Below, one piece after another: positions 1-64,000 of a DNA stretch of 64,000 nt. A program made the translations under genes and the position numbers. This DNA is from Tubulanus polymorphus (lineage: Eukaryota; Nemertea; Palaeonemertea; Tubulaniformes; Tubulanidae): contig NC_134029.1 in NCBI RefSeq assembly GCF_964204645.1, forward strand, positions 3,853,001-3,917,000, in the 5' to 3' direction. How positions within the stretch are numbered: position 1 is the first letter of the stretch; each line of letters begins with the position of its first letter. The notes under the pieces were generated by a model. That model was not told the origin of the DNA. It searched no databases and was given only the letters and a program-made list of their open reading frames with translations.

Positions 1-96
1 AAATATTAAAGCCCTTTTCGCTCTTCGATATTGTTCAAGATTCGAATTGATTTCATCGTCGCCGATAAATCGCCGCCTTTTCCGCTGAATTTCTAG

Positions 97-3000
97 GTCC
101 AATCCGCATCCGTTCGTTACGTTGCTCTCAAATCGGCCGGATATTTGGCCGACTATGCATCAGCAGTTTCATACATTCACACGCCCGAGCAGGTAATCTA
201 TCATTAATCGGCGTTGTAGAAAGTTTATTTAGTTTTATTTTATAAAAATGTAAACACTTCTTGAAGAGAATATTTCGAAATAAATCATTGCGACTGATGG
301 TCAGACAGGCTCCAGTTCGACAGTAGTGAGTAAGAGTTAACTCTGAGTTAAAATGTTTTCAAAGTTCATTTTCAAACGTTGACCAGTCAAATCATAATTC
401 AGAACTGCGGAACTGGGTTCCTGATTAAAAATCAGTCGAGTGTGCAAAAACATCAAAAGCTTTCGATGAATATTTGAAATTTTAATCACAGAATTTTATC
501 TTAGTTATCACGACACGGCATCGCTCTCCGTGATAATTCCCTGATTTAAGACTTAGTTAAACATTTTCTAAATCGTCTGCTCTCACGTGCGTTATGTTTA
601 ATTTTTTGATTAGCTGCGCAGCTGCTTCGTTGGTTGTTGACGTCATTGAGCCGTTCTTGAAATACGTTCTTCTCGATCCGACGGCTAAAAACGTACAAGC
701 CAAAATCTCGCTGCATCAACTGTGTCTGCAGATGATCCAGACGCGACACACCGAATTGAAAACTAGATGGAAAAAACTGCTCACAACAGCAATTATCCCT
801 GCATTGCCGGTAAATTGGTGGGTGGCGCAGGCGAATGGCTCTGGTTTCGAACCCCGTACATTACCGTATCGTCCCCGGAAAAGACACTTATCCTTATTGT
901 CTTTCTCCGCCCAGGAGCAAATGGGTAACTGGCCTGATAGACGACTTCTGAGCGCGCTTGATAGCAGCTCTCTTGTTACATGAGATATGGTTGATTCAGT
1001 TAGAGAGTTAAATAGGTTGGGGGTTATTATACCAGAAAATAAAAAACGGAACGCATTCAAAATGCGTTTGAATAGAGATCTTGCGCTCTGCCGATAATTA
1101 TTACTTTATTGTGAAATTATATTCATACCGTCAACAGTATGCTAGTTATCATAACTTGAAAATTGAAGAGCCGTTGAACAAACATCACGAAATCTGTTGA
1201 ATTGTGTCGATGTTTTTGCTAAATGATTGATAGTAATTGCTGGTACGGAATTCACTGTATTTTTGTCATTATTTTAAGATTGAAGATAGCGCCGGATTCG
1301 GATTGACCGTTTCGTTTCTACAGCTCTTATGCTCGGCTGCTGTTCGCGATAACGACGACGAGGCTTTCGCCGAATTCGTTTCGTTTCAACTGATTTTGCT
1401 CGTGCCGGAAATGATCAGAAAAGGTCTCGATATTGGCTACAGTCTCGATAACCTGATCTCGTGCAAGGAAACATTACCCGAGGTTCGTATTCGAGATGTT
1501 ATTGAAAATATAAAGATAATTTATTCGTTAATTTTATCACGGTCTATAAATCATAACTAACGTATGATTATGAAACGATATTGAAAGATACTTTATTGTT
1601 TTCGAGATCCGAGGTTAGAATGAATTTCTTTTTCAGACGCTGTCTAGGCCGGATGTTGTTGCGTTGCTAGCCGAGCTCATTACGTCAGTTCCGGCGTCTC
1701 ATCACGTCATAAAAATTCTACAATTAGGTAACAAATTACAAGCTTCATCTCGCCATGGACGTCCAAACTAGTTTATACGTCCATGATCTCGCAAAGCGAA
1801 CTGGTCAGAGTTTCCTATGTTCATCATGAGTTCAAGGATCTAGTCATTTTGTATATTATGTATGTCATGTATGCCTATATGTAAAATGACTATTTTTCAG
1901 CTAAACTGATAATTAATGACGCGTCTAGTGAAACACTTGTTCCCGAAGTTATCGGAATGTTAGCCATGCCATTACTTCGTGCGGTTACCAATAACTCCTC
2001 GAATCCCGACAAACCGGTGCAAGTTCACGCCGTAGATCTGCTGAAAGGTATTCAACAACGAACGCGCCGTCGAGCCAACGTTTACCGCACTACCATGGTA
2101 ATTACCTATCATTGACAGCCGATATACCCCGCCGTCCCTGGGGTATTTTTCTCAATTTGAAAATCCGTGAAAATCAATGCTGTCGCGTCGATCGTCTCAC
2201 GATTTTCTTTGGTTCGTGGTTTTATTGGCTTACCTTGAATTCCCAACTCTATCAGCAATTTACCTGAAATATACCCGCTGATATATACTAATATGTGTGT
2301 TCTTCGAATGTATAAAACGCATACCAGGAAAATCTACTATATATCTATTGCGCGGTTTACCTTAGTGTATTCATATTGTTTCTTTTTAAATCAATTCGGG
2401 ATATTTCAACTGGTTCATTACGATTTTCATATCGTCTGCGTCGAGAGAGTGATTGATTATATCGATTTATCAATTTTTTCCTTGTAGCGGCTGCAAACCG
2501 ACGACGAAGGAGGGTATATTCGACCCGAAGGCCACGTGTTTTCATACACTGCCAGTCTGGCCGAGCATTTCCACTACGAACCGAAATCCATCATGCAATG
2601 GTTGAATAGCGTCTTAACTTCTTTAAACGAACGAAAATCGACAGTTTCGAGCGCGGTAGCGAATCTAATCGTGGCGATTTTCCTAACGACTAACGATCAG
2701 CTCGTTCAAAAATTGTGTCTCGATATTTTCCCGGTTATCGGAAAGATTGATCCGGCGAAGGCAAGTCGTATCCATCGAAGACATTTCATTTCAAACAACG
2801 TTTTTTAAAATGCTGCCGTCAGAGAAGGCTGTTACGTTTTGTTATTGTTTATAAACAATCTTATTGATAATATTGTAGCTAGATCAATCAAGTTATTCTC
2901 CGTATTTGTACAATATAGATTATTCTATTACTATATCGTCTTTCTGCAGAGGTTTCAGCGATGTTTTAGTTCAATTATCTTATCGAGTATTTTTGTTTAG

Positions 3001-6000
3001 TCCATGTACTTATATTCGATTTTTTTTCAGGGTTTCGATTTTCTGCCAGTCCTACTGTATATGCTGAAAATAGAATGTTGCGAAAGCACGAAATACACTA
3101 TTTTGACGACCATTCCTTTGTTAGCGTCAAACAAGGTATTTCATATTTAAACGCATGCAAATTTTATGCAAGTCGCCATATGTTGAATAAATGAAGATTG
3201 TCACTTGTCATATTTTTGCGTCACTTATCAGTTCAGCCACCTGCTCAATTGATGCTCAATAAATATTTTACTAACATATTCAACGAAAATTAGCATACAG
3301 GAGATAACTTTACTGGGGCCGGTACCAATAGTCGGGACTTAAGTTGTTAGATAGGTTTGAGTACTGAGATGGTCTAAGGAAACTGCCCCTGGACGATTGA
3401 ATGCTGTTCCGCCGCCGTGTGAACTGAAAGATTCTTCATGCGTTATTTCTTTTCAGATAAATGTTGGACCGATTCTAAAAGTGCTCCATACATTCAGCGC
3501 ACAGCCCACTTTGCGACCATTGACAATTCGGTTGTTCACAATATTGTGGCAAAAACAGGAGCGATGTTATCCACAGTTGTTGAAATTGATAGTCGACGAC
3601 GATAGTGCAGTAGCGCGTCACAGTGACTGGAATGAACTGATGATCGCCAAGGCGACTTCGATTAGACTGATGTGTCGAACAAAGTAATTTGCACGTGTTT
3701 TTTTTTTAAAGCCCAACGCACACGATGCAGGGAAACGAGCGTTAGACTTTAATAAGCGTGTAAAAATTGTAAATATTTTGTCTTATTTATTTCTTTTTGG
3801 CTCCATTGAGTAATACTTGTTTTATGAATTAATCGCGGTGTGAAAATAGACGAACAAGAAGCGATCACCTAATGTTCGAAATTGATGTTGAAATATTTTT
3901 CAACATCGTATCCATAGCCTTGTTCCAAGAATTGACTCGAAAGCTAAGCTAGTTCAGTCCTCACAGGGCTGGGCCCAGAAGACCCTACTCAACATTGGAA
4001 ATGAACTAATCGTAACCCGGAGATAAAGTGAACTCTAAACCCGGAACTGTGGAACCGGGCTAACATGTTTATGAAATTCTTCTTTACAAACCGTTTGTTT
4101 GATGCCTTGTTAAATTCAAGGTCGAGGTAATTTATTTGCCGTTAAGGGCTCGGTTGTTAGACAAGCGGCGATCACTTAATCCACATATTATTCCTTCGCA
4201 TCTTGTGTCGAATCAGAAAAAATGTATCCATCATCTGTCGACTGCGGGTGAACGAGCGTAAATTGTTTCAGTTGAATATTGATGAATATTCTGAACTGTG
4301 TGCAGACGCGTTTTCGCTGCGTGTGGTCGAGCAATTTCAAGAATGAATTCATCCATTAATCGACTCTTAATCGTTAAAGTGAAGAGAAATTCGTATAAAA
4401 TATGTATGCAACGTTCGCGTGTTTTTTTCCACTTGTCTGCGTATCTATAAATAGTGATGAACCCTTCGTACGGGTGCAGAGAATTTCAAATACTTCCTTG
4501 GAAAACTTTTTTTTTGTCATAGATCCATCTTTCGTTTCTATATTCGTATATGCTATACAGTAATCCTCGCCTTACTCTGAAATTCAACAAAATCGAACAA
4601 AAACGAAATATTTTTTTGACTTTCCGATTCTTAACTGGGGTCAGTTAGCCGGTCCCAGATATGCGAGGTTTACTCTATGTTCTTTACTTGTACAGTGTAT
4701 ATATTACTGAGGGTATTGTTAATGCAGTGGGTTGATAATTGTTTTGTTACTGCTGAAAAGAGTTTTTGTCAAATGTATATCATATTTTTAGGCCGCACCA
4801 ACTAGGGGGAGATTTGTTGGCGCCATTGTCTAAGATCCTTAATGAATGTAATGATGATACTGGGTCGATTGCTACTGCTGTCGCTTTGGACGCTCTGTGT
4901 GCCTTGATCGAATCGGAGGTGCGTATTTGTGTTTGACACAGTTAAATGCTAACAGGAAATACTAATCAAATTTGCTCTCGTTAATAGTCCGATTAATTGA
5001 TAATGAATCAGATGGTTATTAATTTCCGTTCAGGTGCGTTTGTTGTTTGTAAACACATCTGTCAGACCAGAATAGTTCGTGTGTACATGACTGTTTCATA
5101 GATGGCGCGTGGTGTCACCCACCCATTGTCACCCGCTCGCGACAACGACACAATATTTAACTGGCGTAAATCATTGTCCACTCAGTATTCCCATATGGTC
5201 TAGTGGTTAGGATTCCTGGCTTTCACCCAGGCGGCCCGGGTTCGATTCCCGGTGTGGGAACTATACTTTTGCTTCATGGTATAAATAAAATACGTATCTT
5301 TTGCAGGTTGTTGACTTGAAAACCGCTTGGACGGTTCTCGCTGCTAAATTATCTGAGGATTCCAGGTCAGTCCAATAGGTCGTTTTTCCTCGAGACAATT
5401 TCGAGACATTTTCCCTTCGTGGAATATTTCCAACTTAGTCGATCATACGTGTATTTAACATATTTCATCATTTATTTTCAAGGCCTCTCGTGATCAGCAA
5501 AATATGTAACCTGTTTTCACAAGCAGCCATCGCTGAGGAGGAATCTGAGGAAGTAAGATAATACACCGTGAAATACCCTGAAAAATAATTTACAAATTAA
5601 AAACATTTTCAATATTTCGAATCTTGTTTTGCAGGCTGCAGAGTTTCAGAAGGGTATTGTAAATCAGTTGTGGGTTTTGAGTCGGAGCGAAAATGATTTA
5701 ATTTCTAGAGCTGCTTACCGCGCGTTGTCGAATTTCAAAGCGGAGGCATTTACATTATCACATATGTCATCTGAGGTAAAGCATTTTTGAGAAATTCCCT
5801 AACGTTCGAAATTTGTCGGCTTGATTGCGATTCCTGCGGTTTAATGCGTTTTAATTGATTCTATGGATTAGCTGCAAGAAGAATTCAAACCTCCTTCTCG
5901 AGGTGACGACGATGACAACGAAGCGGAAATGACGCACAACGAAATGCCAGTTCCGGGGGCCTGTTTCGTCAAAATGGTTGATAAAATGAGACCCGATGTC

Positions 6001-9000
6001 CGTAAAGGTAAAATAGTGCAATACGCGGCTGTAAAGTGTGCTGTCAAACTCGCCTTAGTCGCCATAGCTCTGGTACGATCATTATGTCGATGGCTTCTAA
6101 TGATGACTTAGTCAAATTTACTTTGACTCAAAGTAATGACGAATTGAATAATGTGATGACTTATATATCTGATGATTTGATAAAAGAGTTCGACCACATT
6201 TGCGTGCGTCATAGATCCTACTTAAAGAAAAATGATTTTTTTTTTCATTGAAGCAAAAGATTGGTATTCGTACGCACTAATCTTTGATCGTAAACGAAAA
6301 TAGCCTCATCCGTAGGATGTAGGAATTAAACTATATACGTCAGCAACTATTATTGTCTGCCGTATAAAACCGCACACGTGTCGACTTAATAAAGATCACC
6401 GTGACTCAAAGATTGATGTATTTTCATCTCGTTAGTCTCTTCTCGCTTCGTGTTGTTTAGTTTGATAAATGTTCGTGACATTGAATCCGTTTTTCGTCAG
6501 ATTATTACGCCGGTTTCGTGTCAAGGTTAGCGGAAGCGGAAGTGTCGAGTTTACCGCGTGGTATACATCATTCATCGGTTCACGGACGCCGTATCGGCTC
6601 AGGCAATGCGGACGCGAAAGCGCTGGCTGAAATACCAGCCACTATTCAACAAACGTACGAACAAAATAAGAACCCAGCTCTACGACCATCACTAGCCGGT
6701 AATGAGCATGTAGTTGCAGTTATTGCGCTCAATTAATCATTCTTGGTGTTGTGCTCCATCTGAAGAAATATGAAAAAATAAATGCATAATATTTCGGTAA
6801 ATGAATATTTATCGTTTCAGCTTCGTTATTGTTTTGTTATGATCCTCCCGTGAAAGTTGGACGCGATGGTCGTCCTCGAAAACACTACATCATTTCTCAC
6901 GGCCACACCTACGAACACATGCTGTCAACTTTAATACAAGAAGTAATTAGGATAACCGTAATAATAATCAGTTCATTTGGCCGTAAGATGGCGAATCCGA
7001 CTCATTCTACACTGACGACAGCATTTGTTGAATATTCGAGTAACTTGAATAATCGTTTCGAATGGATATTTTACTTTCAGGTATCAATACAGCCTTCAGA
7101 ATGGCACCTCAATGCCCTCGTCCCGCAAGCGTGGTCATCGTTCATGGACCGAATGTTTGCGGCCAGATTAGCGGTAAGAGAAAAACCGTGTAAAATAATC
7201 GAACATTCCAGATTGAAGCAATTTAACTAATTATGATAGACAAAGGAAAACGATGAGTTGTTAACCTGGCATCAAGTGAATAAATGTTAAGACAGGTAGT
7301 GCTTTGTAGGTTAACCAGATTTCATTCTATTTTCATTACTCATTTACCTGATGAAGCCGAAGAACATGATATATACACTAGCAGTGAAAGCTCATATTTC
7401 AATTATATTCTGGATAGATTTTCTGTGAAACTTTCAAATATTTGATACGTATGAAATTCGTTCAGAGATATAAATGACAATTTTCCATACATTTCCAAGA
7501 ATAAACTCAACGTGAAATGTAATTGCAGGCGTATTTGAGCGAATTAGAAACTCAGCTTCAACACGGAGAATACGTCACTGCTGAACATATCGAAAGAAAA
7601 AAAGGCTGCGGTTGGTTATGGTGGGTGATCCATAAACTGTGGTTTCTTCGTTCATATAATAAATGCTTTAAGGGCCTAACTGTAACGCAACATCAAATAC
7701 CGCGTATCTATTGTGCCGCTCTATTGTGTCCCGCTGTAGAGAAGAAATATCAAATGTTTCTTCATCAACGCGTGCTTCCTGTTCTTGACCTGAGTTATCG
7801 AGGCAATATTTACCGCTCACGCTCGCCTTTCGCGGCCTGTGACATTTCGAAAAAAAATGATCCAGACACCCTTCACCTCATATTTCAGGATTCGGGACAA
7901 GACAGCTGATTTACTGAGAAATGCTGCCAAGTACGTAATGATATAGTTATAGTAATAATGGCACGTTAGTTTCCGTCGACAAGTGACACAGTCTGATTCA
8001 TTTGAAGAAAAAACCCGCAATACGAAGTAGTCCTCTTTTTTTAGTTTTATTTCGTATCGTGGGTTTTTTCTCTTCACTGTTATGTTAGTTGATCGAAATT
8101 GAAATGAAAAATTGAAATCATCAGAAAAAGGTTTGTTCGAATAAAATGTTAGTGCCGTGTTTCAGGGGTAACCCGTCTGTTCAGGCGAACTCTCTATTAG
8201 CCCTGGCCGGATTAGCAGTAGCGGTTAACCGGTATGTAACCAATCAAGACCCTGACGTCATTGCGATGGCAGAAGATTCTACAGAACATTTAAAAATCGG
8301 TCACTGGACGTTGACAGTCGTCGAGACCATATTCCGTGTCCTCGATCACACTTATAAACCGAAAACAAATATTTTCCAATGGGGTCAGTCGGTACGTATG
8401 GTTCATATTTTGAGCAAATATTTATAATCTTTTCGCGAGTTTTCGTGCTAAGAAATCATAATTTTCCGCAGCTATCAATTTATTTATCCATTCATTATTC
8501 CATGTTATGTAACATTTTTTTTGGAATTTTGATCCTATTTCCTTGATATTACTCAATGTTGGCAATGTTCCATTCCTCTGTATCAATCATTTACGATGTT
8601 ATTGGACGTGAAGGTCCGTCCGGCTTGTTGACCTTTGGATGGTTATGACGTCACTGAAGCCGCTCGCCTAAAATCTCCTCGTTTTAGATTCATGTACGTT
8701 CAGGGATTAATTTGCGATGAAACAACCAAGACGAATAGTAGTTACAAAATAATTCTTCCAAAAAAAAGAGAAGTCGATTAATCCCGTACTGCGAGAAGCT
8801 TTTAGTTAAAGTTGTTTGTGATTCCAAATTCGATTAAGATCTGCTTCTCAGGAAATTACTTTCTAGTCATATACCAGTTTTTTCGCATAAACCGTATTCG
8901 CCTGTATTATAAGTCGAAGTTATGCCGGTAGTTAGTCATACGCGCATGAAATTACTACCGCTGTAACCTAGTTGCGTGTCATCGTCATATCAAGGTCAAG

Positions 9001-12000
9001 GACGATTATCGCAGCGTCACCGATCTATCTTAACGATTGCGATACGAGACAGAATCCAATGTCATCTTTTATTTTCTAGCATCGCTCTGAGATCTGTGTC
9101 ACGCATTTTGACCGAAGCGGCGTTTTATTCACTATATTCGCTTTTCCTGTTGCATGCATAATTAGGTTCACTTGTGCGGATGCCTCAGGAATATCTGATT
9201 CCTATACGAGGTCGGAATACCGTTGATATGATGAACTTGACCACTCCATGTTAGAAGGATTGTAATTTTTGTACGGTATGACGTCAACGCTGGATATCTT
9301 CTTTGCTACATTAAAGCCTTAAAGCTAATTTCTCAAATTCTTTGTATGGCGGACGAAAATCGTGCTGCATGAAAATTTTAAAGATTTATCTAGTTGAGTT
9401 GCCTAAATATCTCAAATTGGAAGACCGACAATTATAGTTCATAGTTAGTTGAAAATGAACTTATTTCGAACGAATTGGCATAAACTATTCCTGATATCTA
9501 ATTAACTTTCTTATTAATGTTGATATTTGCAGAGGATACAAACATATTATACCCAATAGGGTATGCACCGTTTGTTAGATATCAAGTAGCTGGAAGTCGA
9601 AATGCTTCGACTGTTTTTCAACACATAGTCAGATATACAGAAGTTTGTCTTCGCCAACGCCCAAGCGACTTATACATCTTTCACGAATGTATCTCTTCAG
9701 TTTCTTATTCCAACGAGTAACGTGTTCCATCTCTAGGCACCGCGTGGTATGAACGACTGAAGTTTGTCGACGAGTAAAAGATTAATGATTCATCTCTGGG
9801 GATGTTGTTTGGAAATGTTAGCTATATTTAGTGCGTCCGCTGGTGATAAGCACAGTTGATATTTTGTCAATTTTCTTCTCGTTTTTTTTTCGATGATGTT
9901 CGCGTTTTGCTGCAGCCGCTGTAGCTCGGTTGTGCGTCATGAAGATTTATGCCTCGGAATTTGATAATTAAAATTGTCAAACAAGTCAGGCCCTATAAAA
10001 TGGATCCTTCTACTCGAAAGACACGTCGGGGAGCTTGAATATCTGGTCGCGGTTGGACCATTAGGTCAGGTGTCGATGCTGACAAGTATTACAGGCGTTC
10101 AGAAGGATGTCATTTTCATTCTCCATCTCTTCGAGTTTACGGTTGAAAATTGGCGTTTTGCGACGCTTTTGTCGTGTGGATCGCTTCCAAACGACTAGTT
10201 TACACTCAGTTGATCGTTATTTATTCGTTCCCGTAGGTCTTTCCGCCAAATTCCGAATCCATTCCGAGCCAAGAAACGTTCTAAGTAATAAATTAATGCG
10301 GCCAATTAGCGACAATAAACGTAGGTTAGGAACAGGTCACGAATAACGGTAGCGTTTGAGACATCGTCGTTGATTGGCTATTCAGTATGACTCGTAAGTT
10401 TCGAAATTCAAAACCGACTGTTTTCGGTTGTTTTGGTGGTTGTAGATTGTATTCAACCCGAAAAGTTTTCTTGAGTTTATTCAATAAACGTCTAGCTAAA
10501 GGAAACTTTTTGGCCTTTATTCTTCATTCTTAGTACAGGATTTTTATTACATCATGATAACATAGCTTCAATTCATAAACTAAGGACATGTATTGTGACA
10601 CACATCGTGTGCGCGGGAGTGCCGCGGAATTCCTCGGTGGGACTAATAAACAACTCATTGTTTCGAGTACTGATTTAGTACTTCATGCTGTCGCCATAAA
10701 CATACACGTTAACAAAAAATAATTACACGACCGCCACGTTGGAGGTACCTATTGGTATGCCACAATTATTCCGAGGATCACATACCTCTTTCCATCGTAA
10801 CCGTCGATAAAAGCCACTTCCCGACGTGTTGTTATAGAAGGAACACGACGACTCGTTGATGAGCGTGGCAACTGTATTATTTACAGGGAGATTTTCTGGG
10901 AATTTTGCGACGGGTCCTTCGTTTCAGGGTCGTATTTAAAACCGATGTCGAGAGAGTACGTCAGCACCGGTGAGATATAGTCTGTTACGTATTACGTAGA
11001 TCTCAAATCATGTCAACCATGAGAAGATAGTTCTAAGATTATCCCTGCTGAGACCCAATTATTAATGCGAAATCTGTAGCTGACAGTTACTCTTTAGGAA
11101 ATCATGACACAAAAGCCCTGCCTGTGATAAACTATTCAGTGAGGTAAAATGTTACTTTCGACGTTACCACCCGAGGTATTAATCGTGCTTAATGGGTGCG
11201 GTTAATTAAACTGACTGAGTTTAAGCCGTTTAATCTGTATTATCTGTAACCACTCGTGGGCGTTAATGAGGATCAAAATATACCTTTTTCTGTATATACT
11301 AACTAAAAAAAACGATATTGCCGCACAGCAAAGTCTTGAATCCACTCTACAGGTCTGGTACAATATTCGGTTAGAAAACGAGCTTGTGATATGAGTCGCA
11401 TCCTAATGATAGCCCTCTCCATAACACTGGCTAACTCTTCGGTACTCAATCAGGTGTAAGAAAGTCATTGCGCCCCATGAAGTTATAGCCAGCATTTTCT
11501 TTGGTGGCTTCTTTTTCTAAGGTGCCACCTACCCTACTGCACCTTGGAATGTGGATTTGTAGAGTTGTGGCGGCAGACATGGCCAAACCAAGTGAGTTTA
11601 CGGCGCTCATGACTGTTGCCAGGGAGGTAACTTTCTCCTGCAACTTTTTCCTGCCAAAGCAATATTTTTTCCGTTTTGCTTACAAAATATCGATACATAG
11701 AATAATTGCGTATAACTTACACATACGAATAGAATCGTGACGTTGTATTACAGTAAACGGTGTCAGAAGCCAGTTCCCATATCGAGGAAGCCGCTCGATC
11801 TAATCCTCGCTGAATAGACATAGAACTGGTTCAGCAGCGAATAATCGCCGGTGCGTGTAATGGCTAAGTGACACGTTTTAAGTGGCTTTTCGATGCAGAA
11901 ACTTGTCGATGAATCGGCACGTCTTACCATTTAATGCAATCAGAACCATCGTCGCTTTAGGGTAATTAGTCTTATATTGGAACGCCGCAAGAAGACATCC

Positions 12001-15000
12001 TCTAAATGGGAGGTATTCTGTTTTAAAACCGATGCTCGTCTGATGCTCTGTGTGTATCACCTGTTTCTATGGTAAATCGGTCGGAAGTCTTTTGCGCAGT
12101 TTGTCAAAGTCTTGAAAATCGTATGAACCGGATTGCTATCGCTGTGCGTTCATTATAGCTCCAAGCGATAGATTCCCTAATTTGCGAGCGTCAATGATTC
12201 TGAGTTGGACTGTTTCGATTATTCGGTATCAATCTAATTTAACGGTTATTACGTTTCGTTCTTCTTGGGATGAGAATGAAGTTAAAGTTATATTAGGTTT
12301 TGAAGTGTATGTAAATAGGGAATGTTCAGCATTTAAAGGTGGTATCAGTTCCACGCATCGCGATGTTGTACCAGTTCTGTTATATCAAAATGCCACACGT
12401 AAAGCCTCTACCGAAATTTATCGGTACGGATGTTCAGCCGTCTGGTGGGAAGGAACTCGGGAGTTCGGCAGACATCTGAAATGAATGTCGCATTACGGAG
12501 CGAAACGCCGTGAGAATTCATGTGACAGTTCTGATGAAATCTCGTCGCTGCGACGACAACCGACGCATACGCAATGCGACGTCGCTTAATCGTGAAAACT
12601 TAAAAAACATTTTTTCGCCGCTTTCAAAATACCAAAACCGATCATCGAAAAGCTATGCCACATTTCCAGGCGATAATCCGTCTTTCAATATCCGTTATCG
12701 CATTAAATATTCACTCGCTAGTGCATCTAAAAACCCTCATTCGCGCTGGAGTGGTAATTAATGCATTTTAAGAGACACGTATTTCGTGATTCGATCGAGT
12801 ACTAACTGCTCTTCTCGTGATAGCTAAATGGCATGTTCAGAATAATACCGTTCATGTCAGTTTTATGCACTGATTTGAATCGTTTAGAAACATAACACTA
12901 AGTTATACGAAAGACGCACTGCCAGATATTGCGATATTAATCGTGTAATGTTACTCTTGCTTGCGAAAGAAGTTAACCTGAAATCATTTGCTTTTGAATT
13001 ATCTATGTCTTGATTTGTGCAGTTATAGCGCGAAAAAGCCGAGGTATTCCCATTTCGTTTACTTGACGCGAACGTCAGTATTTCATCTCAAATTGGCGCC
13101 AAGTTTCAGGGGTTTGTTGGTGCATTAACGGAACTCGCGTCGGAAGTTTGGCGTCTTTAACCAGCTACGACTGTACGACTGACACATTCCTGACTTTCTC
13201 TTCCATTAATCAACTATCATTATATTATATTACATCCTTATTCATTGAGCGTGTCTTTGAAACGTGCGTGTTTATGTCACGATAGTAGCAGAATAGCGTG
13301 TACCGTTTAGATTTATGTGACGATGCCATTAACCGATAAAAGTGCAATTGATCCTTTTAGATCCGTGTATTATTTATTAAGTTCAGGTTGCCTTAACATT
13401 CGAACCTAACGAAAATTTGAGACCATTTATTCTCATTGCACGCTTTAGGTTGTTTGATTTACTTGCTATTTAGTTGCAAAACTGCGTCTATGAAACCTTT
13501 GTTTTTAGTTCTGGATTCAATTCGTAAAAACATTCAATGAATCTAATATTTACACTGTTTTCCCAATGTTTCTATTTCGTGTCCGGGATGTTTGAAAGCA
13601 ACGGCCGGATTTTCTATTGTTTGCACTCTATAAGTTCAAACAGGTCGACGTACGCTGACCAAAATGAACGGAAAACCGCGTAATCTATAAACGTCACTCG
13701 GTCACTGGTATCTCATCTGTTTAATGGATCAGGATTATCTGGTGACAGTTATATCAGAGATTGAGTACTATGGTGATGTGGCGCGGTGTTGCAGCCTCTG
13801 CATTTATTTAAACGCCTCTTCTGATTTAAATCGCCGACTGAAATTCAATTTATATGCGGTTAATCGTTAGTGGTGGTTTAGCTAATGGCGACGAACGACC
13901 TTCACTGCGCGGTACACCTAACCTAACTCGTGACGTTTTCTCCCCCCCCCCCCCGCGGTTGGGAACGATGTCTCGAATATCGACGAGCTAAAACATTTTT
14001 TCCACCTTGACGCTAATAGCGTTGTAAATTTTTTAAGTAGTGACGATATTTTATATCCTTTCGCGGAAACGGAAGTCACCGCGATTCACACGGCATCGGT
14101 CGAATCAGTATTCGCGATTAAAGTGGCTTCACGATTCATATCTCTCAATTACCCATCCCATTATAGTTCGCCCGATACGCACCAAATCCTGTGAAGTTTT
14201 TTTTGGTAAAAACTTCCTATCCGTACCGTACTCTCTTAACTTATTCGATATTGAGATTTATTTCTGGTCTCCGAAAGAAATTTCTAATGAATGAAGCGCG
14301 GTGCGGTGTGAATAGCTGGTGGTAAGAGGTATCATCTGACACATTATAGATCATATTGATAGGATCGCATATCGGTCGTTACGGCTGTATCCTGCGGGAC
14401 CGGTATAGTGTATACCTGTACGCTATAACCCCCGATAAATCAGCCGACCAGGCGGCAAGTTACAGATCATCATCATCAGGGCTCCACCTCCTTCACGAAT
14501 TCGAATTCAAATCGTTCTGGTGGCGACGACAGTTGCGTTAGACGGAAGTCGTTATTTAAACGTTCTGCGTCGATTCGGTGAATCTAATGTAATCTAATCT
14601 AATGCCATCCGAACAAGTTTAGACGGTTGTTACGGGTTCGTTTAACTCGAAATTAGTAAAATTAAACTAGTTTTTAATTCACAACTGACGAATCGGACCG
14701 GATGTTTTCTTTTGCGCCCGAGTAATATATAACACCGCCTCGTCGCATCTCTTTCCAGCATCTCTGGATTAAATTCGGCTTCTCTTCGGGCAATATATAT
14801 ATCTCATGATATATGAGGCTAAATAAAGATCTCTTTTTTGTTTGCTGTCGATGAAGAAACCCCTCCAATCCTGGCTAACGTGCCTAGACGTTATCATACG
14901 ACACTTGCTGCCAAATTAATCAATGGTGACATTTCATGAAAATAGACGCATCTAGAAATACGACTTACGAATCAAAGTGTTATTCAAGTCGGATGCACTG

Positions 15001-18000
15001 GGGATAATTAACTAATCGATTTGACAGCCTTGACATACTTACTTTATCCTGTAAATCGTATATGGCTTCCGTTTTCGAAATTGATAGAAGAATCTCACGT
15101 ATTTCGCCCACACACCAAAACTCAAACTGACTTGCCGAATATATATGTGAAAAAATAAATCGATTGTAATTGTATCGTTAACAGAATATCGAACTATTTA
15201 ATAATATAACATACGAATTAATACTTCATAATTGACGGTTATTTTGTATATGTACAGCAGTAGAACTGATATAATGCGTAACGACAATATTGTTAGTTCA
15301 CAGCCGTTATCGGTTGATGACGTCATGAGATTGTCCGACTTATGAACGAAAAAACACCGCGTTTTTGTGGTGATTTACATATTAAAATTTACAGTTTACA
15401 GCAACCGCACGAAGGGACTATAGAATCAGATAACAGCAGATATATTTATACATAATATATATAACGCTTTCGATATTATGATACACTTTCACTCCAAACG
15501 ATATTCATATTCTATGGATAGCGCATGCTTTGGATATGTACATATTGAGGATTATTGTACATTACAATTTAGCCCGGAGTTCTTATACCAGGCTTTAAGT
15601 TATGCCATATACCTAGTGTAGCCGATAACATGAATGCAAGTAACCCTTTAAAAACCTACGGACTTACGGTCCTAGTTTTCCTTGTCTGAACTTAAAAAAG
15701 GCAACATTTTTTTCTTGTTAATGTACAGCAGCCTAGTCATTGCTGAAGCGGACGGGCTATGACGTTGAAATTGTTAGCCTGGTACCGGGTGGTGGCCGTG
15801 CCCGATTCGTATTTCGATTCGCATCGGAATGTTCTTTGCAACGTGCGCAAAAACCGCTTATCGCATGTGATATAAATGAAGAAATTCGCCGCGAACGACG
15901 AAATCTCGAGCACGTTGGCGAGCAGTTTAAAATGGCTGAATATCTTCGATTTCGGGTCGCCGAACATGTGTTCAGCGATACCGCGGAATGCGAATATGAT
16001 GGGAATGTTGCCGATAAGGAATACGAAGACTGTGCCGATAAGCGTCCACGTGAGCTTGTTCTGTTGCTTGGTACGGCGTTGCTCGGTCGGGCTCGGTTGT
16101 TGGTTGATGATTGGCAGTTTAATCGTGCATTGCGTCCACATGGCGTTTATCAGCAGCGAATTCAACACGGACAACGAGAACACCGGTATAATTTTCACCA
16201 GCAGCGCTTTGACCCACGAAAAAATCTCGAAATAAATACTGTCGCCATACGAGGAAAGCTTCTTCACGTTACACAAAGCGATCGTGTATTTGAAAAAGTA
16301 CGGCACGTTGAAACCCGTGGCTAATATACAACAAGCCGACAACAGTTTGGGAAAATGAAACGAATAGGATTTGTATTTGATCGGATGACAGACGAACAAA
16401 AATCGATCGACCGTCATGGCGACGGTTATCCATACGCTGGCAGTCGACGAAATGTTCGATATGGGCAAGTATATGTATATCTCGTAGAATCGTCTGGCGT
16501 ATCCGACGTCATCGTACACGTGACAAAAGCGACACCTGGAGAACCCGATCGGAATCACGAATATCATGGTGATCAAATCGACGACGGCTAGGGCTGTGAG
16601 GTACTTGTAAGACAAAGCGTGACTCGGCAAACGATTCAACACGACCAGATTTAATATATTACAAACAATCCCGATAATACAAATAGCCGGAATGATGAAC
16701 ACGTATCCGATGTGCTCCATTTCCGTGACCTGACTGACGCACAGGTCAATGTCAGGGTTCGAACCCTCGCCCGCACGGTAACTGGAATTGTTGGTTTGTT
16801 GCATGCTGTTGTTGGCAACCAAGCAAACTTACTGTCAAACTTTCATCCTGAAATGTAAAAATAAAAGACTTATATGATATACGTAAGCCCCTAGAGAAAT
16901 TATAACTTTAGTGTCTTTCAAACTGAAAGGTCACATATCGCGCGAGAATTAGGTGTATTTGGATTGGAATCAGGTTTTACTCGGCGGGCGATATAAGTGG
17001 ATGTTTAGACGTCGTTATCATACGTTTGGACCGAAATTTCGCTAATTGACTCGTTGCCATTCCCCACCACGCAGTACTTCAACGTTTACATATATATTTC
17101 GAATACTCGTTGGCGATTCTCTGAATGATCCCTGTAGTTGTTCTCATTTCCACAGGGCGTTTATCAGATAGTAATCTGAGGATGCGCCGACAATTTCACT
17201 ACGCATCGTGTCGTTTTACACGTGAACATGATAAACACCCCGCCCTAAATTACGCTTACGTGTTCTTCGGTTTCTTTGTATGGAAGACAAGTTTCTGAGT
17301 CTCGAAATTAAAGAGAACTGAGCTATAATGAAGCTGTTCCAACTATGCACGAATTCTTTGAGAGTTCTTTGCAAACAAAGAAAGAAAACATTGCAAATCT
17401 AGAGACTGTACGAACGTCATTCGTGTATTGACCGCGGTGTTGACACTAATTGAATCGGAAACTATAAACCGGATAGGGCAACGCTAAAAACAATATAGAC
17501 ATATTGTTCCTAAGGGGCTCAGATACGTTCGAAAGATAATCATACAAGTCTCTTGATCGGCCACGCGATTTCGATTAGTTTTCCTCTTTTCTTCTGTTTA
17601 TTCGTTCCCGGCGTGTACGTTGGGTCATAAATGTTGCTCATTAATACGAAGTCACTTGACGTGTTTCTGTGAGCTAATTACCTTGTAATTAAGGGGAGCC
17701 TTGTTCACGTGTTCCCGGCATTGGACATCACATTACTTCCTTTAGCCACGAAAAATTCAGGACCCAAATCCAAATTACGTGGTCTTTCGTATAATGGAAG
17801 TTGTATGATAGAATATAATGAAGAAAATTGTCAGTGTCGCGACGCTAAGATGTCATGTGTTGTGTCATCACCACTGGGAAAGACACAGCTTCTATACTAG
17901 TAGGATTGCTCAACACTTGAACGCATTTTACCGCGCATGTATCCGATATTATCTCATTATCTCTTGACGACATCGGAGGCTTGGAAGAAAAATTCAAAGG

Positions 18001-21000
18001 GGAATTTATAACTCTATATACTTCAGCTTATAATTGATGCATAATCGTTCTTTTACTTGACGCGTTTAGCGTGTAAAATATGTGTTATATTTATGATCGT
18101 TGAAATCCCTCGCGCCACTGCAACCGAGTTATCCGTCATAAATATAATATACTGGGTATATTGGACGTGAAGATAAGCTTTTGATAAATCGCCGACGCCT
18201 CGCTGTTTTTAAGAGTTACCATATTTTGACAGTACGATTACTCTATTCGCCCGCAAGTGTTTCGCAAACAGCGTCGTCCTGCACAGTTCTAACCGCGCGT
18301 ACTGGTCGGGATCTGGCTACGGTTGCTGACAAAGAAAAGCTTGTTAAAGGTCGTGGTAAACGAAACTTTCGCGGAAAACCTCTCGTTACAATTCGACCTT
18401 CGGTATATCTATCAATACGTCTTTCACCTGAACAGGTTTCTAACAAAAGCTTTTTTTACGATCCGAAACGTAGCAATTTCTACCGTTACAGAAATGTATG
18501 TGTTTTTAGGGGAATCGAACGAGCCGTTGAAACGAAGATTTTTACTACGGTTTTCGTTCACCTTTTCGATGTCGGCTATCAATTAACTATCTAACGATGT
18601 AGTGCCTTTATCATCACGCTCTGATTCGTCAATTTGATTGCTGTTTTGATTTCTCACCGTTTCCGCTGTCGAAATTGAATCCTTTCGGTACATTTGATAC
18701 TGTAATTCTCACGCTACGAAGCCTACGATAGACCTTGACTGTTACCTAGTTTATTAGATGAATTATAATGACGAAGTTTAGTCGACTCATTAAGACTGAT
18801 TCAGTAAGTACATGTATATGGCCTAGATAGGTTTTTAGACGTCATAAATGTCAACCGAGGGCGGAAATCTGCCTTGCATTGGCCGTTATATATGAGAAAG
18901 AGAATTTAATCACGTTAAATGCACATACCCCAGGCATTAGTCCTTGGTGCTATTTATAAATGTACCATTTGACAAGTTGTCATATATATTCATATCACCA
19001 TCGTTTCTACGTTATGTACAACTATTATATTATTATGAAAATGTAATGTTATTGCTAAAAAGCTCGCCCAATTCTCTTGAGGTCATTGATCTATTATTTC
19101 TCTTATATCGATGTTGCTCGCGTGTCCGATCCAAATATATCGTATACCAATTTACTGTGTCTTTTTAGATACGCTCAAGTCAATATAGAAATAATCCCCG
19201 ACACAACGATAATGACTTTGTATCTACAAATGTAATTTGTTGCCTGGAATACTAATGACGGGTGATGCATCTAGATTCATGTGCGACTGTTGTGGGATAA
19301 ATGGTTTGCCTTGACCTAAATGAACTAAATCCTTACCTTGATAGACACCGCGGTATTATATCAAATACGGAAAGTAACAGTTAATTAACCATCTGGATTC
19401 TGTCGTAGTCACATACGTAATCTCCCGTACCTCACGGGTGTAAAAGATCAAAGTCACACCGGCGAAAAAAAACCCGGCTATTAGCAAATACTGTGGTGAA
19501 TTATGCCAACTACTTGAGGCGAATAGTTATTTCGTATACGGGAAAAAGTTGCGGCGGAACCTAAACAGACTCAAAGCATTGAGGTGTTTTGCCTGGCTAC
19601 ATGAGTTCAAAAGAACAGCAAAACGCCAAAAAGATGCATCATGATATTCAACCATGCCACGAATTGGAGAGGCATTTGTCAGTACCAGTAATGGACTCTG
19701 TGTCACGGGCAATATTCGTCGACTGAATATTTGCCTTCCTGCGGCCATTTTGAAGGCCATCCTCACTCTCCTGCTGTTTTATTTTTTTTTTGCGAACGGT
19801 GTAGTTTATCGCGGTACTCATTCGGTCGTAAAAGTAGCGTTTTGTGTCGTTAAATCTCGGTTAATTGCTGAACCTTTTTAATGATCGATTGTGGTCGTAT
19901 GAATGCGACTGTTATGAAAGGAAGCGCTGTCATTGATTTACGATTAGGTGTGTCGTCGATGATTTATTCCGCTATTGGTTACGAGACAATGTCTGTCGGT
20001 TCAACGCCGATAAACTATACTCTTCCTTTCCCTTGAAATCATTTTTTCTGGCATCCCTTAATTAATGAAGGGCGTAATGGAAATTGGGGTTTCCCTCCAC
20101 AGCCCATGACCCGGGACTGAGGGACCACTATCATTTGAATGTTGTAAAATGAACCCCGTGCTTGTATTACTTTTTGTGTACGCGTTCGTTTGACCATTAA
20201 CTCAGGGAAAAGATCATTCTCCTTCTTTGTTGACTTAAAACCTTCGCTACATAGCAGATGATTCTGAAGTCATGTCCAATGCCAATCACCCGCGTACATT
20301 CATCTTGCATCAACAAAGAAAACATTTCTATCGCAAAAAAAAACTTTCCCCGGGTTGCAGCCGACGGAAGAGTCAGATATTGCATTTTGCTGTCATTTGA
20401 AACGTTTCTCATGTGTGCCGTTTGTCGTGACCGGCTGCGATTATGGCCGCCCGAATGTTCCTCCGACATTTCACATCACAGCGGCGTATTAGTGTCGGTC
20501 GCGGTAGTCGTTGTAAGTGATTTATCGGAATCGAAACGATCGGCCCCGAACGCGCGCCGGTTACATTTCGTATAAATAATTGAGACGTCGGATGCAACGA
20601 AAGATCGTCTAATTTCGCTAATAATAGCCACAAGGCCACATGATGTATCCCGTACCACACTTGATCGACTTCTGTCACGGTCGCCGGCGTTATTGGTACT
20701 TTATAGCCCAGCTCGTAGGTGATTATCGGCGATAAGCCGTTTCTTCTGGCATGAAATCGTACCCGCGGGAAAATTTATCGTGACGGCCCGATTCGGTTGA
20801 TATTGTTTAGACATTCAACGGATGAAATATGCCGATCATAACTAGACAAGTACCGTTATATACCACTTACATCTGATTGAATTGTCATCGGTACATTTCG
20901 AAATTGGTTTCAGAATTCAAGAATTACTCCTAACTTGAATGTAATGAAGGATTAGATAAAATCTTAAAATCTGTTTTATTGAGGAATACAAATGAAGGCA

Positions 21001-24000
21001 AAATGGAATTAGATACTATTCGAAAAAAGAATCCCACGCAGTTTTGAAAAATGGACCGAGTCGAAACGTCACTGAAACGAATTGCATACAGTCTCTAGCT
21101 TGTCTCTAGGAACACATATTAATACTATTCATCACGAGATGATGACGTAATGTGGTTTGATAGACATAAAGCCACCTCTGGTGTTGAATTATTGACGAAT
21201 TGAGAAACGGTTTTTTGTTCCTAACGAAGCTTTGTTTTGCCCGTTGAAGTAGAAAATAGTTGATTACTGCGCAGTAAATGTGACAGATTGATTCGATTAA
21301 TGACGGAAATGGCTGGATATTACTGCACGGTCACCAGCACCCGAGTTGCGGATATCCGCAGTTTCTATTTGATTTGCTAAAATCTATCGTCTATACTCGT
21401 TCGGGTCATTCATCGCCTCGCAGTAATGGTACGTTGAAGTGGACGACGTCAGTTGCTTTGATTATGAATTTTAAAATATTTAAATTCCCGAGACGCCTAG
21501 TGTTAACGATGATTCTGAAATGTTAAGGCTAAAAAAATTGTTTCTCATTTCTGCTGAGCTTTGAAATTTACCCGGGCAAGCGCGTATCTGTAGATATAAA
21601 TCGTGACCCGGCAGCTAATAGAAATGAACAAATTACAAATTTGATCGTAGATTACAAATTGACCCGGCCGATTTTGAGTAACAAGGCATGGTTTATTTTT
21701 CGCTTTATTTTGGCCCAGTCTGTGTCCCGGGACTGAAAGTTGTGCTTCCTTGGTATTGATTGGCTTATTGGCTGTTGGCCAAAGGGCGGCACTAGATAAT
21801 CAAGCCGCACCGAAAATCTCTTTCATGTCTCCCGTCGCAAAAATGTTGACGAGCAACTTTGCATTCGCGCATCCTTCATTTTCTGAAATTTGGGATCATA
21901 TTCGCGATTTGAATCTCTGTTCCCGGCGGTGTTGCTGATCTGTTGGTCTTGTTAACTCTGATTGTGCTTTGTAATTGTATTGAATCCGGAGGCATAGATA
22001 GCGGGATCGAATTGTGGAAATATGCAATCAAAGAGACACATATCCCCACACGTAATGTTATTGTTTGTCGTGCGTCTATAGATCGTACATTCCATATTAA
22101 ACGAAGGATGTAAAATATCGCTGTAGCCTTGACGACAAGTAAGATGCTGGCGTCATTGTCGTGACATGTCAAAACATGTCACTTTGCTTTAAATCGGATT
22201 GAAGTTTTATGCATTCAGGGATGTTTTCTTATTTCAATCGTAACCTGCCCGCCATAACCGTCCTAACCTTGAAGCCAGATTTGTTTTGCCTTCAGTGAGA
22301 AAGCGGGATACAACCTCCTGCCTTCGATAAACTATTCATCTTCAAGCTGCTTCTGGATGAAAGAGTGACTGCTGACATCTTTACGCCTCATTGATGGAAG
22401 CTCATTCCTGATATGCCCTTAGCAAGCAATTTCTCTTTTGAGAAGGTTTCTTGCCATTGTCTTTGCCGTATTTTAGTTTTCCAAAAGATTTACTCTTCAG
22501 CTTGCCAGGTATCTGTTATGTACCCAGTAACATCTATCAACACTAATCATTATTATGAGGGCGTAATGGAGCTAGGAGCCAAACTAGAGCGACTTGATCT
22601 GATCTCGTTGGTGCGACGGCAGTCATTCCATCTTAAGAGACAAACTCACTCAGCGCTGACACAATCGGAACTCCGGTCTCCATCAATTTCGTTGCAGAAA
22701 ACTGTTGTTCCGATCGCAGACAGATGATAGATAATAGCATCGCGTAAAACATTTACTGGAATAAAAAACCACCGTGTCCGTTCAACGGGTTCAGCTAGAC
22801 GGAGAAAAAAGTTTTGAAAGTTTAGTGAACTTTCCAAACATTGGAGATAGTTTGTATAACGCGTTTGGTTACATTACCCTGACTCTATATTCCAGCGGAA
22901 ATTTCCTCGTTCTGTGCGTCGTCGATAGTTGGAAATAACTGAAGGTGAAATTGAATTAGCCACACGTGACACTAGGATTGATCCAATCAGCGTAATAGCG
23001 TCAACCAACCTTAAGGCGAATATGTTACACGGATCGAAATCGTAGCTTAAATTCAAGGTTGTTTATAAGCTTGTTTTAGCGAAAAATTAAGTACCTGGAC
23101 TTGTTAAATTGTGGCGTTTTTGACAACAGAGCCGATGGCAATGTTATGCGAAGGCCGGTTAGCTCAGTTGGTTAGAGCGTCGTGCTAATAACGCGAATGT
23201 CATGGGTTCGAGCCCCATACTGGCCATTGTGGTGCAACTTTTATAAACGACAAAATTAATCTTTTTGCTATGGACCTAAACACTTTTCATTTGTGTCTTT
23301 CTGGCCGTATCAAATAAGTTCTAGGCTACAAAAGCAAGGCTACTGTAGTTTCTAAATATTGTTGACAAAGATTTGATGACGATGTTGTGGTTCGTTTCCC
23401 GTGTCGGTTATGCCATGCACTCTAGACGAAGAGAACGTTTTAAAGTCCATGGTTACACGCTGAACGATTACTGACGTCCGACTGACAAAGTATAAGTACC
23501 GTGAAAACAGAGCTGTCGACAAGGCAAACATCATATATAGAGGCTGTTTATCTTACAGATATTACCGAGTACCAATTTCTCCAGCTGCTGTCCAATATCT
23601 GGCGCAGGTGCTGGTTCATTCGATCCTAGGATTATATTGATGCTGATTGAAATATACCGTCTGGTTATATTTCAGTCAGTTTGATACCGTATTTATTCTG
23701 GCAAACTGATATCGTAGGTTATTACCGATGTAATGATTACCATACTATTAGATGAACGACATATTCGGTGATTTTCCTGAGCTTTACTAAGACAGTCATT
23801 TCGGTTTCATAGGTTTCTTATAAAACAGTTTATGGTAGTTCTATTAGTAAAGAGTTGTATAGTGTTCATATAACCTGGTGTCAAATGAAAACAAATAATA
23901 CTTAGTTCCCTAGTTTTGACTGCTAAGTTCTTCGCGTGAACCCAAATCTCAAATTGGTCATTTTTCTAGTCCGGTTTTTTTTTCAATATCCTGGATTTAG

Positions 24001-27000
24001 ACGTCACGTTAAGCCGCAATACGCGTTTTCCGGTTGACATTCAGGTGTGGTAAACATTGATATAAACGTTGACATTATAAATTGATTCCTGGAAATTCTG
24101 TGTCGACATAGAACCAGGAGGAAGGCCTGTCGTGGGACCTTTGGAAATGTCATCATCGGGATACTATCGCGCAAAGTGACTACGAAGAACGCACCTGTAC
24201 GAACAGCACTCCGAAACCACAATATATATAAATTTAGCCAACATATTTAAATTCTTATTTGATTTGTTAGTTTGAATATGTTTTCAATTTATCGATTTGG
24301 TGATCTTCTTTTAACGAATGTAAAATATATCTCGTTAGAAACGTCAACAGATTGTTCTTGAATATTGTGGCTGTTTTGCATACGCCTCAATCATACATCG
24401 CGACGACAAGTCTCAATTGATTTCAATCGTTATAGTTAAATCATCTGTGACTACGACTTCAATTTTACACTTCTATGAAACAGAGTTGAGATGAGATTTT
24501 GTGGTAGCGACGGAGGTGGTTTATACTTCATTAGTTATTTTCCTATCCCGTGATTAATGCGTCGCCATTTTGTGTGTTGTTACATGATTTTGCTAAGACC
24601 CGTCTCGACATGTGTCGATAAATGAGGAAACGGCTCGACTAATGAGCATCCGGGTAAGATATTGGTAATGCGCTTATACCACAGACGAGAGGTCCTCTCG
24701 ATTTTTAGATAAACACCTTCGACGTGGCATTTAAGAAATTCATTTACGCTGCTATTGAAAAAATAAGCTACTCTAGAATAGTGGCTGTTCGTCTGACGAA
24801 CTCTAATATAGATGAAAGTAGTTATTGTCGCTTGACAGGGCTGTGTCTGCATGGACTTGAGTGCTGATTGGCCGCCGTATCTTTTTTTCCGCTATGAGCT
24901 TCGAATTTGTCGCGTTCAATTCAACAAGAACTATTTTCATTTTCGATGTATCAGAAATTTTCTCGCTCTCGTCCGGATAGAATACGGGCAAGTGTCGTTT
25001 TACGAACCATTAGAACGTGATGAGTCAAGGTCAACCGCATTGCATTTTGATCACGTGTAAGTATGCCACGTGATGCCGTTCACGTTCGAAAGGGTCTAAT
25101 GATATAAACCGATGCTAATCGCTGTAAACAATGACCATTTCGTATGGAACTGACACCGCAGGCTGATGGATATCCATTCTTTAATTGAATGGACGTCGTA
25201 ATTCTCTGTGAATTACTAACTATAGACTTCTAGTGAGATGCCCTCAATACCATCTAACCAGTCGGCCATTGAAATATAAACCTTACGCAAATTACAAATA
25301 TCTTGAATCTAGATGTAAGATTTTTGTCTTGACTATGTAGTATCTTTTGATTTAAGCCCATTTTTGAACGTGTGTCACCACTATGCGTAACCGGAGCTTA
25401 ATGTTTCAGCTTAGTATTCGGAATCAAGCTGCCGTGGTCAACAGTGCGTCACAGAGTTTGACCTCTGGAGGGGTATTCAGCTAATTCTGTGAATTGGCGG
25501 ATATTTAGATGTTCCGTGAATGGCGAACACATCGATAACCTGGGTGTTAGTTGTCTGACTCTCCTATGACCTGTCAGTAAACTCTCCCATCTCTTACGTT
25601 GTCAAAGGAACGCGAATTTAGCACTTGTTCGTAGTAATTGAAAATGTGAAGTTGGGTTCACATGCTATCGACGTTCAGTGGAAGGAAGGGACTGGCCAAA
25701 TGAAGCACTGGGTTATTTATCGACTAGCAGTTACATGGGTGAAAAACTGGGATTCGACCCCGATTAGTATGACGTCAACGGCGTTATATATGTTAGATTT
25801 AGTAAGTTCACTAGGGGTCGTAAGGTAATTCGTCGCGAATGAGGACACTGAATGTCAAATCCGCGACAAAAATCGTCGAAAAATAAAGGAATTTACTCAG
25901 AACTCTGAATTTTCGGTTTTTCACTAAAAACCAATTTTAAGGAATGCCTATTACGAGATACGATGTTAATATGACGCATATAGCTATTGTACGCATAACT
26001 GCATAGGTGACAAGTGAGGCTTTACTGAGCAGAACTGTGAAGTTTGTGGCTCATAATTACGAAAAAGAAGAAAAAAAAACTGCCTCGGCGATACGACGTC
26101 GGGTAAACACTGTTGGTTGGAAGGAAAACTCAAGTCGTTGTGCGTGTTCGCGGTTCATGGATTCTTTGATTTACCCACACGTTTTATCGAATTAAGCGCG
26201 CGTATTTTTTCTGATTCGGTCTGTGTCGTCTTTCAGCGGCGGTTATAACTTATCAGCACTCGGTGACAGTGACAAGCAGCCGTATATCGTGCGGTTTCAC
26301 GAGGCTTCGCGTTGAGCTGTTGACATTTAGCGCATAACGCCACCCAACCCCTCCCCCTAATGAGTGGGATGAATTCTACTATTTCTTTGCGATCGTTGAT
26401 TATCCATCGATGTAATGAAGTTATACAGTCATAATTTGAAAATTCGCCTTCAGTCGATGAGACAAATGCGCCGATATAGCCAAAACTAAGCCCTACGCCA
26501 TGAAAAACAAAATTGCACTGCGCGACTTATCGGCTCTGAAAAATGTCGTACGCGGAGTTACATTTGGTATTAAAAATCACACAATTTCTGTGGTAAATTG
26601 GATCGGTTATTTACTTTGTATCTGTAGGTGGTCAAATCTTATTTTAGCGATCAAACGGACTCGGGAATTCAGTATGGCGTTTGAACCGGTGGCATTCGCA
26701 TCAAAACCGCAGTGCTCCGCATTCCACTCGCACCGATCATTTCCCGAAAAAAATTTGTAAATCAGTGACGAGTGTTAGATCGGTCCATTTTGTCGTCACG
26801 AATTGACACGCGATCGAGAAGACATTTCACGTCGGTTCAATTTATTAAAATCACATCCATCAAAAAGAGACGTCAACCGGAAAATCAGAGATTCGGGGAT
26901 TCACTTCATAACTACGACTGCGACTACGATTTGAGAGTAGTTTATACTCTCTTTATGAGCTCTTCCCAAGAATATCAAAATACTCTCAGAGAATCAGAAT

Positions 27001-30000
27001 AACTGCTAGTTTATTTTGAAATCTGGTAATCTGGTGTTCAAATCGCTGCCTTTGGATGCGCCCTCGATACATTCCCGGCGGTATTAAAAAATCGGGTCTC
27101 AAGGTCGTAATGTGGCCGTGAATGTTTAAAAAAAAACCTAGAAATCTGTTGTTGGTCGCAGTCTGTGGCAAACTTTAGTTCCACGCTAGTATTGTGTCTA
27201 GTATAGGACTATCATTCATCGCGCTTTGAGACAGGTGCAAATTCAATTACGCGTCTCATATGAATTTATCGCAAAACATATATTCATTTTTTGAAGCGCT
27301 TCTCGTTATATGTGTCATCAGTATCGTCCACATATTACTCGTACACATTGTGCTTTATTTGAGAAGTCGTTTGTCTTGTCTCGTAACTGACGGTGTATTT
27401 TTTACTGATATCGAGAGATTCGATTTGCTAGTCGACTTCAATGCTAGACTGATGAATAACCAAACGCGAGACAGTCCGCTGGTTCTTTTTAGTGGGGTAT
27501 CACTCACAACATCAATGGACACTCCTTCATACATGAGCTGTGTTCATACTACGCGATTTAGAACATTTTAGATTTAGTCCATACCAATTAAGACTGACCA
27601 AAAAGACCGATCCGTACTAAGCTTCAGAACGAACCATTTCTATGTGTGTGAATAGAAACCCTGCTTTGCTTGCTAGTCTTAAGTCAAGCTGGAGCAGCGA
27701 TAACAGAAACGTGTGGGAACAAACGGGGTTGATTTGGTCCATTTTAAAATGGTCCGTTCCGGGTAGATAAGAATTAACAATAGTCAGTCTTCACATAAGA
27801 AGGATTTCGTATTTTATATACATACTTGATACTGATAGCAGGTGAATACTGATTGTTTGTTAATACCCTTTTACAGAGATTTTTTTCACGCTATTCGGTT
27901 CCAGTTTTGACAATCATTCGCTGTTTAATTTTTCAGAAATTAGATTATCTCCCGCAGATTCAACGGCGGCCAACATTCTCAAGCGATATTAATCGATGTA
28001 TTCACACCGACGCCCACACGATTTACAAATTGTGTTATTCAATATTCTCTTCTTCCCAGTGCGCGGAACTTACTGTTATTATTTTCTGCATGCGTCAATC
28101 AATGATTCAATGCAGATTTCTCAGCCAACCCGTGATTCCTTTTTTTCGTGTCGACGAGCAACTCGGATACTCTTTTAATCAATTTCGGTTTTACTCGAAT
28201 CCACCGCGCGCACTCGATTCCATCCACTCGAGTCTACACTTTATTTCTGCAGATACATCTGGAGGGGATGATAATCTGGATAATGATCTGAAAGTATATG
28301 CCACCTGAACTCCACACCTTACGATGCTCATTATTTTAATGTATGTTCGTCAAACAGTTTTCCCCTCTTTGACTTTGACTAACGACCGATCTTCTTCGTG
28401 ACCTATAATTCTAGACCTTGAAAATATCGACGAGTGTGAATAGATACTTTTTCAACTTCGAAGTTTATGATACGCTTCCATCGCCATTAAACTATCGCTG
28501 ATAGAATTTCTTTCATAGTTATAAAATAAAAACACGCGTGAGCACGTGAAACTATTGCTGTCTTTTCACCGTTTATAAACACAGCAGTAGTGCTCCGTCT
28601 GCGGAGGAGAGGCTCGACAACGCAATTAGTCTGCTACGGTTTTCTTTTTTCGAATAAGTTCTGATTGAATGTTTTTCTTCTATGCGCTGCGAAGGTGACT
28701 TTTCTCATCACTTCTTCGGAACTAGTTCTACACGAATTACGCCATCCTGTCAACAGGACGTGCTCCATCCTCTAGTGATCCATAAGACCTTGGCTTCTGT
28801 TGTCTTATTTTCAAGATAGAAATTGGGTTGCTTTGTATTGACGATAGGCTCCAACAATAATCTACCCCGCAACGTTGCTTATATTCATCCTTCTCGTTCA
28901 ATAGAAAGACTGGTAAAATACGTGTGGAACGCTTCCTGTGTTAACGTGACACTAGCTAAATCTCACAAACCATCCATTATGTCCGTGTGAACCATTTGAT
29001 TGAACCACGGACTGAGTCCGCGATTTAACCGGAAAAGCTACCACTTCATCATTTCAGCGTTGCTATGGTGTTAGATATGCCTGCGAAAAAAGTAGGGTCC
29101 AAAGGGTCCAAATAGGTTAACTGACAGAGATGATTTGAAATACCATTGAAGTTACCATTGGAAATACCATACGTTTCAACCATAGGAGCTCTTGAACTGC
29201 ACCGGGTTCATAGAGACTGCCATTTCTGACAGATGATGGTCGAACGCGGCCTTTACGGGTCTCATCGTATCAGCCTCGCGTTCCTGACCTCTTTCGCAGG
29301 TCCAAACTTGACTAATTGCCAAACGATGTTAGCTCATGCGCAAAAGTCTGATATCCATTTGTAAGGATTGAGGTCCTCGGCTTTTATTAATGAGTGTTAT
29401 TACCGGTCTGATGGCTAGTATATGGCATGAGATGAATGCTCATTGCGTATCAACTATACGATGAGGAGATGGCTACGTATATTTTCATCGTGTTCATCCA
29501 AAATATTCATGTGTCCTTTATTACAGGGAGTTCCTACCGTACGTAGTAAATCTAATAATTCTGACGTATGTTTTCACGGAAAAGTGGCATTTTAAGAAAC
29601 TAGTCAGCCATTAAGCGCAACAGAAGGCAAAATCTCTAAAATGTCACATGTACAAAGACTCGCTGGTATCGAATGAAATATTTACATCGCACAAAACGCG
29701 CGCGAATTTAACAATATTGACGTATGAATATTCAGAAGCTGCGAGTAATGAAGTGGTTTCGATTGTTTTCTTTTCATACCTCGTTGAAATTTCTCTCGAG
29801 AAATATTCTAATGATTGTGTCGCCGGTGAATCGGCTTTTTTCCGCGATAAGAGCGGAGAATTAGCGGATGGTTTGGAATAAGGGAAGAAAACAGCGCGTC
29901 GGCGGCGGGTAATTCTCATCGAAGAGCTGTTCAAATTGCCGTAAAATAACGTCTGACTGGATACAAGAATGATAGGAAATCTCGTGGGGCGGTAAACAAA

Positions 30001-33000
30001 TGAGAACTACGGCTCTGCTTTTGGTTTGCGAGCAAATTGCATTCTGAACGCAGAACGAAAGAGAGAGCGAGAGAGTGAGTTGATACGGAGAGCGGGAAAG
30101 AGCCTCGGGTATGTTGTCGTATGCCATATCGTCAGATAAGTGAAAATATGTCTTTATGATTCGTTCGCTTCTCTTGGCTCAGATAATCACGATAATTTTG
30201 TTAGCTTTTAGTATCGCGATCTGTCCAGGACTCTTAGAATACAATTAGAACTAATAGGTTGTCACGGGGTAGGTTTTTTATCCTGAAGCCACTGAGCGGG
30301 TCCGGTGTTCTTTTCTTCAAAAATAAAGGCCAGGGAGAAGTTTCTGCCTTAGACGAAGAAACCTCCAGGATTTAGACCCACGAACTCACGAATGACGAAA
30401 CCCGTGTCGATGAGGTACCAGTTTAATTCGCAATGAATTCATAAACAGTACTGACCTCTAATAATCTATGAATTGAGGAATGTCGATATATAGACGTGGA
30501 CGTTGCAATAAATATTATTTGTGTCAACATTTTTCTATCGTTTTTTTGCGCTCATGAATGTTTTGTTTCATTGAAATACAAACTGTACCGTGGGCATTAA
30601 TCAATGAACTGATGAAATTATGAAAGCTTTTCCAGTAGCAGATGTTTTCAGACGTGAATAATGATTGTCATGTAGTATATAGATTTTACGTACAAACGCG
30701 TGTTTGTTTTTATATAAGGTTCATACGTGATGATTCTCCAAATGCATCTATAAGTCTTTAATTTTAAAGCCAATCTAACAACTTAACTCCAGTCTTAAGA
30801 TTTTAAGACCACTTTTGGGTTTAAGTCACGTCTTAGCAACTTGGCCCAGGGCACTATTCTTCAGTTTTACCCTAGTCGCGCTAAGATTATCCCCAAATTG
30901 CATTTCATACGTACTAAAACTGTGGAACTGACTTCCCAGTAATTCTAATCAAGAAACTAAAAAACTGTCTTCGTTTTAAGAAATTGACGCGTAAAGTAAT
31001 AGTGGCGCAAACAGAAAATCATAATCAGAAACTTGCGTAACTAAAAAGACACACGTTAGTAAGATTAGTGTAGAAAGCTGTAAAGAGCAGTTTAGCCTAT
31101 ACGCATCGTTTATTTGCTCACTATTGAAGTCGGATTTCATCGTTAAAGATTTTCTGTCATCGAGGTGCATCTCTATTTGTGGACGTAAAAATCGATTTTC
31201 AGAAATAAATCGAATATTTTTTGCAATGGAAATATTTTCATATCGTAAAAAACTCTTGGAAATAGCCGCGAATTGCAGATTTATCTACAAATATGATATT
31301 ATTCCATCGCTGCAGGGAATAGGATAAACCTGATTAGTGTTATCCTTACCTGTTGCCGCTACAGTACGGCTTGACGATATCTCCGGTTCTCGCTGAGGTA
31401 TAAATCCCAGTTGTCGGTTTGTGCAGTCACATCGAGTGATGGCGTTGTTGTCAACATTGCCGCAAACTGACGATTGCATTTATAGCCGTACGTACTACAA
31501 GACGCATCTATCTGCTGCTGCCTCAATAATCTTCGCTATTGAAGGACTCGAACCCAACACTGTGATATTCAAATATTCGTGACAGTCTTTGGCTGTCTGT
31601 CCCGTTGATTGAACGAAACCTTGGAGTAATCATTTGACGAATACGGGCGGCATTGTGCGCTTAAGGACTGTGGGTTAATTACATTGATCACTAAAGAATC
31701 ACCGAGAACACGAAGCCTACCCTACTCAAACAGTGACCTATTCGAAGTTTTTTTAATAATCTATGATTGCTTTACAAACAAACATTACGCTCAAATTTCG
31801 GTAAATGTCAAACTTGTACTGTGTCTCTTGGTTTTTTTCAAACTGTAGATAATCTAGTTACCGACGCCAGGTACCTGGGCATATACCTGTAACTTTTCTT
31901 TCACTGTTTGACGTCATGCGTCAAAAATGAGCTTTTTGTTGGCGCGATGAAAGGTTTAAAAAGGCAACTGCTGTAATAAAAGGCTCTTTCTCGACGCGAC
32001 AAGAAGAGAAACCCAGCCTAAACATAATTATCATCTTCCAGCGATATGATGAAGTGTATCTCATTATCTGGAATTGTGCCAATTCAGTATTAGACTGGCT
32101 AATACGGTCATATTGGTATAAGGTATCAGCCCACTAGTGAAAGATTTATGAAGTACCATTTCAATCAGTATTTCCAATCTGCCGAACGTCTAAAAGGTTT
32201 ATGTTAGAAATTTGAGAATAGCTTTCAGTTTTGTTTTTGATTAAACGCGGTTTCTAAAATCATATTTCTTATTAAATTCATAGACGTCTCGTGCGTGTGG
32301 ATATGCTTTAAAAGGCTGCTATGTTAAAATGCACCATTTTACTCGATGACAATGTTAACCATTTTTACTGGATTTACCTATTTTCCGATAGACAGCTGTA
32401 AAAGAATATCGACTAAGATATCCAATCACATTTGTCTGCGATGTTCCCTGGTTTTTACACCAAAGGTTGTGTGATACGCATCTGGTTACGATGATGTGAA
32501 ATATCGACAGGTTGGCGCGGATTCGATGAGAAGGGTCGCGTGCTCAGATGGATTGCTCTCACGATCAGCCACGTGTACTGTTTCTTTTTGCTGATATCAT
32601 TAGTCGCGTCCACGCTACGTTTGTTTTTAGAAAAGTCCGAACGTTCAGACTAGCTGAAATTCTGTTCTGATTGGCCCATTTCAATTTAGAGCAGCCAATT
32701 TCAGACCGACTAAAATGACCGATCCTGGTCCAAAATGAAGAACGGACCATTTCTCTGTGAAAGAATAGAATGACTGTGAACCACCAGTAATAACAGCTGA
32801 TTTCGGATCGTGTGTGAACGCGTAGCATTGATTTAAAATCGGTCCATTACGGGTAGGGCCAAATTTAATTACAACAGACTAACTACCAAAGGCGTGAACG
32901 CGGCTAATGGATCCTTTCAACCTCGGGGGTTCAATTATATTTTAACACCCATCCCCTGAGGATGGGCTAGTGAGGATTGGCTAGTGAGGACGGGCTATAG

Positions 33001-36000
33001 TCGCAAATTCAACCTGATGATGATATTTACGAGTTAGTGTCGTGCTAATTACCGCAATGTTTTGTCATCTCGTAGATGTGTCGTCGTTTCGGGGAAATCG
33101 TGGGCCGTCTGCAACCCACTACCGCTACCCGTAATGTAGTGTCAAATCGGTGTTGTTGTATTAATCAAGGCTGACATGTTTCACATTACATCCATCCGTA
33201 CACCCGCAAAACCGATCCCAAAACGCCGTCAACAGGTGTGTGATTCAGCCCCGATAGTAAGTGCTGTTAATCATTAACGACTCCTCGATGATCGACAGAA
33301 CGTGACGATCGAAAATTGGTGGCAATGCGCCGTGGTTTTTCAGCTAATTTCTTCATCATCTTCCGGAATTTCATTCGCCTTTTGTTCAACTTGTTTTATC
33401 AAGTCTTCACAAAATTTCTTCATCTTTAGTCTTTAAAAACTCGTCAAACTTAGAAAAAGGAAAATATTCTGTTCTTGAAAAAAACCATTTCTATTCATCA
33501 TATCATTTCCTACATTAGATAATGAAGGAAGTAATTATGTTCTTTCGAGTAATCATGTGATGTTTGTATTTTATAGATTGTTGGTAGCTTGAGTGTTTTG
33601 GCCAGGTCCAGCGCCTGTTTGGCAATCGTCATACTGACGCCCATCCTGGTCACTATGGATACGGACCTGATATGCAAAGCGTTGTCGTTAATGACGTCAG
33701 GACTGCCGGGCCGCCAGGACAGCGATCTAGTCCCGCCTACACTGCAGTTCCATCATGGCCTAGGTCTAGGAATGTTTCTGGGAAGACTGGCTGAAGAACA
33801 TTTCGAAGATGTTAGCGGGACCAAGGTAAGTTCGCAGCTGAATATCCCAGTGGACCGTCCACGATATTTCATTTTCGGGACACATTATTTGTCGTGAAGT
33901 ATCGTTTGTTTGTTTTTTTTTTGTTATTGTAAATCGGTTTGTTTTGGTTTTTTGAAATTAGCTTTTTTCGTGAAAGCTATGGCAACTTTCCCAAATACTA
34001 TGCAAATACCAATGACGCTTTCACCCAAAATATTTCCATTCTCGCTAATTCCATTACATTGAGACCTGCGTCACAGGAATTGCGACACGAATTTGTCTAA
34101 TCTTCACCTGATTTGCCATACGCGTCCCTGAAAAACTTCCTTAATCATTTGCGGGATTCGTAAGTTGACAGTTTTCGATCGCTAATTACGGTGCATAATT
34201 CTTCCGGAAGATGTAGCCTTGATGAGATCGTGCGATAAAAAAAAATCGACCGTGACAGCCGGGAAATAATGGCTTTGCGCGAGATGACTTTTTAATCGAG
34301 TTGGGTAAAAGTTTAACACGATTGTTATTGATAGGGATTGGTGACGACGTGGAAAGCTATCGAGGAACTCGAGGCTGTGTGTTTCACTGAGGCGGCAAAC
34401 AATCGATGTGGCTCGCTGCTCGGGTTGGGATGGACGCTCAGCGCGCTGTGCTGCACCGGCAAAATGGACAACAAAGTACACGCCACGGCAACTTTAGACA
34501 AACTGACCGCGTTACTCGATAAGTCGAAATCTGACTCGACAGACTTTGAGGTAATGCGATCCGTATTTTAGTATCGAAATATGCTGATTTTGTTGAATTT
34601 GTCACAGTTTTTTTTTTCGCCGGGTTGAAGCGCACTTAAATTGTCTACGAGAATTCGAGGTCGTAAAGCAATATGTTCGCAAGATGTTATAACGTTCAGA
34701 AGCTCAAAAGCCGTTAAATTCTGTTCGATGCCATTAATCCACGAATCCGTTTTCCTATACTTTAATCCTAAGGTTTTATTATGTCTAATAATTCTTGCTC
34801 GCTCGCGAGAGATCTAATGTACTTTTAATGCCAGACGTAAATTTCACGTGTCTCCTGATAACGTCTGAATGTGTTATTTCAGCGTCAGTTGTCATGTCTT
34901 GACTGCTTTTATAGCGGGATGTCTTAGAAATTGTTTTCCGGCTGAATGAAAATAATGGACGTAGACCCGTTGACTTATGGTTGTCAGTTTTTTTTTTTGC
35001 TTTCGTAGGCTATGTGTTTTTGCGTTGCTCTTGTTACGTCAACCGCTTACAACGCGAATTCAGTCACATCTGACAAGGCCGGCATCATCGCTGAAACTCT
35101 CTTTCAAGTTCACCAAGCCAATAATAAAGTTTGTATTTTCTCACTGGCTATTTCTTTGATAGATCCTGCGCAATATCTATTTTCGCTGTTTTGTAGTCAG
35201 AATTGTATTCGCCGCTCCGACAACCGCGCGACGGAGATATTTTTTTCCGGACGCAGACTTGCTTTCAAATTCGATGAATATGATTCAGTTCGTGCTTAGT
35301 TGTACATTACCAGATCGTGAAGAACTAAGGACTGCATTGTCCCTGTTCATAGCAACATCGAAATATATATTCAACTATTTTCTAAATGTATTAATTGACT
35401 ATATCTAAATGTTTATATTCTATGTATTTAACGGTATCATTATTTCGATTTTTATTTGACTGATTGTAGATTGCCGGAGTATCGCTTGCACTGGGACACT
35501 TGTGTTACAGTATGCGTAGAACAGGTCACTCTCTTGCCGACGGTATCCACGAGGCTTTATATTCAACCTGGATGAAGTCATTTCTCAATCAGGTAATTGT
35601 CATTTGAATATGATAGATATGAATAAAACCGATTTTGGACAATATTGTTTTTGGAAATTGTTGAAATGTGATTGTGCTGCTCGAAAGGATTAATGATGAT
35701 GTTATTTTCAGAAATCTAATGCCGAAGAGAGGTTTGTTTGTTTGTCTGGTTTGATGGGTCTCATCGGTTCAGAGCGATCGCTTATATCCGTAAGTATTGC
35801 ATAAATGAATAGCACGTTTTGTCGTATTCAAACCATTCCTGTCTGGTTTTCCTGAATGAGCTTCCAGTTTCCTTCCTCGCTTTCTCGTTGTTTGTCCAGG
35901 TACACAGCGATGTAGCCGTACACGGACTGGCGAATCGTAGTGAATTGATAAGATTGTCCACTCAGCTGATTACTAGCGCTACCAGCGATCCGACATTACG

Positions 36001-39000
36001 CGGTACCGTATCGTGGATGCTCGGTCACCTATACCTGTCCACGTCAGCCATAGTTGAAACAAGATCAAGTGGTTAGTACTTCGAAAACCCTCTCTCACAT
36101 AGATATATCCATTTCGTAATTGTATATGGTGGTGACGTGAAAACGTATTGTTTAAATATCAGTTTCGTCAAATATTTTTAACCGGACAATTATTCGCTAC
36201 ATTTTGAATGTCTATTTCAGTCCCAGCTAGTTTGAGTTATCTGCCTGAAACGAGTATCCTGCGAGCATTGGTAGATTTTGTCTTATCAGCCGGTCGATTA
36301 GGTATGTGACGAATTTTGTATATAAGTCGTTTAATGGAAAACACCGAGCCACGTAATATCCCATCACGACGTTAATCCATTGATCTGCCCATACAATATA
36401 GATGTATCGGTTCTACTGTTTTTTTTTGCTTTTCATCCAACGAAACGCAACTTATTGCAATTAAACGCATCGTATCGCTACTTAGCGATTGAGTTAATGC
36501 ACATATAAAGCACTATTTTTCCAGTTGCTTCCAATTGCTTCTGCTCAGCACTGGTGATATACGTCACGCCTTGAAATGCACCGTATCCTTTACTAAGTTG
36601 ACAACTTCGTAGGTTCGACTGCACGAAAATTGATGGATTTCAATATCAGTCTGTCACTGCATTAAAGAAACAGTGAATTATCTCATTTCGTGCAGGTCCC
36701 GAAAGAATTGCGGAAGATGTTTTATTGGGTGTTTTTGAAGCGTTACATGCTGCAAGTAAAGTTGGCCCAATACCTCCCGTCAATTGGCCCGGACTTCTAT
36801 CGGCAATTATGAGAATGCCATTCGGTAAGCGCTATAGTACAACTATTCATCCGCGGTTCTATCGATAAACCGTGTTTTGTTTCTCTATGAGTTCTGATTA
36901 TTTTCCAGGCGACGAAGTGAAATATTTCGCGCTGAAGCTCGTTTTGACGCAATGCGCAGCCGCACCTACAGCCGCCATGTTTATGGCGTCATGGATGACG
37001 TCACCGTTATTCGAGACGCTCAGTGTAATTATTGGTCTGTTCGTCGGACGAACAAAAATAATCTTCGTATTAATGTCAGAAACGGATCTGTTTCTATATA
37101 AGACATGAATTACGTGATAAGATGCTATGAATAGGGATTATTAGGCAAATTAGAGAACGTGATTTACGAATAGAAAATATAGGCGTATCTATGTCTCGCC
37201 GATATGAAAGTATTATATGTCATTAACTCTTTTTTATAGAAAAAGTGTCAGTTGGTTGTTTACGAATCGATGGCGGTATTGGTTAATTCGACGACAATCG
37301 GTAAATTGAAACCGTTTCTGCAACAGACGTGCGCGAAACCTTTCAACGACCGGCACATCCATGGCGGATTAGAAGTGATACGCGGACTCAGAGATGCGCT
37401 TCGAATTGCAAATCCTGCACAGTCGGTGATCCCGCTACTGTATGATCTATTGTCTTTCATCTACGAGGCATTACCTGGCGGTCGAACTAGCACGGTAACT
37501 TATATAAGACATGGTATTACACTCCGGGGACCGCAGTTACTCGCGCCTTTACGACCGACGTAGCTTTTAAAGCATCCCCCGATTGATGATGAAAATAAAT
37601 TGACCGAATTTCATCTAATGCACCGAAGAACGAAATGTTTGATTTATTGTTTTTTAGCCACGCGCTAAAACACAGCTAAATCCATCCGTATTAATGATGA
37701 TACTTTCGAGTATATGTTTAGGAAATGTATTTTTATAGCAGATTTGTCGTAGTTCTATGAAGTCGGATAATGTTTCAATGATCCCTGGAGGTCCAACTAT
37801 ATTTCGACTTAGACGCAATAAAGTCTAATATAAGGTTTCATTGCGATTACATTTTTAAAATCAATTTTCCGGAAATGAATTCATATAAAAGCGGCGCAAA
37901 ATGACATTTTTATGTATGATTGCTGATGTTTATTTTGTGACCTTTTTGACGGCTTTGATCCATTTGATATATACTTGTTACTTAATGTATTTCAAAAGAT
38001 CGTAAATGTGAAGATGTTTTTTTCGGAAACCTTACATTTTAAACCTGAATATTCTGGATACGAGGAAAACATGTTTAAACGTTTGAATTCATGCGACAAA
38101 ACACGTCAGAAATTGTGCTTCGAAGTTAAATGGATTCAAGGATTGGTTATGATCTACTGTTTTCTCTTCTATAGCTGTGTGAACTGATCGTTTTGTTTTT
38201 GTCGGCTTTTTAAAGATAGCAAGATAATCGGTGTTGTTATAACGTTGTAAACGTCGTCCATTTCAGCCGTATGCGATGTTAGATGCGTTGTGCGAATGTT
38301 TCGCTGAAGTGCCCGACGACGTTTTTGACGACATAACCGTCGCCGATTTTACGACGGAGGACAGCGAATTACGGGCAGCGTTTGTAAGATGTTGTCTAGT
38401 CGGCAACGGAAAACAACCCATCGCTCTAATTAACAGATTTATAGATCATGCTCTTAGCAATCCGGACTGGTAAATTGCTGTTTTCGCTCTGATCTGCGTA
38501 AAATCCGTATTTAATTCGTAATAACAATATCGCCTTTTTAAGTGAGTTTTAAGCTTCAATTTGTTGCTTGTTATTTTTAGCAATCGCGACGAAATGATTT
38601 GGTTTGTAAGTCAAAGTTTTCAAAGAATGGCTCTCGAGCATAAGGTCGAGTTTACTGGACCGATGCCAAGGCTGCAGTGGTTCTTGGAATACTTGGGCCA
38701 CGTGAAAAACACGCTCAAACGTCATGACGATGAAGCCGTGCTGAGTGCCGAGAAAAAACAAAAGGTGTGAGGAAGTAAATTAGTAGATTATTAGATTTTA
38801 TGATGACGTCATTTTTTCTTCTTCGCAAGAGGAAATTATATAATTTTGCAAGTTTGTCTTGTGAGAGATTGTGCGCAAAATGCTATTTCGTGAACAGTTT
38901 TGTAACGAGTCAACAACCGCTTAGATCCACCGGCTTGAAACTGCTTTGTGGTTTATGATGCGAGGCCTCATTATTGCCCTAACCTTTCCGTTATTACTTG

Positions 39001-39765
39001 CAGATAATAGAATTTGCCCTGAGAGTGTTTCTGATGGCGGTGCTGACGTGGTCGAACTCCGAATCGACCGCCTTAGTTCACTTGGGTACTCCTCTACACA
39101 ACGAGTCCCCGGCCAGTACTCCACTCGGTAGCATCACTCAGCAATATTTCATTTCGCTGATTCCGCAAAGTCTTACACAGTTCGCCAAAATCGAGCCTTG
39201 GAAACAAATAAACTTGCAGGTACATGTAATACTTCCTCGCATTTGTGACAGCTTTGCGAGGAAAAAATTCACCGGTGCCTTCGTGAAACACTGGTATAAT
39301 TGCCTGTAATAGATACAACACCATCTCTTCGTCGTGTCGTGAATTCTAGGTTTTTTTCCGGTTGCCCTGATAGACACAGAAGATCGAAGGAAATTATCCT
39401 AGTCTTGAAAATCTTTAAATTTTTTCTTTTATAGATAATTGACTGGCTGGTTATGTTACACGGGCTCGCGAAATCTGAACTGAAACTGCAGATAAGAGGT
39501 AGCAGCATCTCCGTTATCTTCGATCGGGCGGAATCCCTCTTCATTAGTGAAATAGCTTCGGGGAGGGATTTTCGTTAAAACCCGATATAGATCGTCTCTA
39601 TTTCAATTTTAGACGCAAACGTGTTTCACAATTTTGCGTTTCGTTTCGTGTATTAGCGAGACTTTTCAAATATTCGATTTCGATTTTTCAGAATGTGTTA
39701 CTGCTATGAGATGCTGTGAAGAATATCTGAAAATTATGACTTGGTCGAAAGTTGTGTTGTTGTAG
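97..39765 (+). CDS. FOCAD: Focadhesin (FOCAD) orthologue, 3' part, 34 coding exons, 5' end outside window
   Basis: Spliced coding sequence of 1,657 residues plus a stop, beginning in codon phase 2 at 97 and ending at TAG 39763-39765. The window starts roughly 130 residues into the protein, judged against vertebrate focadhesin of about 1,800 residues. The product is a large helical-repeat protein (DUF3730 region followed by the Focadhesin/DUF3028 region), known in vertebrates as a focal-adhesion and SKI-complex-associated factor. Recognisable segments are SNPHPFVTLL...NRPDIWP in the first exon, LRPLTIRLFTILWQKQER at 3457-3683, SLPRGIHHSS at 6501-6698, SLLFCYDPP at 6821-6942, GLGLGMFLGRL at 33577-33825, and SWMLGHLYLSTS at 35900-36071. 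Every donor/acceptor phase agrees through all 34 exons. Orthology rests on segments recalled from the vertebrate protein, not on a search. Exon lists are in the two block entries. Confidence 0.93.
401..420 (+). repeat. Short dispersed motif, copy 1
   Basis: GAACTGCGGAACTGGGTTCC lies in a FOCAD intron. Related but diverged strings occur at 4043-4060 and 30917-30934, which suggests remnants of one short interspersed family. Element boundaries cannot be set by eye. Confidence 0.35.
1754..1785. repeat. Palindromic element, copy 1 (imperfect)
   Basis: Inverted repeat with 15-nt arms around a 2-nt spacer (right arm GTTTATACGTCCATG, two mismatches in the left arm), inside the FOCAD intron 1728-1900. 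The same palindrome occurs in perfect form at 39977-40004. It probably belongs to a dispersed hairpin or MITE family. Confidence 0.6.
4043..4060 (+). repeat. Short dispersed motif, copy 2
   Basis: GGAACTGTGGAACCGGGC in the FOCAD intron 3684-4791 matches the motif at 401-420 with a few changes. Confidence 0.3.
5189..5260 (+). tRNA. tRNA-Glu: tRNA-Glu (anticodon TTC)
   Basis: A 72-nt cloverleaf begins TCCCATATGG and ends GTGTGGGAA. The acceptor arms TCCCATA and TGTGGGA pair. The anticodon stem CCTGG/CCAGG encloses loop CTTTCAC with anticodon TTC, and the T arm contains GGTTCGATTCC. A TTTT terminator follows at about 5267. It is nearly identical to the usual animal tRNA-Glu and lies sense-oriented in a FOCAD intron, with its own internal A and B boxes. 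No defect is visible. Confidence 0.96.
13942..13954. repeat. Poly-C run
   Basis: Thirteen consecutive C residues inside the giant FOCAD intron. The length is likely polymorphic or error-prone. Confidence 0.8.
15737..16804 (-). CDS. Class A GPCR, peptide-receptor-like (FMRFamide-receptor/GPR139-type), single coding exon
   Basis: Encodes 355 residues. The first in-frame ATG is at 16804-16802; the open frame extends six codons upstream but only through a TTG. It is a seven-helix plasma-membrane receptor. The N-terminus has sequons at N5 and N6. TM1 spans about 32-56 (C-N49 replaces the usual GN). TM2 has LAVVD with D76. TM3 ends in D133-R-F, a DRY variant, followed by FVCHP. There is an extracellular Cys after TM4 and a long basic third loop before TM6, and TM7 has NFFIY, lacking the Pro of NPxxY. 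Absence of that Pro and the DRF motif fit the FMRFamide-receptor-like/GPR139-like orphan clade common in invertebrates, so the ligand is probably a neuropeptide, but this is inferred. The gene is nested antisense in the giant FOCAD intron. Confidence 0.9.
   Translation of the reverse strand: MQQTNNSSYRAGEGSNPDIDLCVSQVTEMEHIGYVFIIPAICIIGIVCNILNLVVLNRLPSHALSYKYLTALAVVDLITMIFVIPIGFSRCRFCHVYDDVGYARRFYEIYIYLPISNISSTASVWITVAMTVDRFLFVCHPIKYKSYSFHFPKLLSACCILATGFNVPYFFKYTIALCNVKKLSSYGDSIYFEIFSWVKALLVKIIPVFSLSVLNSLLINAMWTQCTIKLPIINQQPSPTEQRRTKQQNKLTWTLIGTVFVFLIGNIPIIFAFRGIAEHMFGDPKSKIFSHFKLLANVLEISSFAANFFIYITCDKRFLRTLQRTFRCESKYESGTATTRYQANNFNVIARPLQQ
16805..16847 (-). promoter_or_regulatory. GPCR 5' leader with splice acceptor and minimal upstream ORF
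   Basis: Read on the minus strand, TTTTTACATTTCAG ends at 16848 and looks like a splice acceptor, so the coding exon probably begins at 16847 and is preceded by a non-coding exon. Immediately inside is ATG AAA GTT TGA (16846-16835), a three-codon upstream ORF 30 nt before the main ATG. It could lower translation of the receptor. Confidence 0.5.
23153..23226 (+). tRNA. tRNA-Ile: tRNA-Ile (anticodon AAT)
   Basis: A 74-nt cloverleaf with acceptor arms GGCCGGT/ACTGGCC, D arm AGCTCAGTTGGTTAGAGC, anticodon loop CTAATAA (anticodon AAT, read as inosine-AU after editing), T loop GGTTCGAGCCC and discriminator A226. A TTTT follows at about 23240. The gene lies in the giant FOCAD intron in the sense direction and has intact internal promoter boxes. 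Confidence 0.95.
27586..27793 (+). repeat. MITE-like dispersed repeat, copy A
   Basis: About 200 bp bounded by the short inverted ends AAGACTGAC and GTCAGTCTT. The internal text GACCGATCC, GAACGAACCATTTCT, GTGAATAGAA and GGTCCATT...GGGTAG recurs in the same order at 32703-32884. There is no coding capacity. It is probably a non-autonomous DNA element, but the exact ends are uncertain. Confidence 0.5.
30917..30934 (+). repeat. Short dispersed motif, copy 3
   Basis: AAAACTGTGGAACTGACT in the giant FOCAD intron resembles the motifs at 401-420 and 4043-4060. The match is weak. Confidence 0.25.
32703..32884 (+). repeat. MITE-like dispersed repeat, copy B
   Basis: Contains GACCGATCC, GAACGGACCATTTCT, GAATAGAA and CGGTCCATTACGGGTAG in the same order and spacing as copy A at 27586-27793. 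The inverted ends are more degraded. It has the same orientation as copy A. Confidence 0.5.
32957..32998 (+). repeat. Three tandem copies of a 14-bp unit
   Basis: TGAGGATGGGCTAG, TGAGGATTGGCTAG and TGAGGACGGGCTAT follow one another. Just upstream, CCCATCC pairs perfectly with GGATGGG (32948-32966) to form a small hairpin. Confidence 0.8.
33577..39765 (+). other. FOCAD: FOCAD exon block 2 (15 exons, C-terminal half)
   Basis: Exons: 33577-33825, 34335-34550, 35009-35128, 35470-35592, 35712-35789, 35900-36071, 36221-36301, 36696-36824, 36909-37024, 37240-37494, 38267-38469, 38581-38764, 39004-39219, 39435-39498, 39692-39765. This block encodes the Focadhesin (DUF3028) part. For the end of the gene I prefer the spliced version: donor AGAG|GTAGCA at 39498 joined to acceptor TTTTTCAG at 39691. 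It gives a coding-like tail (ECVTAMRCCEEYLKIMTWSK) that resembles the vertebrate C-terminus. Reading straight through the donor instead would stop at 39576-39578 with an unrelated tail. I see no exact AATAAA downstream of the stop before the convergent gene. Introns over 300 bases (33826-34334, 34551-35008, 35129-35469, 36302-36695, 37495-38266) show nothing else. Confidence 0.9.
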
Positions 39766-40254
39766 GCGCAATGTTCACACATACGCCATCTTCGAAAATA
39801 ACGCATTGTGATTGTTCCTTAACGCATTTCGATTGATTCCTAAACATGTCCAAACGTCTATTTTGATTCTACGCAAAAGAAGAAGATTCGGATCGTGATA
39901 GTTAACCTTTATGTTATTTACTTTGGATTCAACCAGTCAGTACTTGAAGTACATCACTCTAGACTCAGTTACAGCGTGGACGTATAAACCAGTTTATACG
40001 TCCATGGTTACAGAGAGACTTTGGTTACATTTTACTCGACCCAGCGGTTTTGATCAGCAACTGTAGGGATGGTGTCTCATCTAGTTCACTTCATATTATT
40101 CTATTCCCATAAACTGGATTTGGTTCCAAACTAGATAAACCAACATATATTCAGAACGAGTTCACAGAGTACAAAAGTACATGTCGCTGTGAAAATATCC
40201 ATTACGTAATTTTGCCAGGACGTGTTTTAAACGTTTTAATAGTTTTTAATGGAT
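39766..40254. other. Convergent intergenic region between FOCAD and an uncharacterised gene
   Basis: Only 489 bases separate the two stop codons, so the 3' untranslated regions probably meet or overlap here. No exact AATAAA is visible on the plus strand. On the minus strand, ATTAAA occurs twice within 20 bases of the neighbour's stop (40245-40250 and 40235-40240). A perfect palindrome lies at 39977-40004. No coding segment is seen. Confidence 0.7.
39977..40004. repeat. Palindromic element, copy 2 (perfect 13-bp arms)
   Basis: TGGACGTATAAAC and GTTTATACGTCCA flank a 2-nt spacer. This is the same element as at 1754-1785, here lying between two convergent genes, where it could form an RNA hairpin in either 3' untranslated region. 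Confidence 0.75.
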
Positions 40255-42291
40255 TTATGGATATACAACACTAGGTAAATTTCGTCGTTTTAACCATTGA
40301 TCGAAAAGCTGTTCGTATGTTACCAGCACTTCCCGCAGTACGAATCGAAACGCCTGCTGTACCGGCGATGTGCACATCTCTAGTATGGGCAACGACTGTG
40401 ATAACAAACATACAAATTCTTTCATATGAGGCATCGATTTCATGTCCTCGTGTGAGAACACGCTCAGCTGCGTCATCAGTCTATTGACTTCATCGTCATT
40501 CGGGAAGCGTTTCTTGCAGAAATTGGACAGTTTCGAAAACCATTCTTGAGCCTGGATTTTCACCACTTTCTCTTGTTGGACATCTTCGTAGTAGATTTTG
40601 TACGCTATGTCCTCTAGCATTTCTCGGTGGCGTTCGTATAGAAGGCCTGTAAAATGTTTAGCGCGTTTATTGTGGAATTCGAACCTGACGTACAAACTCC
40701 CTACATTCTGGTTTGGAAACTGAAAAGGAGTCCGGCCGGAAATCAACACAGATGCTCCTTGTGACTAAATGGGACAAAATCCAAGGTTCGTTATACACTG
40801 TACGTATTGTAATAGATGTGTCATAATATACTTACCTATTTGCCATCCAGTTGAAAAGGCGGCATATTTTCGATAAAAGGTCAACAGCTTCCGCGCCTCG
40901 AGTTTATTGACTTTTTCTGTGACTAGTTTATTTTGTTCATATTTCACCATGAGTAAATTCTGTTTAATATCATCCAAGGCTTCGTCCGGTGAACGGTCAT
41001 CTTCGTTCTGCGATGGTGAAGCGGCGCTTGTTTGCCTGTGCGCACTCAGCGTTTTGATCTGGTACGGCAATGTTTGCCATAACGGCTGAAATTCGGCGGC
41101 CGGATGCTGTTGAAGAGCTCGCCTCTGTTCATACGTCATGAAAGCCATCGCTTGGAAGAGTTTCTTCGCTTTCGCGCCGAACATCGATTGTGCACGTGTT
41201 TTCCGAGGCGGCGCTGTCGAACCGATTGCCATCAAGTCTTCCCAAGTCTCCACGATATTCGTGTTTTCTGGTGTGTCGAATTCGAGTTTTTTCGTCCGAG
41301 ATTTTGATGAACTGCGATTTCTGCGCCTCGATGTCTGGCAGGCCATCGATGATTCGATGATTCTACTCCTGCGACTGTGCCCCCCTCCTTGCTGACCCTG
41401 CAAGGCTAGCGTATCTCGTTCCTTACGTTGAAATCTCAGCGCCATTACAGCTTCTAAGCTTAGGGGTTTCTTTGTGCGTAGATCCTTTAAGCGCATGTTA
41501 TGTAACGAGACTAACAAAATGTGAATCGCTTCTAATTTCTGACGGAAAAATTGTAACTGTCGCTCCCTCTTTTGCGTGCCGGCTAGTGATGAATCCTCCC
41601 AGAGGTTGTCATCTTCTTCGTGCTGACTTCCGACTATATGCCTTTCAGTAACATTAGCTTTTGATAATTGGCGCATAATCGGGCCTTTATGCTTGAGTTT
41701 CTCCACGTCAAGCTGACTCTGTTTCTCGCATTCGTCGACAAATTCCTGATAAGGCCAGCCTCCACGTACGGCCACGACGCGCTGGGAAACTCTATGCACC
41801 TGTTTAAGGATCGGCTGCAGACCGCCTTCGTTAACGCGTGTCGTATGTTTCAATTCGGGTAAAGTTAGATTCCGACCGCTTTCGGTTTTGATGATCTCCT
41901 TTTTCGTGTCTTTATCGCTTTTCTGTATTTTACTGTCGATCTTACCGCGTAATATCAAATTTCCCGTGTCTCCGGCGTTCCAACCTGGTCGTAACGTGTT
42001 CAACGCCAGTTCTTTAGCGTCAGTGACAACGTCTCCAATCGGTTTATAAGATTCTGTTGACTGACTGAAAAATCCACGGGAAAGATTTCTCTGCCTGCGA
42101 TAGACGCTGTCCATCTGTCTATCACCTACATCGTGGGATAGGTATGTCTCCTGATTCCGAGCGCGAACATTCGTTGCTTTGTACGACGGAGCTGGAGGTA
42201 TCCGATGAAAGCGAAGATATTTCACCGTCTCTTGCTCCAGGGTTTGCGGTTCCCCGTTTTTGTGGAATAGCTTTGCTAAATACAACGCCAT
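40255..42291 (-). CDS. Uncharacterised basic coiled-coil-containing protein, two coding exons
   Basis: Exons 42291-40836 and 40757-40255, joined in phase 1 (TGG CAA ATA G|GTAAGT to CACAAG|GA), give 652 residues ending at TAA 40257-40255. The start is the first in-frame ATG (MALYLAKLFHKNGEPQ); the frame is open 44 codons further upstream but without an ATG. I do not recognise the family. The N-terminal half is rich in Lys, Arg and Gln. A region near residues 280-330 (LQFFRQKLEAIHILLVSLHN) looks like amphipathic helix. A Ser/Arg stretch follows (SRRRNRSSSKSRTKK), then a predicted coiled coil near residues 450-485 and a compact, conserved-looking C-terminal domain with many aromatic and Leu residues. 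There is no signal peptide or membrane segment. Codon use and splice sites match its neighbours, so it is a real gene. A cytoplasmic or ciliary role is only a guess. Confidence 0.82.
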
Positions 42292-42459
42292 TTTGGTTCG
42301 TTGATCGAGTAATGATGAAACTAGGGAACGGCTCTCATAGCAACGGTGGCCTTCCTTGCGCGCCCTTCTTGGCAACAGAGAATAGGCATACGTTACTAGG
42401 GTTTGGAAAAATCCAAGAATCACATAATTACATCAAATGATTAAATGTACATTGTCAAT

Positions 42460-42465
42460 TTTATT
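42460..42465 (-). terminator. Poly(A) signal of the beta-1 cyclase gene
   Basis: AATAAA on the minus strand, 127 bases after the beta stop codon. It lies only about 170 bases upstream of the next gene's start codon. Confidence 0.6.
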
Positions 42466-42591
42466 CATATTTAGTGATTCGCATATTACTATACATTATA
42501 TCTATACACAGTCGGGTATTTTCCTTTCAGACATAAATTGCAATTCAACAAAGCCTTTCCCGTCTCTGTTTCGTGTTCTCAACATTAGTTC

Positions 42592-45500
42592 CTATATACT
42601 ACAGAGCCTGGAAGGTCTGCTTTCCATCGATGAACTGTTTTTCCGCAACAGCCAAACTTTCATCGGAGTTTTCTTGCCTTTCATAGAGACCTCGCCTCTG
42701 AATTCGAATTTGAACGATGCGTCGTAGTTGTTGGTCTGTTGCAGAGCGCTGAAAATAGGGATATAGTTCTTAAGTCATATATTTAATCGTCTTGAATACG
42801 AGACAGTCTTTCAAGTAAGTAAGTATTGCCCTCATGAAGTGCATTTATTACCTGTAGGCAAATTCTGAAATGTTGATGGCTCCTTTGTGTCCGGTCGTTT
42901 CTGTGCGACTAGTTAAATTCACCGTGTTTCCGAAAAGACAATAGCGAGGCATACGTTTTCCGATGACACCAGTTACAACCTCTCCCGAATGGATACCAAT
43001 CGTAATCTGAAACAACAAGAATTATGCAAACCTAACGCTTCAGCAGTCTCCACATATACCAACTTCTCTAATACTTTCTCGTAAATCTTATTAGAATGCG
43101 AAGATAATACACTAGTTTAGCACCCATGATATTGCGAACTCTCCCTTTACTAACCGTAATTCGTTGCCCTTCATCGTCTGTTATTGTGTTAGAAATATCC
43201 ATAAGGTCGAGTGATAGACGCGCAATACAACGGGCGTGGTCCTCACAAGGTTCAGGTAAGCCGCTCACAACCATATACTTATCACCAACCGTCTCAACCT
43301 GTTAACAATGATAGCGCAGATACAAATATATTAACCTAAAATTTAATGGATGCAGATTGTGAGAAAGTAATTTAGACGTAATCCAAGAATGTCAATATAC
43401 AGTACCTTATTTACAACACCAACACCAACGAAAACTAAAAACATTTATAAAGTTTCATAATGTTTTTACAGACACTTTGCTACCTTGCATTTATATCCCA
43501 TAGAGAGTACGTTACATGCAAGTCACTTGAATTATTGATACCTTGTAGACGTTTGGATTTTCTTTTGGATTCAGTTTCTCGTCGAATTTCGTGTAAATAT
43601 CGTTCAGCAGACGAACGATTCTCATGGCGCCATTAGGGTCGGAATTCTTCGTGCAGAATTCGCTAAAGCCGACGATACCGCTGAACATGATGGTGACGTT
43701 CTCGAACTTGTTTGGTGCGACCGGTCGTTGATGGCGCAACTCATTGGCGACAGAGGGTGGAAGTATCGAATACATCAAACTTAAGAAGAACATCAAAAAT
43801 TTGTAAATAGAGTATAAGTCTAGTTGATGGACACTATTATTTCACAAAATCTAATCCTTAATCTTTTTAGGCTTATTACAAGTTGGTTTCGGTACGAAAA
43901 GTCGTAAACTTCAATATGGACTTGGTGAATAATGGTTACCATCGAAGTTCCATGTATACACTTACTTGTCGGTTTTCCCCTTTTCATTTTCAAGCTCTTT
44001 ATGAGTTTGTTGTAGCTGATCTGTGAGGATCTCTAATTTTTGTGTCAGTTTGTATTCGGCTTCGAATTGTTCTGATAGCAGGACGAGTTCGCGTGTAGCG
44101 TCGTGTATCGGGATATCGCTGAGATAGAGACCTCGCCTTCTCAGGTCATCCAGAGTGACCACACTCGGAGAACAGAGGAACAGCATACAGTCGCTTTCTG
44201 GAAGGTAGATCATTTGACCTTTCAGTCGCATTTTGGCGTCCTCGGTGCTCGTAGTTACGTCTGGGTCGCTTGAAGTGATGCCATCTTTCGTCCGCAGTAC
44301 GAAAACGGTGTTGATATGCGAGAGGATGGTTTTGAATGTAAGATCCATCACTGGTCTAACCATATCAAACAATTCATTCACTGTGAATCCGTCATTTACT
44401 CGCGGCACGATCCGAGAAATAGCCGTGCCTGCCTGTTGAATAATCATATCCTCGTCAAACATAATGTGAAACGGGAAACATCGGGCGAACGTGGCCGGGC
44501 TTATCTTCGGTTCCTTCGAGAGCGTGTCCTCAAAAGCGTCTAGATCATTTTTCATACCTGAGCCATCGTCACCCTCTTCCAGAATCAAGAACTGAACGTG
44601 GTCACAGTCGTCTCCTTTCTGTTTCAAAATCTCGCATTTCACATTTTTTCCGTGCAACTTTTTCGTTATTGCCTTCACCAGTCCAACAACAATCGGTTCC
44701 AGTCCGGCGCGTTCTGAATAGTAATGTAATATCGTAGCTCCATCTTCTTCGCGTTCCGTGCACCGAAATGACGGCGCCCTCATTCCCGGGTAGATAGTTT
44801 GTAGGTGGTCGTGCAGGGCGTCTAGATTCTGCAAGAAATCCCGAGTGGTCGCGCCGAGTACTTTCAGCACCTTGTCATAGCCGGATTCTTGGCAGAAGTC
44901 GAAGAATTTCACACCGAATAACTCCAATATGTCGTTTGCGGGAATATCTAAATAAAAGGCATGAAAATCAACCCGTAATTTTCCCTATCCACTCCGGTAC
45001 CCCCCCCCCCCCCCCCTCACCCCTGATTGTAAGTTGTCTACATACTGAGAACCTTCGACGCTGCCGACACAAGATCGTACGACAAAGCGTCATCGTAGAC
45101 GAGACGTACTATGAAGTTACCGTCCATCGTTAGACCAGCTTGTTGTCTGTTCATGAAAAAAAAACAGCACCGGAGTTACCGGTACCCTATTAATACATAA
45201 ACTGTTCAAATTGATTCTAGATATGTTATCAACTATTCTATTTGAATTAGCTAGTCATTGTTGCCTTAATGTGTTTATATGAATACGGACACAGTCTTAC
45301 TTTATTTCCTCCCAGGTCTCGACGCCGAACTTGCGAATTACGAGAAGCTCCAAAGCGTGATTCACAAAACCGTACTGAAACGACATCGATTTATAAATTT
45401 GTCGAGGAAACCTTTCTAATAAACAGCTGATAAAAGTCGTAGACTGTAGAAAAAGTCTATCTTACGGACGCAAAGGCTTCAATTTAACCCACCCCACAAC

Positions 45501-45719
45501 GTGCTCTGTCACCTACGAGTAAGTTTTATTCAGTCAACCGCACTTTGAGAATATGAATTAAACAGGTTCTCCGTGCTGCTTAACTTTCGCTGAGAAGAAT
45601 GTACCAAACCATGTTATATACATTATAATAATATAATGGATACTATCAGCATCATTCTCTGAGCGCTTCACGTGAAACACCACTTTCTTCCAACGAGACA
45701 AAAAAAAGAAACTTACCAT
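42592..45719 (-). CDS. GUCY1B1: Soluble guanylate cyclase beta-1 subunit, complete, 8 coding exons
   Basis: Exons 45719-45717, 45374-45301, 45146-45046, 44947-43966, 43788-43542, 43298-43155, 43006-42852 and 42748-42592 give 620 residues, against 619 in human. The product is the haem subunit of the cytosolic NO receptor that makes cGMP from GTP. The H-NOX domain (1-185) has proximal His105 in LDALHDHL and the haem-propionate motif Y135-x-S137-x-R139. Next come the H-NOXA/PAS region, a coiled coil ([20 protein letters not shown]) and the cyclase domain from about 390. Catalytic-domain residues are of the beta type: FSGIVGF (Gly for the metal Asp), E471 in VETVGDK, C540 and N547...R551 in [13 protein letters not shown]. 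The first coding exon is just the ATG, which abuts GTAAGT. The C-terminus ends CSI, not a CaaX box. Confidence 0.97.
45000..45016. repeat. Poly-C run in a beta-1 intron
   Basis: Seventeen consecutive C residues in intron 44948-45045, close to the acceptor of exon 44947-43966 (minus strand poly-G). It is likely length-variable. Confidence 0.8.
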
Positions 45720-46432
45720 GATTTATGACACGAAATTACTCTTATTGGCAAAGAATATTCGGCGTCACTTCCAACGCACTTAATTAAATCCTCCTCTTGT
45801 AGTGATGACAACCTTTACTGTTCAGCATCTTCCGATGAAATGGGTGTTTCCTATCTCCTCTTGTAGGCGTCGCTACTGGTATGTTTGGATTGACGGCTTG
45901 TTTGATTTGTTGATATATCTCCGTGATTTGATAAATCCTGAAATCTGGCTTGCGTGAAATTGCTTATAGTCGGAAACTTTCTTAGGGCTCCAAATTAACT
46001 TTGAGTAGCCGTCGATCTCTACATGCGAAGTGACAAGATTTCTTAGAAATATGAAGAGCTCGTAGACGTTTTAACGTATTTGCCAAGAGGAATGGTTGGA
46101 AATCGTTCGAATTTCACACCTTGGTTGTGTAATGATAATGATGCAAAGACTAGTTTATAGTGTTGGGTATAGCCTTAAGTCTTAACGCGAGTAACAATTA
46201 ATGAGTAACCATTTAGCATTAAGGTTGCAGTAAAAAAAAAGTATTGTACATTGTACAGCTGTTGTTAAGAGATTGGCGGAGGCATATGTACCCGGTACTC
46301 GGATTGCTTGTGTCAGTTTCGGCAGCTTAATGGCAATCGGACAACGGCTAGCTTTTGTGTCTCGCTTGTTATTTTTGGACGTAAAATATCAGCACCAGCT
46401 CTCAAAAGATGCGAGAAAATTCGTACGATCGC
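45720..46432. other. Promoter-side interval between alpha 3' end and beta-1 start
   Basis: About 710 bases separate the likely alpha poly(A) signals from the beta ATG. The stretch must contain the beta 5' untranslated region and core promoter. No TATA box or coding segment can be assigned with confidence. Confidence 0.5.
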
Positions 46433-46449
46433 TTTATTTCATTTTTATT
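46433..46449 (-). terminator. Candidate poly(A) signals of the alpha cyclase gene
   Basis: Two AATAAA hexamers on the minus strand (46449-46444 and 46438-46433), about 545 bases after the alpha stop codon. The AT-rich 3' untranslated region between has no coding character. Confidence 0.5.
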
Positions 46450-46992
46450 ATAAAATACAAATATCATAGAGATTTTTCTCGATAATACAAATAAAAACAG
46501 GGCGCATCATCTTATCCCTATACATCTCTATAACGCCCAAAATCAATCTTCAAATCCACAATGCAGCTTAAGAATTCAAATACGTTTTATCATATTATGA
46601 GATCTTCGAATAATCCTGAAATATCAAAATGAAACGTTCTGAAGACCAGTTATTCAATTATAACAACAAACCCAGTCATACACCAGAGTGCAACCACGAA
46701 ATAATATTCTTTCATTGATAAAAAGTGCTTCTTTGTTTTTCTACGTGAGATAAATATTTATGATTAGACTCGTTATTTATGAGAAACTACAAAAATGTCA
46801 ATATCATATATTAATTATTAATCTAGAAATAAGATGCAATTTTCCCAAAATCAACCTGTTATGATGCGATCGATGTGATACAAATGCCGCGTTCATTCGA
46901 TCATACAACAAAATCGCTATAAATTTCCGACGACGCTGTTATTTTTGTTAGATATTGTTTTTACGCATACTCATATTATTCACGGACATACA

Positions 46993-49900
46993 TCATGAAT
47001 CTTCTAGATTTATCTGCTTTAAACTCTCTAATATATGATCAATATTGTCAGCACCGGCAGCATCGGACTGTTCCTCTCGAGCGTATCGGTTTAAAAAATA
47101 CGGAACGCCCGCCACGTCATCCGGGAATCCGACCGGCAAATCGTCACGTGACCGCATTGTAAAATCGAAACCGCTGCTGTTAGCAAGGAGCAAACTGAAA
47201 AGAAATTTAGAAATCGTTAGCAGCTAGTATCCGAGTACAAATAATTATCGCAGATATTAGGTCTATACGTGGCGAAAATGCATAATTTCTAAGGCGTCAG
47301 AATAGTAACTACTGTGTCTTCTGTAAATACTCAATTAACCCAGTTGACCACGATATCGAAGCCTATATACGCCAAACACTACAGAGACAATGAAACTAGT
47401 CCGATGAAATTCAATAAACCGATTTTAATTACATTCAAGGATTAAGCAAGCCGCCAACTGAAACTCGCCAACAGATCAGCCGAATAATCGAATTTATAAC
47501 TGACGCGATGACATCATCGTTCAGATCACAGACGAACTGATTGCGGATTCTCTTCACTTGAATATCCGCAATCATAACTAGGAATACGCGGTATATGTAT
47601 CTAGTATATACATTAACTATGATGGTTCTTCTTGTCCGTGACTAATTAACTGATCTCGAGTCTGTGTGATATACACGCCTCAAGTACCGCTAGAGTATTA
47701 CTAGATATATGATCCGCCACTTTAAAAACTAATGGCCTCTCATCATAAAAACCACAAGCGACACTGCGCAGGCGCCAAATAGAAAAAGCAGACACTTCCA
47801 AAGACTCATTATTGCACATCAAAAGTCAGTCATATTTACTGTCAGCGTAGCTTTACGAGATTGGATGAATCTGACTTAAGGCATTCGGACTTCGGAGGGG
47901 CAAATGAAAGAAATATACAAATAAGAAAAACAGATGAAACGCGCCATGCAAGTGACAACTGCGAGTGAAATGTGTTCTTGACATATGCTTTTCACTGTAA
48001 TGAGTTTAATTTTTATACACGTACCTATGTGTAGTCGGGCTGATGTTTATTCGACCGGATACACTTCCGGATTCGAACTTGTTCGCCAACGTCACGTGAT
48101 TTCCGAAAAGGCAATAACGAGGCATTTTAGTACCGACCACTCCGGCTAGTACGGGGCCCGAATGCAGGCCTATTCTCATCTGAAATATTGTAAAAAACAA
48201 ACATTAGTCAAATTAATTCCTATATCAAACAAACCAGAACAATCTATACGAACACTCCAATACTCGATCAATGTAGAGAATGATGATCGAAATCGTTTAA
48301 TGACCATTATTTGTCTAACAAGAGGAAGTAACAGATAGCAACCGCGACGAATCACTAATAGCTCACATAAAATACTAATAACAACAGCATTTTTATTGCG
48401 AGGTCACAGGTTCATATGTTGCTTTGTGTTATATCGTTATACCTTTATTATAGTGCCATCGTGACAAGTTGATGAATTTGCCGCAGACATCATTTTTAAT
48501 GCCATCCAAGCGGCTCTTACAGCGTGGTACCTGCTCGGGCGATGTAGACCACCGGCGCAGCAATAAGCATCTCCTATTGTTTCTATCTATATATAAACCA
48601 TTAACGTATAATCAATTAGACTTTCAAATCGAAACCACCATAACGAAAGCGGTTCGGCATAAAAATGAGTATTTAAATAAGTCACCGAAGGTAATTCAAC
48701 ATTCGATCTTACATCAGAGATCATCAACGCCAGTTTCATATTCGTCATGTTGAATTTTATTTCTATTCGTCGTATCAGACTACTAATTAAATGTAAGAAT
48801 AAGCGGCGAGGACCGCACTCGCTTTACCTTATAAATATCGAGTAACTCGCAGAAATTGTCGAACTTCGTGTAGAGGTTCTGCAACATGTCTATGACTTGT
48901 AAAGGCGTGGCCACGGAACAAATTGCCGTGAACCCGACAATGTCGCTAAACAACATCGTTACATCTTCAATAATCATGGGTTTTACGGTTTGGCCTACAA
49001 TTCACAATAAACACATTCATTAACGCAACGTGTGAAGTCATAGTAAAGATTATTATCCCGAACAGACAATGATCGGTTTCAGTTTCCCGTATCAGAACCG
49101 TAAATCGTGACAAAATGTTCAACGAAGGATCTCCACCCTGTTCCATACGAATCCAATGCAATCATCACCGTACTGACATTCTTAAATTTGTTTCTCCCTA
49201 TTCTTGATATTTGATACAGTAATTCTTGGCGTGTTAGACAGACAGTAAGACAAGCCGTGATGTTGTTCTATACAGTGTCTGTGTATCGTGTATCCTTTCG
49301 ATTCTCTATACTTTTATACTATTTTTGAAGCGCGAAACTGAAGGAAAACATGCTTCGAAACCAAAATTATTGATAGCTAAATGTCATTGTTTACCTAACC
49401 AAAGACGTCTAGCGACATCTGCCGGGAAGATCAACTGAAGAAGTTCGACGTTTTTTTGTTTTTCCGCTTCGACTAATATGTTTGCCTCTTCGATACTCTG
49501 TTTGAGATGAACCATCCGTTTCTTTAAACCCTCCTAAATAATTACATGTACGCTCTATAAAACAGGCTCACGTTGCAGCATAAGATTATATGTATAAAAG
49601 TCAGAAAAGAAAATAGAAAATTTGTATTCAAAAGGACGGGCGGCTCTAGCACAAATTCACGATTAAACGACTCGGTAGAGGTAAGTTTTATGAATTTCGA
49701 TACCGAAACTGAAGGGTTAATATCATAAAACTACGGTTGTTGATAGCTGAGCCTAATAAACCTAATCACTTAATGTGGCTGGAAATAGAAAGCGAGATGT
49801 GCAGGAAGTTCACGTCCCGCGGTGATTGAGACACGCGGACTTAATTGAATAGCTCGAGCTCTGATAGGAAATTTATTAAAAGACCCCTAGAAGTGTTCTT

Positions 49901-52900
49901 TCAAAAGTATCCGGTTTATTGCACTTTTCAAATTCAGGATTAGAACGAGCGCATAATATTAAACTTCATCGACGGTAACCACATCGAATGAGACAAAATG
50001 CGCAGTTAATTGAGCCAATACCCGAATAACGGATTAAATTTTATAGAGTGGAATCATATTGACATGTAAATGTAAACGTCTGAACCCCGGTTGGTAATAG
50101 GCTTTTATACTCGTAACCACTACTGCATCATCAAACATGAATTTGCGCTTCGCTGATGCAATTCTTGACTCTGCAATGAATTGATGACTGTGTAAATATA
50201 ACACTGATGCTGAAACTACCACAACGTGTATCACCTTGTTTTCCTTTTACTTTTTAATGCGCCAGGAGCATGCCCAAGTTACAATCGAAACAAACTCGGT
50301 GACATTATATGCGTGTACGGAAAGATCTTCACCCATATCCAAATGTCCACCATACAAAAAAGTGCCGCATTTTATCACTCATTATCATTGACCTAGAATA
50401 TGATTATGGTAAAATAAACCTACCTGTGCTTTGGTGTGCTCGCCGACAAGGATGACGTCACGGGTTGCGTCATGTATAGGGATATCTGATATGTAAATTC
50501 CTTTACCAATCAGTTCGTCCATTTTCACGACGGATGGAGACCCTAGGAATAAAACTGACTCCGATTCCGCCACATACACCATTTGACCCTTCAATTCTAA
50601 TGTAAACTGAAAAGAAATATCTGTATTTATTGAGGCAAAAATGGCGGAAATACTTGAGATCTGGTTTTGAAATGATTATCATTTCTGGTGGTTACCTTGC
50701 TATCTCTCGTTTGGCTCTTCAACTTTAAAACAAAAGTCGAATTTATTCGCTGTAAAATCGACGTTATTTTCATTTTCACATTCGGTCGTACGATGTCGAA
50801 ATACTCGTCTAGAGCCAGACCGCGAGTATTGATCTCTGGGGCGATGCTCTTCATCAGAGCCGTACCCAATTGAGTAATCTGCAATTCTTTATCGAACATC
50901 AAATGAAAAGGGAACGACCGACAAAAACTGACGACGCCGATTTTAGAGTCCACGGCGTCCGTCGACAGACGCTTTGTGATGGATAGATTACGACTGGTGA
51001 CCGATCGACTGAGAATGTTTATCAGAAGTTCGTACAAATTATCGTCGTTTCGGTCGTTCTCTTGCAGTTTGACGTTGACCTTCGCCTGAAACATATCTCT
51101 GGCAGCCGATTCCAGAATACCCGCTAACAAATATTGCGATTTATTTCGCTTCGAGTAGAAATACAACAAGAGTTCTCCGTTTTCACGAGTGCTACAGCGA
51201 AATGACGGCATTCTGACACCGGTAAAACTTGGATTCTCCTTCAGGTGATCGTCCAGTCCGTCTAGATTACACAGGAAGTCATAAAGCGTACTTCCCAGAC
51301 ACTTTAACTCTCGTTCATACCGTTCGAAGCACATACCGAAGATGATGCATCCAAGGTCTTTGTAAAGCTTTTGATGGGGTAAACCTATAAAAATCATTAA
51401 CGTTGAATGTGCAAATAACTCACATTCCAAAGGTAAAATGAAAAGAGGATTTCTGAATGAGTAAAAGCAACAAATACAAAAAGAGAATCATCGCGAAAAT
51501 TTGCTCAATTTATGGAAACTCAAGCATCGATGTAAGATTTTGCAGAATATATTCATTCCTCACTTTGTATCTTATGTATCAATACTCACCCACAAGACTG
51601 CCCACTTTGTCAACTATTTGACTGAGTTCCAATTCGTCATACGGACTGTACTCTGAGCATGATTCATTTTCGATGTAAACATAATCATCGCCCTTTACGT
51701 CCTTCCTGAAAACGAACGCCACGGTGTTTTATGGCGTATTCTCGCTTCTCATTAGGGGGGTATTCTTAACACGACACCGGAAGAACAATGAATCTATACT
51801 TACATGATCTTGTCCCACGCGACGGAACCATAACCATTCAATAGTCTTCTGATTGCGGCATTCATTAATTGTGTCTGAATCGTTAGATAGTGATGATTTA
51901 AGAATTAGAAAGCAGAACATTTCGATAATAGATGAATAAGGATTTTGATGCAACAATTCTCGAACTTTCCACTTTAACAACAGTCGGGTTTTGGTGTTTC
52001 ATTCGTTCGATTATCAATGCTAGTCCATCTCTCTTTAATAAGTTCAGACACGGAGCTTGCTCATTAATATTACATAATCAATTTATCAATCTTACTGTTG
52101 TTAGTGGTAATTGTAATAAGACAGAGACCTCAAATACACGTCCCTTAAGTATGAATTCGCCTGTATACGGATTTGGAAAACGCATTTTAATTTCCGTTTC
52201 TTGCCTCGACGAGGCTCAATCAACACGAGTGGCCGCCCCAATTAATTTCAGCGGGGTGAAAATGAAGAACGCTTTCGGGGCTTGGTAAGCTACAATTTAG
52301 ATTACCAAGTAAAGTTAAATGCCTTGAGAGATTGAATTATTGAAATCTAATTTTAGCAACAACCTATTGCACTGACTATTGGGATTATATTCGTCTTACC
52401 AAAGACGCTAATTTTCTGAGTCCGTTTTTTGTGAAATGTTTCTCCTAGTTGTTGCCGAGGGAATGTGTCGCCGTTCTGACGATAATTTTACGGGGTTCGA
52501 GCACAACATCATCATACGCAACAACTGACGAACCCAACAAGCCGTTAATATTGTGGCTTTGGTCTATGCTTTCATATCGTTAATCAATACAAACTAAGAC
52601 ACTTAAAGTGGAAACTGATTGATCTATTCTAGAATATTTCAGCATCTTTCTCAGTCCCAATGTTTCCCAGATTATTTATACTGGTGACTGTCAGCTGACA
52701 CAGTGGCTAATTGCTGACCAAGTATTTGCCCTTAAACGGAAAGCGCGCTGAAAGGTGTTATCCAATCAATACGAATGGATATTTCAGATTTCAAATCTAT
52801 CAACAGCGTTTATCAAATATTGACACTATTACTATCCGTAATCAACTGTGAAACTGTTTATTCACGTGACAGCTCCTAAAGTTCGATGAATGAATGAATG

Positions 52901-55900
52901 AACCAAAAATATATTTTGGAAAGATTATTTTGAACAGCGATATAAATATTAACTTAAAGCAGTCACACGAAATCCTCGTTAGGTTAGAGTTTTAGAATCT
53001 ATTTGACTGTTCAGCGAAAAACCACCTTCAAAAACACATAACGAGGTATAATACATGAGGATGTGTTGAAGGAATGAATCACAACATCTATGAAATGATC
53101 GTATAATCGCGGCACGTATTTCTTGAAACCGAAGATCTTACTCCGCTAACTGCCGAGTTTTCATACTGACACAGAATTCGTTATGATAATATTTTTTATG
53201 TTGCACGGAAGAAAGAGAGGAGGTTTGCACTGTACATGAGTTCCGCAGCGAGAACGATGATGGTGAGTTTGGAAGCATTTCGCACGAGATAAACGATCGA
53301 AAAAGCGGACAACGTAATGTCGCGTACGGTAACATTGCTGACTATGGGAGATCATCATGAACAAAATAATGACGTTCGTTTTGAACGTGTTGATGTGTTT
53401 ATCCCAAGCCGCTGCCCTTGGTTTAGCAATAGATAACAAGGGAACTTTGATGTGTTAGAAGAGATTAAATAACCGTTATAAAAAAGACACCGGGAAAGGA
53501 GAAATTTCTTATACGATAGATAGATAGATGCTAATCATTATTGATTCCGTTTCACGTTCATCTTCCAATATTCTTTTACGCATGAACCACATTTCGAGGT
53601 AACAACACTCGCTTCCCCAAGATTACTGGAGCTGATACTCACTAACACAAATCTCTGAAACAAATGATCTGAATACGTCAAATCATCTGCCTGGACACGT
53701 TAAGTTAATCAACACGTCGGTGCAATAGTGTTGATTGTGTTAGAACGCTGCGGATGAACTCCTATTCTGAACTTTGATATTCGAAGCGAACGTTTTGATG
53801 CAGAGTTTAGAATCATTCATTGATCGACTGTCTAAGATACCTGTAGCTTACCTATTGTAGATATGACGACATTTCGATATCAATATTCTCTTTACACAAA
53901 CCAGATTCCTCCTGACACCGGGGTAACTTACGTTTGCCGTTTTTATGCGTATTGCATGGGTTGAACAAAATGATCAAAATCTATTATAATAGAATTAGTT
54001 TTTTAACCACTCTCCTTCTAAAGGCGATCGAAGGACTCCTGCATTCAAATCATTACACCACAGAGCTTTTGCGCGGCCTGTGTTTTTTGAAGTGGATGTT
54101 GATGCATTGGTCAGTACGCATAATCACTCAGATGCGGTGACTGGTCACCAAATTGTCTATTCATTAGCAATTACCCTTTCGTTCTCTCATTCAAACAGTT
54201 TATCATCATCTATCAAAAATGGTATTTGGGGGTCTGGGGGTGGGTCAGAACGGACGAAACCCCTCCGTGGTTATATGAGCCTGCAATCCATCCTTCACTT
54301 GGCCATATTTTCAAGAAATGAGGTGGATAATGATCTAGTTGCGAATCGATAGTCACGATATTCATCTCCAACCGTGGAAAACTGGACTTCAGAGACCTGG
54401 TCGAATCCTCGGTATGCACAGACTTATAGTATTTAGTATGAATTATAGTGACACAAACCTACACGCCTTAACTCGTCATATCGATCATTTATTGAATAGT
54501 TAACTCAGTGCCTTCAGGGCCAGTCATACCCAGACCAAGAAAGGCAGCATTCTGCAATATTAATTCCATTCCTGATTTGACAAATCTAGCTTCCAATTTC
54601 CTAGTGTCTGATTAGTTAGATATTTGAGACGATTGTCACTACAAATCTGATATCTCATTCAAAATTATGTTTCTGCGCGCTTCACGTCTGTGTATGTATG
54701 GCTTTCTTAATGGTGATCAATGATCGCGGATCAAAATGTGTTATCGATTGGTCATGAAACACATATATACAATTCGTATAGTAAACTATAACAAATATCT
54801 GCTTTAAAATGAATAAAACGTGCATAAAAGTTGTAGAAATGTATCTTCACGGTATTTAAGACAGGAATTGATATGAGTATTGAAAAGGCTCCCACCAGCC
54901 GTACGTTAGATGATGATAATATTGCAATTCTAGATTACGGTTTCTGTGTTTTATCCCTACGTTTTGTGTCTTTGTGCGCAATTTATTAACAACCCATGGT
55001 TTATAAAGACCATTCACGAAATATATCAAAATGACAGTTGTGAGATAAATTGGAGATAGTTGTGAACTCGTCCGGATTAGCGACTGTTACTAGGCGCACC
55101 TAGTGAGTTCTGAGAACGTGCAGTAACTAATGCTCGTAATAGCATTAAGGTACGTATATTGTAAGTTATAATACGCTCCCAGGTGGAATCGTTTCGACTT
55201 CGAATATTAACCGTATTAATCGCAAATGATGCACGATACACGGTGTAAGATCATTGTAATACGCTTAATGAAAATGCTGGACTGCTCCGTATATTTTCCC
55301 CAGATATATATAGTTGGCACGCGGCCACGCGCTTACTTATACATAACGCGACACGCGGTTTAGTTTGGTTTGGTTTGGTTTGGTTTGGTTTGGTTTGGTT
55401 TGGTTTGGTTTGGTTTGGTTTGGTTTGGTTTGGTTTGGTTTGGTTTGGTTTGGTTTGGTTTGGTTTGGTTTGGTTTGGTTTGGTTTGGTTTGGTTTGGTT
55501 TGGTTTGGTTTGGTTTGGTTTGGTTTGGTTTGGTTTGGTTTGGTTTGGTTTGGTTTGGTTTGGTTTGGTTTGGTTTGGTGTGGTTTGGTCAGAACACGAA
55601 GTGTAGATGGTTTTCAGCAACCACTAAAAAAAAAAATCGCAAAAATCTTTGTCAGTTTATGGTATTGACGATTAATCGTCCGCACCTGTTTTTCAATGAT
55701 TCATATTACTGTAAAACTTCGGATTCCATATTAGCTATATCGAGGTTTTTCATTTCCAATCGAACACACTGCGCGGGGTCTTTCAGTGTACCGATAAGTG
55801 CGGCCAACTTTCATATAATTCTCCTCATTCTTTCGAGCTATTCTCGGGTGCAATGACGTAGATCGACGAAATTCGTTCGCCGTAAATAAACTTTCTCGTC

Positions 55901-58015
55901 GATCCGCGAAGATTTTTCAATGGAAATTCCCAACGAGGTTCGCATAGTGGCATCCGCAATTCAGCGGGCAGCCACGTCACGAAATAACTCGCGCTGGAAC
56001 TCCCTGTGTTTATATTCAGTTGTTGACTTAACGATTGAAGAAGTTAACGGAGGTCTACCTAGGTTCATTTCTCTATATTCATCGTCAATATTTTGCGCGC
56101 GAATCGGTAATTTTCATGAAGATGATGAATCCCCGTGAGAATCGATACCAATTATCAATATTGAATAGAACGATTTACTCTATATTTGCCTACATCAGAT
56201 TTCTCGATTAAAGACGTATTTCATATGAATATTCTTTCGAAAGTTTGAAGTTTTCTGATTAACGACAATTCTTAATGGTCTGGATCTTTTTCTCAAGGCC
56301 TCTGGGGAAAGTAGAAATCTTAAAGGTAAATCTTTCTTTCCCTACACCCCGGCTCCTAGCATATACTATATCAAATTTCCGTCAATCTAAAAAGGTCAAT
56401 TTGACATATGAATATCTAAATGAAGGCGCTATTGTTTATGTTGTTGATGTAATCTCAGAAAATGCAGAAGCCTTTCGGCTTTCGACAACTTGAAATTGTA
56501 CGCGCTTTGAACGCTTCCCTGAAGTCCATCTTAAAATTGCGACACCATACACGATCCGATTTGCTTTGCTCTGCTCACCGAGAGAGGTTGCGTAACATAT
56601 TATTAGGTTTCTAAATAGGCGCAAATTTGCTGCTTCTGAAATTACAGTTATCGAATGGAAATCTGTCGGTCATATTGCCAATGTAATTCAATCAATGTCA
56701 CTACCTGAAAGTTAATCAATTTTCAACAAGCCGTTTATGTAACTCGGGACGATTCTTGTTTGCTCCAATTCGCGTCTGCTTTCAGAGACACCCGATTCGT
56801 CGTGAACTACATTACGCTGAATTTGCTCTTCAATATGTCACAAATTACTGTCTTTCGATTACCAAACCACCGAATTATTTGTTTATATTTCCTCTCTATC
56901 GTCGCCGTTCGTCCATCGACAGATGTTAGTTTTCCGAATGTTCTCATAAAATCCTACCGATTCTTAATCAATATGTCTGTAGATATACACGCACATAAAA
57001 ACGTTGTTGAACAAAAAGTAATCCGATCATCGCATCAAAAGTAATGCCTGACCTAAGATTATGTTACCGCGGAAAGAGGATCTTTCTTTCGAGTTTTTTG
57101 ATGTAAAATCCCTTGCAGTATCTCACGCGTTTGATGTCATGTTTCTTTGAGCTTTCAGACCCCTGGATGCATTTGCTTTTTGTATCGATACTTAAATATC
57201 AGTTTCGTGTTTCGAGGGTGCATCGATTTTTCAGCTGCCTGAGCCGAATATGCATCACCTTTTTCAAAGCGGATTTAATGTTACCCTGAGGTAGCAATAA
57301 AAGTCTTTTGCGCAAAATTGAAAAGTCAGAACAAGCTTTACCCGATTTATAAAGGTCGCGGAACAAGAATCGAGTTTGATTTTGGATTATTCAGGAATCT
57401 GAAACAACTGTTTTCAGGAGAATGTTTGGGCCATTAGGACAATTTTATGCGGAGCACATGTTACTTCATCGATAGTCGTTTTCTTTTAGGCAAAAATGAA
57501 GCTTCCCATATGTCAAGTTCTCTGTTCAATCTGAATCTAAACCCGCCTTGATCGTTCTAAGCAATTTACACATGATACGACTAGAGTGATATGTGTACGT
57601 ATATCATATTCATCAGGAAGCGTTCTCGATGAATAGAGAATGATGACTCTAGTTTAATCCACGGAGGGTGATTGTGATAAGTGTAAAATGAGTATATTAC
57701 AATACCGAGTCAGTGTTAACAGTGTGTGTATAGCGAATTTATATGAATATCCGCTGAGGCAGATGAGAAGGCAAACATCCAAGAAAAAGAAAGAAAATAG
57801 TATTTCATACTTACCGATGGTACAATAAGTGTGCCTACCGCCTCAACAAGTCCTCTTAAATCCAGTTTCCTTTCACCGAGCTGATCGTCAGAGCTGCAAG
57901 CTGAACCAGTTGATGTCGAGCTGATTTTACGTAATATTTCCACCTGTTCCGATGGCTTTGTTATTGTTCCCATTCGCCTCAGTTCTGCGCCACTACAGCT
58001 GAACGGACAGCTCAT
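46993..58015 (-). CDS. GUCY1A1: Soluble guanylate cyclase alpha subunit, complete, 10 coding exons
   Basis: Exons 58015-57815, 51874-51804, 51705-51590, 51384-50696, 50606-50424, 49533-49395, 48994-48828, 48586-48443, 48179-48025 and 47194-46993 give 688 residues, against about 690 in human alpha-1; all phases agree. The N-terminal exon ([14 protein letters not shown]) precedes an H-NOX-like domain in which the haem His position is Asp174 (LDGLDDHL), as expected because alpha subunits do not bind haem. H-NOXA, coiled-coil and cyclase domains follow. The cyclase domain carries the two metal Asp residues, D484 in FSDIVGFTA and D528 in IGDAYC, and the alpha-type [14 protein letters not shown]. 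It dimerises with the beta-1 product of the adjacent gene, 1.27 kb downstream on the same strand. Whether it is orthologous to both vertebrate alphas needs a tree. Confidence 0.95.
51875..57814 (-). other. First intron of the alpha cyclase gene (5.9 kb)
   Basis: Donor TCG|GTAAGTATG at 57814 and acceptor GATTCAG at 51875, phase 0. It contains the TTTGG pentamer array at 55364-55589. The scattered short open frames on both strands lack splice signals and coding composition, and no nested gene was recognised. Confidence 0.8.
55364..55589 (+). repeat. TTTGG pentanucleotide microsatellite, about 45 copies
   Basis: Near-perfect tandem TTTGG with one TGTGG variant near the 3' end. The unit contains no stop in any frame on the plus strand (repeating VWFGL) or on the minus strand (repeating PNQTK), so the long open frames across it are artefacts. 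It lies in the alpha cyclase first intron. Confidence 0.98.
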
Positions 58016-60104
58016 TTTTGCTTTGGAATTACAGAATTTTTTAAATTATTCTTGTTGCAAAAAGTCCGTCTTTTTCACGCAGTAAAACTTTGGGCAAAAC
58101 AGTTCGACATATTCAACTGAACAATATTGCGGTACCAATGAATATTGGCGGGCTTTTAGTTTGAACTTAAGGTAAATAAATCCCTGCTGCCGCCACCTGG
58201 CGCCGATTCAGATCGAACAGGTTGGTCACTTTTCTCGATGGCGTTATAGGTGCTCGCAGTTACATCTACCAATGATTAATAGAGCTGCTGAAAGCTCGCT
58301 GACGAGTGATGACTTCCATAATGTTACATAGATTGAGAGGGAGAGAAGCGCCACTATACGGTGCTGATCGCTCCTTATGATATCAAAGCAGAACGTAATA
58401 TTTGAATTTGTGATAATTTGATTTGCGAAGAACTTTCCTACCAAGAACTAGATGCGTTCTCATTTTTGTTACCAGTGTATGTACATATACCAGATCGAAT
58501 TCGTAGCAGCGGATAAATCTGTGGTGACCAGCTGATTCACACACGACACAATATGATGCAGAAGAGAAAATTAGTAGCTATGGTTTCGAGTTCGTTTGCA
58601 TCACGCAATAAAACACGCGACCAAACCAGAAATAAGCAAGCCTTAGTTCATATGAAGGTAACAGGCCTGGCTAGGCGTGTTTTTATTCCTCATATCAACC
58701 ACTACGAAGAAAAATAGTATGGACAGAGAAATTTACTTTCATAACACCTTCGTCCGCTACGAATATTCCAAAAGTATGAAAATGATCTCTAATTTACAAT
58801 CGAATGAAAATACAAGTTCTACCAAAAAATAGTAATGACGTCGAATTATGAATTATATCTAGGTTCTATCGAAGTCAAATTTCTGGGCAAAGTTTTTATC
58901 AAGGATGAAACTCGTATTGAATATTGAACTGAACTGAAATGAACTGTAGATAAAGAGTATTCAAACATAGAGCGACATCTAACAGATATAGCAAACTCCA
59001 GCAGTTATCTGTTATATATTCTATACCTGTTAAGTCCAACAAACACAAACTCTTTCAAGAATTAAGTGGGAATCCTCATTAGTCGCATATTGTCATTTCA
59101 TTCAGTACCCGCCCTAAATACAGCGTTTATCAACTCACGTGACTGCATGAATCGTAAAACCATCATTCTTTCGCATCGATATCAGTTTGTTTAAATAATG
59201 AGAATCGAACTGATCGCAACGTGATGTACCGCTCTCCCTCTATAGGGAACTACCGAGTTCCTGATTTGGGTAAATATCGAATAATTGGTTTCACGCGAAA
59301 TTAATTAATGAGGAATTGTATTTGTAAATCTTAGCGTTACATATTTAAATGCTGTTTGATATTCTGTCTGAAAACATCTCTGCTGAATATATCGTGGCAA
59401 ATGACTCTACTTTCTAACCGTAAGCATCGTTGTTGTCTGTTTCTGTCTTGAAATTGGCAAATTCTGTGTTTATGTTCTTTCTGAGATGATGATTTTTCTC
59501 AAATTATAATCCTATTACTAGAAAATTAATGTTTTAATATCAATATTACAAAGTTCGTCATTAGATGAAGAAGTCCCACAATAGAATTTCATGCGATGAA
59601 TTTCATTAACAACCAGATGATGGCTGTAAGCCAACAGCCGAAACGTCGTTGTTCGGATTGAATTGATTCGATGAAATTCTACTTTGTTATGTATCTACGG
59701 TTAACGCGAAAAGCGTGTTTCAGTTCGTTATTACTTTCACACTGGTGGAAATACTGTTGGCTGGTACTGGTTAAAGTGTATTCTCTTAATTCACTAGTCT
59801 TGTTCACCTGATAAATTGCTACTATACATTTGTAGCGAAAGCTCGTATTTTTAATGAAATCAAGTAACCTTCAAAGTACTGATAATACTCGTCTTTACGT
59901 TTACTCTTACTTAAAGTCACGTACGCTCAGTGACTATTGGTTTTCAATCAAACGGCAGTAACTGTTTTTTTTTTTTTGTTAACCGTAATGAATATGATAA
60001 CGAGAAAGATGTAACGTTAAGAGTTTATAGTATTTGCGTTCATCCAAAGTTCATCATATTTATGAATTATACATTACTTTGACATCCCCTTTCTTGTATG
60101 CTAG
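58016..60104. other. Alpha cyclase 5' flank and unresolved upstream part of a plus-strand gene
   Basis: Should contain the alpha promoter just right of 58015 and possibly earlier exons of the plus-strand gene ending at 60289. I could not assign any exon with matching phase. An ATG-led frame at about 58554 (MMQKRKLVAMVSSSF) runs to a possible donor but is not convincing. A hammerhead-like repeat relic sits at 59582-59681. Confidence 0.4.
59582..59681 (+). repeat. Repeat relic with hammerhead-like hairpin
   Basis: TAGAATTTCAT (59582-59592) and ATGAAATTCTA (59671-59681) are perfect inverted repeats. Between them, GATGA is followed by stem GGCTGT/ACAGCC (loop AAGCCA) and then GAAAC, the arrangement of a hammerhead ribozyme core. 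The full core is not intact: it has CAGATGA instead of CTGATGA and an unpaired T. Penelope-like retroelements are known to carry hammerhead motifs, so this is probably a decayed fragment of such an element. Confidence 0.4.
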
Positions 60105-60289
60105 GTTTTAACGACACGACAGAAAATCCGATGAATATCGGCGGTATGGATTCAATGACTATATACGTGGCAGCGGCTGCAGGGGGAGGTGGTTTTCTGC
60201 TCGGAGTCGTTCTAGTCAAAGTCATCGATCTAATCAGAACAAAAGTCAATGCCAGAAGAAAGTGTCCACGTGCAAATTCGAGCGACTGA
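60105..60289 (+). CDS. Terminal coding exon of a single-pass membrane protein (partial)
   Basis: Acceptor TTGTATGCTAG ends at 60104. The exon enters in phase 1 and encodes 60 further residues up to TGA 60287-60289. Residues DTTENPMN lead into a Gly/Ala-rich hydrophobic stretch (TIYVAAAAGGGGFLLGVVL), then a basic cytosolic tail (RTKVNARRKCPR). This is the usual end of a type I membrane protein, with a phase-1 intron before the transmembrane segment. An AATAAA at 60582 supports a real 3' end. A 63-residue protein starting at ATG 60098 is the alternative. The extracellular part was not found, so the family is unknown. Confidence 0.55.
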
Positions 60290-60581
60290 CTGAATATGAT
60301 GGAAAAGAAAGGATTTTAGTACTATTTGTATAATGGTAGATATATAGCTTTATATGTGAATGATTTGGATTATGAAATTCTAAGTATATCGAAACTTAAT
60401 CCTGAATATAAAGTGCACCGTCGCTTACAAGACGAACTTTCCACAAGGCGAATGTTTCCAGCACCAATCTGTCGATTCAAGAGTTGTATTCCATAATGCA
60501 AAACAATGTTTACACTTGATACTTAGACTCGGAAAGAACGATTTTCACTTTTTGTATTCTTTTGTTCTTTTCACTACGAAA

Positions 60582-60587
60582 ATAAAG
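60582..60587 (+). terminator. Poly(A) signal after the membrane-protein exon
   Basis: AATAAA 293 bases after the TGA, followed by a GT-rich stretch (GTATTTTGTGGCTGTTTTC). Confidence 0.65.
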
Positions 60588-62308
60588 TGCACAACACTGA
60601 AGTTAAAATGTATTTTGTGGCTGTTTTCTTTAATGGCTGTGTACATACTGATTAAAAAGATTCGCTCCCGTGCACAAGATTAACATTGGCTGGAGGGTCT
60701 TAAGCTGCCCGCGGTGATCTGTTTTATTTCTTTTCCAAGCGGGATCTATTTACATAATACGAAACGGTACCTCTCTAACGCAGGAAAACGACTAATGCAC
60801 CCCGGTCGGTAGTTGTATTAATTAGGAAAACTACCGATAAACACCTGCAATTAATCGGCTAGTCAAATTCGCCGCGGGAATGGCGTGAGGGTTCTTTTCG
60901 ATTTATTTTCTGAAAAGGTCCGTATTTTGTTGCGTGAGATTTTTTGTTCACACGCTCAATTCACAGGCGTTTCATCGGACCGAGTGGTTGGTGACAGAGT
61001 GTCGAAATGTTTCGATGGCTTTTTGGGTGAATAAAATATCAGTTCGTTCTCGTATAGCGAATATCTGTAGGATTTCAAACTGAATTTCGTGTCATTACGT
61101 GATTGTCGGTGGTGAATTGAATCGAAACCAGATTTGAGTTAGTTTTGATTTGTAAACGTGTGATAAATTTTGCGCGTTTACAGACGTTTATTGCGGGTTT
61201 GCAGTTATCGTCGCTGTACATATTCAGCAAAGACATACGAGAAGATATGTTTGAATTTATATCGACGCAGAATGTATAAAACAAGATGGTATCTTAATAT
61301 CTTAGTATGTATCTGATTTCGACACCAGTCTCGAGATCCTATGAATATGAAGGTAATTTGTTTTCCATTCGTTTATAACAATTTTCCTCAGAAACACATC
61401 TATACTCGGCCGTGTGAGTGCAGCGTAGGAACCTAATCACTATTCAAAGACCAAGAAGACCGCCGTTGATCATCTGTGTGAAGCCCCGAAGAAAGTCCTG
61501 AGCAAGGAGAATGTCCGTCATTGCTTCTAAAGTTGTCGCAAGGTCATCGTCGACGAAATTCCGAACGTCACCGGATTCGACGACGAATCGAACGTCGTTC
61601 GAAATTCAAAGGCCGCGTTGTTGCGTCCAGGTCGCTCAAAACCGGGCATCGTGGTTGCGAAGACTCACCACGATCGCGCGCTGTAGCGAACATCAGCCGA
61701 TCATGAGTAGTGAACAAACGAGACAGATCACACTGAGATCGGAGGCGAGGATATTTCACGAGCAACGGTGTCCAGTTTACGGTAAAAATGGAAGTTTAAA
61801 AATATTTTGTTTACCGACGATTTTCAACGACACCGATCGATCGTCATTGGTAGTGCGTCGGGAATATGCTTCATTTCACAGGTGGAATTTAAACAGCGAC
61901 ATGAAATGCAAACTGTGGATGAAAAAACTGCCGAAGACCTTTTCAAGTATATCATTTATTGACAAAACTACTGTTAGTGACTAACGCACGACGTACAAGA
62001 GTGAGAAAACCTCTGGATCTAGCAGATACGAAAACTGAATATCCCATTTAGCTTTATGTGTACACTTTAAAAATCAACATCACAGGAATAGTATTTGTGT
62101 TATAAGCTCACTCTTCAGTGCTTTGAGTGTTACATACATAAAGTTTTCTACTGTATTTTGCGTTAACCATTCAAAACGGCGGAAATAAAATGCTTCATTT
62201 TTAATAATCTCTCTTAAACCGTCTTTTGATTATCAGAAACAAAAAACGCTTTCAGTGTATCATCAAAAAAGAATGTGTCGTAAAATACATAATGTTGTGG
62301 TGAAATCT
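60588..62308. other. Intergenic region with one coding-like relic
   Basis: Apart from the GC-rich segment at 61429-61984, described separately, the stretch is AT-rich and shows nothing recognisable. An AATAAA on the plus strand at about 62185 has no assigned gene. Confidence 0.5.
61429..61710 (+). pseudogene. Coding-like segment interrupted by in-frame stops (possible pseudogene)
   Basis: One frame reads SKTKKTAVDHLCEAPKKVLS, a TAA at 61528-61530, then continues in the same frame as CRKVIVDEIPNVTGFDDESN and on to TAG at 61684-61686. Codons are C/G-ending like the real exons nearby, and GC content rises sharply here. No family is recognised. Alternatives are an exon starting inside (acceptor TTGTCGCAAG at about 61540) or the 157-residue open frame at 61511-61984 in another frame, which begins with a true ATG but has a less protein-like composition. 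Confidence 0.3.
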
Positions 62309-63070
62309 TTATTCCTTGTGTGTCTTTAAATCAAGTATATAGTCATGCCCAAAAACTGGAATGAATTGTCTTGGCACCTTAATTCTGGGGCCGGAATCCT
62401 GAAAACCACACTTTCTATAAAGACGGTGTGCTGCTACGCGTCCATTCCGAGCTGACCCATATAACTGTTCATAGCCTTTTTCTTTGCAATATGCAATAAC
62501 GTGTTCCAGTAATATTTTACCAAGTCCTTTCCTTTGAAATTCAGGATGGATGCAGTTCATGTTGAAGGTGGGTATAGGTTTGCATAGGAGCTCTTCAGAG
62601 CCGAAACTGGAAGGAATATCATCGCGAATAGAAACATGAACGCACCCTACCAGTTTACCAGAATCTTTCAGTTCCATCATGAAAATAACATCTTCGCTCG
62701 GACTCGAAGTGCGAATTTTGTCAGCGATCTTTGGAACTCTTTCAGCGACGCTCGTGGTGTAATCATACGCGTACGCCAGCCAATAGGCGTAGAATATCAG
62801 CGGAAATAAAACCACAGGAATTAAACCAACAAGAAATGAACGGCTGTATACCCAGACAATACAAACGCTAATTAATAGAACAACCTGCGCAATTGGTTCT
62901 TTCATTTTTTGGGCCACTTCTGCGTGGACTAAATTCCAATTAGCTTTCGTCACAATCGATGTAACACCTTTGATATCCGTCTTAGAATTTGGATCCAGAT
63001 GTCGAATCTTAATATCACCCATACCTGCCCGTTGAGCGGTCCTAGTGCCGAGAAGGTTGCGCCACATCAT
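62309..63070 (-). CDS. NAT8-like N-acetyltransferase (GNAT family), copy 1, complete
   Basis: Single-exon frame of 253 residues from ATG 63070 (MMWRNLL); ATG at codon 17 (MGDIKIRHLD) is closer to the usual NAT8 start and may be the real one. The enzyme transfers acetyl from acetyl-CoA to an amino group and is expected at the ER or Golgi membrane. Two hydrophobic stretches near residues 60-105 (VVLLISVCIVWVYS and LIPVVLFPLIFYAYWLAYAY) match the membrane hairpin of NAT8/camello proteins. The GNAT fold follows, with the acetyl-CoA motif HPEFQRKGLGK and the C-terminal RVAAHRLYRKCGF. The stop codon TAA is embedded in AATAAA (62313-62308), so the 3' untranslated region may be very short. It is a tandem paralogue of the next gene. 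The substrate (cysteine conjugate, lysine or other amine) cannot be told. Confidence 0.92.
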   Translation of the reverse strand: MMWRNLLGTRTAQRAGMGDIKIRHLDPNSKTDIKGVTSIVTKANWNLVHAEVAQKMKEPIAQVVLLISVCIVWVYSRSFLVGLIPVVLFPLIFYAYWLAYAYDYTTSVAERVPKIADKIRTSSPSEDVIFMMELKDSGKLVGCVHVSIRDDIPSSFGSEELLCKPIPTFNMNCIHPEFQRKGLGKILLEHVIAYCKEKGYEQLYGSARNGRVAAHRLYRKCGFQDSGPRIKVPRQFIPVFGHDYILDLKTHKE

Positions 63071-63461
63071 GTCAACACTTCATAGTGTAAAGAACAATAT
63101 GTATTCCAGCAAATGAACCGAGTGCTTCTAGTTTTGATATGCTACGATACCATGTATATGTAGTATGTTTTTTCGCTATACACCACAATCAATATCATAT
63201 AGGTCATCGGTGATTATTCACTGGGACACGTTTGCCCGGTATATAGAAAGCGCATTTTCACTTTCGAAAATCGAAATCGGAAGCGTAATATACAAACATT
63301 TACTATGCATGTGAGTATTTTCTATTCAAAACAGTGGATTTAAAAATCTTTGAAAAAAGCTGTTAAGAACGTTCTTCTCATGGCATAGAAAAATCCGCTT
63401 TAAAGATATGATATCAAACATAACTGCATCACGTGAAATATAGTATGTTGTGGTGAAATGT
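63071..63461. other. Spacer between tandem NAT8-like genes
   Basis: About 390 AT-rich bases holding the promoter of copy 2's downstream neighbour (copy 1) and the 3' end of copy 2. No coding segment is seen. Confidence 0.6.
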
Positions 63462-64000
63462 TTACTCCTTGTGTGTCTTTAAATCAAGTATGAAGTTATG
63501 TACGATAGCTGGAATATTTTTTCGTGGTATCTTAATTTTAGGGCCACAATCCTGAAAACCACACTTTCTATAAAGACGATGTGCTGCTACGCGTCCATTC
63601 CGAGATGTCCCATATAACTGTTCATAGCCTTTTTCTTTGCAATATTCAATAACGTGTTCCAGTAATATTTTACCAAGTCCTTTCCTTTGAAATTCAGGAT
63701 GGATGCAGTTCATATCGAAGGTGGGTATAGGTTTGCATAGGAGCTCTTGAGAACCATAAATGGATGGTGGAATATCATCGCGAATATAAACATGAACGCA
63801 TCCTATCAGTTTACCAGAATCTTTCAGTTCCATCATAAAAATAACATCTTCACTCGGACTCGAAGAGCGAATTTTTTCGGCGATCTGAGGAACTTTATCG
63901 ATGACATTCGTGGTGTAATTAAACGCGTACGCCAGCCAATAGGCGTAGAATATCAGCGGAAATAGAACCACAGGAATTAAACCAACTAAAAATGAACGGC
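63462..64000 (-). CDS. NAT8-like N-acetyltransferase, copy 2, cut by window edge
   Basis: The frame stays open to the window end; its visible part corresponds to the region of copy 1 from RSFLVGLIPVVLFPLIF onward and ends LDLKTHKE. Motifs are intact: HPEFQRKGLGK for acetyl-CoA and RVAAHRLYRKCGF. By eye it is highly similar to copy 1. Differences cluster after the membrane hairpin (NYTTNVIDKV against DYTTSVAERV) and near the C-terminus (KNIPAIVHNF against QFIPVFGHDY), regions that may affect substrate choice. The N-terminus lies to the right of the window. Confidence 0.9.
   Translation of the reverse strand, partial: RSFLVGLIPVVLFPLIFYAYWLAYAFNYTTNVIDKVPQIAEKIRSSSPSEDVIFMMELKDSGKLIGCVHVYIRDDIPPSIYGSQELLCKPIPTFDMNCIHPEFQRKGLGKILLEHVIEYCKEKGYEQLYGTSRNGRVAAHRLYRKCGFQDCGPKIKIPRKNIPAIVHNFILDLKTHKE

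Follow-up and report, generated by a model that had tools for sequence, protein, structure and literature searches.

The window analysed here, a 64,000-nucleotide stretch of the Tubulanus polymorphus genome, carries the genes for the alpha and beta-1 subunits of soluble guanylate cyclase (sGC), both complete and placed head-to-tail on the minus strand with alpha upstream. The alpha gene (58015-46993, 10 exons, 688 amino acids) runs from an ATG at 58015-58013 to a TGA at 46995-46993, and the beta-1 gene (45719-42592, 8 exons, 617 amino acids) from an ATG at 45719-45717 to a TAG at 42594-42592. A gap of 1273 bp separates the stop codon of alpha from the ATG of beta; the complete, adjacent pair with a 1.27-kb gap described in the initial annotation proved exact to the base. 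Exon boundaries were picked by reading the sequence against homologues, and the models are predicted from DNA alone; GT-AG ends were found in all 16 modelled introns (9 in alpha and 7 in beta). The features are as follows.

57815..58015, minus strand: alpha exon 1, ATG at 58015, residues 1-67, donor gtaagtat
51804..51874, minus strand: alpha exon 2, 71 nt, GT-AG on both sides, joining exon 1 to exon 3 in frame
51590..51705, minus strand: alpha exon 3
50696..51384, minus strand: alpha exon 4, remainder of H-NOX and first part of HNOBA, heme-ligand position occupied by Asp
50424..50606, minus strand: alpha exon 5
49395..49533, minus strand: alpha exon 6, coiled-coil region
48828..48994, minus strand: alpha exon 7, cyclase domain, FSDIV
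48443..48586, minus strand: alpha exon 8, 144 nt, IGDAY, length and intron phases as in beta exon 6
48025..48179, minus strand: alpha exon 9, 155 nt, matching beta exon 7 in length and intron phases
46993..47194, minus strand: alpha exon 10, with the TGA stop
45720..46992, minus strand: intergenic spacer, 1273 bp
45717..45719, minus strand: beta-1 coding exon 1, the ATG being its sole coding codon, with gtaagt directly after
45301..45374, minus strand: beta-1 exon 2
45046..45146, minus strand: beta-1 exon 3
43966..44947, minus strand: beta-1 exon 4, His105, YYSER and HNOBA, TFARC against human TFCKA
43542..43779, minus strand: beta-1 exon 5
43155..43298, minus strand: beta-1 exon 6, 144 nt
42852..43006, minus strand: beta-1 exon 7, 155 nt
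42592..42748, minus strand: beta-1 exon 8, with the TAG stop

An artefact of misread pseudogenes was ruled out, as both reading frames are intact over the 18 exons. The neighbours of the locus are one gene resembling focadhesin, one whose type assignment is weak, and GNAT genes. In both proteins the Pfam domains HNOB, HNOBA and Guanylate_cyc scored above their curated cut-offs.

The upstream gene had been called sGC alpha, and its best matches are indeed alpha chains: it scored 513.6 bits against the 6pas_A alpha and 480.7 against the 6jt0_A alpha, compared with 332.6 for the best beta, and the E-value of its best PDB-chain match (6.9e-153) excludes chance. A second beta was ruled out by these scores together with the tree. 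Its N-terminus, MSCPF, aligns with MTCPF of 6pas_A. The cyclase domain carries the FSD and GDAYC signatures and retains Asp486, Asp530 and Arg574 (human alpha numbering for the two Asp), the Asp pair being the metal-binding residues. In the H-NOX domain the ligand position is occupied by Asp, yet Pro118, Ser137 and Arg139 are retained, and the HNOB score is 81.7 bits against 37.2 bits for the 6pas_A alpha.

Identification of the downstream gene as beta-1 was likewise borne out, with scores of 859.7 and 835.5 bits against beta-1 chains versus 299.7 against the best alpha, and a best PDB-chain match at E = 8.9e-258. The domain order is HNOB (2-165), HNOBA (207-401) and Guanylate_cyc (409-600). 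The heme ligand His105 (in HDH) and the Y-x-S-x-R motif (YYSER) align with human positions 105 and 135-139, and the protein retains His105, Pro118, Tyr135, Ser137, Arg139, Ile145, Cys78, Asn548 and Arg552. The distal position 145 is thus Ile and not Tyr, a feature associated with O2 exclusion, and the position equivalent to alpha 486 is Gly. Cys78 is present, and the Cys214 position is Ala (TFARC), with a Cys two residues further on; Cys78 and Cys214 are the two cysteines that earlier work reportedly ties to the NO response. Because all other features and the tree indicate beta-1, the absence of Cys214 was not taken as defining. Judging from these residues, the beta heme pocket is intact apart from the Ala at the Cys214 position, and the active-site halves of alpha and beta are complementary. 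One study of sGC does mention "two critical cysteine residues" (PMC1435932).

A full-length tree of six rows (window, human and 6pas, each with an alpha and, as the only beta, beta-1) separated the alpha trio from the beta trio at 100/100. The window alpha therein joins the two other alphas, in line with the initial annotation, and the betas group with the same support. By contrast, a tree of the H-NOX domain only, which included eight cyanobacterial rows (L001-L008), did not recover the three alphas together: the window alpha paired with the 6pas_A alpha at 77/47, the human alpha stood apart, and long branches (6.63 and 7.51) were present. The 6pas_A and 6pas_B chains, those of Manduca sexta, are 43.0% and 62.3% identical to the window alpha and beta, respectively, and the insect and window alphas have an M-[ST]-C-P-F N-terminus in common. 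The cyanobacterial rows came from an alignment search of genome contigs, in which 92 stretches yielded 8 loci, all cyanobacterial. These stand-alone proteins are relatives in the H-NOX fold, with best segments 40-44% identical to the beta query; unlike in the window genes, their reading frame stops after 183-195 amino acids without a fused cyclase. No relative was found among the 8 stretches from a single-sequence search of genome contigs, or among the 2 and 181 stretches from single-sequence and alignment searches of viral contigs. In the phylogeny reported in PMC1435932, beta-1 has the alpha clade as its sister group (0.92), not vertebrate beta-2.

Is the arrangement found in other animals? 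Human GUCY1A1 and GUCY1B1 lie at 4q32 with alpha upstream on the same strand, so that alpha and beta-1 are neighbours both there and in the window, with a spacer of 1273 bp here and about 20 kb in human. The human pair is flanked by MAP9, NPY2R, ASIC5, TDO2 and CTSO, none of which was recognised among the ORFs scanned in part of the window. The medaka alpha1 and beta1 genes are reportedly in tandem, a finding of Mikami et al. (1999) that is cited in PMC10342570. The initial annotation had proposed the same arrangement as in vertebrates; adjacency, common strand and alpha upstream stand for the window. Close location of the vertebrate alpha1 and beta1 genes is reported in PMC10342570 and PMC11432225. 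On the other hand, the arrangement is not universal, since the Drosophila genes Gyc alpha-99B and Gyc beta-100B are named for bands 99B and 100B, where adjacency was therefore lost or never existed, and since C. elegans has no alpha (PMC1435932). The word "tandem" does not occur in the main text of PMC1435932 or of a second paper, and no paper titled on invertebrate sGC alpha-beta gene order was found in the open-licence literature. The suggestion that the pair is ancient nevertheless gained ground, as it is far more probable that the neighbours were inherited from a common ancestor than that they came together again independently; an ancient alpha-beta linkage is likely from the one genome examined.

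Selection might hold the two genes together, through shared regulatory elements or chromatin or through read-through, yielding equal amounts of the subunits. Alpha and beta are obligate partners, and transcriptional coordination in medaka is attributed to their close location in PMC10342570. Nevertheless, PMC11432225 describes how the two are coordinated as not yet fully understood. In the spacer, two AATAAA signals start at 46449 and 46438, 543 and 554 nt past the alpha stop and more than 700 nt ahead of the beta ATG, and on these putative signals a single dicistronic unit was provisionally rejected. The two 1273-nt upstream regions have 7 ten-mers in common against 6.5 expected from shuffles, and no eleven-mer against 1.8 expected, a count that is blind to distal enhancers. 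Taken together, the separate AATAAA signals and the lack of k-mer excess give no support for a common transcript or a shared promoter. TATAWAW had no match in the 1273-bp spacer, and a scan of the spacer with a bacterial-type promoter model, which is not suited to an animal, gave 6 matches against 6.2 expected. Furthermore, tight head-to-tail spacing is not peculiar to this pair, because the next recognised ORF begins only 300 bp past the beta stop on the same strand. We regard maintenance by selection as doubtful.

We lean instead towards an ancestral pair kept by inertia, namely a tandem duplication that has stayed unbroken in this lineage and in vertebrates. This is in line with the separate poly(A) signals, with the absence of shared upstream words and with a Drosophila pair that, by band names, is not adjacent. 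It is also in line with introns common to both genes. In a six-sequence alignment, 5 of the 7 beta introns match alpha introns in position and phase; six, five and six coincide in three global pairwise alignments, and four in each of three local alignments, which end short of the N-terminus. Random placement, which takes intron positions as uniform, gave no coincidence in 19,362 of 20,000 draws, one in 631 and two in 7. This sharing fits an old DNA-level tandem duplication with the genes remaining adjacent, and suggests that alpha and beta are long-standing tandem duplicates which never parted. What speaks against inertia is that a single adjacency would be unlikely to survive in distant lineages under free rearrangement. 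A fresh rearrangement that joined the genes by chance in this lineage is highly improbable, as by our own estimate, with 20,000 genes assumed, two given genes become immediate neighbours with a probability of about 2/20,000, and order and orientation reduce this to about a quarter. Nor can a fresh duplication explain the pair, because alpha and beta had separated before the sampled animals diverged from one another.

We consider it quite probable that the locus encodes the obligate alpha and beta-1 subunits of a canonical NO-activated sGC, as separate units that arose when a gene with introns was long ago duplicated in tandem, and that have in all likelihood been adjacent since before the protostome-deuterostome split. 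The beta-1 H-NOX domain would bind heme via His105 and sense NO there, and the alpha H-NOX domain, without a ligand histidine, would act as partner. The two cyclase domains would pair into one active site, its metal-binding Asp coming from alpha and its Asn/Arg pair from beta. The two genes would be transcribed separately, head-to-tail. For Tubulanus polymorphus itself we infer heterodimer formation and NO sensing, and likewise the antiquity of the adjacency. In a broader scenario, to which we give an even chance, the heterodimer arose when a single sGC gene rich in introns was duplicated in tandem, and the daughters have since remained head-to-tail in several lineages, the window keeping the adjacency, mostly shared introns and, among the three alphas compared, the H-NOX domain that has diverged least.

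Should the adjacency be ancestral, the pair would be well suited to testing why some two-gene machines remain linked, and animals with a broken pair could be compared with those with an intact pair for subunit balance and co-expression. Intron sharing would link the heterodimer's origin with duplication at the DNA level, and that origin could be dated by gene structure in cnidarians, placozoans and sponges.

Both subunits of soluble guanylate cyclase (sGC), the NO receptor, are encoded by complete genes that lie head-to-tail on the same minus strand. Their structures, obtained by sequence reading and exon joining, are as follows:

58015 (ATG) to 46993 (stop), minus strand: sGC alpha gene, 10 exons, 688 aa
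45719 (ATG) to 42592 (stop), minus strand: sGC beta gene, 8 exons, 617 aa
55357-55589: pentanucleotide array (46.6 copies, 98% match) within alpha intron 1, which is 5940 bp long in the gene model

Exon boundaries were predicted from sequence and homology; all 16 introns of the two models have GT...AG ends, and 1273 bp separate the alpha stop from the beta ATG. The initial annotation had read the gene pair correctly and well, its coordinates and alpha-beta spacing matching the joined-exon models exactly (58015-42592; 1.27 kb).

The Pfam domains HNOB (H-NOX), HNOBA, and Guanylate_cyc were above cut-off in both proteins. Among PDB chains, the alpha protein scored highest against two named alpha-1, from structures that we take to be of Manduca sexta (6pas) and human (6jt0) sGC (513.6 bits for 6pas_A and 480.7 bits for 6jt0_A; best beta, 332.6), while the beta protein scored highest against the two beta-1 chains (859.7 bits for 6jt0_B and 835.5 bits for 6pas_B; best alpha, 299.7). 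In a six-row alignment of the two proteins with these four chains, the identity of alpha was 44.7% with the human alpha fragment and 43.0% with 6pas alpha, that of beta was 61.2% and 62.3% with the beta-1 chains, and alpha and beta shared 34.0% with each other. The corresponding tree, with alpha-1 and beta-1 chains as its only references, divided alphas from betas with 100/100 support, placing the Tubulanus alpha with the other alphas. Within the two groups, the Tubulanus alpha paired with the 6pas alpha (85/85) and the Tubulanus beta with the 6pas beta (73/72), pairings that hint weakly at a protostome.

According to human beta-1 numbering, beta retains Cys78, His105, Pro118, Cys122, Tyr135, Ser137, Arg139, and Ile145. 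Position 214 (exon 4, 43966-44947) is Ala in beta alone and Cys in the other five aligned sGC sequences; a Cys follows two residues further (TFARC vs TFCKA). In alpha (exon 4, 50696-51384), Asp occupies the His105 position, its codon differing by one base from that of beta; the heme-pocket residues Pro118, Ser137, and Arg139 are retained, and Phe replaces Tyr135. In the cyclase domain, the FSDIV Asp of alpha corresponds to Gly in beta; alpha also has Arg at human alpha position 574, and Thr and Lys where beta has Asn548 and Arg552. The roles of these heme-pocket and cyclase residues are those of the sGC literature generally. On the combined pattern, a single catalytic site would be built jointly by the two chains, beta would be the NO sensor, and alpha would not be a heme sensor. 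We infer that alpha and beta form a heterodimer that responds to NO in this animal.

In a tree of H-NOX domains only, for which eight cyanobacterial H-NOX rows served as outgroup, the three alphas were not recovered together and support at their forks was low. Judging from its terminal branch (2.16, against 7.51 for the 6pas alpha and 6.63 for the human alpha), the H-NOX domain of the Tubulanus alpha is the least diverged of the three alphas compared, in agreement with its higher Pfam HNOB score (81.7 bits vs 37.2 for the 6pas alpha). The human alpha fragment, in which the beginning of the domain is missing, had no HNOB match. A homology search of viral and prokaryote collections found cyanobacterial H-NOX as the only relatives.

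Five of the seven beta introns match alpha introns in both column and phase in the six-row alignment, where an end effect puts beta intron 1 out of place. Global pairwise alignments under three settings gave six, five, and six coincident introns, and local ones gave four under each of three settings, the N-terminus being out of their reach. The sole beta intron unmatched in every alignment follows residue 386, and beta has nothing corresponding to the alpha introns after residues 359, 420, and 466. When intron positions were placed uniformly at random, 20,000 draws produced no coincidence 19,362 times, one in 631, and two in 7. Furthermore, alpha exons 8 and 9 equal beta exons 6 and 7 in length (144 and 155 nt). 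These coincidences and equal lengths argue that alpha and beta are descendants of one intron-bearing gene through DNA-level duplication. Such direct duplicates would fit the grouping in PMC1435932, where beta-1 is sister (0.92) to an alpha clade that takes in vertebrate, insect, and mollusc sequences.

The alpha1 and beta1 genes are also near each other in vertebrates, as described in PMC10342570 and PMC11432225. As the alpha/beta divergence predates that of the animals compared in the six-row tree, this adjacency must have been either kept or regained. We estimate the odds of regaining it in the same order and orientation at ~1 in 40,000 for 20,000 genes; ancestral adjacency is thus much the better reading. 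Adjacency is not universal: C. elegans is without alpha, and in Drosophila the names of the two genes (99B and 100B) point to different bands (PMC1435932).

The pair had been proposed to be ancient, possibly selected, and co-regulated. Its antiquity is made likelier by the shared introns, but co-regulation has so far gained no support from k-mers or AATAAA signals. In the spacer, AATAAA occurs 543 and 554 nt past the alpha stop, which leaves over 700 nt to the beta ATG, and no TATAWAW was found. When the 1273 nt preceding each ATG were compared with shuffles, 28 nine-mers were common to both regions (24.3 expected; 143 of 500 shuffles reached 28), as were 7 ten-mers (6.5 expected) and no eleven-mers. 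The next recognised ORF has the same orientation and begins 300 bp past the beta stop, and all five recognised predicted genes within 40.3-64 kb are on the minus strand. Tight same-strand spacing is therefore common in this region, and the shared orientation of alpha and beta carries little weight. Nothing in these analyses shows selection for adjacency.

Other features, apart from the two tRNA genes, were recognised in a scan of 20 ORFs outside the sGC genes (10 + 10), a subset from which other genes may be missed:

3361-3684, plus strand: focadhesin-like gene, DUF3730 match (47.6 bits, above cut-off)
5189-5261, plus strand: tRNA-Glu(TTC) gene
15740-16828, minus strand: single-exon rhodopsin-type 7TM receptor ORF
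23153-23226, plus strand: tRNA-Ile(AAT) gene
37240-37560 and 38243-38470, plus strand: weaker focadhesin-like matches, both below cut-off
40258-42291, minus strand: two-exon gene after beta, exons joined by hand
62312-63998, minus strand: two GNAT acetyltransferase ORFs upstream of alpha, the second running past the window end

No Pfam family passed its cut-off for the two-exon gene: DUF4698 reached 15.5 bits with a single exon as query, short of its cut-off of 28.6, and disappeared with the joined protein. The 7TM ORF sits between the focadhesin-like matches on the opposite strand and is perhaps nested in an intron of that gene. The two GNAT ORFs are alike, with a hydrophobic N-terminal stretch, and are likely tandem copies.
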